Source: Microthyrium microscopicum
Lineage: Eukaryota > Ascomycota > Dothideomycetes > Microthyriales > Microthyriaceae
Direction: 5' to 3'
DNA length: 64,000 nucleotides
Assembly: GCA_010405405.1 (NCBI GenBank)
Contig: MU004247.1
Span: 74,501-138,500, forward strand
Shown: positions 1-64,000 of the stretch, one piece after another
How positions within the stretch are numbered: the stretch's first letter is position 1
Layout of the letters: each line of letters begins with the position of its first letter
The notes under the pieces: model-generated
What the model saw: the letters and a program-made list of their open reading frames with translations, nothing else
The model's database searches: none
Told to the model about the DNA's origin: nothing
Translations under genes and position numbers: made by a program

Positions 1-70
1 GTTGCTCGGCAGATGGGTCATTATTCCCTAGCTGGCTCCAAAATCTGGAAGCTATTACGGCTCCTATCGA

Positions 71-121
71 TCAGATGAATCAGATGAATCGGATGAATCG
101 GACGAGTCATCCGAGTCGTCC
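71..121. repeat. 9-bp Ser/Asp/Glu-coding repeat
   Basis: About five to six imperfect copies of a 9 bp unit (TCAGATGAA, drifting to TCGGACGAG). On the plus strand one frame reads as a Ser-Asp-Glu tract; on the minus strand a frame reads Ser/Asp. It lies just past the predicted stop of the neighbouring minus-strand secreted protein. It could be the tail of a plus-strand exon entering from the left, which follows a possible acceptor at position 31, but this is unproven. Confidence 0.5.
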
Positions 122-139
122 GAATTGGAAGATCTCGAA

Positions 140-596
140 TCACAAGATCGTAATCTCTTGACTATTCTCGATATTAGTGACATGGATCGACTTTGTATGT
201 TTTGGACTGCCGGTGGTAAGACACTTACAGCATGCTGCGTTGCTCTCGCCTTGTACATTTCCCTCAGTAACGTAGCAGATACCTCCATTCTTTGCTTTAT
301 GCCCCAGCCAGTAAGCACTGTTAACCTGTTAGTGATCATCATGTCTTACGCGCCCAACTTTTGGAGTTTACTTACTCGCCCACCTGTCTAACACATTCGA
401 AAGGTACAGTGCCGGAGAAGGTGGACCCATCGACTACCACATTTTGAATTAACTCGTTCTGGTAGACTCCATTTGCGTCACCTCGGACACATTCCAGACC
501 GTAGTTAGGTCGAGCGTCGTAAGCAACGATAGGACACCGAACACTAGCGGCAGCAAGCCCAGTGCAAAACAGAACAGAAAAAATCGAAGAGAGCAT
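140..596 (-). CDS. small secreted cysteine-containing protein
   Basis: Two-exon model: exon 1 596-376, intron 375-318 (GTAAGT donor, CTAAC branch about 10 nt before the acceptor), exon 2 317-140. The result is 132 residues. I chose the Met at 596 because it opens directly into a hydrophobic signal peptide (MLSSIFSVLFCTGLAAAS); the upstream Met adds only a non-signal-like stretch. The mature part is about 114 residues with seven Cys, including an adjacent Cys-Cys pair followed by CKC-type spacing. No enzyme family is recognised. Size, secretion and Cys content fit a candidate effector or extracellular fungal small protein. A second GTAAGT inside exon 2 could end the protein differently. The signal peptide and exon 1 are well supported; the C-terminus is less so. 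Confidence 0.6.
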
Positions 597-1139
597 CTTG
601 ATGTTGTGTAAAAGAGTGTAAAGGTTGAGGAATACTCCCATAAATCACTGGGGGTCAGCAGCATATAAAAAGAATATTCTTTGGTCCGGGCATACTCTTA
701 CAAGCTAACGTGTACGTAATTAGCTCGGGATTTATATTCTGCACGCGTGTACTAAAGTGCGTGTTCCTTAAAGTATGCTGAGTACACGTGGTGGACTGTG
801 ATATAGGTGTTATATGCAAAACTAGGAAGTGAGTATGAATTCCGAGGAACCGCTGATTTAGATTCAACCAATTATGCCAAGCGAACGTTCTATATTTCCT
901 AACTAGTTGTCAACCTAGTGTTCCCCAAACAATGGACAAGGTTGACGCAAAGAACGATATTTATATTATAGTTGGTGCAGTCTCATGTATGGACTTTGCC
1001 TTCAGGAACGAGGAACAGAGTTGGCGAAACGTAATTCGTCTTCTCCACATTTCTGGGAATCCCTGGTCACGTTCTCAAAATAGACTACGACCTTATATAT
1101 TCCTTAAGAGTAGGTAGTTCACTATCGATCGCTTTAAGG
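597..1139. other. intergenic, no convincing gene
   Basis: Upstream region of the small secreted protein. A 61-codon open frame at 932-1117 (plus) has no recognisable domain, signal or codon pattern, so I leave it out. No RNA gene is seen. Confidence 0.5.
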
Positions 1140-1555
1140 ATAATAGTAAAGGTGTAGATCTAGCGTTAATGCTTCTACGAGCTACTCTTTATTATTAATC
1201 TACGTACGCTCTAAATAAAAACTAGGTAATATTAATTATAATAAAGTTACTAATATAATACTAGAATAAAAGTCTAAGTAGCTTAGCTTATATATTTTCT
1301 AAATAGTTTTAAAGTAATTATAAATAAAAATAATAAACTAAAAATATACTTTAAAATAAATCTAAGTACTAATAAACTACTTAGATTTTTATTTTAAAAC
1401 TCTATATCTTTTATATATTAAGTCGTTTTTAATAATAGTAGTATTCTTCTTATTATTTTATATAGACTTAAGAAGAGAACTAGTTTATCTCGTCTTAATC
1501 TATACGCTACTATATACAAAACATACTAGTATATACTTATCTAATGGTCTCTTTG
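1140..1555. other. AT-rich, RIP-like island with a hairpin
   Basis: About 400 bp in which CpA and TpG nearly vanish and TA, CTA and TAG dominate, like the large block at 38-62 kb. At its centre lies an imperfect inverted repeat (1351-1368 against 1378-1397, loop about 9 nt). This suggests a mutated relic of a small repeat or MITE-like element. Terminal repeats and a target duplication could not be identified with confidence. Confidence 0.55.
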
Positions 1556-1570
1556 GTATACTTTGCTTCC

Positions 1571-1924
1571 TTAGTGAGTTGATAATAGAGGGGTATAAGG
1601 GAGCATCTTCCTCCACAATCCGCAAGCATCTGGCCGCTTACTAACTGCTTGACGCTCACAGCGCCGCCAAATCTTCACCATCTCCAACTTAGCAATCGGT
1701 TCTTCAGGATTTTGCTGACCGGTCACAACTATCCCATTTGGGTCGTACCGTACCACCAAATTTGACCCCACCTGGCCACTCTCCAATTGAACAACGCCCC
1801 CTTGAACTCCCCCACCCCCGGTGGCTTGTCGATCGCTGAAATAGGCTCGTCGATGCCAACTCTCCGAGCTCATTGCCGTTCCTTCTGACCCCTCAATGGA
1901 CTTTGGAGGACTCGTACGGAGCAT
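1571..1924 (-). CDS. hypothetical ORF next to AT-rich island
   Basis: Open frame of 117 codons from a Met at 1924, Gly/Val-rich in the middle and basic toward the C-terminus. No domain recognised. It stops immediately beside the AT-rich island, so it may be a truncated remnant. It cannot be joined to the ORF at 2035-2451 by an acceptable splice, because stops intervene in every phase tried. Weak support. Confidence 0.2.
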   Translation of the reverse strand: MLRTSPPKSIEGSEGTAMSSESWHRRAYFSDRQATGGGGVQGGVVQLESGQVGSNLVVRYDPNGIVVTGQQNPEEPIAKLEMVKIWRRCERQAVSKRPDACGLWRKMLPYTPLLSTH

Positions 1925-2034
1925 GAAAGAGCAAGGCAAACAGAGTCATCATGGCTATTAAGGTTGTGGATGAGGTTGTGCCATCATCGTCAATGAGATA
2001 CACACGTAAACCCGACTAGTTGGGAGTACAAAGG

Positions 2035-2451
2035 TTACCCAGCAGCCAGGTGCAGAAGCTGTGTTGTCAACCTTGCACTCAAATAGGTATCGCTCCGATC
2101 CGGTCCGATATATTCAACACTCTCCCCCTTTGGTTCCTTATTGGTAGCTTCGAAACTAGTACCGGTATCTGCTCCAGACCCAACTTCAATGCGAACCAGC
2201 GCAAGACAACAATCAGGATACGTGACTTTATCTATTGTGACTCCTCTCACCGTAATTTGATATTGGCCAGTGGTCGGTAGAATACGATGCTTGACATCGT
2301 CTCGGACTGCCAATTGCATCTGAGTCACAGCCACTTGGCCCTCTCCATCTTCAGTGGTGCCTTGCTTTTCGCGTCTTGCAGCTTTTCCTTGCAGCACTTG
2401 AGAGAACCATCTCATAGATTGCCACGTCGCCAGCCTGTAGTTTGCCTGCAC
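2035..2451 (-). CDS. hypothetical ORF
   Basis: Open frame of 138 codons between the AT-rich island and the 3' end of the HET gene. Composition looks protein-like (alternating beta-type segments, one Cys-Cys pair), but there is no recognised family, no signal peptide and no clear intron to a neighbour. It may be an exon of a gene I could not resolve or a decayed fragment. Confidence 0.25.
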   Translation of the reverse strand: MQANYRLATWQSMRWFSQVLQGKAARREKQGTTEDGEGQVAVTQMQLAVRDDVKHRILPTTGQYQITVRGVTIDKVTYPDCCLALVRIEVGSGADTGTSFEATNKEPKGESVEYIGPDRSDTYLSARLTTQLLHLAAG

Positions 2452-2624
2452 TAGGCAACGGTGCGCGCAGAATGAGACGATGCATTGTCAGTTCTCCTCC
2501 GAGTCGTCCCGCACCGAGTTGTCGACTCCCATGATGTGTTCAAGTCGCTGCAAAGAGCTTCAGATTGAGAAAACAAATGATACTATATTCAAGAGGCGTA
2601 TTATATGCTTCATCTCATCAGCCA

Positions 2625-4774
2625 TCAAACTAAGGTTACCTCAACCAAATCGAACCTTGCAAAAAATCCAGGCCAGAAGTTGCGACTGACTCCTACTCGT
2701 CGGTATATCATATCACCACACTGCTCTAGCAAGAGCATGGAAGAGGAGCTCAATTGTAGACAATTTACCTCCAATGAGCCACTGAATGCCCTTTCAATGT
2801 CTTGGACAAAGTCGAGATGGCCATATACTTCGTCTTTGCGATTACCTGTAACCACCATCCGCCCATCGGAGGTATGTATGGCATGAACTGAATCGTCAAC
2901 CGAGAAATCATCGCTCAAGACTTCCGTGCCTTGCTTGTTGATAACGAAGACTTCTTTCCAGGGCTTCAAGGTAGAAGTATCGGACCAGAAGGGTCGAAGT
3001 CGTCCCTTGACTTTTATACTTTTGATCAAAGATCCTTGATGAACAGCCTCATCAGCATGCCACTTTGGGTTCTGTACAGGCAATGAGTCGAGCTTGAGCT
3101 CTAAATCGTTTGTACTTGGTTCATAAATGCTGCTGAACCTCTTAGGATGCGTCCAAATCATTGTCTTCATCGGCAAAGCCGCCCACGACCACGAAGGAAT
3201 ACTTTTCAAAACGTCATCACAGCCATCTCTATCCGCCAGACTCACCACCCGCCAGCCCAAATGTTCCGGGAGACCACTACGCCACAGCCCAGCAACATAC
3301 TGATCGAGACCCTGAAAACTGTCATGATATCGCGCCGCAATCCCACTAATCGCCGCAAACCGATCAACCGACCTGCCAATATCGCGTTTAGCATAAGACT
3401 CCACACTCCTCAACCACTCAGTTCTCACCACTTCAGCCCTATCCTTTCGACAAGCCAACAAAAAGTTTTCCTCCAACGACATCACCAAATTAATCTCCGC
3501 CACCCGTGGGGTTGGTCTAAACTTCGGTTCCTTCACGCCCTCAATCCACTGCGCCTGCGCACAGCTCCAGTACATACCCTGCGCAAACCAGTATATGCGT
3601 TTTGGGCTTAAAAGCTCCTCCTGTAGCGTCCACGCCCGACCAGCGAGGGGAGAATGCTCGCGCGCATCGTCGAGAGTGGTGTCGATGCTGATGATTTCGT
3701 AGCCGTTGAGTGAGCAGGAGGATTCCATGTAGCGCCAGGCGTTGCGGGGGCGAAGAAAACCTTCTGTTGCTTTGGTGGTGGAGGAGAGGGAGAGGGTGAA
3801 GAGGGCGTTGCCGTAGTAGGTGTGCATGAGGCCGAGTTCGTGTGTTTTGTCTGGGTTGGGAGACTCGTCTCGGAGGATACATACTGCGTCGATCTGAGGG
3901 CTGTTAGGCTCGTGTGGGAAGAGGAGAGCATTGATACTTGATGGACTGAAGGGGAGAGGTGAGACTTACCCATATGTATTCTATTCCCACGTCCCGAGTG
4001 AACTTTATAGCATCGACAATCGTCTTTGGAAATTCCGAGATCGAAAACGGACTAAGTCTTCTCTCCTCACTCGCACTCCACGTATTTCCCCTATCCACTA
4101 ACGTTCTCTCCTCATCATTCAAATCACCCCAGCAATAACTCAACGCCACATATCTGACGTTCAGCGAATCCGCCAACTTCACAATCTGGACTCTCTCACC
4201 ATCGAGTATCCTAATCAGCCTCGTCGGATTCACGCCAGACCAGTGAAGGCGCCGACACTCATCATGTTCCTCCAAACAAGCATCCAGCCATGCCTTCGCT
4301 TGCCGTGCAACGGATGGATCATTCGCATCAATATGCACCATCTGTAGATACTGTAACTGCTTCGCTTTGGAGCAGGCTATATATGCCGGTCTGATGTGTT
4401 CAGGAGCGCCCTGGACACTGAGTTGTAATATCAAGTCACCTCCCTCCCCTATTTTCCCCCTCGAGGATACCAAGCAGCCAACAACGGCACATCCCCCATT
4501 TTCACTTCCCTCCAACGCTTCCTCATCCGCCCAAGAGCCTTGCGCTTTAACAAGCGCACGCTCAAAAGCTCGACAGGAGCGACACTGGTCTGCACAGTCC
4601 CTCAGCTGCTTGAAGTTGTCATGGAAGATGGCTGGTTGGCGCTGAGATATGGGGACTCTGTTTCTGTGGTCCCGAAAGGGGCGGTCAAGGCCGTATTTGC
4701 AGCCGTGGCAGATCCCGAGGTTACTGGAAAGGTCTCGTTCGATTTTGGAGAATTGGTTGGTTGTTGATGGTGGT

Positions 4775-4809
<35 letters not shown>

Positions 4810-4896
4810 GATTTTGGGTGGGTTTGGTGCGTCAGCCTGATGAGTAATTTCCGCGGCTTTGCTGGCTTTCTTTTTACGGGACGGTAGGAATGGCAT
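2625..4896 (-). CDS. HET-domain (heterokaryon incompatibility) protein
   Basis: Two exons: 4896-3970 and 3893-2625, with a 76 bp intron (GTAAGT donor, CAG acceptor) in phase 0, giving 731 residues. HET-domain motifs appear in order: RYVALSYCWGD (block A); then PKTIVDAIKFTRDVGIEYIW, joined across the intron to IDAVCILRDE (block B); then MHTYYGNALFTLS (block C). These proteins act in allorecognition, triggering growth arrest or death when incompatible hyphae fuse. Before the HET domain lies a Cys-rich segment (CHGC ... CADQCRSC) and an 11-residue Asn run coded by a GTT/AAC microsatellite. The Met at 4896 (MPFLPSRKKK) was chosen over the one 19 codons upstream because the upstream stretch lacks protein-like character. 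The C-terminal half is typical for the family but has no named domain, and the partner and allele specificity are unknown. Confidence 0.9.
4777..4809. repeat. (GTT/AAC)11 microsatellite in HET gene
   Basis: Eleven perfect copies of a trinucleotide that encode eleven consecutive Asn residues in the N-terminal region of the HET protein. Perfect copies of one codon suggest recent slippage and probable length polymorphism between strains. Confidence 0.95.
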
Positions 4897-5445
4897 TGTG
4901 GTTTGAACAGTGGTCAGAGGGTGTGTAAGGCTGAAGAATCTCGAAGTCTCCACTACATCTTATCTGTATTATATGAAAATGAGAACAACTCTATCTCGAA
5001 CTCATAAGGTCCGTCGTCACACCATAAAAGTTGGCAAACGTCTCAGCCGCGACGCCCTACCAAGAGTCGTAATTTCTATGGCAGGCCGTCAAAAGGTTCC
5101 AATCATATCGTGGAGTTGCCTCAAAACTTTTATGATTGGATTTAGAGGTCGAACCGCCCTCAACTCTGCAAGTTTATACTCTTGGCTGTAGTCTTGGCCT
5201 GCTGCAAATGTCCTAATAGATCAAAGAGGCATCCAATGGATAGACTGAATGCGCATCCAATACGAAAACCTGCTTAGGATGCTGCAGTGAACAGAGGAAA
5301 CAGAGCCTCATGTGGATGGTCGCGTGTGCACATATTGTGGTTGTGTGATCATTGCATTTTATCTGAGAGTTAGATCCTAACGTTTTACGCATGAATAGAT
5401 TTGACGTCCGTGTTACACTCCATAAATCATTATTCAAAGAGCAAG
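4897..5445. other. intergenic between divergent genes
   Basis: About 550 bp between the HET gene (minus) and the four-TM gene (plus), presumably holding both promoters. Short ORFs here look random. I could not identify a confident TATA box or operator. Confidence 0.5.
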
Positions 5446-6219
5446 ATGATCTTTGAGTACAACAAAATGGGGTTCCGTCAAGCCTGGCTCGATCGCGGTC
5501 GAGATGCTTCCTGGACACTAACATACGCTTTCAATCTCTTGATGGGTATCGGACTATTAATTGCCAGCGAGATCACAAACAAGTACGGCCGTGAGATATT
5601 CGGCGCTTCAGCAACCAACAACGCAGCCGGATCAGGCAATGATAGTGGATTTGAAGAGAACGCTGCGGCGATCAACCTCGTGGAACGAGATCATGCGCTT
5701 GCTCGTAGTGGAGTTGTCTCCTCCAATCGGTATTGCTGTGGTGTGAATCAAGTTCCTTACAATTTAGAGAATACCATTCTAAAAGTCCCAGGGCGCTGTC
5801 TCCATCATACTCACGATAACTTCCTTCGCCGCCTACAAATATCTCGATCACAAACGGCATCGCAAGGACACGAGGAAGGATTACGATCAGCGATCTGTTG
5901 TCGTTCTGGTTTTTTGTGTATTCAATGTTATCCTTTCTGGCGCATGTGTTGGTCTCATTGTTGGATTTGTTATAACGAGCCGAGCTGTGAAGCTGTATAC
6001 TACTGTGGAGTCATCTGCAACGCCGGGATACTTGATTGCGGCAGCTGTGATGGCGAGGTTGAATGCGTGAGTTTATCCAGACTGGAGAGAGTCTATTACT
6101 GACTTGATAGGGCAACGTTGTTCAGTACTGTGTTTCATGACTTCAAGAAGTTACGCTGGGAGCGAAGAATTGTCAAGCGAGATGATGAGGAGAGGGTAGT
6201 TCCTGAGCAAGAGAAATAA
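5446..6219 (+). CDS. four-TM membrane protein, unknown function
   Basis: Four exons: 5446-5590, 5646-5740, 5792-6066 and 6111-6219. The introns are 55, 51 and 44 bp with phases 1, 0 and 2 that all agree; the last has a perfect CTGAC branch site. The product is 207 residues. Hydrophobic segments lie near residues 18-42, 63-95, 110-140 and 153-175. A basic linker (YLDHKRHRKDTRKDYDQR) sits between TM2 and TM3, and the charged C-terminal tail ends in EQEK. No family is recognised; the layout resembles the many small four-TM fungal integral membrane proteins. Met 5446 opens the hydrophilic N-terminus; in-frame Mets at 5401 and 5467 are alternatives. Confidence 0.7.
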
Positions 6220-6487
6220 TCTATCATATTCAATGGGCTGAGCTGTCAGTATGATGGAGTATTTTTACATAACAGTATGGGCGAGAAAGAGAATCAACGT
6301 TGAGTCTGAGACTGCTTTCGGTATATGGTAATCGTGGATATCAAAAAGAAAAGGGGTATTGTTTGAATTCACTAAACTTGAGACCGGACTATTCTACAGC
6401 TCTCCGAAGCTTCGCTCAGCACACGATGCAGCTTTTGTGTATGATTCGATGAAATGGAACTGTTTCTACAGTTCCCTTGACTCTTCA

Positions 6488-8628
6488 TCATACCTCCAGA
6501 CGCAATGCGTCATATTGCACATACACGGATCCAGGTAACCTCGCCAAATTTCTATAAGTAATTCCATGTGGTAGGCTTAGAGTCAAAACATTATCTCCAT
6601 CTTTCAGTAAGGATGAATCAAAGACAAACTTATGCCCAGTGTTGTAACATGTAATGCCTGATCGAACAGCACAAGAGGAGGAATGGGTATAGCTGGTCAT
6701 ATATTAGTCTGACATGTAGTCTGGTCCGAGTTGAAGACTCACGGTATGACCCAGTCGCCAATAGACTTTCCGTTCACCGTCGCTTTAATTGGGAGGTTGG
6801 CATGCGCAAGACCGGCAACCTTGGCTATATGCTCATTGCCAGCACCTGTTCTGACACCAGCGGCTTGAACTGTCAAGGTTGCTTCTGAAGTATTCTTTGG
6901 AAGGTCTGCGGTCTTCATGGGCCAAACAACTTTCCATGTACTTGATTTGGGATTACTCCATTGAGCATAGTTCCAGTCTTTCTCTGGTGTCGATTTTCCG
7001 ATATAATATTCAACGCCATTGGGAAAGTCCTTTCCAAAATCGTATGCCCCGTAGAAGATACGGTATTCTTGTAGTCCCATGCGATGTTCTTTATCAACCG
7101 CATATCCGTGTCTGAATTCACCAGCCGAGTGATCTGGAGTCCCGATTCGCCAGATTTCTTTGCCGTGGTTCTCCTCGACCCAATTGACGTCGAAGATTGG
7201 GCTATTGCGGTTCACGACTACATTGTCTGTAGCCCACTGGCCGAAAACTCCATCAGCGTAAATGGTCACGCGGTACTTTCCAGGAACAACGTCTTCAATG
7301 ATCGCTGTCCCGTTATCAGGAATGCGGGTCCAGTATTGCTGAGTGTTTGGTGCGCCAGCATTATCCTGAACGTCCATTCCTGAGGCGGACAGGATTACAT
7401 AGGCTTTTTTAGCTCCAGGTGGGAGAGTTATTTGAGCTTCAAAGTCTTCTCGCTCCGCTGGTGGGATATAACTTGGTACATGTCTTGCCATTTCGTTCAG
7501 GAATTCCATTGGAGGTCGATAGTTTCTTGCTTCTTCGTAGGGTACTGTGAACGGTGTGCCAGGTGGGTGGTGAGTGAATAGATAGTAGTTCTATAGAATA
7601 GTGAGCAAAGTAGCTTGACATGCGCGAGAACGCTATACATACTGGACCAAATGTCCGATCAAAGCCTTCATGAAGAGCCGGCACATTCGCGCCATAATGA
7701 TTAGAAACTGCAGGATGTTAGTATGTTCATGAACCCAAGTAGGAGTCATATACTGACTGAAGTAGTCGTATACAATTCCGTCTACAGTCAACTCCGAATG
7801 CAAAGGGCCGCCATAGTAGTTTTCTCGATTCCACATAGTCAACCATGCACCCCAAGTACCATTGCCCATCTTACTCCCGTCTCCAAATAGGCCGTGAGCT
7901 TCATGGTCCCTCCAAGTGTCAGCGAAACTATACTTGGTAAAGTATTTATGAGTTTCTCTGACATAAGGATCATCTGGAAACGGTGATAAATCCAAAGTTG
8001 CATCTTGCACATATTTGGCTGCATTAATATTCTTTTTTAATGGCGCTGGTGCAACAGTTGTGGGATTCGTCACGAAATGTGTCCATAGGTCGGTGTTTGG
8101 TCGGAATAACGTCCTGAGCTCCTGTAAAACAGGTCGAGTTGGTCCTTTTATACCTTCCGCTTTGGTATACGCCAGTCGGCTGAATGTATGAAGACCCGTC
8201 TCATTTTCTCGGAGAAAGGTATAGAACTGCATGACCTGACCACTGCGATGATGTCGATCAGTGAATGAAAAGCCTCCAAATTCAACTCCAAGAGAGTCTT
8301 TGCCTTGGTGAGCTTTGTAGTCCGCATTGGCTCCCGGAGTATAGAATCCTCGATCTTCAAGAACACAATTGCAGTCAAGATATGGGCCGACTCCAGATAT
8401 TCCGTTTCCAGTAGGACCACCAGGGATGGGATCTTCCCATATTTCTCTCCCTATTAGATCTTGCTTGTCAAGTTTAAGTCGTTCCATCTCCCCATTCCGC
8501 ATGTTGACAGTAAAGTCAAGCCTGCCATTGCGAACTCTGATTTTGCTCCGATGTACCTCAACCACAACTTCGGCACATGTCATCAGTATCGCTCCAAGCC
8601 ATATGACCAGTAGTTGAAAGAGTCGCAT
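6488..8628 (-). CDS. rhamnogalacturonan (rhamnogalacturonate) lyase, PL4
   Basis: Four exons: 8628-7758, 7707-7643, 7590-6743 and 6692-6488. The introns are 50-52 bp with consistent phases; total 662 residues. A clear signal peptide (MRLFQLLVIWLGAILMTCA) shows secretion. The sequence follows polysaccharide lyase family 4: an N-terminal beta-sandwich catalytic domain (to about residue 335, with YDYFISNHYGANVPALHEGFDRTFGP at its end), a short fibronectin-like domain (about 365-450, with VPGKYRVTIYADGVFG) and a C-terminal carbohydrate-binding-like domain (about 460-662). Such enzymes cleave the rhamnose-galacturonate backbone of pectin rhamnogalacturonan I by beta-elimination, outside the cell. 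Length fits the fungal RglB/RglC type. It is convergent with the four-TM gene, with 268 bp between the stops. No sign of damage. Confidence 0.93.
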
Positions 8629-9529
8629 ATTATAGTATATGAAAGGTGTTCATTTCGTGAACCAGCTTTTACGCAACAGCCAGCTCACTCGCACAGATTT
8701 GATGATGTTGTACTGTTAAGTTTTGCTGTCGCCATAAAAGGCTGTGCTGCGACGCTGAGGTTGTTGAACAAAAATATACACGATCTCTAAATTGCCATCT
8801 CACAATTACGAGTTATTAAGTGGCACGGACGATGCTTCTCGCCGCGTGGTCGGATGTAAACGAAAGTCAATTTAAACTACTGGGTCAGGAACGATTTACT
8901 TAGGACATGACTTTCTTTAGAACAAGGCTACTACCGACAGTTCCCAGCAGAGCCCTGGACGACATATTGGAATCGACGCGCTCTGGTGAGCTAAATATAT
9001 TCTGTAAGATCTCACCATTGGCTTGCTGCCCTATGATTCTGATCTTAGCATCATGTGCTCGTGAGTCGTACGACGCAAAAGCGGCGATTATCATGGAGTA
9101 GAGTATTCGATGTTAATCACGACTGATCTGCAAACCGCTGAGGATTTTATATCCTGGCGTTCAACCAATCCTGTTTTCCAACGCCTCACGCCTGTATTCT
9201 ATAGTGCAAAGTTAGTAAAGACTCCGGATAGACTCAGGTTCAAGATAACATCAACGGGAAACACAAAGGTTTGTGTCTTTCAGTTGTTCAAGATGAGTGG
9301 AATCAGAGGTTGATCACAATATTCGTTCCTACCTGCAAGGGGATCAACCTTGAGGCAAAATCATCTGTTGTACACTCGCAAAAGCCACTACTGATCGGTT
9401 TACTGCATGCTCCATTCTCAGGTAGTTACACGGCGTAAGGCCGGCAACACCAATGTGGGCATACAAGAATGATTGATGCGCGCGAAAAGCTTGACAGAAT
9501 CAAAAGTCTTGCTCTTCAAATCAATCAAG
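8629..9529. other. intergenic, no convincing gene
   Basis: About 900 bp between the divergently transcribed pectin lyase and the Cys-rich secreted gene. Two 64-codon ORFs overlap antisense at 8900-9101 and another lies at 9110-9313. None has a domain, signal or splice context. Confidence 0.5.
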
Positions 9530-10015
9530 ATGAAGTCTCTCGCGATCATCATACTCACAATACGCTACACCGCCGCCATTCCACAAGCCGTATCAACGGC
9601 CATCCAGATGAGATATGCACCGCGCACTGCAGAGTCCCCACCCGCAACAACCTCACCTCCCGAGTCTCATAGATGTGGTGGCTTCATGTTTCCAACGCTC
9701 AGCTGCCCGTCATCGGAATCATGCTATCGACCATCAACAATTATACCCGAACTCCCCGCATTTTGTATCGGTCAATACTGTGGAGGCTTCACTACTGATC
9801 ATCGCTCGTGTCCGCAAGATCAGGTATGCGCCGAGGAAGGTGCTGCCAATGTTGACCTTCCTGGAAGATGTGTCTTGGAGTCAATGAAATGCGGCAAAGG
9901 TATCGGCTCTTGTCCACAGGATTGGAAGTGCGTCAGAGATCCACACGCGACTTGCGAGTTTGGAAGCGATGGCTGCGAGAGTGTCTGCTACCCAAGTGAC
10001 TTCCAAGTGGCCTGA
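9530..10015 (+). CDS. secreted 14-cysteine protein with three internal repeats
   Basis: Single-exon 161-residue protein. The Met at 9530 was chosen because it starts a signal peptide (MKSLAIIILTIRYTAA); the two upstream in-frame Mets add a non-signal segment. After a Pro/Ser/Thr-rich linker (about residues 25-48) come three units of the form Cys-Gly-(Gly/Lys)...Ser-Cys-Pro-x4-Cys (CGGF..LSCPSSESC, CGGF..RSCPQDQVC, CGKG..SCPQDWKC). Units one and two close with a further Cys, and the end carries CEF..GCESVC. Fourteen Cys would allow seven disulfides. The repeat looks like a small disulfide-stabilised module, but I do not recognise the family. Likely extracellular; binding or effector role is inference only. 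Confidence 0.75.
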   Translation: MKSLAIIILTIRYTAAIPQAVSTAIQMRYAPRTAESPPATTSPPESHRCGGFMFPTLSCPSSESCYRPSTIIPELPAFCIGQYCGGFTTDHRSCPQDQVCAEEGAANVDLPGRCVLESMKCGKGIGSCPQDWKCVRDPHATCEFGSDGCESVCYPSDFQVA

Positions 10016-10532
10016 GAAGCGTATGGAGGGCAAGTCGCGCCTATGGAATCCGAAACGCTGAAGAAATAATGCGGTGTTCGACCTGCAATACCGTACAAAC
10101 TTGATAGCAAATCGAACTGGCCAGGACATGTATTCAGAGTGATGGAGTTGAGAGGATTCGATGATATAGAACTAAATTTCGAAGCAATCATATGACGTTA
10201 ACCTTAAACCACGATCTGGGAGGCGATGCTCTGTTCCTGTTGATCCACCTAAATTAAATGTATATCTGATAGGTCTGGCCAGACGCCCTGAAAATAGCCC
10301 CCGTCAATGCCATGGCCTTAGATGCCCTCTCAGCAAATAGAGACAGCTCTGTGAAGAACGGGGTACTATAGCCAAGTATAGCAAATGAAAATTAAATCGG
10401 TGTTTCTGTCATTAATTTACCAGCAGTGTGTAGGATTTTAGCCAAGCGGTGATCAATGCCATCATGATAGATACACTCCTGTCCTCAACGTCACTGGTTA
10501 AATGTAGTCTGAACCAAATCACGATACTCATA
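10016..10532. other. intergenic, no gene seen
   Basis: Spacer between two plus-strand secreted-protein genes. It contains the 3' region of the Cys-rich gene and the promoter of the lipase gene. No supported feature. Confidence 0.5.
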
Positions 10533-12335
10533 ATGATGTTTATTTCTGCGATTTCATTTCTAGCTTTGCAAATATGGTCGATTGTGGCAAGTTCAGCCGG
10601 AATCGAGTGGAATGGCGATTCGAAGCTTATACCACCAAATCCAGCGGATGATCCATTTTATAAAGCGCCACCGGGAATAGCATCTATCAAGCCAGGAACT
10701 ATTCTGCGACATCGACAAGTGCCTACCAAAATCACGCTAAACAACAAGGATGGGCTCAAACTGAAAGGAGCATGGCAGATACTGTACAGAACACAAAATA
10801 GCGTGGGAGAGCCAAGTGCTACCGTCACTACCGTTCTTGTGCCATACCAGGCCAAAGATGAAAATTTATTTGTGCTCAACATGTTTTCTGTAAGAGCATA
10901 ACCAAAAAAAGTGTTGAATATAAATACTAATGTGATTCGACTAGGACGCAGCTTACAACGGGTACGAATTTTGGCACACAGTATCATAACATTGCCTAAC
11001 TTTATGCAGATGTAGTCCGTCTATAAATCTACAGGTCGGCGCGAGAAATGACAGTGTTTTCACTCAAGCTCAAACCATGATCGCTTATTCTGCGCTCACT
11101 GAGGGCTGGTACGTCAGCATTGCAGATGACGAAGGATTCAATGCAGCTTTCAGTACGAACATCAGTCAATCGTTTTGGCAGAACATGTACTGACGTACTT
11201 ACGCAGGCTCAGGTCCTCAACAGGCTTATGCAACGTTGGATAGCGTTCGAGCTGTGCTGCAATCAGAAGATATTACAGGAATTGACCCGGAACCAAGAAT
11301 AACCATGTATGGATATTCCGGCGGAGGTTTCGTAGGCTCTTGGGTAAGAAACTTATCTCTGAATGTCATCCTCGGGCATCAGATAACTAATGAACTGAAC
11401 AGGTAGCGGAGATCCAACCAGATTATGCCCCAGAGCTGAAAATCGATGGCATTGCAATCGGAGGCTTGGTTCCTAATATGACAGCGGGTCTTGGTAAGAA
11501 AAGTATTCTTTACGTGACCTGTTATCTGTCTAAACTCTTTTCCAGCACTCTATAACAAGAATGACCGATCAAGTTTCATACCGGCAACGCTAATTGGACT
11601 CTCAAAAGACTACAAAAACCTGTCGATGTGGCTAGACGAGAATCTCATACCAGAGAAAGCAGCAGAGCTACGCAAAGTCGAATCTCAGTGCTTTGATTCA
11701 AACTACAATATGTTTCATTCTCAGGATATAGGAAAGTATCTTAAACGTGGGTGGGATTCTATTTTTGATCCAGTACCTCGCAGTGTTTTTGAAGTCACGG
11801 GCACTTCTGGACAACGAGCAACCCCAAAGATACCACTTTATGTTTCTGAGGTAAGTTCCCCTATTGTTTGAAAACACGATACAACAGCCCCTGACTCTGA
11901 ATTATAGACTGTGCAGGATGATGTATCTCCAATTGCATTTACGGATGCTCTACTGAAAAAGTGGTGCGATGAGGGGGCAACGATTCTAGTCAGTGTGATC
12001 CAAGTATGAAAAGCGAATCGATATTGACGAACATAGTATGAACGTAATGATCTGTTCAACATGTCGCATAGCCAAGAGAGCATGTACAGTAGGTTCTGAG
12101 ACATTTGCATAGTGTCGGGTCATGAAATGGCTAACATCGTATCATCAAAACAGGCCTAGGTGGTGCCTTCACCTGGATGCAAGATCGTCAAGCTGGGAAA
12201 CCAGCAAGTCCAGGCTGCAGAACAACGTCTTTAACGAGCGAGTCACTGAAGGGTTTTGTGACGCTGAAAATGCTTGGAAAGATACTCTCAGGTCAATTAG
12301 CCAACTACGGAATTCCAGTGTCTGGATGGAAGTGA
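10533..12335 (+). CDS. secretory lipase (LIP family)
   Basis: Nine exons: 10533-10889, 10945-10961, 11010-11152, 11207-11343, 11403-11493, 11546-11850, 11908-11988, 12037-12088 and 12154-12335. All junction phases agree, giving 454 residues, the usual size of fungal secretory lipases. An N-terminal signal peptide follows the Met at 10533. The nucleophile motif YGYSGGG (GxSxG type) lies near residue 205. A segment DDVSPIAFTDALLKKWCDEGA matches the acid-residue region of the family, and NMSHSQES supplies the likely catalytic His. It would hydrolyse triacylglycerols outside the cell, feeding lipid use or host-surface degradation. The 17 bp second exon is short but has perfect flanking sites. The exon 7 acceptor could shift a few codons downstream. 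Confidence 0.88.
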
Positions 12336-13483
12336 TGCATAGCGGTTTGAATTTGAGACATCTTGTTGTTCAGTGCCTATATGAAGCACTATTTACACCT
12401 TAATACTCTTATGAATCTCGAATTAATGAAAGAATCTGATCAGCCCAATGCCTTTGACCTTTGAGATATGAACTTTGGGATGAACGAAATAATGATTATT
12501 GATTGACTGCAATGGGGGCAATGACTTGCCTTTGATAGTCAGCAACCTTGGATCTTCATTTCAATCAATGCTGCATTTTGATTCTTTAATCCATTCTTGC
12601 ACCAATTAGATATCAATACATGGATACATTTACGCGCATGAAAGCAAGAAATGCTGGTTACCGCAAGGATTCTTTTGAACTGACTCGGGTCTTATCGCCA
12701 TGAACCTTGAAACCGCAACCATCGTTCTTCTTCCATGCTTGTGCTCGAGTTATTTTGGGTTCTATTGATTCGGGGCCCCAAAACTCAATTTTAGAGATGG
12801 GATGATTGAGCACTGATTTCAAATGAGCCGTCATCGAGGATATCTGGGAAATCAGGGTTCAAGCCTTATCTTAAAATGATTCCTTCCTAAATCATATCGC
12901 CCATCTCATGAAGGTGCTTTGCGACTGATGTTATGAATTCATGTTGAACCGTTTTCTCCTTTATCCACAAGGCTGATCTGAAACCCCTCTCCTCGAAGTT
13001 ACTCTACCAGGTAAGGGGGTGCGCTCGACCTGAATAACGCGAATTCCCGCAATGCATAATGTACTGCTGTACACCTTCCCCATACTAGGATGACGTTGGC
13101 TGTAAAATGGTAGGTACTTGACCTGTTGAGGATTCAACCGCTTTGTCGCTCCACCACATCTAAGCTCTTTCACTTTCACCGCGCGTCACTTCCCAATCCT
13201 CACCCTCGTCTGACGTACTACTCAGCGAACATATAATCTTATCATCTTTACCCTATTCACAACCTCTTCACAACCTCTTCACAACCTCTTCACAACCTCT
13301 TCACAACCTCTTCACAACCTCTTCACAACCTCTTCACAGCTTCGTCACACCTTGCTGAACCAAAACTTTGCATCATCAAACCATCGAATCAAACCTCCAT
13401 AACCCACAAACCTTCGAGTAAGTAGACGTCTGCTTGAGACCTTCATTTTGCCAGATCTGATAGCATACCAGTCCAAGACGATC
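12336..13483. other. long intergenic region
   Basis: About 1.15 kb between the lipase and the first small secreted protein gene. It holds the 11 bp minisatellite described separately. A 72-codon minus ORF at 12961-13179 has no support. No tRNA with a matching A box and B box was found. Confidence 0.5.
13261..13348. repeat. 11-bp minisatellite upstream of a secreted-protein gene
   Basis: Seven perfect tandem copies of AACCTCTTCAC (13261-13337), preceded by a partial unit and followed by one diverged copy (AGCTTCGTCAC). It is pyrimidine-rich on the plus strand and ends about 135 bp before the start codon of the small secreted protein at 13484, so it lies in that gene's promoter or 5' leader. 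Confidence 0.95.
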
Positions 13484-13883
13484 ATGAAGCTTTCCACGAT
13501 CTTCGCCATTGCGCTCAGCATCGTCCCAGTCATGTCAGAATACATGAAGTTCTACCGCAATGCAAACGTCAACCCTGCTAATTGCGATTCACCTGTTCTC
13601 GAAATGGCCTTGCCACTCGACGGAGCTTGTACGAAGTTCCCAGTCTGGACCAATTCTCCACGCGAAGACTTCACGGATTTGCGCGCTGATTGGACTCGCA
13701 AATGCGAATGTAAGTTTCCGAGCTATGACCAAGATACTTTGGGCTAACAATCACTTAGTGGCAGTCTACACTTCAGACGATTGTTCGGGCGGTATCGCAG
13801 TGGCATTCGTTCCTGGAGTCTGCGCATCCATTGCACCTGGCAAGTGGAACTCGATGAACCAGATTTGTGAACAGAACCACTAG
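13484..13883 (+). CDS. small secreted six-cysteine protein (paralogue A)
   Basis: Two exons: 13484-13709 and 13759-13883, with a 49 bp intron (GTAAGT, CTAAC, TTAG), giving 116 residues. Signal peptide MKLSTIFAIALSIVPVMS starts at the Met at 13484. The mature protein has six Cys, with spacings of about 14, 24, 9, 12 and 14 residues. The next gene downstream has the same Cys pattern (13, 22, 9, 11, 16) and the same intron, which interrupts a Leu codon right after Cys-Glu. The two are therefore tandem duplicates that have diverged strongly in all other residues. No known domain. Candidate effector or antimicrobial secreted protein by character only. Confidence 0.82.
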
Positions 13884-14472
13884 ACAGAGGCAGGAACGAT
13901 GGTGATTAATGAATCGGCAAAGGTGCAACGGCATCGATCAACACGGGCCTTATTGAATGAATGATGATGGAATCACTACTTGACTCCATAATGAGCTTAA
14001 TGCTATACCACTCTGGCTCATTTCTACGCGATTTTGTGATTAAATCTTGACGCAGATTGAAATTCTCCGCCATGAATATTATAGAGATGAATGCCGTGCG
14101 GTGGCATCAAATGATCAACGCGTTGGGTTTTGATCGAGGAATAAAATGAAATCATCGAAGCGCCGTAGTTCATGTTGAACCGAAGTACTGAGATAATGAG
14201 AACTCACCAATTGAGCGCCTGAGTCGTTGAGTTGAAAGCTTCACCAGAGTCCAGAAGTCACTGCTCCCTGATCTCAACGATCTTACATATCAGACTCACG
14301 ACAGACACATCCCTCCTGACACATACACACATTAGAACAAACAACTCCCTTAAATCAGGTTTCAATATCCCCTTCCGTAAGCTGAAGAGACCTAGATAGC
14401 CTTACACAAAGCCATCTCTAACAAGAACTCCAGAAACCACACACAGAACAAATCAGCCACCACCATCCCAAA
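13884..14472. other. intergenic between tandem paralogues
   Basis: Spacer of about 590 bp separating the two six-Cys genes. No further ORF with a signal peptide and no repeat was seen. It holds the promoter of paralogue B. Confidence 0.5.
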
Positions 14473-14899
14473 ATGAAAATCTTCCAAATCCTCATCAGCG
14501 TCCTCGGCCTCTTCCTCGGCATCGTGACAGCCGCCGGCCTGCCAGACCCCAGCACCGTCATCTTAAGCACCATGACCGACGTGTACTGCCAGACCTCCAA
14601 CTTCCACATCCGCCTCTGGCAGAACGTCTGCGCCTTCTCCCTTGAAGGCACGACCAAGCACTTCACCATGAGCTTCCGCGGTGATAACCTGAAGGGTTGC
14701 GAATGTAAGTCCTACCATTTCTGAAGATTGGGGGAGCTGCTGGCTAACAGGATAAGTAGTGCATTCTCATGCTCACCAGGACTGCAGCGATACTCCACGT
14801 GTGAGTAAGGAGGGTGAGTGTGTGCCTATCCATGGATTGTACCCAAACTATGTGGCTTGGAAGTTGGTTTGCACGGATGATTTCAGCATCTCCGGATGA
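14473..14899 (+). CDS. small secreted six-cysteine protein (paralogue B)
   Basis: Two exons: 14473-14704 and 14760-14899, intron 55 bp (GTAAGT donor, CTAAC branch, TAG acceptor), 123 residues. Signal peptide MKIFQILISVLGLFLGIVTA. Six Cys occur in the mature part, arranged as in the upstream paralogue. Shared anchors are Cys-Glu-Leu at the intron, then nine residues to Asp-Cys-Ser. Sequence identity outside these anchors is very low by eye, the pattern expected of fast-evolving secreted effectors. Function unknown. Confidence 0.83.
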
Positions 14900-15215
14900 G
14901 TTGGCATGCGAAATTTCATTGTGTGAGGGACTGGCGTGAGCCCACCTGGGTACTGTAGTATCTTAGCTCAACTGATCGAGTAGGTCAACATATCAAATCA
15001 AAGACCAACTCCTGTTATGTTTCTCCAATGAGGAACAAATGATGAATGCGACATCTGATTTTCTTCGTCGGTGAATCTGGTTCTCGCAGCCCCGTCTAGG
15101 GAAAGTTCTCGTCATCTCTACTCTTTTTTCGGTCCTAGTAAGCCCACATAAGACGAATCTGAATGTAGAAGTATTCAGAAAGTAGGCATCGAGAACGTGA
15201 TGAATTGTATTTATT

Positions 15216-16382
15216 CTACAGCCCATTGAATGGTTCTTTGTTCAATGTTTCCCAAGCCAATTCCTGTAGAATTTTGGTTTGCTCGGGAGTATTCACCGAC
15301 GCGTACGCCTTCATTCCGACAGGATTGATACCATACATAGCAGCAAACCACACTATAAATCGCAACAATTAGCATCAATCACCAAGCCTACGCAGAAAAC
15401 TTACTATGACCAGCAAGAGATTTGATCTCATTCTTTGGATGACCAAGACTGTCCATGAACAATGCACTCTGCTTAGCAACTCCAGGAAACTTGCCATTGA
15501 CAACCACTACAAAGCATTAGTTATCATCTCAAACCTTGAACGCGATTACTTACTCTCACGCAACGTCAAGACTGCATCGTAGATCGGCACAATAGTCGTA
15601 AAATTCTTTCCAAACTCGGCGTTCAAACCATCCACCTGAGCCCGCAACTTGGTCCGATATGGAATCTGAAGTTTCGTGCGTGTCTGCTCCAGCATCTCAT
15701 ACGTGGCTCCATCACGATCACTGCAACCCCACGACAACTCCTTTCCATCTTTGCAAGCTTCGTAACGTCAATATATGTCTCCACCAAAACCAAAGATGAA
15801 TAAACTTACCCTCAACCTTTGGATTCGCTGATTGAACAAGCCAATTCTCCTGCACCATAACACGCATATCTTTACGTTTAGAATTCTATAACTCCATTAG
15901 CATTGACAGTTGTGCTACACCATAGTGTACTGACCGCAAGAGCCACGAATTTCGGCATACAATCATCAGGCATTTGTTCACGCGTAACGAGTGTGAGCAC
16001 ATCCGCTTTGCCAGCTTTGAGAACGACCTTGACGGCATTTGTTTCGCCGCCTTTGGTCCAGTGCTGACAGGGTGTCGATCCAGGGATTCTGTCGACACCA
16101 ATATCTTCGTGTCCTACAATGCCGGCTTCTTTGGCGAGCAGAGCTACTGGCCCAGTTGGACCTGCTAACCACCCTAACTTCATCAGCCCAGACACAACTA
16201 CGTGGTACTTATGTATTTACAATGAAAACTGTTCGAGACCTTCAGAATGTTAGTCGTTGCTTGCGATAGTTGGCTTTTGAACATACATATTGTATCTTTT
16301 TCCCCTTTGGTGGCGCTTGTCTTGCCTGGGTCGCTGACGCCAGTCCAAGGAGCGCCAGAAAAGTATAGCTCACGATATACAT
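15216..16382 (-). CDS. secreted SGNH-hydrolase-like protein
   Basis: Six exons: 16382-16287, 16207-15935, 15849-15810, 15757-15554, 15506-15405 and 15352-15216. All phases agree, giving 283 residues with a signal peptide (MYIVSYTFLALLGLASATQA). Recognisable blocks are HVVVSGLMKLG near the start, GIVGHEDIGVDRIPGSTPCQHW, KAGKADVLTLVTREQMPDD and SLGHPKNEI. The last resembles the Asp-x-x-His block that ends SGNH/GDSL esterases, and the overall order resembles a family of secreted bacterial and fungal SGNH-like proteins I know only as hypothetical. The classic GDS motif is not obvious, so enzymatic activity is inference. The first acceptor (CATAAG) is weak, although it is the only one found that keeps frame. 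Confidence 0.68.
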
Positions 16383-17111
16383 CTTGAATCAGTCGTACAC
16401 AAAACTACATGATTTTAGTAAATGCGATGAAGATATGTAAAATGTGCATCGGGGAATTCGTTGTTATCGGCCCGATGTAGTCTTATACACAGCATTGTCG
16501 GCACAGAGGTCCATGTTTGCTAAGTGTATGGCATAAAATCAAATAATGTAGGGGTTGTAGTTAATTTAGAGGTTGGATTGTGGAGACCTAATTAATGATA
16601 TAGCGCTATCAATCGATCCGTAAAGAGCATAGTTTGCGCGACAGAACTTCCTGTGCTAGGCATGACCTTCGACCGCTACTAGATCGAGCGTTCAACGTGA
16701 TATGATTTGGGTGTAATTCCAAGCTCTTGCTCAGGAGTGAAGCGTTCCAATCTCATTTTTTTTGTTGTGAAGCTTACTTTGCTCTCAAGGGCCAAAACCC
16801 CTTGGGTAGGCTAAGAGCCTGAACGCGAGTACCTCACCATAGCGAAGAGCAACAATCAGATGCCATTGAAAATGGCACCATGTACCTCTGGTCTCTGTAT
16901 TGTCTACCCAGATTTTGAAGATGAGAAAGAAAGGAGGTGTAGTTATCTCATAAACAACGCGATCCCCGAAGAGGAAGCGACTTCGGACGCTACGCGCACG
17001 TGGAAGCCATGTGGATATCATCTTATCAGATCAGATTCTTTAGCTTGCTTTCCTTCTGCTATGCTTTGCTGATATCCCTTTTTAAATCCTTTTCTGAGAA
17101 TAGTTTTCATC
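16383..17111. other. intergenic, divergent promoters
   Basis: About 730 bp between the minus-strand SGNH-like gene and the plus-strand Sec14-type gene. Overlapping short ORFs at 16785-17072 on both strands are unsupported. Confidence 0.5.
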
Positions 17112-18209
17112 ATGACCGAACCTGCCGTGGTACCGCCCACAGAGAAACACATTGAATCCGGCCCAGTAGTTGATCCTCAGCCAGCAGCTGAGCCTCCAAC
17201 AGAAGAAGTTGTTCCAGAGGTTGAACCAGTAAAAGCTGAGCCAGTGAAGGTTGCGGATAAAGCAGAAGTTTTGTCAACGCCCACCAAATCTGACGAGCCA
17301 TTACCAACATATAGTGGTCTATCATGGCCGGATTTGGAACAGGACCATCCACTCGTCAAATTCGTAGAGGCTCTGCCTGCTATCCTGAAATCAGCAGACT
17401 ATGATGAAGTTTATGGTATCACACTCAAAGCTCGAGGAGATGCGACCAAAGCGGACTTCCATACTCTACTCATATTACAGAAGTTTCTTCGCGCGAACAA
17501 GAACGAGCTAGAGCCAGCCAAAGAGCAACTCAGCAAGACCTTGGTGTGGAGAAAGGAATTCCAGCCCGAAAAAGCAGCTACTGCGACGTACAAGAAGGAC
17601 AAATTCAATGGTTTAGGCTTCATCACGATCACCGATGGTAAAGAGGCAGAGAGGCCACAAATCGTCACGTGGAACGTCTATGGAGCAGTCAAAGACTACG
17701 AAAAGACATTCGTGCCAGTAGAAGAGTAAGTTCAGCTGTCATATATAACCGTATAGTACGACTTATCGCTACCTAGGTTTCTACAATGGCGAATCGGACT
17801 GATGGAGCTCGGTGTATCAAAATTAAAGCTCGCAGAAGCTACCGAACCAATTCCAAATTATGGCGAAGGCGATGACCCGTATCAAGGCATTCAGGTGCAC
17901 GACTACAAAAGCGTTAGTTTTCTACGAATGGATCCACGCGCAAAGGCAGCTTCGAAGCAGACGATTCAGATGCTGGGAGACTATTACCCCGAGACGCTGA
18001 GTCGCAAGTTCTTCGTGAATGTGCCGCTTGTTATGCAGTGGATGTTTGCGGCTATGAAGCTGTTTGTTAGTGCAGAGACGACGAAGAAGTTCACTGTTTT
18101 GAGTGATGGGGTTTACGTCAAGGGGGAACTTGGTGATGCGGTTCCAAAGGAGTATGGAGGAAGGGCCGGTCCGCTTGAAGAAGTTGGTGAAGGTATGAAG
18201 CTGGAGTAA
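17112..18209 (+). CDS. SFH5: Sec14-like CRAL-TRIO protein, Sfh5 type
   Basis: Two exons: 17112-17725 and 17777-18209, intron 51 bp, phase 2, giving 348 residues. An N-terminal Pro/Glu/Val-rich linker (about 1-60) is followed by a CRAL-TRIO N-terminal helical region (LLILQKFLRANKNELEPAKEQL) and the lipid-binding domain (about 165-320, with GLGFITI, DYYPETLSRKFFVNVPLV and VLSDGVYVKGEL). This matches the fungal Sfh5 phosphatidylinositol-transfer protein family rather than Sec14 itself: the VKGELGDAVPKEYGG end is characteristic. Yeast Sfh5 lies at the ER and cell periphery and has been described as a heme-binding family member; whether that holds here cannot be read from sequence alone. No damage seen. 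Confidence 0.87.
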
Positions 18210-18518
18210 TGGGTTTTTGATTGATATACCCACCAGTTGTTGTTTCTATGGAGCGGTTTATGTTAAGCACTAGTAAAAACTAACAGTACTAGTAGCTTCA
18301 ATTGATATGCGGCTCTAATGTTCTAGCGCCCGGGCATTGATGATGTGCTTCTCCACCAAATAAAATTATGCAGATGAATCGCGGGGCGGCACCCCCACCA
18401 CCAGAAGCTGCTGATAGGATTTCAGTCATCACTCGAATGATCATCTCCTAGGAAAAGCCATATCTCAATTGGACACTGGAAGCTAGCCGAAATCAAGATA
18501 CTCACTTGAACCAATTTC
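18210..18518. other. short intergenic region
   Basis: About 310 bp between two plus-strand housekeeping genes. Nothing else is supported. Confidence 0.5.
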
Positions 18519-19669
18519 ATGATCACGAAAGTCTCTCTCGTCACCACCAAACCACCTTCACTATTGCGCTTCTCCACTGCCTTCCATAAGGCTTTGAACC
18601 GTTCTCAAGCCCAATCAATCCACAGCCCCTACAGAATATACTCCTCAAAAACAATACAAACCACTCAATCAACCATGTCCTCCAGTGTCGAAAAAGCCAA
18701 AAAGCTAGCAGCACAGCAAGCCGTAGCAGACCACTTCTCCCGCTCCTTCACCTACGTTGGCATTGGCTCCGGCTCCACCATCAAATATGTAGTGGAAGCC
18801 ATTGCACATCTACTAAAGGGGACATCCTCCGAGACCATACCCGCGCCAAGTTTGAACGCTGAAGCAAAATCCATCAACCAACGACGGCCATCCTTGGACT
18901 ACGGAATAGCATTCATCCCCACCGGCTATCAAAGCCGCCAAGAAATCCTCGAGAATGGACTCACACCAGTTCTCTTCGACCAGCTACCCGATGATGTGAC
19001 TTTAGACGTGGCGTTTGATGGCGCAGATGAAGTAGATGATGATCTCAATTGTATCAAGGGTGGTGGAGCGTGTCTTTTTCAGGAGAAGTTGGTTGCTCAG
19101 CGTGCTCGCAAGTTTGTTTGCGTAGCGGGTATGTATCACTGACGGATTCATGATGGTGACGACGATGACTGATGGGTGTTTCAGATTATAGAAAAGCTCA
19201 ACCTAGACTGTTGACAGAATGGCCTTCCATTCCCATTGAAGTTGCTCCTATTGCAGCGCCATCAGTAATCAAAGCACTACGTGCTCTGGGATCGATTGAG
19301 CCTGCTTTACGGCTCAATCCGCTGGCTAAATCAGGGCCGTTGAAGACGGATCAAGACTTTTATATCATCGATGCGCCATTTGGTCAGCCGCTATTGACCA
19401 AGAGTGACATGGAGGCTAGTGGGGAGTCTATTGGAACTAGCGTAGATGGCAAGTGGGAAGTGGTCAAGCTGGCAAAGGCGATAAGAAACATCACCGGAGT
19501 ACTCGAAGTTGGTTTGTTCTGCGGATATGATGGTATCGAGGCTGAAGAGCTTAAGGAAGCGAAAGGAAAAGGACAGAGACCTGTTGCGGTGTATTTCGGA
19601 CTCCAGGATGGCAGTGTGATGACGCGAGTTCGTAAGGGTGGTGTGCCAGGGATGAAAAGTATAGCTTGA
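18519..19669 (+). CDS. RKI1: ribose-5-phosphate isomerase A, possible mitochondrial presequence
   Basis: Two exons: 18519-19128 and 19185-19669, intron 56 bp, phase 1 (…VAG|DYRK). From the first Met the protein is 364 residues; from the second (18675, [10 protein letters not shown]) it is 312, the usual cytosolic length. Active-site landmarks are [12 protein letters not shown] (phosphate-binding loop), [11 protein letters not shown], and [14 protein letters not shown] with the catalytic Glu and Lys context. The enzyme interconverts ribose-5-phosphate and ribulose-5-phosphate in the non-oxidative pentose phosphate pathway. The 52 residues before the second Met contain no Asp or Glu, several Arg/Lys and many Ser/Thr, as in a mitochondrial targeting sequence. 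Dual use of the two starts is possible; if only one is real I would favour 18675. Confidence 0.9.
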
Positions 19670-20329
19670 GAGTAGATGGGGAGTTCGATGTGGATTTGAA
19701 TTAGAGAACTGGATACCTTTTTTGAGGCTCTCTTTTGCCATTTGGTCTATAACCATCGAAAACCGCTGCGGATCGTATTCCAGCTTTTCTGCACTTTACT
19801 TACCTGCCCCGTCTATTTTGAGACTTGGCTTGCTTGATCTGTGATTTATACAAGGGGTGAATAAACCAGAAAATATTAGAAAGCTGTCTTTGCTTGTGTA
19901 CGTACTGCTACTTTGTTTCTATACGAATACGAAGTACGAATTCGAACGACAGCGCACGATAGCGTATTGTCATTCAAATAACTCAAAAGCTTTGCAAGCT
20001 GGCCACGGTGATCTTAAAAATAAAGTAAGTTTTGTGGCTTAGTGAATTGTCGATTCCCGCATGCATTAAATCAAGAAATGTTGACGCTATGTCAACGTTC
20101 ACAGTAGGCACAGAGCTCGATCCCGTCACGATCCGCCTATACGAAGAGCGATAGTATTCGTATGCCCGTATAGCCATAACAGACGATTTGAAAAAGACCA
20201 TGGTCACTTACAGCCTGTGAATATGTAGAAACAAAAAGAATAAAGGGTTGTCATGTCCAGGGCAAATAGCTCGACTTTGCCAGCAAGAATTGGAGCAGTT
20301 AACCAACATTCTCAATACAACAACAATTC
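19670..20329. other. intergenic, no gene seen
   Basis: About 660 bp of spacer. Short ORFs at 19857-20042 (plus) and 19983-20207 (minus) look random. Confidence 0.5.
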
Positions 20330-21587
20330 ATGATGGGACCTCTTTTATACATAACAGCACTCGCACTGCTGGCCAATATCTCAACTACTTTGGCAAATCC
20401 AATTCAGCAAGAACCCCAGTCCTCTCGCCCCAGCGATTCCGTCGCAAACTGCGTCGACTACAAAATTTCCCTGACAGTAACATCAGAAAATCTAGTCATA
20501 AACACGCCTCAGTGGAAAAACGACTTTGAGCTCATAGATTATCTCCAAAACAGCAGTGCAAAGAATGCCAACGTCACCTTCCATCCGATTGGGCCAACTA
20601 CCATCAACGTCACGGAAAGTGTTTCCATCGCTGCCACATTTTGCTCTCCCAAGACGCCTTCGGCGTCAAAGCAGGATAGAGAAAAGACTGTGCTTATTAC
20701 CTCGTCCGGACTGGCCTATGATTCGAGATATTGGGACTCGGAATACAACCCTTCCAAATACAGCTTCGTAGAGGCAGCAGTTGCACAAGGATACTCCGTT
20801 TTCAACTATGATCGTCTAGGAGTCGGGCAATCGCAAAAGTAGGTAAGTCAACACTCATACAAATCTCCCTTACAAGTCTAAATTTCTCCCCTCAAGAGTT
20901 TCCGGCTGGACCAACCAAGCAAGCATTCAAGTCGAAATCCTCGCCAGCTTGATCCAGCTCGTCCGCAACGGCAACTACACCGGCCCAGTCGGCAAGGCAA
21001 AGTCTATAGTAGCCGTTGGCCACTCCTTCGGCTCACAAATCACCAACGTCCTTCTAACGAAATATCCATCCATAGTCGACGCCGCCATCCTAACCGGCGA
21101 CGCCTACGAGAGCATCCCATATGGTGGTGCCCTACTAGAAGAAACCATCGAACCACGAATCGCAAACCAGCTCGACCCCAAAATATTTGGTGAGCTTGAC
21201 ACAGGCTATCTCACCTTCGTCGATATATACGCGCACGTTAATTTCTTTTTCAAAGCGCCCTTCTACGAGATCTCCGCCGTTCAATATGCACAGTCCATAG
21301 CGCAACCATTCGCGTTGCTAGAGTTTTTGAGTACAGCAGCGTATTCGCTGAAAGCGCCAGAGTATGAAGGATCACTTTTCATGATGGCTGGGGAATTTGA
21401 TATTCCAGCTTGTTTGGGTGATTGCGTGAATACGTTTAGGACGCAGAATTTGACTGAGATGTTTCCAAAGAGTCGGCTGATTGATACGTATATTTTGCCT
21501 GGGGCGGGACATGGTGTGAACTTTGCGAGCAATGTTGGAGAGTATTACGGTGAGACTTGGGGGTTTTTGAAGAAGGCTGGTTTTTGA
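20330..21587 (+). CDS. secreted alpha/beta-hydrolase
   Basis: Two exons: 20330-20838 and 20897-21587, with a 58 bp intron joined in phase 2 (…GVGQSQK|VSGWTNQ), giving 399 residues. Signal peptide MMGPLLYITALALLANISTTLA, then several N-glycosylation sequons. An alpha/beta-hydrolase fold is indicated by FNYDRLGVGQSQ, the nucleophile elbow VGHSFGSQ, a likely acid residue in GEFDIPAC and the catalytic His in PGAGHGVNF. The order and spacing of Ser, Asp and His fit. The substrate is unknown; esterase or lipase-like activity outside the cell is the best guess. The donor GTAGGT is slightly unusual, but a stop follows it directly and the joined frame is clean. Confidence 0.85.
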
Positions 21588-22033
21588 GTAGGCTCCTGGA
21601 GGCAATGGATGGTTTGTATTTCAGAATGGTTCGGGTTTTAGACGCCTCGACTTCTCTTATGTATATTCCTTGAAAGATCAGAATGGCGTTGGATATATGA
21701 GGTAGCTAATAACGACGTTACGAGTTTAATGTTAAGAACTTGCCATGTGTAGATGATAGAGATATGCCGTGCGATGAATAGTATAACATTACGCTTATAG
21801 TAATCATCGAAACAACATCGAGATCAACCCTTGCTAACGTGCACTCGCGATACAAAACAACGATATAAAATACACCACAAGAGCGGTAAAGACAGGATAA
21901 TTGAGCATCGAGCTCTGTGTTGTAATGTACTCTCCGAACCCGCACCACAGGATCATCGTCTTTCTCGCGTTTTTGCATTTCATTCGCCATAGAACCAGTC
22001 TTCTGGCAATTGAATCTCGCAAACTGTGGTATA
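21588..22033. other. intergenic between convergent genes
   Basis: About 450 bp between the stop of the hydrolase and the stop of the metalloprotease; presumably both 3' ends. No supported feature. Confidence 0.5.
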
Positions 22034-23353
22034 TCACTCGGTATGTGGTGGATACATGGTTCGTATTGCGACAGCATCTGCACCGGATGGCTTTTTCACT
22101 GGTTCCATCAAGGTCGCGTCCCATTTCTCGATAACCCTTTGATACGTTCCACCAACCTGCGAGATGTTATTCTGAGATCCGTAGAAGTGTCAAACAAGTT
22201 CTAGAGATAGTCCTTGATCTGTGAACGGGCAGAGACTTCAATCTGAAGATTCTCGTTGATGGGAGAGTACATACCTTCTTCGCACCAGAAAAGCTGCTAT
22301 ATATCATAATCGATTGCCAATCAAAGTCAGAACTTTCGTAGAATGGTAGTTTCAGTGGTGAGCCTGGCGGGGGGGCTAGTACAGGAATTTCTAGCAAATC
22401 CTGTGCGCTGAACTTTGCTTGCGACGCCGCAAATTGATTGGTACAAATGAGGTTCATATCCTCACCTTCTTTTTTTTTCTCATCATAATCAGCCAGATTC
22501 TGGCAATGGAATTTGATAAGTGGGTTAGGTTGCCCGTTGTTGGGATCGCCACGCCTATAGTATGAATATGTTAGTCTAGCCTAGGTACCTGACCTAGGTA
22601 GGTAGTGTGTCTGATATGGAGTGGAGTGCTCATCGGAGAGAAAAGCTACCTGCGTATACTCGGCCGGGGACTTACCAAGCTAAAGTTCTCTGGTGTTCAT
22701 GACGCATACCAAAGGCATGGCCTAGTTCATGAGCCAAGTTTGCCGTGGGATCGCCAGTGCCCCAGCCAGGAGCCGGATCAAATGACATAGTCTGTTGTCC
22801 AACACCTTGATATCCGACTGACGTCCTAGCGCTTTTGGTGTTCGTCAATGTAACTTGCAATTTCGTTTTCGTATAATCATTGGCACAAAGTCCTCCATAG
22901 TCGACTTCTAGACTGGACTCTACAAGCCCACCGATAGCGTCTACCCACAGGTTCCAGGCATTCCCCATCAAGGTCTTGAAGTCATTGTCTTCAGCACCTG
23001 TAAAGCACCTGTGCTTAATTAGCAAAATGACTTCCTAGTGGTGTTCCGGTCACTTCAAGAAGCAGAACTATCTGAAAGAAATGTTCTACACTTCGATCAG
23101 ATATCCAGGTATATATATATCAGGAAATATCTCTACCTGGTTACGAGACTGGACATAGGAATATGAGGGGAATGTAAGCATACCAAACGACCTCATCTGT
23201 GGGCCAAACCTTGAACGCGGCATTCGGATCATTGTTGTTGGGGTTTACGTAATAAGAGCGCTCTCGTAACGATGTAAAGTTGTTGGTCGTTGGTACAGAT
23301 GCAGTGAAGATGGGTAAGAGAGCAAGAAAGAACATACAAGTTCCTGAAAGCAT
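22034..23353 (-). CDS. secreted M12A (astacin-like) zinc metalloprotease
   Basis: Four exons: 23353-23184, 23008-22676, 22554-22275 and 22171-22034, phases 2, 2 and 0, giving 306 residues. A signal peptide (MLSGTCMFFLALLPIFTAS) is followed by KVWPTDEVVW joined to CFTGAEDNDF, the zinc site HELGHAFGMRHEHQR (about residue 150) and a Met-turn region near DFDWQSIMIYSS. The C-terminal block ending SGADAVAIRTMYPP is typical of this fungal M12A family. It would degrade proteins outside the cell. The introns (175, 121 and 103 bp) are longer than the 44-60 bp usual in this window, so small unrecognised exons or retained segments cannot be excluded. The zinc-site exon is certain; the last junction is the least certain. 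Confidence 0.8.
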
Positions 23354-24215
23354 CTTGTGAAAGCTGCAATCAAGCGAAACACAGTCAACGTTTAGGCTCG
23401 TGTAGTCTGGATATCGCAAACTGAAGAGAGAGATGATATACAGTGCTGGCTTCAATTAAACAAGTTCCTCCATTCCTTTTAAGTCTGAAGCTGATGGAGT
23501 CTACCTCACTAGGTGCAGCAAACCGGGCCTCCTCTTCGCAGTCGTCTCTTCGAGACCAACAGAGAACACCAAGAATAGAACCTAGCCATACGAATCACTT
23601 CAACCCAGCATTGTTGGGTAAGTATTGATGCTAATCAGCAGCGCATGACGTTTCCCTGGGCTCTATTACAAGGTACGGACTGAATCCTTCCAGCGGACTG
23701 AATCTCATCTACGAATAGAATATCATTCCACCATCTCGGGTGGTTGTATCAAGGAGAGCAGTCAGGCTTGTGTGGGTTCAAATATAATCTGATACACCCA
23801 CCTCGAATGGTACCTTTAATAGTAGTCGGCCTTCTGTTGGTTTGCGGCCCAGCCCGGCGTGTGTAATGGCAAGAGGCTTGATATCACAACCATCATAATC
23901 CCTAGCCGCCGTCCTGAAGGATTCACCTGTAGAACTCAAATCACTTTTGAAACTCATTAGACACCCAACATATTGGTGAGAGTACCTACTCTGAGGTTAG
24001 CCTGATCTAGACTTAGGAGATGTAGTGGGATGTAACTGTCGTATAGGCCGGAAGGACTGACTACACTAGCGTGTCTTGCTGCTTAGAAGATAGTGCCTTT
24101 CCATGTCATATCCAAGTATATCTTCTCCAACATCAGGCTGGCTTACTTCAAATTAGCGGTAAAAAAGTATTTCAGCTATCTTGATTTCATCTAACTCTCT
24201 TTTAGACCTCTTTAC
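23354..24215. other. intergenic, no gene seen
   Basis: About 860 bp between two minus-strand genes. A 61-codon plus ORF at 23443-23628 is unsupported. No repeats or RNA genes were recognised. Confidence 0.45.
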
Positions 24216-25446
24216 CTAATTTTGACCCGCAGTAGGATTTCGAAACATCACACGATGAGGTATTGAAGTCATCTCGGCTGTTGATGGAGAAATTGCCCTA
24301 ACAGGACTATGCCTGTAGGGTAGCCAGAAGGTATTTTCAAGTTCGATCTGGGGGACAACAATGAAAGCGAGATACTGTTCGCCAGCCCATCCTCCATCAA
24401 GTTCTCTCAAGGCTCGTTCCAAAAGTGTACCGTACTTTCTCTCCATACCGACTTGTTCCTCGCTCCTGCTTTCCCATTCACGCAGAAGGTATTCCTTGAC
24501 AAATTTTGGTGATAATAGCACATATTGAAGCCAAAAGATCCTTAAGCCATCCTTTAAAAGACACCAGTTCACCCATGATGTTCCATCTGTCAACGGAGAT
24601 CCTCCCCTTCGTATTGGTCTTTCTTGTCTCTTCCGCTGCTCTGCTTCTGTCCAATCAAAGTAGTCTCGACTGGCTGTGTAGTCTGGTCCCGCCCATGCTG
24701 CCAATAATAGGCCCACGCTTTTATTGTCCCATTGCGTTTTAATCATAGAAAACAGTATTGCACAAGCAAAACGAAAGTCTCGAATCTGGTCTTTCTTTAA
24801 TTTCCGTAAATAGCTTATTCGTAGCTTGAGAATAAAGTCTTCTTTGTATTCCAGTTCTTCACTAGGACTCATTTTGAATGATCTCGAACGCAAAACTTGC
24901 TTCATCGTGTTCTTGAAAGATCTTGTTCGCAAGGCTCGTCTTACTGTGTTCCGAAATGACGGCTTTGGCATCTGCACCTTAGCATCGTTATATATTTTCG
25001 ATAGTTGTCGAAGAATTTGAAGCCCCTTGGTGATCCTGACGCGAGGGAAGTGCGACCTATCGTCCTCCGCAGTAATGCCATAGGGTCTACAGAAGTTCGT
25101 TAGGATAATCAAGGAGTCGTGGTATAGGTAGATATTCAAGATAGGACACTAACCCGCCAAAGAGATCAAAACTATCGTCTTGTATCCTATCAACCAAGAC
25201 TGCTGCCAAAAAGTCCAAAATTTTGCTATTGAGCCATTCAAAGTCTTTTATCTGGGAGTCGTCGGTTGCAAGAACAGCATCTGAAAAGGTACGATGTGCT
25301 ACCCAGGCGCTGATACCGGTACTGTTTTCTTTGATGAGAGCGGCGAGACGAGAGTTGGCTCGTCGCAGATTGTAAAGAGAGAATAAAGGTAGCTCGCGGC
25401 AAATAAGTACCAGAAGTTCAGTAGGCAGATCTGCCAAAGTAGCCAT
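24216..25446 (-). CDS. F-box protein with duplicated 14-residue motif
   Basis: Two exons: 25446-25154 and 25086-24216, intron 67 bp, phase 2, giving 387 residues. The N-terminus (LADLPTELLVLICRELPLFSLYNLRRANSRL) is a classic F-box, which binds Skp1 in SCF ubiquitin ligases. The rest is a fungal-type variable region without a recognised substrate domain. Around residues 135-165 a basic 14-residue unit occurs twice in a row (SFRNTVRRALRTR, SFKNTMKQVLRSR) and begins a third time with SFK, showing a recent internal duplication. The second half is rich in Trp and charged residues. Substrate unknown. Confidence 0.8.
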
Positions 25447-25959
25447 GGTACCTAATCGCTTTGAATATTGATTTGTTGAGTACGACCGAAATTGAAGATA
25501 TACAGCAGCAGTTGTGCTTTGGGAGAGAATAAGATGAATGATGTAGATTGATCGATGGCAAATGTTGGAAGCTCTGAATGAGGTAGCGTTTACTGGAAGA
25601 CCCGATTTGGGATCATCTGCTGTGCCGCCTCTAACCTTGCAAGTAGGAGCAGTATAACCCTGCTCATAAAACCACTCGCATTGATCCAGTCGCTATCTCC
25701 GCCTTGCAATACGCTCAGCGCGGTCGATGTGCTGCATGAAAGCGGCAAGGCTGAAACTCCTGACGCTGACCAATCACACCCCACTTCAGTTATACCTCCA
25801 ACTTCATGCGCCGTGAGATCCTTCGTGTCTTCTCACTATCAATGCTGCAACCGTTTTGCCATCTTCTCTTGTCGTCAAGTGCAACCTCAAGCTGTTGCCC
25901 GTGCATACAGAGTTCCTTTCAGTCTCTATATTCTGGTATTCGCCCCTAAACCCGTGGAC
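25447..25959. other. intergenic between divergent loci
   Basis: About 510 bp between the F-box gene and the ankyrin-family pseudogene. ORFs on both strands here lack domain or signal evidence. Confidence 0.45.
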
Positions 25960-27551
25960 ATGCTCCTAAGTCAGGAACTGAGTTTAGACAAGTCACTGAG
26001 CCTTCCATGGGAAATCTGGAGGGAGACCCTGATTTCCGCAGTGAGAGCTCGCTCTTTGGAGCGTGCTTTACGATTGAAGCTTGTCTGCAGTGGGTCTTTC
26101 AGCTGAGCTCATATATAGCTCATATATAGGTACTCTGCTCGCCAACTGACGGGCAGCTTCCGGGATTCTTCGCCGCAGATATCGACCATGCAACCGTTGC
26201 AAGTGGTATTCTGCATCAGGTTCATGATGAAGAATACAAAACACGTGGAAGAGAATTGTCCGGGCTTCTGCGCAGTTCCCTCGGTCCCCTATTCAACTTA
26301 TCTGCAACAAGTAGTCATAAAGACGCCACTCAGCCGCGAGCAGGACTGGTTAAATGCGTAGATATAATATCGTCCCGACACGACTCACAAGAGCCACAGA
26401 TTCAACGCAACTATTACATTAAACGACTTTACGAATTGGCATCTTCGCACATCCCGTGTTACGGATCGAAAGCCAAGTACAACCCAACCATGAACTTGTT
26501 TGTGGCGGCCATATACCTGGATAGCTACCCGCTAGTAGACGAAATAATTGACCAAGTCATTCAAAATATCACCCATATGGGCAGCATGTACAGTTCAATA
26601 TTCGGTTGTGCTATGAAGACAACAGTAAATATAGCCGCATTAAGGTTCTTGGGCTTCTTCATGGTAAGATAGTCACCTGTCCGACTATTCGGGACGCTAA
26701 ATCGAAGGTTATGCTATCAAAGCAGAGAAACCAGTTCATCACATATCGAAACGGCCACTCTGAAGTTGTAGACTTGTTGATCAGTGACCGTTGGGCTCCT
26801 TATAACGTAGCGTGTTGGCATCGAAGATCTGACCCGATCGACAAAGCCTTGTGTAAGCTTCCCATGTACAACCGTCCTACAAGGGTGATCTTCATACTCA
26901 ACATCACGAATGTAGGACTGTCTGATAGGTCCATGCTTGTTGTTATAAGTTGTTTATGCTAATGGTGCTCAAGTAACCCCGAAGATACCAATCTTCAATA
27001 AGATCATAGAGTTCCGAAAACGCTTTTTCTACGAAGCGATCCCTTTGGAGGTATTAGAGCATACGGCGCGCAATTGCATAATTTTGAAGAATCAAGGAAT
27101 GCTAGAAATGCTTGGCTGGTTGTTGCATAATCAACTTCGCGAAGCTAGCATGAATTTCTATCCCAGTGCTGTTAAGCTGGCTTCTCACCTGGGCAAGATA
27201 GATCCCTTGCAACTGCTTTTGAACTTAGCACCACCGAACTTAGATTTTCCTGGGTTCATTGTTCTCGCTGCGCGGCGAGGGAGTTTTCAGTGTGTCAAGG
27301 TGCTTCTTGAGCACAAGCAAGCCGTTGGTGAACAGCCCCAAGGCTGGGGCTCTCCGCAGTCTCCGCTTCCATCAGCCATCGTTTCCTCAATTGCTCTAGA
27401 GCATACAAGACTGTTTCACCTCCTGTGCAAGTTCCAAGCCGAGGCTGACAGAGACGGGACGCACAAGTTGGCTGGTCATTGCGCCGAAAGTGAAGAATTG
27501 CACTCGATGGCAGGACTTGTGGAGACTACAACATACCCAAATGGCGATTAA
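25960..27551 (+). pseudogene. ankyrin-repeat family gene, frame-broken
   Basis: Open segments in different frames together follow the layout of a common fungal family. The N-terminal motif is LPWEIWRETLISAVRARSLERALRLKLV (25960 onward). A middle part in another frame (about 26160-26670) includes DIDHATVASGILHQVHDEEYKTRGRELSGLLR. A third frame (26606-26962) contains the ankyrin-like NGHSEVVDLLISDRW, and a last frame (about 26960-27551) contains ankyrin-type ARRGSFQCVKVLLEHK. At least three frame changes (near 26090, 26620 and 26950) lack introns with good donor, branch and acceptor sites, so I call it a pseudogene. Base composition is normal, so RIP is not the cause. Unusual introns or an assembly error could rescue part of it. 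Confidence 0.6.
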
Positions 27552-27841
27552 AAGCAAGGCATAACAGCGTAAGCGAGGCTGTGACTGTTCGTTTAGAGTA
27601 TATCGATGCTTGGTGGCTTTCCACCAATGTGTTAGTTAGTAATAATAGAAGGAATGTGGAAAATGTTCTCCATATTCTCATCAAGTGTGTTGATCAATTG
27701 TACCTACATCCTATCTGCGAGAGCCGGCCTCCAGGAGCAAAATGCTATGTTGGTGCAATGACGGGCTCTGAACGGGTACTGTCGTCTCCGAAAACGGTGA
27801 GAAACTGCTGAAGACATTGCTCCATGTGTTTTCGGGCCATA

Positions 27842-29953
27842 TCACCCACCAAGCAACGGAAAGCTGTGCCATACTTCCGTCCAGTCCAGGCCTACACAAG
27901 CATCGTCGCCCCAAACCTTGCAGACAACCTCTGCAACATCGACTTCCAAAGGCTTTTGCTCCGGCGGTATTAATCTAGTCTTTGGAGTCACATCCTCCAC
28001 CATCAAGTCATCCCTCCTATCATCTCTTGGGTTTCTCTCCAACCACCAACAGCGAGTGATCTGGTAGATAATCTGATCAAACCCAATCGGATATGGTCTG
28101 TCAGGCTCAAATTCACAAGCTCCTATAGAATCGACCTGCAATATATCCAATGTCCTGCTTTCAATGGCTTTGAAGATTGCTCGTGCGAGTGTTTCATCTA
28201 GGGCTGCGTTGATGAGGCCATTGCAGAGGTGACCTATACGGGGAAAGCGCCAAAAAGGGGCCTCGTTACGCAGAAAGACTCTTTGCTCCGATGAATCAAA
28301 AGAAGGATCATTTGGAAGATCATTTTCGTATTCCCTAAATCCATCCTCTTCGTATTCTATCCCTGGTGCGATGTAAGAGGCGTCAAGCGTCAAGAATAGC
28401 TTTCGGACTTGTGGTATAGAACCCAATGCTCTGTAGATTGCCACCTCTGCGGCATCGCCTTTGGATCTGGGGATAGTTATAGATAGTGATTGCAGAACGG
28501 GGCAAGATTTGGCAATAGCTTCTACATCGTGAATAGAGACGGCAAAGAATTCTGATTTTGGGCGTAAGCTCAAGACAAGATTGACAAGAGTGGCGCCATG
28601 TTGATTGAGAGTGGCGGTAAGTAGGTCAGAGCGTAGGTCGGCCATGATACGAATGTCTTCGAGAGGCCGAAGGCTGCGGATAAAGGTGCAGAAAGCTTGG
28701 TGTTCAGCTATTGCTTCAGGTTTAGGCAACTCTACACGACCAATCCATAGTATCAACGTCTCTAAGGATGAAAAGGTGCAATTGTTGGCCAGTTCCAGAA
28801 ATGTTGCTTCATCAATGGAAGTGTTTGTGAGTTGGAGAGTCTTCAAGCATGATATATCAATGAGATCACGCCATTCTAGAAATCGTGTGACGTCTCCCAG
28901 GCTAGGCCCATCTAGCACCAGTCGCTGAAGCTTCCCACCTTTTGAAGCTTTTGCAGCATTTTTCAGGGGATCTCTACGTTGCTGTAAAAACGCCCTTTCA
29001 ATGACATAAGCTGATGGAAGGTATGGATAATCTTCATCGGACCGCGCGTAGGGAAGTGTCTGTCGATAGAGACAAAGTTCCTGAATGTTTGGTGCAAGTC
29101 CAGAAGCAATTGCCTGAATTATTTTATAGGTCTCCTGTTCAATTTTCAGTCCAGCACCATGTATTCCGCATGTCAGACCAGCGAGGCATGGTGATGTGGC
29201 AGTGTCTACGTCATTTTCGTGAACCGAATTCCTTGCCACCTGATAGATGTTGATGTAGACCGTGCAAGAATTCGGAGAGGCTTCCAAGGCCATTCTAACA
29301 CATCGAGGCAGTTGACGGGGATAGTTCCAATTGAGTCTAATAGCTCGATTTGCTCCAAGCAAGGCGATGAAATCAGCCAACGGCCGCCAATTGTCCTCGT
29401 GTTGGTTGAGATCATATTGGTAGTTAGCTGGTCTGGAATTTTCGGAATGTTTTGTGATCAAGTCTTTTGCGTGCTTGAAGTTTTCCTCAATATTATAATA
29501 GAAGCCCAGAGGTTCGTAGTGTTCTTTCCCCCACAGGCCAGATTTTATACGACGCGATGGACCTCTGCACTCTATGTGCAGATTCTTGATACATCGCGCA
29601 ACATTTGGTGGCAAGCGGTATAGAGCTTTCAGGATATCTCCTTCTATTCTGTGGTCTGTCCCGGGTAGTGTGATTGATATATCACGGAAAAGGAACTCGA
29701 CCGCACATAGATATAGACTGCGACTGACCAGTGCTACTGAGCGTAAGCTGGACCTATGGGACTCGTTTAGATAAGATAGGATGATCAAGACAATATCGTT
29801 GGGAATGTTGGATAAATTCCGATAAGCCATGGTGCTGGCTGAGCGTCCCAACTGCAAGACACCCTTGAATTCCCTGGTGCCCCTGAAGAGAGCCATGTTT
29901 ACAACGCCATCATAATCATATCTACTGGCAGCTGTACGCCGATTGTACGCCAT
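27842..29953 (-). CDS. large F-box protein
   Basis: Single-exon gene of 703 residues. The Met at 29953 (MAYNRRTAASRY) was preferred because the 65 codons upstream read like promoter and leader sequence. The F-box lies at about residues 44-95 (LSNIPNDIVLIILSYLNESHRSSLRSVALVSRSLYLCAVEFLFRDI). Downstream are irregular leucine-rich stretches (LKTLQLTNTSIDEATFLELANN, LETLILWIGRVELP, CPVLQSLSITIP), compatible with a degenerate LRR-like substrate-binding region. Such proteins recruit targets to SCF ubiquitin ligases; the target is unknown. It is divergent from the nucleoporin gene across a 507 bp shared promoter. Confidence 0.83.
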   Translation of the reverse strand: MAYNRRTAASRYDYDGVVNMALFRGTREFKGVLQLGRSASTMAYRNLSNIPNDIVLIILSYLNESHRSSLRSVALVSRSLYLCAVEFLFRDISITLPGTDHRIEGDILKALYRLPPNVARCIKNLHIECRGPSRRIKSGLWGKEHYEPLGFYYNIEENFKHAKDLITKHSENSRPANYQYDLNQHEDNWRPLADFIALLGANRAIRLNWNYPRQLPRCVRMALEASPNSCTVYINIYQVARNSVHENDVDTATSPCLAGLTCGIHGAGLKIEQETYKIIQAIASGLAPNIQELCLYRQTLPYARSDEDYPYLPSAYVIERAFLQQRRDPLKNAAKASKGGKLQRLVLDGPSLGDVTRFLEWRDLIDISCLKTLQLTNTSIDEATFLELANNCTFSSLETLILWIGRVELPKPEAIAEHQAFCTFIRSLRPLEDIRIMADLRSDLLTATLNQHGATLVNLVLSLRPKSEFFAVSIHDVEAIAKSCPVLQSLSITIPRSKGDAAEVAIYRALGSIPQVRKLFLTLDASYIAPGIEYEEDGFREYENDLPNDPSFDSSEQRVFLRNEAPFWRFPRIGHLCNGLINAALDETLARAIFKAIESRTLDILQVDSIGACEFEPDRPYPIGFDQIIYQITRCWWLERNPRDDRRDDLMVEDVTPKTRLIPPEQKPLEVDVAEVVCKVWGDDACVGLDWTEVWHSFPLLGG

Positions 29954-30460
29954 TATCAAATTGAATAGGAAATATATCACGGACAATGGCGGAACCTTAT
30001 GAAAATGGATAAACAATGGAAGAAAGGAGGTGAAGTTGAGTTGAATGGAGCTAAGCTGAGTTGAAAAGAAAAAGCAGGGGTCTATCTTGACATGGTCTGG
30101 TGGTCCAAGCTCTTTCCTCTCAAAGTTCAGTCCGCAAACCTTAAACACGACAATAGCTCCATCACCATCAAAATAACCACAAGATTCCCTCTTCCTCCAA
30201 ATAACTCGCCTTCTCTACTCACGCTCCATTTCCTCTGGATGTCTTCGCCACGTATCTAGTCAAATACCGATTCTTTGTCGTACTGCATGCTTTTTGTTCC
30301 TACCAGCAGCTAGTGTTGTCGCGCGCGCGACCTTGTCTTGCCTGCCACTAACGAAAATCAGACTCGAGTCTCACCCATCAGCGCATAAAAACCGGGAGGC
30401 TTCGCAATACTACTACGTACTGAAGCGTAGGGACGCGAAGTTCATCACAATACCTTTATC
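29954..30460. promoter_or_regulatory. shared divergent promoter region
   Basis: 507 bp between the start codons of the F-box gene (minus) and the nucleoporin gene (plus). It contains pyrimidine- and purine-rich stretches (for example around 30180-30240) but no motif I can name with confidence. The arrangement itself implies a bidirectional control region. Confidence 0.5.
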
Positions 30461-33400
30461 ATGGCCACCCCTCAGCGCCCTCTCCCCGGCGCTTTCTTGA
30501 ACACGCCCGCGCCAGTTAGACCTCAAGTCGCGGCTCAACGACCACCTGCTTTCCGACTCCCATCAAATCCTGGCCTACCCAAGTCTTCGGGGCAGGTCAT
30601 GGCTACGAATACTACAGGAAATGCGTCAAATTTGACTCCTGGCGCGCTCTCTACCACACGCACCACGGCCAACCAAAAGCCTATACAACGAGCTGCCGCC
30701 AGAATGAATCAGGCGTCAGCAATTCAACTTCGATTTCCGGCGCTGGATGACTACATAATACGTAAGTTTGGACTATAGAGTACATGACTTAAAGCTAACA
30801 AGCCTTGTAGAGGGAGTATCATCGGATTATGAGCAACCAACTTCGCAATCGTGGGCCCCATTCGAGAAGACGAAAACATACGATATTCCCGAGCGCATTT
30901 TCGAACAAGTGAATAATGCTCACATGTCGACAAAGCTTGGTATCTTCTCGCAACTACATCACGCTTGGGTCACTGTTGACAGTGTTCTCTACCTATGGGA
31001 CTATACCCACCCAAATCCCGAACTCATCGGTTACGACGAGCTCTCGCAAACTATTGTCGAAGTACAACTGGCAAAACCAAAACCTGGTGTTTTCAGAGAG
31101 GAGATCACTCACGTCCTACTGATCGCGACAGTGGGAGAGATTGCGATTTTGGCTTTGGCTGCTAACAAAAGTCCGGAAGGCGTCATGAGCGTCAGTCTGT
31201 ATCAAACAGATCTCCGAATCTCGTTAAAGGGATATGCGGTGACCCAGATTGCGTCGTGCCCCAAGACAGGCCGCGTGTTTTTTGGATGCAAGAACTCCTC
31301 AGATCTTTTTGAGATCTCATATCAAAAAGAAGAAAAGTGGTTTCTGAACAAATGCGGAAAGATCAACCATACATCGCAAGATGTTACTACAGTTGCTTCG
31401 CCCCTCAATCTTTGGAACATTGTTTCTTCCACTGTCTCGGGGCAAGCTTCAACTGTTGACTACATCCGCCAAATTGAAGTAGACAGTACGCGCGATGTCA
31501 TCTACGTGTTGTACTCAAGCTCCACTATTCAAGTCTTTCATATGAGTGGAGAGTACAAACTCACAAAAGTCATTCATAAACGACAAAACGAATTGATGAG
31601 CAATGTTGCCCACATGGTTCCACGGTCCAACACCAACTGGAAGCTTTTCCCGAACAGTCAGTACATTGCGTCTTTACAAGCAATTCCTCGTACAGAATCC
31701 TCTCGACTCGCTCTTCTCGCCACCACTGGCACTGGTGTACGTATGTACCTCAGTGTTACTTCAGGTTATAGTGCTAGCAGCATGTGGGAAAGCGCAGCTG
31801 TTCCGTCCAGCATGCAAATACATCACATTAAATTCCCACCGCCACCTGCCAATCCCCCATCAACGAATCCTGCCGCTGGCAACAACATGGCGATGATAAG
31901 TAGTTCTCTACACGGAGTTGATACAGAGTCGATGGCGTTAACAACCACTATTAGAGCATCGCGCTTCTCACCAGGTTTCCAATTCTTCTTTGTAGGCAGA
32001 ACTGACCAGGCCGACCTTATCTACATATCGGCTCCGGATTCTGCGCGGCTGGGCCGACAAACTGACTCTGGTTCACCATCAAGATTCATCGAGACGGGAC
32101 AGTGGGTACCCTTGGGTGCCAACGTGGAAGGCGTTGGTCTTTCATCGCCTGCTTTCGCTGCAAATACCAATCCTGCGGGCTTCGGAAATGAGATGGCTGT
32201 TCAATTTGATCAGTCAGCTACCGAAGTTGCAGTACTCACCAATTCGGGAATACACACCTTTCGTCGCCGTCGCTTAGTCGATACGTTTGCCGCTGCACTA
32301 AAAGACTGTGCGACTGAGGAAGATTTCGATAACGTAGTAAAGAAATTTGTGCGAAATTATGGACGTCAAGAAACTGTAGCGTCAGCATTGGGCGTAGCCT
32401 GTGGGCAAGCAACAGACACGTCGACAGATTCGAGTTTAGCGGACCCGGAAGTACTCAATTATGCGCGGCGAACTGTCATTGAACACGGTGGAAAACCTGA
32501 TCTAGGTGATTTGTTGGATCCGAGCCAAGCTTCCCTAGACAATGTCCGGATATCATCGAGAGCTGAAGCATTGATACTGTACACCACTCGCCTTGTGCGG
32601 TCAGTATGGACAGCAAAGGTGATTCAAGAGGGCAAAACACCAGCTGGTGGTATCACCATTGCTTCTACCACATCCATGCAGAAGCTACAGTCTGTAACAG
32701 CAGCTCTCATAGCTCTCAAGAACTTTTTGGATACCAATAAGACCTCCATTTCTGGAATGAGTGGGGCGGAAGAAATGAACCGCATAGCATCCATAACAGA
32801 CCGGACCGCTTTGCAAGCCGAGCATCGAATTCTTGACGCGCAAGTCAAGACCATTTCCAACATTATCGAGGGCATTGCTTTCCTAACTCAACTTTTTGAC
32901 AATCGCGTTGACGAGACTTTCCTCTCGTTGGACGAACCACTTCGAGAAAAATTCAGACAGCTCACGTACGAAGTCCTTTTCACCCTGGATGAGGGCAAAG
33001 ACCTTGCCAAGGAGCTTGTCAAGGCGATTGTGAACCGAAGCATTGCTGCTGGATCTAATGTCGAAACTGTGGCGGACGCCTTGCAGCGACGATGTGGCTC
33101 TTTCTGTAGCACTGACGATGTCATCATTTTCAAAGCTCAAGAGAACCTGCAAAAAGCTACTGATGCAGGAGCAGAGTCGCCAACCGCCCGAACGCTACTC
33201 AATAGTAGCCTGGACCAGTTTAAAAAGGTCGCAGGCACTCTTTCGACTCCTTATCTTCAAGCTGCTGTCGATCAGTACCTCAACCTTCAGTTTTTCGCTG
33301 GTAAGCTTTATCGTCAACTCACAGTCTTCTGGTGCTAATTAATGCTAGGTGCTATACAACTGTGTCTCGAAGTAGCTCATAAACGAGATGAAGCAAACCG

Positions 33401-34798
33401 CGCTTTAGCCTGGATCAAAGATGGCCAACCTCAACGAGATGAGCGTGAAGAAAAATACAACGATCGTATCAATTGTTACCAGCAGATCTGGCGTATCATT
33501 GAAGCAGCTGATGCGATTCCCGTGCCTGCTGCCAATGACACACTCACAGGTATCAACATGCGGCGAAAAGAAGAAGTATATAACGTCATCGATCTATCCA
33601 CAGACGAAGTATTTCAAAACTGCCTCTACGACTGGTATCTGTCCAAGAATTGGTCGCATCGACTGCTGGATCTCAAATCGCCGTTTGTTGTTGCGTACTT
33701 GAAGCGAAAGTTCGAGCACGACTCAAATGCAGCGGAACTGCTATGGAAATACTATGTTCATCATCATGAGTATTTCGAGGCGGCCAAGATTCAGCTTCAG
33801 CTTGCGAAGAGCGGCTTCGCTATCGATCTGCAAACTCGGATTGAATATCTAAGCAGAGCTAAAGCAAATGCTTCCACGCGAATGTCAACATTCGGACGAG
33901 TAAATAGCTCAAAACAAGAGGTCATTCGTGAAATCACCGATCAGCTTGATTGTGCAAGCGTTCAACTAGACGCCTTCCGTAAGCTCGAAGAAGATACTCG
34001 CTTAGTGGAACCAAATCGAAGCAAGGTTCTCAAACAACTTAACGGTCCAGTCATGTCACTAGACGAAGTAAGTCTTTTACAATCTCCAAGAATCCTCCAG
34101 CAACTAACCATGTCCAGCTCTACAACAGCTATGTATCACTCGCCGGATACTTTGACCTCGCCCTCATCATCTTCCAACTCAGCGACTACCGCAACACCGC
34201 CGAAATAACCTCCACCTGGCTCAATATGATCAACGACGTACACCAAGCAGCACTGAACGAGAAGACTGTGGAGCCATACATAAAAGTGCAAGAATGTGTT
34301 CGTCGACTCGGTATTCGCGTGCACTGCTCCGAAATCGTCTTCCAACCCCGTAAGATTTTTCCCCATTCCCACTTACCCTCCTTGACTAACGCACGTTCAC
34401 CAGATACCGTCCTCCAAATCCTAATAGACTACAACCAAGGCCCCGAAGGCCGCCACTCAGTAGACTCCCAAATGAACGGCCCACGCACTTGGCCCGTCGA
34501 ACTGCTCCTCGAACTCGGCATTCCCATCGACACCATCCTCATCGCCCTCGAAGCCCTCCTCTTTGACGACACATCCTCTTCGCCACAAAAACGCCGCACC
34601 ATCGCTGATCTAGTCTGCTACGTATCCAACAAATGGCTCGTCGAAAGCGAAGCATCCGGCACGCCAGTGGGCGGCGAGGAGGCGTTGGAAGTCGTTGCTG
34701 GGGTTATGGAGGGCGTGTTGGAGAGTGGTGTGATGGGGCAGGCCGGTGGATTGGGGGCGGCGAGGGAGGTTTTGGAGAGGGTTAGATATTTAAGGTGA
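30461..34798 (+). CDS. NUP170: nucleoporin Nup155/Nup170 family
   Basis: Five exons: 30461-30761, 30811-33300, 33349-34067, 34118-34349 and 34404-34798. The introns are 48-54 bp and all phases agree, giving 1378 residues, the usual size for this scaffold nucleoporin. A Pro/Thr-rich N-terminal tail (about 1-95) is followed by a beta-propeller-type domain (with PERIFEQVNNAHMSTKLGIFSQLHHAWVTVDSVLYLWDY, and GCKNSSDLFEISYQ further on) and a long alpha-helical solenoid to the C-terminus. These proteins form part of the inner ring of the nuclear pore and contact the membrane and linker nucleoporins. It converges on the gene at 35150. No damage seen. Confidence 0.93.
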
Positions 34799-35149
34799 AA
34801 AGAGGTGTTGGATGAGCCACTGGAAGGGTGGTTTGTACTGTAGATTGCATAGCAGACGGGGATGAGGATGAGGATAATAAGAGCGTTGCTATTGTGTTAT
34901 TACTACGTTATGGGTCCACTGATGTGATAATTTTGCATGATCTCTTGATTCATCATGCTATTTATGCTGGAATCGTGGGGGAACGGCTTTGTCCTGATAA
35001 CCACTACTCCTCGTGTCATCGTCCAAGAATCCAGGCCACTTGCTCATACTTCCGACTCAGCAAGTATCATACATCCCATCGCCATCACCCTACCGACACA
35101 TCATCCTCACTCACAGCTCCACCACCTTCCTCATCCACATCCGTAATAC
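34799..35149. other. intergenic between convergent genes
   Basis: 351 bp between the stop of the nucleoporin gene and the stop of the minus-strand gene. Overlapping ORFs here are low-complexity and unsupported. Confidence 0.5.
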
Positions 35150-36907
35150 CTACCTCCACGGACTACTCGCATTACTAAAATCAACCGTCTCGTAATCCAT
35201 CTCCCACTCATCTACAGCCGCAAACTTATCACGCATCTTCGCCATTGACTGTGCGCGGTCTGCATCCTCCACTATCGTACTTTCATCCTGCACCACTGTA
35301 CTCTCGTCTTGGTCTGGGCCGAACGTGTCATCGGCGTCGGAAGGTGCGTTCTCCTTGTCTTCGCGAGGACGGCCGTATTTGCGGAGAGGAGTTTTGCCTT
35401 TACTCGTTGTATCCTTGGCTTTAACACTTTTACCCGCGGTGTCTTTAGTCGCTGCACTCTTGGCGCGTGGCTGCGGCACAGTACGTTTAGCCACCAACGG
35501 CGCACGCACAGGGACCTTTCGACGTGTTCCACGACGGACTGGCGTGGGTTCGTCGGGGACGGACGTGTCGGAGCCAGCATCGCTGGCGGGTGGATCGGAG
35601 AGGATGGTGGTGTCAGAGTTGAGGTCGTAGACTGTATCTTTGGCGTTGCGGGGAAGATGGCGTGGGCGACGAGTCCGTGGGAGGAGAGAGGTTAGTTCTA
35701 GGGTGGAGATGTTGACGGCATGGGGGGTGGCGTTGTGATCCTCACTACTAGGAGACGAAGGTGGTGTGGAGAGGAGGGAGCTGCTTGGGATTGCGAGGAG
35801 GGCGGATTCGTTAGGGAGGGCGGTGGTTGGGGAGTCGATGGAGGACTGAGAGGGTTCTACTTCATCAATTGGTTGTGGGGCCGAATCAGCGATTACGGAT
35901 ATTGATGAGTGTGCCTGGCCGGCTCCTGGTAGATCTGATTCTGATGAAGGTTCCTGTGGCATCGCTAATGGAGAAGGCGAGCGGACAACCTGTACTCCAG
36001 TATCTCCGAACTTGCGCTTTCGAGATCCAGAGCTTAGGACTTTCTCCGGGAATCGAGGCACTATGGTTGAATAATGCATAGGAGTGCTTTCATCATCCGG
36101 TTTGAAGTCTCCCAGTCCGAAATCTGTATCATCCAGATTCAACTCATCATCGAATTCATCTCCTAGATCTATCTCACTGGCCTCTACCATTTGTCGAATG
36201 ATACTGCCCTGTCGTTTCCGTCTCTTGAATTTTCCGAGTGCCAATATAGAAGACTCTCGTGCTGGCGTACCCAGTGCTCTTAGTGCTGACGCCGGTTGGA
36301 GAACGCTCGTTCGACGAGACACAGCAATGGCGCTCTGCTGTTCCTGGACTTGTTTCGCGACTCGGGTTCGAGATGCCTTGCCTCCGGGACTAACATCGAA
36401 TAGGTCAGACAGATAATTGTTGTTCTCTTTGTCCGCATCATTCTCTCGCAGATTCGGCTCTGGCTCAGTAGCAGCCACAATTTCCTGAGTGACTTGAACT
36501 GTTTCTGTTGCCACAACTGATATCGCATCTCTAGGCGCAGGAGAAGAAGTCGCATAGATCTGCGACCGCCCCACTCGAGTCCTATAATACTGCGCAGCCG
36601 CCGGTTTCGTAAATTCAGCTGGTGGTTTACTCGCTGGTACATCCGTCACTCCATCTTTCGGGCCTTCCTTCCGTGGAATAAACTGCACTGGCGCGTGGCC
36701 TTCCGGTAAAGCTCCAGTCATAACATATTCGTTCTCATCCTGAGCTTCGGATCCCTGTGAAGTTTTGCGCGTCGTTCTGCTGGATTTGCGCGTATTTGCG
36801 ACAGTGGCGGGTTGAGTGGTTGTTTTGGTGCTGGTAATACTCTTTTTCTCAGTGACGCGTTCTGTCGGTTGGGAAGAGCCGACTTTTGTGCGCTTAGGGC
36901 GCGGCAT
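35150..36907 (-). CDS. low-complexity, probably nuclear protein
   Basis: Single exon, 585 residues. Family not recognised. The N-terminus is basic and Ser/Thr-rich (MPRPKRTKVGSS, then NTRKSSRTTRKTS). A compact segment at about 205-240 (ALGTPARESSILALGKFKRR, then KRQGSIIRQ) looks conserved and helix-forming, followed at once by a very acidic stretch (EIDLGDEFDDELNLDDTDFG). The second half alternates Ser/Pro-rich sequence with basic patches (RGTRRKVPVR; RKYGRPRED, an AT-hook-like core) and ends with a short ordered-looking block (MAKMRDKFAAVDEWEMDYETVDF). Nuclear location and chromatin or kinetochore association are inference from composition only. Confidence 0.75.
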   Translation of the reverse strand: MPRPKRTKVGSSQPTERVTEKKSITSTKTTTQPATVANTRKSSRTTRKTSQGSEAQDENEYVMTGALPEGHAPVQFIPRKEGPKDGVTDVPASKPPAEFTKPAAAQYYRTRVGRSQIYATSSPAPRDAISVVATETVQVTQEIVAATEPEPNLRENDADKENNNYLSDLFDVSPGGKASRTRVAKQVQEQQSAIAVSRRTSVLQPASALRALGTPARESSILALGKFKRRKRQGSIIRQMVEASEIDLGDEFDDELNLDDTDFGLGDFKPDDESTPMHYSTIVPRFPEKVLSSGSRKRKFGDTGVQVVRSPSPLAMPQEPSSESDLPGAGQAHSSISVIADSAPQPIDEVEPSQSSIDSPTTALPNESALLAIPSSSLLSTPPSSPSSEDHNATPHAVNISTLELTSLLPRTRRPRHLPRNAKDTVYDLNSDTTILSDPPASDAGSDTSVPDEPTPVRRGTRRKVPVRAPLVAKRTVPQPRAKSAATKDTAGKSVKAKDTTSKGKTPLRKYGRPREDKENAPSDADDTFGPDQDESTVVQDESTIVEDADRAQSMAKMRDKFAAVDEWEMDYETVDFSNASSPWR

Positions 36908-37474
36908 ATTAGCGTCGCAATTGTTTACTTGGAGTCGATAGGACCAGGGAGGATTTGTAGGCTATGAAATCTGATATCGTGGTGTTAATTCAATGTTGTG
37001 GTTGTTATGGAAAGGTCAAGGCGCGTGCTTTCCTTGTGTGGCTCAACATTTTCAGACGCGATCCTGGTAGGTGCACTAGTCTGTATTCGGCACCAATGCC
37101 ACGTGATTATGCTTATTCAGCTTCCTTATTCAGCTTCGAATCCAAAGTTTGGTGTGGCGACATCCGGAGTCCGGAGCCGCTGTGGATATCAGCAAATCTG
37201 GGGAACTCAAGGACCCTCTGTGCATGAAACTAGACCCCACTGCCGCAGCATCTCACGATAGAGCACTGATAGCTAGGAATAATCGCTCAATTAATTCGCC
37301 AATGCCTAGCCGAGTCTAAGATATATACGTAGCTCTAACCGCCCTTACCAAAAGACATACAGAACCCAACCCATTGCACGCCATGTCCAAATGCTCCCAT
37401 TCCCATGTCCAATCCATAGCATGCATTTTCCCTTCCATAAATCATCGCATCAAACATCACTCTAGCATCAACGC
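36908..37474. other. intergenic, no gene seen
   Basis: About 570 bp between two minus-strand genes. Two overlapping 87-codon plus ORFs (36964-37261) look like chance frames. Confidence 0.5.
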
Positions 37475-37828
37475 TTAAAGAAGATGTTCGCCCTTGACTT
37501 CCCGCTCGCCATCCGGAGAAAGCATGACGATGCCTGCGGTGGCAACGCTGCCTGCGAGCAGAGTGTATACGACACCAGCCCTGAACCCTTCGACACTAGC
37601 TTGTTGGGCAACGGCAGAGTGAGCGCGTTCAGCGACGGTGCGGACTGCTTCGCGTGCTTCGCTGACTGGGAAGGAGGCGGATTCAGCGGCTGAGTTTCGC
37701 ATGGCAGGTATGGTAGAGAAGGAGCGAGTGGTCTGGACAAGATGTGGTTAGTTTGTGTCTTTTGATGATTCGAGGGAGGAGGGACGTACAAGAGGAAGGC
37801 GGCGGGCGGCGACGCGGAATGCACTCAT
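37475..37828 (-). CDS. small mitochondrial-type single-TM protein
   Basis: Two exons: 37828-37790 and 37732-37475, intron 57 bp with GTACGT donor, CTAAC branch and CAG acceptor, phase 0; 98 residues. The joined N-terminus, MSAFRVAARRLPL then TTRSFSTIPAM, is a typical mitochondrial presequence (Arg-rich, no acidic residues, RSFST cleavage context). An amphipathic Ala/Glu helix follows (about 30-58), then one hydrophobic span (AGVVYTLLAGSVATAGIVML) and a short charged tail. Probably a small inner-membrane protein. Family not recognised. Confidence 0.75.
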
Positions 37829-38315
37829 TTTGAATGATTTAGTTGTTGTTTGGATTGTTTAATGTTTGAGGGATGTGGTGTTTATTTCACGGATTGAGGG
37901 AGGGCGTGAGAGATGCGATGTATTGTGGATGTAGGATGATGGTATGGTTGAGCGATGGTGAAAGTAGAAAAGTGAGTGAAAAGGACAGAAGATGAGGTGA
38001 AAGAACAGAAGGTTTAAAAACAGCGCAAACCGAGGCCAAGTAGTAACCAACCACACGATAGAAACATCAGGAACACATCAGGGGCAAGCCCAAAACCCTG
38101 GCTCCTCCTTTCTAAGATCCGGGGCGGTGTGAGGCTCATGCTTTGGGCTTGTTAAAATGTCACTGTATTAGGTTCTTTCCGTGGTCTTCAAGCACCTGGA
38201 AATAAAATATATCGGGTGCATTGTAGACGCTCCTGACATATCCACTCTCATCCGGTCCGATCTGAGTCTCGAACGAAAGATCGTCAGGTCTATTTCCATA
38301 ACTACAGCTCGTTTG
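37829..38315. other. host flank left of the hAT insertion
   Basis: About 490 bp of normal-composition DNA with no gene seen. It ends at the left copy of the 8 bp target duplication (38316-38323). Composition changes within the first few hundred bases of the element. Confidence 0.6.
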
Positions 38316-38323
38316 GTGGCGAC

Positions 38324-38344
38324 CAGTGTTGGCATCTGACTCAC
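38324..38344 (+). repeat. left terminal inverted repeat of hAT
   Basis: Matches the reverse complement of 62079-62099 at 20 of 21 positions; the single difference is a T/C transition. Just inside it lie several short GACTCGG / ACTTAACT-type motifs that resemble RIP-mutated versions of the palindromic motifs at the right end. Confidence 0.95.
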
Positions 38345-39599
38345 TTAACTCTGACTCGGACTTAACTTAGGCCCAATTGGGTAATTATTACGACTAACTT
38401 AACTAACTTAACTAATAGAAACTCTAGGATTTAGACTTAATTTAGACTAGTACTATATTTTAAAAGACTAACTTAACTTAAACTTAAGTTACTTAATAAG
38501 TTACTTAAGTCTAAGTCGCACTAATTCTTAAAATAGAATATACTAGCCTAATTAAGTTAAAAGCTATACTATTTAACTTAGCTAGATCTATAGAATTTAG
38601 ATCTATTTTTTATTTTTTAATATTATATCTTTATCTAGAGCTATACTAGTTTAAAGATTAGAAGTATTTTATTCTTTAATAATTATATATAAAATATTAC
38701 CTAATAGACTAAATTATAGTTAGATTTACCTAATATTTTATATTTAGTATATTTATATTTATAATAATAGGGAAAAAAATAAATTAGACTTAAATATTAT
38801 AATTATTACTTCTAATAGTAATATAATAGAATTAAGAACAATAATTAAATAGAGAAAATACTTAAAGATAAAATAAAATAAATATATTTTATAAAAATAA
38901 TAAATATTAAGATTTATTACTAAAGTTATATATATTTTAATTTATTAGAGTCTTAGGAATCTAAATATACTATTAGTTTTTAAGAAACTCTAGTATATAT
39001 TTATTTATTATCTAATTACTAATTTTAATTATTTTTATAAAAAGTAATATTTACTTAATATAGCTTAAATACTTCTATATCTTAACAATATATAGAGAAA
39101 ACTATATTATTAAATAGAGAAAAATTACCTCTATAGAATAGCTTAATTAGACTTTCTTATTTAGGCCTAGTTACGTTTTAAAATAAATAGAACCAAGTAT
39201 AATAATATATTTTATATTTAGAGTATAAATATTAAATAAGACTATTTTTAGTAGTTATAGTATAGAATATAGTTATTATAATATACTTTATAGTTTTTAG
39301 GATATATTAGTTTTTATTTAAATATATAAGTTATTTATTATTTTATTAAAAATAAATAAAATTAAAAAACTTATATATTCTTATTTACTAAGTATTTATA
39401 TACTATTATATTACTATTTATATACTTTTTATATCTAAATTTTTAAAGAAATATAATACTACTATTACTAATTCTTATATACTTACTCTTTAATTACTTA
39501 TTCTACTTACTAATAACTTTACTTTTTTATTAAATTCTTTTATTTTAACTCCTTTTTTTTATTTATTTCTAACTAAAATATAACTATAACTCTATAACG

Positions 39600-41906
39600 C
39601 CTAAACATTATAACTAGCTACTTAGTATCTACTATTTCTTACTCTTTTGCCTTCTCTAGCTTATATATATCTACTATTCCTTATATTTTTATTTAAATAA
39701 TCTTTTTAGCCATTTTAGCTACTAATTTATTTCTATCTTTAGTAATAATATCTCCTCTAATCCTAAAGGTACTCTTAATAGCTCTAGAAGTAGAAGGTAT
39801 TATTAAATACTTTTTAGCTAGATAAAATAAAACAAGATAAACTATTTATTTTTCTATCTAGTATTTAATAGGAAGTATTTTAGAACTTAGACGTATTTCT
39901 TCTAAATAACAAATATATTTAGGCTAACTAATAGCTTCATTAGTACTTTTAGAAGGCTTAATATAAAATAGATTATTATCGTTATCTTCTTTAGGATCTA
40001 GAGAACTTATATCCTAATTAATAAAAGTTTTAGGAAATAGCTTTTTAGTAGTAGTATTATATTTTTCTTTAAAAAGAATAGTAACGTTATTTAAAATCTA
40101 ACTATAATAATAATAAAAGGCATTAAAAGAGTTCTTAAAATATAAAAGCTTATATCTAGGATCTAGTACTAGAGCTAAAATATAAGGTTTTAATTATAAA
40201 ACCTTTTCAAAACTAGAAATCCTTTTAGGAAAGTATTTATCTAGCTTTTTAATACTATATTCTATAGCTTTTATAAAGTATTTACGATTAAGATAATTAG
40301 TATCTAATATAGTATTAATAAATATTTAAAATACTAGTCTTTTAGCTTCTAAGCCTCTAAAAAGATTATAAATATATAAAAGAGCTATATTTATAGTAGT
40401 ATAAATTTAGCTTTATAATTAAACTATAGGAATAATAAATAACTCTAGTATATCCCTTAAATTCTTTAGCGCTATTTAATCCTATAAAGATAAAGTAAAC
40501 TTCTTTTTAAACTTCTTATCTTTAGTATTTTGAAAGATATATTTAATAGTAATTTTAAGCTTTATTAAGCAATCTAGCATATAATGCGTAGAATTTCATC
40601 TAGTTTTTTGGTCTAGAGGCACCTTAGTAATCTATATCTTTTTATTAATTTCTTCTATTTTAATAGTAAGCTTTTAATAATTATTAAAGTTAGTTTTATA
40701 TTTATAAATATATTTAATAGCTATAACTACTTTTCTAGTTTTACCTAGTATTCCTTTAGATGCTATATTATCTAAAGCTACTTCTATTTAAGAATTTATA
40801 CTTCTAGCATTTAGAATAATATTTATAAATCTAGTTAAACTAACTTCTTTATTATAATTAATTTAAAATTAAGCTAAAATATCTTTTGTAACTAAATTAA
40901 TAATATATGTAGTATAATAAATATTATAGAAGTCTATAGTAATTCCTACTAGTTCTTTTTCGTATTATAGCTATTTAATAAGTATCTTATTATTTAATAC
41001 ATTATCTCTAATAAAACTAATAATATTTATAATATCTAAATCAAAAGTTCTAAGAATATTTATAAAAACAGAATAAAGATAAATACTAGTATATCTTTTA
41101 GTTAATTCTTTAAAGCCTAATAGCTTATATTAAATTTTGTAGTCTTAATCTATATAAATAGCAATTACGCCTAATATAGCTATTTAATTATTAGACGTCT
41201 ATGCATCTAAAGTAATTATAATATAATTATTACGTAAAATAACTACTTTAAGATCTTGTTTTAATTTATTTAAAGTAGTATTATAAGTAGAATATAATAA
41301 AGCTCTAAGGTTTTTATAGTTAATATTAGGAGAATACTAATTATAATATTATAGAAGCTCTATAAAAGATTTAGAACTATACATATTAAAAGAAAGATTA
41401 TTTTTAATTAAAAACTTTAAAACTAAATATAAAGTACCTTCTTTACTAAATTCTTAGCTAGTATTAGCTTTAGTACGCTTATATTTAGCTATAGTCTAAG
41501 GTATATTAACTTCTTAGCTATCTAGTCTAGCTTTATATTAAAATATAGTTTCTTTGCCTTTATCTAATTCTACTTTTCTATTAGTAGTAATAGTTTTATA
41601 GTAATTTTTATAATATCTATTTAAATTAGACGTTAAATAACTTTTTAAGGCTTAAATATTAGTAATTTTATTACATAGAGTATATATAGTACGTACTTAT
41701 TTAAGCTTAGTAAGATCTATAGGTAGTAATTCTCTTATAAAAAGCTTATTAGATAAAGTATAAAACTTAGAATTTTTATTTATTAATTTAAATTTTAGAT
41801 TATTATAGCTATTACTAGTAATAGTACTATTGCTATTAGATATATTAGATACGCTATTATTAGGAGCTAAAGAACCTTAACTTTAGTTAAAGCTAGAACC
41901 TAGCAT
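39600..41906 (-). pseudogene. hAT transposase, destroyed by RIP
   Basis: Read on the minus strand from a Met at 41906. The region of the conserved hAT core is visible near 41.2 kb: a hydrophobic strand, then Leu-Asp-Ala, a stop where the Trp of the WTS motif should be (TGG to TAG, a RIP-type change), Thr-Ser, and ILGVIAIYID. Near 39.72-39.82 kb the C-terminal dimerisation region is visible: YLAKKYLIIPSTSRAIKSTF then GDIITKDRNKL, the hATC pattern. Many stops interrupt it, nearly all explained by CpA to TpA or its complement. Length (about 770 codons) fits a full hAT transposase. Confidence 0.85.
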
Positions 41907-42261
41907 ATTACTATCTACTATAATAAAAGATAGAATTTCTATAAAAATAAAAAGCAAAAAAAAGATATACTAGTTTAAAAACCTAGATAAAAAAAACTAA
42001 ATTAGTAAATATTTAGCTAGATATAACTACGTAAAGAATCTAAAATAGCTAGTCTTAAATAGAAAAACTAAATATAGTAGAAAATAAATAAGAAACTTTT
42101 TTTTTAAATTTAAATTCTTTTAGATATTTTTTTAGATATAAGTAAATCTAATAGCAAAATTGCTAGAATAAGAGTAAAATAGATATAAAACAAATAGTTA
42201 AAGTAAATAGAAAAGCTATAAAGCTATAATTGAACTAAAAGCTTAGAAATATACTAGAAAA

Positions 42262-42465
42262 TGTTATAGATCCTCTTCGTTAAGATCTCTTTACAAGATC
42301 TCTAGCATCCCTATTACGTAATGCTAAGGGCTTAGCGCCTAAGGTTTAGCTAGCATAGAGCTTATCTCTTACTAGCCCTAATCCCTCTTCTAGATTCTTT
42401 GTTTTAGTTTTCTTAAATTATATCTATATCTAGATTATACTCCTTATATCTATAGCTTCTTAATA
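42262..42465 (+). repeat. 5' LTR of outer chromovirus
   Basis: 204 bp, paired with 58183-58386. It starts with TG and its right-hand partner ends with TA, where the ancestral CA has apparently mutated. The two copies differ essentially by transitions. Confidence 0.93.
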
Positions 42466-44474
42466 TAAAACTAAGACCGCTCTAATATTTAAAACCTTTT
42501 TTTTAAAACGCGCCTACTAATATTATAAGATTTAATAATTTACGCGTCTAAAATCTACTATTCTATATAAAAATAGGTCTTTAGATTTATAAGAATAATA
42601 ACTTTACTAGCGTAGAGATTTATATATAAGGACTAAATAGCTCCGTTAGTATAGACTAATTAGTAATTAAGAAGAAGATCTTAGCGTCTTCTACTTTATA
42701 TCTACTAGACCTATAGTAATAGCTTCGTCTTATATCTATATTTTCTTCTATATACCTAAATTAATAGTAATAAACCTAAATTAAGAATTACTTTTAAATA
42801 AAATGCCTAAACCCTATTCTAAACTTACTACTCTAATAAAGTAAATCGTTTAGAAGACCTTAGCTAAACCTTATGCATTAGTGCTATCTACTTATTATTA
42901 TATAATACTAATCCTACGAACTATATTTAGTAAACTAATTAGTAGTCCTTAGTTAGAGATGCGCTTATAATCTAAAATTTAATAGCTCTAAGAGACTTAG
43001 TTTACTATATAGTAGTTAAATACTAATAACCTTAATAGTAATAATAATATACCTATACTACTTTGTAGCTATAGCTAGCGCTATTTCTCTATTTACTCCT
43101 ACTATTTTTCTTTAGCCTAAGCCCTAATCCTATTAAATATTATTAAATAACCTAAAGGTAGCGCTTAGAGTATATCTAAAAAGGATAAAGGTAAGAAAGT
43201 AGTACGTTATAACGTATAACTATATCTACTAGACTAAGATTAGATTAATTAAATCGCCCTTAAAGGTTAATACCTATAGTACTTTGTAATATACGTTAGC
43301 ATTACTCTATAAGATTAAACTCGTATTATCTTTATGTACCTTATATAAGACTAAGTAGTATTCTAAGTATAAGAGTCTCTAAACCTAGAAGGAAAAATTA
43401 GACCTATACTTATTAACTTTATTATACTCTACTATATTTAAGGCGAAGTAGAGCTAGAAGTTATTAAGGATAGAATAGGCTTTACTTATAGTATTAGCTT
43501 TTACGCTAATACTTAGTTTAAATAATTCTATAACTACGTTAAATTTACTTAAGCTATAAGTATTATTTTTAAAGCTATATATATTAACTTAGTAAATCTA
43601 TTAAAAGAATACTAGTATAATAAAGATAGTATATTAGACTTCTTTACTATATATAACGACGCTATAGTATAAAATTTTTTCCTATAGTAACGTATTTATA
43701 CCCTAAAAAGTAAAGCTGCCTAAATTATAAGTAAGGCTTATTAGTTAATTAAGTAATAACTATACCTTAAGGAATAAGATATAATTAACTACTATGAGGT
43801 AACTAGAGCTATAGATACTATTAAGCGTCTATATAACTCTTATACTAAAAAGCGTAATTAGATTATACTTCTAGAAGGAAAAATCTAAGATCTTAAAGAT
43901 TAACTAAGCAACTTAGCTTATAAGACTAAAGAACTAGCGTACTAAATAGACTCTAATAAGGAAGATACTATGCTACCTCCTTAGAGCTATTTATACCTAA
44001 ATCTTTGTCTTAATACTAAGAGCACTATACCTACCTTAAAAGCGTTAGTAAGCTTTAAGACTAACTTTGTATAAGAGTAGTAAAATCTTAGTACTTATAA
44101 TAGTAAAAAGTAAGACTTATATTCTTAATAGAAGCTTAAAGTTAAAGACTATCTCTACTACAAAGTATATACCTTTTCTACTAAGCTATTTTAAGCTATT
44201 TAGGTTCGTAGTAAATATAAAGACTTTATTCTTAGCTTCGTTATTAATTATGCTTAATATAACGTACTTAATCTATATACTTCTATAGTAGAGTTTTAGG
44301 ATAATCTTAACTACTATTTTAAAGGTACTAATAAGTATAAAGCTACTTTTCTTTAGTTATAGAATTCATCTAATAAGATAAAGAAGACTAACGACTTAAA
44401 CTCTTACTTAGTTAAGTTTGCTAGCAAAACTAATAGAGCTTACTTATCTAATATTAATAAACTAACTTATATAC

Positions 44475-44742
44475 TATTAGAAATAGGTTGTTCTAAGTAG
44501 GTAAAGACTATAATTATTATGGTTTAAGTAGATACGTAAAAATAAAGATAAGAGTAATTACTAGAAAGTTACTTAAACTCTTATAATCCCTTTTCTTTAT
44601 TACTTAGAGCTATAAGGACTTTATTAAGCTATTTATATTTATAATAAATCGTTATTAGTTAATCTAACTAATAATACTTTATTCTATATAGATATATTTT
44701 ATTAATAGTTATCTTAAACTAGAGGTATCCTAATTTCTAATA
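44475..44742 (-). repeat. left LTR of inner chromovirus
   Basis: 268 bp; pairs with 52986-53253. The outermost bases form a short inverted pair (TATTAGAAAT at one end, TTTCTAATA at the other), consistent with mutated TG...CA LTR ends. Confidence 0.93.
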
Positions 44743-47700
44743 TTATCTTCCTTCTTAAGGCTATTTATCCTAAAGAGTACTTTTAAAGGTTCTAATAGAT
44801 ATTTCTTATACTTATATATAGTTTTTAACTATACTCTATTATATTAAGACTTAGAAGAGGATAAGGCTTAACTAAATATATAGAATTAAGTTACTTATAT
44901 CTTAAAGAGTCTTTTATAGCTTAATAATATTCTTATTCTTTAGCTTTAGTATATTACTTATTTAAGATAGATAGTCCTCTATTTTTTACTTACTCTAGAT
45001 AAATAGCTCTCTATTTTCTACTAGTCTTAGGCTATAATTAACTATATTAACTTAAACTTAAAGAAGTCTAGTTATTAAGGTTTAATATATTAGTAAGATA
45101 TCTAATAAGTAGTTAATAGCTTTATTAGAGTCTTAATTAGTTAATACTAGCTTTATTAAAGCTAAATTAACCTATTTATAAATATAGTATAGTACTACTA
45201 TTTATATTTAATTAAATCTTATTAAAATACTACTAAATAGTTATTTTATATATAGTATAAGTTATTTAGTTATTAAAATATATATAGCTTAACTTAGTTA
45301 GTTATACTATATTAGCTATACTAAATTTATATTAGTTTAGTATAATTAGCTTTATAATAAGTTAGGTAGCTATAACTTATATATAAAACTACTTTATAAG
45401 CTTTATTTAGTTCTAAATTAAAGATATATTTTAACTCTATTTTATATTAAAAAGAGTTCTTAAAGAAGTACCTTTTATATATATATTTTAACGCTTCTTA
45501 TATCTAATTAAGAGTTATTTTACGTTATTTATAGTAAAGTATTTAAATCTTTACTTAAAAGTTTAAAGACTTTAAGGTTAAGATTATACTTTCTTATTTA
45601 AGAAGTTATAACTTTTTTAAGTACTTATTATACTATATATAACTTCTTTTTATTATAGAAGGCTTTTATAAGTCTTTACTAAGTATTATTATATTAATAC
45701 TTAGCTATTTTAAAAAGATAAAGAAATTTAGGTATAAAATAACTTTTCTTACTTTAAATCTTTTATCTTTTATTTTTTATACTCTAAATTTTAAGGTAAG
45801 TAGAAATTCTATAGTTTTATAAATATATATAAAAATTATTATTATTAATATATTTTACGTTATAGGTTCTTCTTTAATAACTATAAATTTTCTTTTTTTA
45901 GTTATTAAGCTACTTAGTACTTTTTTAGGTACTTTTAACCTATTTTAGTATATTTTATATCCTTCTAACTTTTAATAATTTATCTTAACTAATCTATATA
46001 CTTTTAAATCTATCTTTATTTAAAGTAGGTATTAATATAAATAAGTTACTTAAAGATTCTATTAAAGGCTCTTAGGTTCTTACTAAGGGTAACTTTAACT
46101 CTAGTAAGACTATAGTAACTATTTCTACTAGTAATAATATTATTATATCCTATAATAACTAAATCTTAATTATTAATATTATAGACTTTACTAAAATAGT
46201 CTCTAAGAATAAAATAAAGTAAAAATATACTAATAAGAGTATTATAGCCTTACTTAGCTTATTATAGTATTACTTAACCTTAAATCCCTATTAGTATTAT
46301 ATAGAGGTCTATATTATATATTTTTCTCTTTTTTTAACTACTAAACTTTACCTTATTCCTAACTTAGACTATTATTATACTTAATAAGTTAGTTTAGGTA
46401 AATACTTTATTAAATACTTTAATATAAAGTTAACTAAGAATTATCTAGAAGTAGTATCTTATTCTAGCTTATTTTATATTATATTATACTAATATAGATA
46501 AATTATTCTTTATTAGAACCTTTATAATAAGGCTAAGCTTATCTTAGTCTATATTATAATTAATAAGGTTATTTATACTCTTAAGAATAGTTTTTAAAAT
46601 AAATTATTCTATAAAGATAAGTATATATTTTATAGTAGTATTTAGTATACTTATAAGTATATAGTAACTCTTTATAAGTTATAAGTACTTATTTTAACTA
46701 ATTCTAGTCTAGTTTTATATATTTAGATACTAATTAGTTTATAATTATATATCTAAGTAGCTAGTAGCTAACTTCTTTTTATTATATTTTAGTATTATTA
46801 AGAGTAGCTTCTATATAACCTACGCATTTATTAACTACTATATAGGTACTAAAGCTATCTAAAAGCTAGTAGATAATAGTCTTTTAGAATTAAAGAAGTA
46901 TATTATAGCTTATATAGTTCTCTTAGCTACTAATATTTAATTTTATCTTTCTAAGTACTTTAAGTACTATAATATACTATATTCTTAGTATTAAGACTTC
47001 TACTATATTATTAGTTCTTAAAAACCTAACTTATCTTAGGTAAGTCTTTTTATATTTATAATAAGTTACTTTATATCTAACTATCTTATAGTAATTTACT
47101 AATACTAAGAATAATCTAAGTAGCGTCTTTATAAACTCTTAAGTACTTCTTAAGTACTATAAAGCTTATTTTAGTACTTTTAAGTACTAAAAAGTTAAAG
47201 CTTATATTAAAAAGGCTATTAAAGTCTTCTATAAAGATAGTTATATTAATAAGAACTATTCTAAGATTAAAGCTATAAGTTTTACTATAAAAAAGCGTAA
47301 AATAGGCTAGGTAGCTTCTTCTTAAGTTAAAATAGAGTTAGATAGATTATTTTAGGTTTTTTAGAATTTAGTATTATCTATACTTAGCCTTAATTAGCTA
47401 AGTAGGGCTATTTCTTATTATATTAAGTTATTTTACGTCTTTTAAGGATAGGTTAGTTAGTAGATATTCTTTTAAGACTTCTTAAGGATAGGTTTATTAG
47501 TAGATACTCTTATAAAACTATTATATAGCTAATTTAACTCTTAGTTAGAAATTACTTATTCTTTTATATATTTTCTAATATATATTTTAACTCTATTTTA
47601 TATTAAAAAGAGTTCTTAAAAAAGTATTCTTTCTATACGTATAAAGACTTATTTTATATATTATTCTAAGTTATTTTATATATTTATAACTTAGTAGTTT

Positions 47701-50700
47701 TCTTATATACTTATTATCTAGTACTATTTTTAAGTTACTTTAGGTTAATTTATTATAATATATATATAAAGAGGTTAATTTTAGGTTCTAATTAGTAAGA
47801 AAATTATAAAATAACTATTCTCTTTCTTTAAAAGCTTATTTTAAGTCTTTTAAGTCTTCTTTAGCCTTCCTAGCTATTTTTTTAGTCTTATAGAGTTAAG
47901 ATTTATTAACCTATTTATAATATTATTTAGATATATTATTTTATATTTAACTACTTCTTTAATTATATTTATAGTAAGTATAATACTCTTTTTAGCTAAC
48001 TTTATATAATAGCGCTTTAAAGTAATTAAAAAAAGATTAGCTATAAGCTCCTAAGTTAATTCTAATTCTAGGTAACCTTTCTATTTTATAAGGTAGTAGT
48101 ATTTATCCCTTTTATTTACTATATACTTTATTACTTCTTCTATATTATATATATTTAAGTCTTCTAGGTTTAAAGAATCCTATAATAATATAGACTTTTA
48201 TAGAAAGTAAAAGTTTAGCTTATATAGCTCTAATAGAAAAATATAAAATATATTATAGACTTATATATTCTTTAAGAGGTTAAGCTAGTAAATATTAGTA
48301 TTTATAACCTTTATAATCTTAAAGAGGCCTATATACTTAATATTAAGCTTCTTTTTAACGTAAGTAGTCTAAATATTCTTTATATTAAGTAAGACTTAGT
48401 TACTAATATTTAAATAAACGTTTTTCTTCTTTTTATTATACTAGTTAGCTTAGTATAGCTATACTTTAGCTAATTTATTCCTTATTATATATTATAAAAA
48501 TAAGATATAGTTTACTATCTTTTTAGTATTAAGTATAATACTTTTTAATAGTATTTTAGCTAATTTAGGAATATAGGAGTTCCTTTTAGTATATATAATA
48601 AAAGAAGTAACTCTAGTTAATAAGTAAATACTATTATTATAGTTAAACTTAGCTAAACTAAGCTATTTTACCTAATTATTCTATTTCTAATACTTATAAA
48701 TCTATAAGTAGTACTTAACTTCCTAGTTTAAGTACTCTATTTAACTATTAATCTATAGGTAGAATGCTATTAAGAGCTTTTTAAGAATAGAAAGGTAATA
48801 AAGAAATGTTTTTTAATACTTAAAAATAAAGAGAAGTCCTTAATTAAATATAATAATATAAAGTATATTATATAAGTATATAACTTTTTATAAAAAGATC
48901 TTAATAAAGTCTTTTATATCTATATCTTTTCTTATTAAGATATAGTAGGCTATTTTAGTTAGTTTATTAATAATTACTATAATAGAATTATAGATTTAAC
49001 TATTATAGATACTTAAGAGTAAATTTATAATAAAATCTATAATAATATCCTTCTATAGCGCTTTTAAGACTAGTAAAGCTATTAATAACTCTTTCTAGGC
49101 CTATTTAATAGATTTATTATATTAGTAGTTAAAATAAGCTTTATAATAGTCCTTAACGTTTTTTTAAATATAGTTCTAAGTATAGTAGCGCTTAATTTTC
49201 TTAAGTATCTTCTTTAACTCTCTATAACTACCTTTTATAGCGTTATTATAAAACCTTTATAGAATTTTCTTCTTTTATAACTTTTTCTTAATAAAAATAA
49301 GATTTTTACTTATCTATTTCTCTTTATCTAAGTTATTCTTAGCTAGAGAGGATTTATTAATAGCTAAAATTTTATTAGAGCTTATTTTTAGATACTTCTA
49401 AGTCTTAGTAGGCTTATCTTAACCTTTCTTAAGTTAGTTTATAGTAGAATACTATATATTAATACTAACGTACGTAATAATAAAGTTTATAAGTCTAATA
49501 GCGTTAGTTTTAGCTATAGAAATATTATTAAGCTATAACTTATTATAAAGTAGATTAAGTAATACTTTTATAGTCTTTTTCTATTCTTTTTAGCCCTTTT
49601 TAATATAGTCTAGACGTCTTAAGGGTCTATTAGCTAGATTTATTTTGCTTAGGTAATATTTAATATTAAAATTATATTCTAAGAGTAAATCTACCTATCT
49701 TATATATATTAATAATATTTTTAGTATTATTTTAAGTAATTTAAGGTTTATATAGTCTATTAAGACCTAAAATTAGTCTAGTAAGCCTTATAAGTACTTT
49801 CTAAATACTTTTAAGGAATCTATAATTACTAAGAACTCTTATTATAAAGTCTTATAGTAGCTCTCTAGTAGAAATAATTTCTAAGAATAAAATATAATAA
49901 GTTTCTATAAGCTATTCTAGCCCTTATTATACTATCTTTAGCTTAATATCTTATAAATTACCCTTCTAGAAGTATTAATTTCTAACTATATAGGAAGTAT
50001 AAAGTTAAAATAGGCTAAAATTAGTATATTTATAAAAGAATCTTTTAGTTTATTAAAAGAATCTAAGGTATCTAATAGTAATTTAATATTTATAGACTCT
50101 TTCTATTATAGCTTTAAGCCTTTTAGGGCCTAACCTAGTTCTTTCTAGATTAAGGCGTTTAGTAGTATAGTAATATAAAAGAATCTAGTATTAAATTAAT
50201 AATAATAATTTATAAAGCTAATAAATTTCCTTACTTAATATATATTACGTAGTTTTAGCTAATTTAGGTATATATTAACTTATAACTAATTTATAGTAAT
50301 ACTATCTAGGGTTATAATATAACCTAAATACTTTATACTACTAGTATAAAACTTATACTTAAATAGTTTTATATATAAATAGTATTCTATAAGTTACTAT
50401 AAAACTTCTTAGACGTCTTTAATATATTACTCCTTAATTTTAGAGTAAATAAGAATATTATTAAGGTAAATAATATATATTACGTCTATTAAGCTTCTTA
50501 ATACTTAATTAATATATACTTAGAAGGCTATAAGAGTATTTATAAGTCTAAATAGAACTATTATATATTTAAATATTCTATATTTAGTTCTAAATATAGT
50601 TTTCTACTTATTACTATCTTTAATACATAAATAGTAGTAAGCTTTATATAAGTTAAGGCTAGTAAAGAACTTAGTACCTTAAAGTCTATTTAAAGACTTC

Positions 50701-52985
50701 TTAATAAAAGGTAATATATACTAATTCTTAATAATAATATTATTTAGGCCTTAGTAGTTTATATAGAGTTATAATATCTTATCTTTCTTCTTTATAAAAA
50801 GGATAAAAGCTTTAGTAAAAAATCTTAACTTCTAAATTTAACCTCTTATAAGATAAGTATCTAAGTACTTATATAGAATAACTAACTTAGCTTCTAAGAA
50901 GCTATAAATAGGTCTATATAGTATTATAATACTTAGCTCTAGGTTAATCTTAAAGTCTTATAGACTATATTAAGCTAGTTTAAGTATATCTTATTTACTA
51001 AAGGCTTTAGTAAACTATAAATACTTACTTAGAAGCTTTTTTATAAATAAATTTAAGTCTAGTAATCTAACTAGATAATTAAATAGTTAGAATAAACTAT
51101 TCTAAGCTAACTTAAAAAACTTATTAATATTTATAGTCTCTATCTTACTATAAAAGCTACTAAAAAGTTACTTTTACATAAGAGTTTTATTCTTAAAGTC
51201 TAAAAGAGGATTCTACTTTTCTAACTAAGGCATTCTTATAATAATAAGGTAATATAAAGAGTCTATAATATAAAATAACTTTATCTTAGTCTTAGAGAGA
51301 CTATTTAAGTTAACTACTATTATTATAGCTTCTATAACTTTATAAATTTATATAGAAGTACTATTTAGATATATTATAAGTATCTTAGAGAAAAGAGTAA
51401 TATAAAGCTAAAGTTTTTTAGTTAATTTAATATCTATAATATTAAAGTATAATTTATAATTAACTATAATATCTAAGAATAAGGCCTCTTAGCCCTTATT
51501 ATTTTTTAAACTCCTTTATAAGCATATTTACTTTAACTTTAGTCTTATAAAGTCTATCTTACTAAGTAAGTTATTATTCTTAGCTCTTAATATCTTTAGA
51601 ATATATATAATAATAGTCTTATAAAGCTATTTAGCGCTAGGCTAAGCTATTTTATTAATAAGAAAAGTTACTAAGTCTTAGTCTATAACTTTATAGCCTT
51701 ATTTTTTCTTTATAGCTTAGAATATTCTATTTTAAAGTAAGATTTACTATATTTAAAGTATTTAATCTTTTTTAGATTAAACTCTAGTAGAATATCTATA
51801 TTCTAAGTTATTTTAAGTATAGCTTATTCTACTTTACTATCTTTTAAAAAGTAAAAAGACTTTTTAAGTATTCTTAGCTCTTTTAAGCTTTTCTTATACT
51901 TATACTTATCTCTTAAAGAGTATAAGTATTATTTTAGAAAAAGTTATTCTAGGTTTACTTTTTTAAAAATAGAATAAGCCTTAGCTTCTATAGAATTAGA
52001 AGTCTAGTATAAGTTAGCTTTTTTAAGGGCCTTTTTAACTATAGTAGTAGTAAACTTCTTATTAAAGAGAATCTTTTTTTATATATTCTTAAGAAGGCTT
52101 TTATAAAACTAAAAAAAGTAACTCTTTTAGTTATTATACTTTTATTTTTTCTATAACCTAAGAAGGTTATTATAAAGCTCTTATAAGTAGTATTAACTTA
52201 ATTTAATTATTTAGAATTTCTTAAAAGTAATATATTCTTACTTTATAGAGTAGCCTAAATAGCTTAGTATATAGTCTTAGACTATTTATTATATTTTTTA
52301 GAATCTTAAGTCCTAAGATTCTTTATAAAGGATAAGATTATCTAATCTTATTTATAATAGTTCTTTCTTAAGCTAATTATATTTATAAATATACTAGTAG
52401 AGTTACTAGTTATAAGTACTCTTTTAATAAAAGGGTTTAATAAACTTTTATTTAATATTATTAACCTAGAATATATATTCTTAGAGACTCTTCTCTTTAT
52501 AAGGCTCTATCTTAAGCCTATCTTAGTTTAAAGGTCTTAAAAGGGTAAGAGCTTAGCTTAAAAGATACTAATTAGGTCTTATTATATTAACTTAGCTAAA
52601 GTTCTCTAACTCTTAAGTAATTTTAAGCTTACTAGACTAGATTACCCTAGTTTTTATTATTAGCTCTTATACCTTAAGCTCTAGCTTCTTTTTATTAATA
52701 AGTATATTAAGTTCCTTCTTATAGTATATTATAAAATTATTTTAGATTTCTCTAGGCCTAGATAGGTTAAAATTAGCTAGTTTAATATTAAATAAGTCTA
52801 ATAAATCTTTAAATATATTAATTTAGAGTATAATAGGTACTAATAACTCTTAGCCTAATAGTTAAGGCTACCTAAGTCCTATCTAGGCATTAAAGTCTAA
52901 ATATTTACTATTAGATATAGTTTCTAATTAAATAAAAGATAAAAATAATTTCTTTAAGTACTTAAGGATTAAGAAATAATTACTA

Positions 52986-53253
52986 TATTAGAAATAAGTT
53001 ATTCTAAGTAAGTAAAGACTATAATTATTATAATTTAAGTAGATATATAAAAATAGAGATAAGAGTAATTATTAGGAAGTTACTTAGACTCTTATAATCC
53101 TTCTTCTTTATTACCTAGAGCTATAAGAACTTTACTAAGCTATCTATATTTATAATAGGTTATTATTAGTTAACTTAACTAATAACGCTTTATTCTACGT
53201 AGATATGTCCTATTAGTAGTTATCTTAAACTAGAGGTGTCCTAGTTCCTAATA
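52986..53253 (-). repeat. right LTR of inner chromovirus
   Basis: 268 bp; pairs with 44475-44742, same length with no indels. It is followed at once by the second copy of the TATAC target duplication. Confidence 0.93.
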
Positions 53254-56200
53254 TATACGTAATATAATTACTAAAGAGTTAATAAGCTATCTCTATATTA
53301 GTAAAGTAACTATAAGTACTAAATTTATAATAGAACTATAATAAGTTAACTACCTCTTAGACTATAAGAAGTCTAATAATAAGGATAAGAATAAGGATAA
53401 AGATAAGGATAAGAATACTTAGAAGATAATTCTACGCTATAGTAATATCTTATTTCTACGCCTTAAGAAAGAAGAATGCTACCTACGATATAGTAATAAA
53501 GGCTATAATCTATAAGCTAAAACTATATCCTACTAAGGCAAAGATGCTATGTCTAATAATAATATCTAAGCTAAATTAGCTTTAATCTATACTTTTTAGT
53601 TATACTATACTCTAAGTATAGAAGATAATAATAATATACCTTTAACTTATAGCTAATACTAAGGAAATATATAGCTCCTCTATACTAACGCGTAGATAAG
53701 CTAAACTCTAATAAGGCGTAAAATAAATAAAAAAAACGCTAGATAGAAGCTATCTAAGCTTACTTAAGTGAATCTAAATCTAAGGAAGAACCTTATTATA
53801 GTATAGTAGTAGTCTACGTATCTACTATCTATCTACTAATTAATTAATTACTAGAAACTAATACTATCCTAAAAGTAGGATAATAGTAGAGTACTATAGG
53901 AAGTATCTTCCTTTTAGATAGCTCTTATATTAAAGCAAAAATTCTTATTAATATAGATAGTAGCGTATTTAGTATTATTAACCTTTATTACCTCTAACTT
54001 TATAGCCTTAAATTTATTAAAATATTAAGACTCTATTAAGCTAAAATAGCTAATAGTTACGTTATTACTACTATAACTTATATAGTATTTATTACCTTAC
54101 GTATTAATATTTATCTTAAATAAGCCTTATACTTCGTTATAGAAATTACTAATTATAATATTATCTTTAGAAACCCTTAGGTTAATAAGTATAAAGTTAT
54201 ACTCTAAGAAGGCTAGCGAACGTTAGGCTTCTACTCTAAGTACTATTTCTAAGACTATATAGCTTTATACTACCCTATTATAGTTAATTATAGAGGCTAA
54301 GTAGTTATAGAAAAGAAGAATAAGAATACTTCTAATATCTATATTATTTTTCTTTACGTATTTATAACTCTAATATAATAAGAGAAAAACTAATTCTTTG
54401 TATTATATAAAGAAGATTTTAATACGTTAGAAGAAGAAGAAGATTTAGATTCTATTCCTTAGCGTAATATTGCTAGTATTATAGTAATCTTAATAGAAGA
54501 CTATACTAAATAGCAAGAGAAGCTTAAATAGAATTTACTAATATAAGAAGAATTACTTAGCCTAATCTCTAAAGAATTTTATTAATATATTTACCTTTTT
54601 AACCTAGTATAAGCTAATAAATTACTATCCTATTGCCCTAAATTTAATTACTCTATCTTAATAGATCTATAAGCTAAAGCACCTATATAGAAGTTTTATA
54701 AAATATTGTGCTAATAAGCTTAAGTTATTAAAAAGTATATTAAAAATATACTTAAGAAAGGCTTTATCTATAAAAGTACTTCTTAATACGCCTTACTAGT
54801 TTTTTACGTTAGTAAACTAGGTAGAGGTATCTAAGTTTATATAGATTATTATAAATTAAATAAAATTACCTTAAAGAATTAGAATATTTTGTTACTTCTT
54901 ACTAAAACCCTTATAAAAATCTATAAAGCTAGATTCTTTTCTAAATTTAATATTATTACTACTTTTAATAATATTTAAATTTATAAAGGTAATAAATATA
55001 AAACTACCTTCCTTACCTACTATAGCTTATTTAAGTCCCTTATTATATTATTTAATATAACTAGCTCTTCTAGAATATTCTAAGCCTTTATTAATAGTAT
55101 CGTTTATAAATACTTAGATAATTTTATTACTATATACCTAGATAATATCCTTATCTAGAGTAAAACTAAAGAAGAGTATATTACTTACGTCTATCTAATC
55201 CTTAATAAGCTTAAAAAAGCTAGCCTCTATCTTAATATTACTAAGTTAGAATTTATAACTAAGAGCGTTAAATACCTTAGTATTATTATTATCTCTAATA
55301 GAATCCTTATAAATAAGAAGAAGGTAGAAGTAGTACTAAAATAGTAACGTTCCTTATTACTTAAAGATATCTAAATATTCTTAGGCTTTGTAAACTTCTA
55401 CTACTAATTTATTAAAGAATACTTAAAAATTATTATACTTATAATAGTACTTACTAAAAAGGACGTTCTTTAACGTTACTCCTAGAACCTAGATGGCTCT
55501 AAAGAAGCTACTTTTAAAGCCTTAAAGAAAGCTTTTACTATAGCACTAATTTTGTAACATTTTAATCTTAATAAGGAAACCTAGCTTAAAACTAACGCCT
55601 CTAATTAAGTTGTCGCTATAGTTCTCTTATAAAAGAATAATGATGAAGGACTTTACTTAGTTACCTTCTTATCTAAAAAGATAATACTAGTAGAGTATAA
55701 CTATAATATCTATAATAAGGAACTACTTATAATTATCTACATATTTAAAGAATAGGAATTAGAGCTATTCTTTATTAACGATCTTATTAAAGTCTATATA
55801 GACTATCTTAATTTATAGTTATTTATATTTATAAAAAAGCTCTCTTACTATTAAGTATACTAGGTAAAGTTCTTATTATAATTCTAATTTAAAATTAAAT
55901 ATTATAATAAACTATTAAATGCTAAAGCTAATACCTTTATCTAATAATCCTAGGACCTACTATAATCTAATAATAACCTATAAGTTGTATAATAAGTACG
56001 TCCTATACTATTCTTTTACTATTTCGCTAATACTTATAGTATACGTTATATATTTAATATAATTACTTATAATATATACTAAGCTATTAAGGTAGTAACT
56101 ATACTAGTTTAGGGTAAACGCTCTTTAATAATTAAGTTAGCTATAATTATTACTAATAAAGTTAATATGTTTACTATAGAAGGAGAGTTAACTAGTAATC

Positions 56201-58182
56201 TAACTATAGAGAGTTATCCTAAGGACGCTCTAACCTTAAAGGAATTAACTAGTTATCTTAAGGTAAAGAATATGCCTACTAACTTAGAAACGTTATAAAA
56301 GGATATTATTAAAGTAAGCAAAAAGGATAAGCTTATTTAAGCTATTTATAATTATAAAGTAGCGTAGTATTACTACTTACTTTATAATATACTAGAACGT
56401 AAATCTATTAAGCTTAGAGACTATTAAGTCCTTATAGATAGAACTATTTAATATTGCTAGTGCCTACTAGTTCCTTATAAAAAACTTTACTATTATATAA
56501 TATAATATATATATAATTATAAGATTATAGGATATAGAAGCACTACTATAACTTATTAACGTCTATCCTAATTCTACTATTAGCCCTATATAGCAAAAGA
56601 TATTAAGTAATATATAAAATAATGCTACTACGCTTTCTCTAAGCTAGTAATATAAAAGAAATAAGACTTACTATAGTTATTTCCTTTACTAAATTATGTA
56701 TAGGCTAATATCTTAATTAACTTTACTATCGCGTTATTACTATATGTCTACTTAAGAGTTATTTATTACTATACTATAATAGTAGTTAATAGACTTACTT
56801 ATACTTATTACTTTATACCTTTAGCTAACCTTAGCGTCTAGATAATAGTATTAGCATTCCTTAACTAGATTTAGAAATATATTAGCTAGCTAGATTTTAT
56901 TTTATTTAATTATGGATCTTAATTTACTTTAGCCTTTTAGTGCTACTTATATAAGTAAGTAAGAGTAATAATCTATTTTACTATTGCTTAGTACCTATAA
57001 TTTAATAGTATTACTAAGATTATAGTATAAGCCCTAAAAGCTTACTTATAATACTTTATTAATTACTAATAGAATAATTAAGTAGGACTCTTACTATTTA
57101 CTAAGTTTAAAGCTAACTACGCTATTTACGCTATAACTAAAATAAGCCTATTTAAAGCGCTTAATAGCTTATTGCTACGCTCTAGCTTTGAATTAGGTAT
57201 ACTAGGCAAAGTATTTATAAGCTTTAAGCTAGTATAAAGTAAATAATACTTTATAAATATATTCCTTAAAGATAGATAAGACTTGCGTAATTATCTTCGT
57301 AAGTAAATTTCATAATTTTAGGCGCTAATAAATAAGTAAGTTAACTAATACTACTATCTAGCACCTAACCTTAAACTAAGTAACTAAGTATATCTAGATA
57401 TATATTACTACAAAACTCTTTACTTCTCTAAATTACTTAATAATAAATCTATTAATCTATTTAAGATCTTAAAGAAGATTAATATACTTACTTATAAGCT
57501 TAATCTCCTTAAGAAGATAAAAATATACTCTATCTTCTATGCTTAGCTTTTATATTTTGTCCTTAAAGGTGCTACTATACTGTAAGAATCTAATAACTTA
57601 TTAGCTATTACTAATCTAGAAGAAAATAACAATAAGTAGAAATAGTTAATTAACCGCGTTATTAATAGCTATTAGTATAATTAGCAAAGAAAGAGTAAGA
57701 AGAAGATACTCTAATATAAAGTTAAATTTATTAGATAGGATAATTAGAATCACGACCTAGATTAGTAATTATAGATAGATCTTAAATTATGCCTTAAGCT
57801 TATAGTAGAGTTTTATAACTATAATTCTATAAAACTAGGCCTATATAAATCGTTTATTAATCCTTAGAAGAAGAAAAATAAAGAATATAACTTTGATAGT
57901 ATTCCTCTTAATTAGTAAGGTTATTATTATTACTATAGTAGTATCCTAATACTTTTATAAACTAGAGTATTTTAAGGATATCTTATAGTTCGTTAATGCT
58001 ACTTAATAGTTGCCTTAGTAGGCTAGAGAGTAGTAAGGAATAAATACTTATAGTATTATATATAGAAGGATATTAAACTCTTTACTTTTATTATTATAGT
58101 TATAATACGTTTTATATTTATTATAGCGTTATCCTATATAGTTAAATTAGCTTAGGAGCGCTAATGTTAGAGGGGGAAGTAT

Positions 58183-58386
58183 TATTATAGATTCTTTCTA
58201 TTAAGATCTCTTTATAAGATCTTTAGTATTTTTGTTATATAATATTAAGGGCTTAGCGCCTAAGGTTTAGCTAGCATAGAGCTTATCTCCTATTAGCCTT
58301 AATCCCTCTTCTAGATTCTTTATCTTAGTTTTCTTAAATTATATCTATATCTAGATTGCACCCCTTGTATCTATAGCTCCCTAATA
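58183..58386 (+). repeat. 3' LTR of outer chromovirus
   Basis: 204 bp partner of 42262-42465. It directly follows a polypurine tract, which fixes the plus orientation of the element. Confidence 0.93.
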
Positions 58387-58428
58387 GAAAAATAGTAAAT
58401 AAACTAAATATTCTAATAGTATAATTAG

Positions 58429-58715
58429 CTAAATAAACTAATACTAAAGAGCAAAAGTAAATAAAAGCTAGAAGCTATAAAAGCTAATCCTAAAAATAGA
58501 ATAGTATAGAAATATATTATATAGTAATAGCTTTTATATAAAAAAATACTTAAAAAGTAGTTTCTAACTAGAATTTCTAGTAAAATACTAACTAAATAAA
58601 CTAATACTAAAGAGTAAAAGTAAATAAAAGCTAGAGGCTATAAAGCTAATCTTAAAAAGGGAATAGTATAGAAATATATTATATAGCAATAGCTTTTATA
58701 TAAAAAAATACTTAA
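58429..58715. repeat. direct tandem duplication, period about 163 bp
   Basis: A segment beginning CTAAATAAACTAATACTAAA at 58429 recurs at 58592. The copies are alike for about 125 bp, with mainly transition differences, and each ends in a poly-A-rich tract. It lies in the hAT right arm just outside the outer chromovirus. Confidence 0.85.
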
Positions 58716-59519
58716 AAAAAAAAGTAAAAAAGTTAAAAAATATAAATACTATATAGTAAGTATAAAAATAAGATTTAGGGTAGTAAGAAGATATAGATTA
58801 GCTATAACTAATATAGAGAGTAATAGTTATAGATAGTAGTTTAGCTTATAGAGGAGGAAATATCTAAAAAACTAAGAATTCTAAGTAGAATCTACCTCTA
58901 TAAGTATATATATAACGCTAGATTAATATATGCTAATTACTATTATATTTAGCAGGTTTAAAGCTACTAAACGTTATTAAGATTACCTCTTTTAGGCTAG
59001 TATTGCGAAAGTTATAAATAATAATAATAAGGAATAATATTAAAACTATAAAATAGTTTATTATAATAGGATAAATGCATAGTAATAAATATAGTTTTAA
59101 GGGGCTAGACCCTATAAAATAACGCTAAATAGGGGTATAAATACTAAGAGTTTTAATAGTTAATACATTATTAACCCTTTTAATAATACTATTTATATAG
59201 CTTATTTACTTTATAATAATATTATCCTTTATTATTATTATGTATAACTTTTATAATACTAGCCTAAAATAAGTAATCTTTATAGCGTTTAGAAGCGCTA
59301 AACCTACTAAATATAATAGTACTATTTAGGTCTTTATTATAAGTCGTTATTATATATATATTCTTTAGTTATTTATAAAGAACTTACTTTTTAATAATCT
59401 ACCTATTACTTCTACTTTTCTATTAAGGACTATATTTTAGTAGTATCTAGAAGTAGCCTTAGAGGCTATTTCTACTTATTTTTTACTTTATTCTATATAA
59501 TATCTCTTAGTAAGAATTC

Positions 59520-59550
<31 letters not shown>

Positions 59551-59849
59551 TTATTAATTTTCTAGTCTCTATACTTAATCTAGTATACTTTTATACTAGT
59601 TTTTAGTACTATTTAAATTAGCAAATTCTTCTCTATTAAATAGTATAGCTTTTATATTTTTATTAGCCTTATAGCATAAGTTATCTATTCTTTTTTAACT
59701 TTTTTTTTTTTTACTTATTATTTATTATAGAGACGTAGTAATTACTAGATATTTTAAAAGTAAGTCTCCCCTACTCTTTATTATAGCTTTAACTAATTTA
59801 TATTTTTTTATAGAGCTTTCCCTTAATAATTCTTATGTTAAACTATAAA

Positions 59850-60700
59850 GATTCTTAAATAAATTCTTAGGTTATAGAAACGCCCTTTTATTTAAAAATA
59901 AATTAAACTATAATTCTTAGATACTATAACGTAAATAGGTAGGAAATTAGGAATTTAGCTATATTATTTATATTACTAAGGAATATAATCTATGACGTAT
60001 ATATTTTAATTTCTTACTTCTTTTAGTAGAAAGAAATATTAAATCTTTTATAATTTATTTCATTCTAGAAATTAGGTAAGTTAATTATAAAGCTATATTC
60101 TTATATAATAGTAAGGAAACTAGTATTCCTATTACTTATAAGCCTATTGCTATCTAGTCTTCTTATAGTTCTAAGATAAAACTTTTATTACCTAAATTAG
60201 TAATAAACTAAGGAGGCCTTAAAGCTAATTAGATAGAAGCTACTTTTAGACTAGATTCTATAATATTTAGGTAAGCCCTTTATACTTTATTCTATTTAAA
60301 TTATATACTAACTCTTTATAGTAGTAAAGATTACGTTTAAAAAGTATATAAATCCAACCTAAAATAGAATTCTAAGCTAAATGCTTATTACGCTAAAGAA
60401 TGTTAATTTAAGCATTAGAAGCTACTAGATAGCTATCTTCTAGTAAAGAAGGAATACGTAATTAAGCAAAAGCTAAAGCATCGTCTTTAAAAGGTTAGTA
60501 ATATTACTTTTATTTACTTTATTTTACTAATTTTTTATAGAAACTAAAGCTTAAAAACTATTAAGCTTTAGATTTATAAGAATCTAGCTTTACCCCTAGT
60601 ACTATATCTAATTCTACCTATATAGATAATACTAGTATTAATACTTCTAATCTAGATATAGATTATAATCTAAATTATTTCTTTTAGTTAGTTTTTACTA
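59850..60700 (+). pseudogene. second, intron-bearing gene fossil in the hAT right arm
   Basis: A RIP-decayed coding stretch on the plus strand, opposite in orientation to the transposase. One frame stays protein-like for long runs around 60.05-60.27 kb (for example AIFLYNSKETSIPITYKPIA). Two sequences look like intact fungal introns: 60271-60321 (GTAAGC donor, CTAAC branch, TATAG end, 51 bp) and 60494-60540 (GTTAGT donor, TATAG end, 47 bp). Basic, Lys/Gln-rich sequence lies between and after them. No domain is recognised. It is not a usual hAT component, so it may be a captured host gene or an accessory gene of this hAT lineage. The start and end are approximate. Confidence 0.5.
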
Positions 60701-60890
60701 TTTTTTTTATTAGAGTTAGGATTTTCTTAGAAAATTGCTTATATAATTAAAAAATATATTGCCTATCTTCTAGAGCTAAATTTTCTTATTTAAACCCTAT
60801 ATTTTATATATCTTAACTCTTAGTATTTACTATACTATTTAATAAATAAGCTTTTTTAAAATTAATAATAAATATAAAAAATAAGAATTA

Positions 60891-61289
60891 AATAAGAAAA
60901 ACTACTATTACTATCTTCTAGAGCTAATTATAAGAATTATAAAGATATATAGAAGTTATACTAAATATAACTAATAGCTATTATAACTTTATATTTAGAA
61001 GTTTTAATTAGAATCTAAAGGTAAATAAGAAAAACTATTACTACTACCTTCTAGAGCTAGTAATAAAGATTATAAAGATATATAGAAGTTATACTAAATA
61101 TAACTAATAGCTATTATAACTTTATATTTATAAGTTTTAATTAGAATCTAAAAGTAAATAAGAAAAACTATTATTACTACCTTCTAAAGCTAATTATAAG
61201 AATTATAAAGATATATAAAAGTTATACTAAATATAACTAATAGCTATTATAACTTTATATTTAAAGGTTTTAATTAGAATATAAAAGCT
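60891..61289. repeat. three tandem copies of a 133-bp unit
   Basis: Units start at 60891, 61024 and 61157, each beginning AATAAGAAAAACTA(C/T)TA. They are very similar, with mostly transition differences. A partial, more diverged copy starts near 61345. They lie in the hAT right arm, about 0.8-1.2 kb from the terminal repeat. Confidence 0.9.
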
Positions 61290-61635
61290 AATAATAACTA
61301 TTAACCTTAAATATATAATAATATTACTTATAGTATAATACTAAATAAGAAATACTATTACTACTAAGTTCTAAAACTAATTAAAATAAGTAGAAATATA
61401 TATAGTAATATACTAGTATTTATAAAGTCTTAGATAGTTAGATTTATTATATTCTAATTAGTTACTATAGCTATATAATAAATAAACTAGTATATTTAAA
61501 CTATAATATTAAGTAGGCTACTATAATACTCTATAGAACTTTTAGAATACTAAAAGATTAATATATATTATTACTAGTTTATTTAATTACTTTATCTATA
61601 TATTAAAAAAGAGTAAATTCTAAAGTAAATTATTT

Positions 61636-61717
61636 GTTTTAGTAGTATAGTAGTTAGTATATTTATATTATACTTCTTTATAATATAAAAAACGTTAGTT
61701 TAAATCTAACTTAGTAC
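61636..61717 (+). other. decayed tRNA-like sequence
   Basis: 82 nt with an A-box-like start (TAGTATAGTAGTTAGTAT) and a perfect T-arm: stem GTTAG / CTAAC around the 7-nt loop TTTAAAT (a mutated TTCAAAT). Acceptor halves GTTTTAG and TTAGTAC pair at six of seven positions allowing G-U. The anticodon arm is a strong hairpin (ATATTATA ... TATAATAT). C-to-T and G-to-A changes are as expected from RIP. The anticodon is unclear. It may be a host tRNA gene picked up by the element or the head of a tRNA-derived SINE. Confidence 0.5.
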
Positions 61718-62078
61718 GTTATTTAGTTCTTTTTTAAATTTAAATTCTTATATTAGCTATAACTCTATAACTAGTCTAGCTAGATAAAATCTAAGACTAG
61801 ATTTAGATTCCTTAATACTAGAGCTATAAAATAGTATATAAAACGTTCTATATTTCCTATATTTAGCTATATTTAAATATCTTAGCGACTCCTTAGCAAC
61901 TTCCTTAAGTTACTTAAGTATTAACTTAAGTAACTTAAGTGTTTTATATTAAGGATTTAGACTTAATTTAGGTAAAAAATACCATGATTAGTACTTGATT
62001 CAGACTAGTACCTGCTGACTAAAAGACTAACTCGAGTCGGATTAGTCGACTCCGAGTCGAGTTAAACTCGAGCAAAGA

Positions 62079-62099
62079 GTGAGTCGGATGCCAACACTG
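62079..62099 (-). repeat. right terminal inverted repeat of hAT
   Basis: Pairs with 38324-38344. Adjacent subterminal sequence (62020-62075) is dense in ACTCGAGT, GTCGAC and CTCGAG palindromes, a normal-composition patch at the very end of an otherwise RIP-saturated element. Confidence 0.95.
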
Positions 62100-62428
62100 G
62101 TGGCGACATTGAAATTCGATTTTTCTTTCCCTCGCCGATACAATCTACATGCTTCGAATTTTGATAATCACCTACCCTCTCGAGTGATACTGCTGCAACA
62201 TAGACACTGTCAGCTTCACCCGATCAATATTAGGACGCTGCTGCGATATGCCGCGTCTGCTCCCACTCCGTCTTGTACATGCGGCTCCGCCGATTCCATC
62301 AATCCGACTTCCTTCACACCACATTGGCGATACGAAAGTGTATTAGTAAATACAGAGAAGTCCTTCGCCATTCCACTGATGAAAACCACGGTCACAATCT
62401 TCTGTAGACGTGTCAATACTAAGGCTAT

Positions 62429-63127
62429 TCAAATCTCCATAGACTCTTCAGAGATCGTAATACCCTTAGCAGGCCTAGGATCCATCCCATCAAAGTGATC
62501 AGCACACTGTCCACAATATCGAAAATGACTACCCATATTAGTTAGCCTGCAGCTCCAAACTCTCCAATATCGACCATCTGTGCCAGCAATCCTCGAATAA
62601 GGAATAAACCGATAGCATTCGGCACACAAAGTAATATCACCTTCAATCTTCCATCTCTTGCGCGCCCAGTTTCCCATGATGATCCTAACTGCTTTGTCTT
62701 GTTCGACTGTTTTGGGCGTTATTGACCATTCTTTTGCTTTGCGGACTTTAGACACGTCTTTGTCGCTTGCTGCGTCGCGGTGGATGTTGTGTTGGCTGGT
62801 AGAAGATTTGGCTTGAGGATTGTTTGCGCCTGTAATGGCTTTTTCTCTTGGATCATATCCAGGCATACAGAGATATCGCAACACCGTGGCTAGTGCGAGA
62901 GTGCCTTCGAGGGGCTCAGTTTTGATGGCAGGGCCAATTTTCCACCATCCTTCGCCATTTCGGTAACGCTCGAGATCGTAGTAGCCTGCAAAACGAGACA
63001 ACAATGCAGCGCTAGTTAGGCCGAGAGATAACTTGCTAGGATGATCGAGAAAATCGAAAATGCTGTAGAGAATCTCAGTCGGTATTTGGCAAATCGCAGA
63101 AACGCGTTGGTGCTATTGCTGGGGCAT
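62429..63127 (-). CDS. F-box-like protein, early in-frame stop
   Basis: The frame open from 63112 to 62429 encodes about 227 residues. Near the start is an F-box-like segment (ICQIPTEILYSIFDFLDHPSKLSLGLTSAAL), and later a Cys-rich part (LCAECYRF ... WSC ... YCGQC) that could bind zinc. The nearest in-frame Met is at 63127 (MPQQ), but a TAG follows as codon 5 at 63115-63113. Either an upstream exon supplies another start, with an acceptor right at that TAG (AATAG), or the gene carries a nonsense change. CAG to TAG is a CpA to TpA change, the RIP type, and the RIP-saturated hAT end is only 1.0 kb away. The rest of the frame is intact and of normal composition. Confidence 0.6.
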
Positions 63128-63715
63128 GGTTTAGATGAGAGGTTGCCTTTCGAGAAACAGCGACTGGGTCTCCGGGTTAGAGCTAGATCTTGGCGTATGA
63201 TATCAAGGTTGTATCAGATCGATTGGCGTGGAGAAGCTCGATGATTTACAAGGTAAGGTTGACCTGGTGGCTCCCCGCAGCATGATGAAAAAGTGAAGCG
63301 GAAAGTAGCCTGGGGTATCGTGGGTACGCTATCCATTTTTAGCACGGAGACATGACACCGACGGTACCAAACGACCGACGACCAACGATGTTCTTCGTGT
63401 TCGTAGTGGCAGAGGATTAGATGGTTTATTGCTGTTCTAAAAGATTGATATGTTGTTGAAGACATGGAGAACAGCTACTGCGGGCCCTTAAAATACCCTC
63501 TCTACAGGCCTGAAACGCCCCTGGGGGCGTTCTTGCTCCGTCAACGACCAACGTTACGCTCTAGCCTCTACGTATGCTCTACTGCGCCGCACTTTTAACA
63601 ATTCTTTAGCATTTCTGGATCCTAAAAGTGCCATACTTTCATGCCGAGGCTAATTCATGAGCTGGTTGTTTCCTTTTTCTTTGCGGCCAACCTGGGTCTT
63701 CACCTCAAGATCAAT
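63128..63715. other. intergenic, divergent 5' regions
   Basis: About 590 bp between the F-box-like gene and the ORF at 63716. An 83-codon minus ORF (63214-63465) might hold an upstream exon of the F-box-like gene, but I cannot show a splice. Confidence 0.4.
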
Positions 63716-63868
63716 ATGCCGAGCTCCGAGTCTCGACCTACGAGGCTACGAACCAATTGGATGATTTTAGCACTTTCATCGATGAACATATACTTGATTG
63801 TCTTCTTCGGTTTTCTTGGGGTGTACCAATATGTTGGAAAGACTGGATGTCTAGAGTTTTATGCCGTG
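63716..63868 (+). CDS. possible first exon of a membrane protein, cut by window end
   Basis: Fifty-one codons from a Met at 63716: a polar, Ser/Arg-rich start, then a strong hydrophobic span (WMILALSSMNIYLIVFFGFLGVYQYV) and CLEFYAV. A GTGAGC donor at 63869 ends the exon in phase 0. The next exon could not be identified before the window end, so the gene is partial and tentative. Confidence 0.3.
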
Positions 63869-64000
63869 GTGAGCATACAGTAACATTAAAGATGTATTGG
63901 AGCGCAACCTAATTGGTCCAAAGTGTAAGTTACATTAATCTTCCAAAGTCAATGTCGAGTTTAGTTTCTACCAGCCGTTATGAATAGCTGCTCTAGAAAA

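Follow-up and report, generated by a model that had tools for sequence, protein, structure and literature searches.

Here we ask whether an AT-rich block within a 64,000-nucleotide stretch of Microthyrium microscopicum contig MU004247.1 ("the window") is a single insertion rather than undifferentiated repeat desert and, if so, what kind of element it was and how its parts came together.

Boundaries and contents of the insertion

The original prediction described the block as one hAT transposon with intact inverted ends and a perfect 8-bp target duplication, and this reading as a single insertion is upheld: the duplication, the inverted ends and a hAT relic were all confirmed (Table 1). The insertion, assigned to a family that we call X, spans 23,776 bp (38324-62099) including nested elements. 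A further copy of GTGGCGAC was found at 37154, away from any transposon end; the mean in shuffled sequence was 0.32 copies per window. No inverted ends comparable to the 20/21 pair were recovered in 100 shuffles, with up to 3 mismatches permitted. The short inverted repeats start with CAGTG, as is typical of hAT ends. CAGTGTTGGCA is present at both ends of the window copy, and the opening 9-11 bases of the left repeat are common to the ends of a second family, Y. GC content, measured in 1-kb steps (39001-62000), is 17-26% within the insertion versus 49% and 46% in the flanks, and the (CA+TG)/(AC+GT) index is 0.02-0.18 versus 1.24 in both flanks.

Table 1. Coordinates of features in and around the insertion, in window positions.
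Feature	Position	Strand	Remarks
Left target-site duplication GTGGCGAC	38316-38323		
Left terminal inverted repeat	38324-38344	+	20/21 versus right repeat
hAT transposase relic	39642-41909	-	single reading frame, interrupted by stop codons
Dimer_Tnp_hAT (PF05699)	39687-39908	-	26.7-28 bits, cut-off 21.4
First exchange breakpoint	42117-42178		X-Y fixed transversions fall from 12-29 to 0-4 per 100 bp
Gypsy LTR retrotransposon A	42262-58386	+	16,125 bp including B
Probable Gypsy LTR retrotransposon B	44475-53253	-	8,779 bp, inside A
Right arm common to family Y	58392-61731	+	88-91% identity
Two tandem copies of block between both genes	58417-58718	+	142 aligned bases, 92% alike, starts ~160 bp apart
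384-bp foldback (inverted repeat)	58938-59321		found in family Y copies too
Second gene, main conserved exon (model exon 4)	59811-60270	+	
Second gene, model exon 5	60322-60493	+	
Second gene, last model exon	60541-60687	+	
133-bp tandem repeat array	60855-61303	+	
tRNA-like sequence	61636-61718	+	Rfam RF00005, 29.2 bits versus cut-off 29
X-type right end	61732-62099	+	inner part: 15 transversions/111 aligned bases versus family Y
Right terminal inverted repeat	62079-62099	-	
Right target-site duplication GTGGCGAC	62100-62107		perfect 8-bp agreement with left copy

Assignment to the hAT superfamily is borne out by the transposase relic with its dimerisation domain, the 8-bp duplication and the short inverted ends. 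The same domain scores 56.2 bits in a family Y copy on contig C10; the RNase-H core (PF14372) reaches 16.4 bits in the relic, under its cut-off of 27. Six-frame Pfam scans of both arms detected no domain besides hAT, and no histone H3 or other captured domain.

Nested retroelements had also been predicted, and they prove to be a Gypsy element, A, and within it a second, probable Gypsy element, B. Element A shows the Ty3/Gypsy hallmarks, namely LTRs, a 5-bp duplication (GAAAA at 42257-42261 and 58387-58391) and the order reverse transcriptase, RNase H, integrase; its integrase zinc-binding match, at 18.2 bits, is under the cut-off of 25.5. Element B has LTRs, a 5-bp duplication (TATAC at 44470-44474 and 53254-53258), and RNase H and Tf2-like SH3 domains over cut-off, while matches to reverse transcriptase or integrase domains were not found in it. 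Within each LTR pair all differences are transitions (28/204 and 34/268, with 0 transversions).

Searching the genome for the same ends yielded further copies, which within this genome speaks against the refuting case of such ends at unrelated breakpoints without 8-bp duplications. Two more insertions carry family X ends and perfect duplications (CGCGTCAT on C4 and ATCGGAAG on C1; alignments of more than 80 columns were kept for X-copy comparison), so that the duplication is 8/8 in 3/3 family X copies. Family Y end pairs show it in 8/9 cases, and the ninth pair agrees at 3/8 positions. A pattern search for additional related ends found none.

The copy on C4 measures 22,083 bp, a long N-reading stretch included, and runs uninterrupted through the site of retroelement A in the window copy (on C18). 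Because it has no retroelement at that exact site, the hAT proper is 7.65 kb, the same value that is obtained by subtracting element A (16,125 bp) and the 5 bp of its duplication from 23,776 bp, and the predicted core length is upheld. The term "composite" is apt only for an element stuffed later: with the retroelement absent from the C4 copy, the 23.8-kb block never moved as a unit. The core does exceed the typical hAT length of ~5 kb (PMC6710886, in the text accessible to us), as had been claimed, but its length is not unique, since two family Y copies of this genome measure 8.3-8.4 kb and a Pseudocercospora fijiensis hAT that includes histone H3-like copies is given as 9.5-9.9 kb in the same accessible text; the copies on C4 and C10 and two on C2 include N runs, on which their lengths depend.

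A second gene in the right arm

hAT elements are usually described with a single gene, the transposase. The long right arm reported earlier is present, but what had been missed is that a second gene lies in it, oriented divergently to the transposase, and that the arm's ancestry differs from that of the transposase half. RIP does not cause transversions, and in these RIP-untouched characters exon 4 of the second gene shows protein-level constraint. Transversions at codon positions 1, 2 and 3 number 12-13, 7 and 36-37 (p ~1e-7; the p values, n=4, are not independent, as the four copies of a third family, Z, barely differ in transversions), and constraint at positions 1 and 2 is stronger than in the transposase. 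Model exons 1-3 and 5 have no clear codon-position pattern. Four right-arm loci from among the more distant ones represent family Z in the exon model, with L045, mainly a tandem-repeat match, omitted; exon 4 of Z comprises 465 bases versus 460 in X and Y, and the exon edges are therefore inexact.

Genome-wide, 13 of 17 second-gene loci (26 search rows merged by hand) lie at most 15 kb from a divergent hAT transposase, versus 0.16 expected at random. Four of the 17 have no divergent transposase within that distance, and 7/17 dimerisation-domain matches have no second gene within it. The transposase set for this count consisted of the 24/58 rows judged to overlap the transposase body and all 17 dimerisation-domain rows.

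No Pfam domain matches the second protein at E<=1, and comparison with sequences of solved structures returned nothing useful (best E 1.1). The predicted fold of the window's exon 4 alone, with stops read as residues, has a mean pLDDT of 44. A wide protein search gave no matches with the unsecured first exons in the alignment; with exons 4-6 it returned one protein, a match to the genome's own C10 copy in the annotation of others. Literature on second genes, chimaeras and mosaics in hAT elements, searched largely outside subscription journals, contained no description of the second gene, and the match for the host name combined with "transposable element" concerns another fungus only. At the far end of the arm, the tRNA-like sequence was rejected as a tRNA gene, its Rfam score being borderline and ARAGORN finding none.

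Exchange between families X and Y

In the transposase, families X and Y differ by 16-19% transversions (23.6% in one 106-base comparison). Across the first breakpoint this divergence drops from ~17% to 0-4%. It is 3.8% in the 158 bases past the breakpoint, 0.4-2.5% at core positions 3938-6300 and 4.3-6.8% at 6300-6700; within Y, it is 0-1.5% in every compared block. Fixed X-Y transversions per 100 bp number 0 at core 4400-5500, 1-5 at 5500-6300 and 2-11 at 6300-7275 or, in window coordinates of the right arm, 0-5 to ~60750 and 2-11 beyond. Divergence thus climbs along the right arm, and one clean exchange is therefore too simple. The first breakpoint is common to the C4 copy (alignments of at least 150 columns were kept for this comparison), which has another insertion and a long N stretch at the position of the right breakpoint. 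Trees built from RIP-blind characters place Y and Z together for the transposase (1000/1000 bootstraps) and X and Y together for the second gene (999/1000).

We favor, with a probability of roughly 0.85, a two-gene hAT insertion inactivated by RIP, in whose history families X and Y exchanged an arm, probably by ectopic gene conversion, before X transposed and A, B and RIP followed. The minus-strand transposase would have excised and inserted the element, creating the 8-bp duplication; the second gene, as part of this hAT lineage, would most likely specify an accessory protein aiding movement or escape from silencing. After the families diverged, the second-gene half and its upstream region would have been swapped, inside both transposon ends, for example during repair of an excision gap from the other family's copy. 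The X lineage would then have transposed in the exchanged form, because its two full copies have the first breakpoint in common but sit at different target sites. Gypsy A would next have landed in the C18 copy and B in A, with RIP finally mutating everything. On this account DNA transposon families can swap halves yet retain their own ends, a family tree of the transposase only would misplace half of the window element, and in heavily RIPed genomes transversions alone can suffice to recover transposon histories.

Families V and U, used to polarize the exchange, gave a saturated signal that left its direction undecided. We lean towards Y as the recipient; a course from Y to X, rather than from X to Y, is the less probable of the two, though a serious contender.

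The second gene might be passive cargo of host origin, picked up a single time by an ancestor and playing no part in transposition. Capture of host genes, such as histone H3 in Pseudocercospora, does occur in fungal hAT elements (PMC6710886, accessible text), and no known domain links the second protein to transposition. Cargo is nevertheless unlikely given that about five families have retained the gene, with only 25-34% of amino acids in common between the most distant versions and that of Y, and that protein-level constraint is combined with a mostly constant divergent position. We tentatively suggest, at somewhat less than even odds, a two-gene hAT branch of these families whose dedicated accessory protein acts as a transposition partner or as a counter-silencing factor against the genome defence of the host; gene conversion would carry promoter and gene as one module from family to family, with transposase and helper evolving as exchangeable parts. 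A conserved partner gene raises the testable question of how such hATs move or resist RIP.

It is very improbable that no exchange took place and that the right arm, under stronger selection, simply evolves more slowly than the transposase. Exon 4 does surpass the transposase in constraint at codon positions 1 and 2, but low X-Y divergence extends to introns, spacer and foldback (0.4-1.0% transversions at core 4300-5000), and five introns compared between the C18 and C10 copies show 0-2%. Moreover, X-Z and Y-Z transversions reach 18-19% in the second-gene block, and the two trees conflict at 999-1000 of 1000 bootstraps. Equally implausible is a right arm that is an independent mobile element and landed at one and the same position in X and Y. 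Neither edge of the shared block falls within a secured exon, but family Z has a homologous arm (69-73% identity) whose parts are arranged and oriented alike; the arm resembles an ancient component of this lineage.

Relation to known hAT elements

The exchanged two-gene element resembles the hAT superfamily (Ac/hobo/Tam3) in its 8-bp duplication, short inverted ends, dimerisation domain and small same-ended derivatives, and differs in its second conserved gene, exchanged right arm and family lengths of 7.65-8.4 kb. The P. fijiensis element, as the accessible text of PMC6710886 presents it, is likewise RIP-mutated in a Dothideomycete, with 20-bp inverted ends and 8-bp duplications, but there a captured histone transcript makes up the additional sequence, whereas Pfam scans of both arms of the window element gave only the hAT domain. 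The rust-fungus hAT7 is also a fungal hAT with a second gene, and there too the extra gene moved between transposon lineages; the part of PMC12730594 available to us describes 7-bp duplications and a TET/JBP dioxygenase, in contrast to 8 bp and a second protein without a Pfam match in the window. The TET/JBP domain (PF12851) had 0 matches in the genome, but the control also matched nowhere. ToxhAT is a large hAT-like element of Pleosporales, interrupted in one species by a RIP-mutated LTR element; according to the accessible portion of PMC6737239 it measures 14.3 kb, has eight annotated genes and 74-bp inverted ends, and its duplications were not found. The left and right ends of the window element agree over ~22 bases only.

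The hAT insertion, its other copies and its nested retroelements

The genome analysed comprises 36.9 Mb in 20 contigs, with the window on contig C18 (74501-138500). Our results agree with the original prediction of a hAT transposon with an 8-bp target duplication, inverted ends and a transposase relic. The whole insertion, assigned to family X, measures 23,776 bp, and the relic lies on the minus strand (39642-41909) as a single frame interrupted by stops. The genome search for other copies with the X ends, which had been suggested as a check, recovered further insertions on contigs C4 and C1 with perfect duplications of their own. X duplications are thus perfect in 3 of 3 copies, and the target sequences are all different.

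Nested elements in the window and other X copies in the genome
Feature	Location	Strand	Flanking sequence	Content or source
Element A (Gypsy)	42262-58386	+	GAAAA on each side	Reverse transcriptase, RNase H
Element B (Gypsy, inside A)	44475-53253	-	TATAC on each side	RNase H, Tf2-like SH3 domain
Full X copy	C4:1947963-1970045		Duplication CGCGTCAT	End search of genome
Palindromic X derivative, 233 bp	C1:4486544-4486776		Duplication ATCGGAAG	End search of genome

Element A was inserted later than the hAT, as the C4 copy continues without interruption through its insertion site. Within the two LTR pairs, 28 of 204 and 34 of 268 positions are mismatched, in every case by a transition, which fits recent insertion followed by RIP.

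Long hAT elements are normal in this genome. A second family, Y, has ends near CAGTGTTGGCACTCGAGTTAGTA, and 8 of its 9 end pairs carry a perfect 8-bp duplication, with 3 of 8 positions matching in the ninth. Spans taken from end coordinates are 8.3-8.4 kb (two copies), 9.2 kb, 30.6 kb with insertions, and 266-1349 bp (five short copies); three of the four long copies include stretches reading N. Short derivatives of X and Y (C1:4486544-4486776 and C8:1265037-1265302; loci L034 and L068) have matching ends and perfect duplications. The GC content of the C8 derivative, 0.45 with short flanks counted in, is consistent with its shortness having let it escape RIP. Immediately to the right of the window, a further AT-rich block (C18:138501-148500, GC 0.23) yielded no ORF of 100 aa.

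A second gene paired with the transposase

Identity to the right arm of X (58392-62099) is 88-91% in four Y copies and 69-73% in four family Z loci, and tblastx together with a nine-row alignment revealed plus-strand exons with splice-like signals at corresponding places. RIP produces transitions only, so transversions reveal older selection. In exon 4, the main exon (59811..60270), comparison of the window element with four Z copies gave 12-13 transversions at first codon positions, 7 at second and 36-37 at third (153, 154 and 153 sites; p 1.3e-7 to 3.1e-7 across the four comparisons). The pattern is weaker in the transposase, where X-Y transversions amount to 17.1, 13.9 and 22.7% at the three positions. 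The last exon leans in the same direction as exon 4, and no clear pattern was seen in exons 1-3 and 5, where the model is unsecured. The edges of exon 4 are uncertain, as its length is 460 bases in families X and Y against 465 in family Z.

An annotated M. microscopicum protein, BT63DRAFT_416737, equals the C10 second gene letter for letter, by eye, over most of exon 4; its gene model shares two splice joints with ours and differs at two others, with different exon choices. The second protein had no match in Pfam, and a sequence search of solved structures gave no convincing relative. Our best guess, by analogy with the TET/JBP genes that PMC12730594 describes in other fungal DNA transposons, is that it may be an accessory transposition or counter-silencing protein.

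The second gene belongs to the hAT lineage. A protein search of the genome, with rows merged, gave 17 loci. Of these, 13 (assigned by us to families Y, Z, V and U) lie downstream of a transposase read divergently, at a distance of ≤15 kb, versus a mean of 0.16 and a maximum of 3 in 2000 trials of random placement. Two further loci are more distant: that in the window, 17.6 kb from its transposase because element A intervenes, and C5:1905795, at 27 kb. The remaining two lack a divergent transposase. Viewed in reverse, a second gene lies ≤15 kb from 10 of 17 dimerisation-domain matches and ≤35 kb from 13.

Between both genes lies a tandem two-copy block (58417-58718), part of which is 76-83% alike in distant families, above the genes' own likeness; it may act as a shared promoter or bind the transposase. 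Near the right end, a RIP-mutated tRNA-like sequence (61636-61718) scored barely over the Rfam cut-off; partial matches near two Z loci in the right-arm search suggest that it may be an old component of the hAT lineage. The 30.6-kb Y copy (C5:82740-113356, perfect duplication) surrounds a more distant pair, with its second gene at C5:92350 and transposase at C5:94703, apparently a hAT within a hAT.

Conflicting histories along element X

Relations among X, Y and Z were analysed in RY-coded quartets with outgroup copies V10, V7 and U2. The transposase grouped Y with Z in 1000 of 1000 bootstraps with every outgroup (98-101 supporting sites, versus 42-43 for X+Y and 28-31 for X+Z). Exon 4 grouped X with Y in 999 of 1000, again with every outgroup (22-28 sites, versus 6 and 0 for the alternatives). 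Slower evolution of the right arm as the cause of the X-Y pattern is ruled out, since X-Z and Y-Z divergence in the second-gene block is 18-19%.

We propose instead that X and Y exchanged the second-gene half, with a first breakpoint at 42117-42178. Fixed X-Y transversions number 12-29 per 100 bp up to 42116 and 0-4 from there as far as position 4400 of the core (the hAT without nested elements). None occur in core 4400-5500, 1-5 per 100 bp in 5500-6300, and 2-11 from 6300 to window position 61731, beyond which 15 transversions in 111 bases separate the X-type right end from Y. Transversions within Y are 0-1.5% across all blocks, and those between the two full X copies 0-0.2%. At the right breakpoint of the proposed exchange the C4 copy is illegible; at its junction matching window position 61728 (locus L032), the end of another insertion coincides almost exactly with the end of X-Y similarity.
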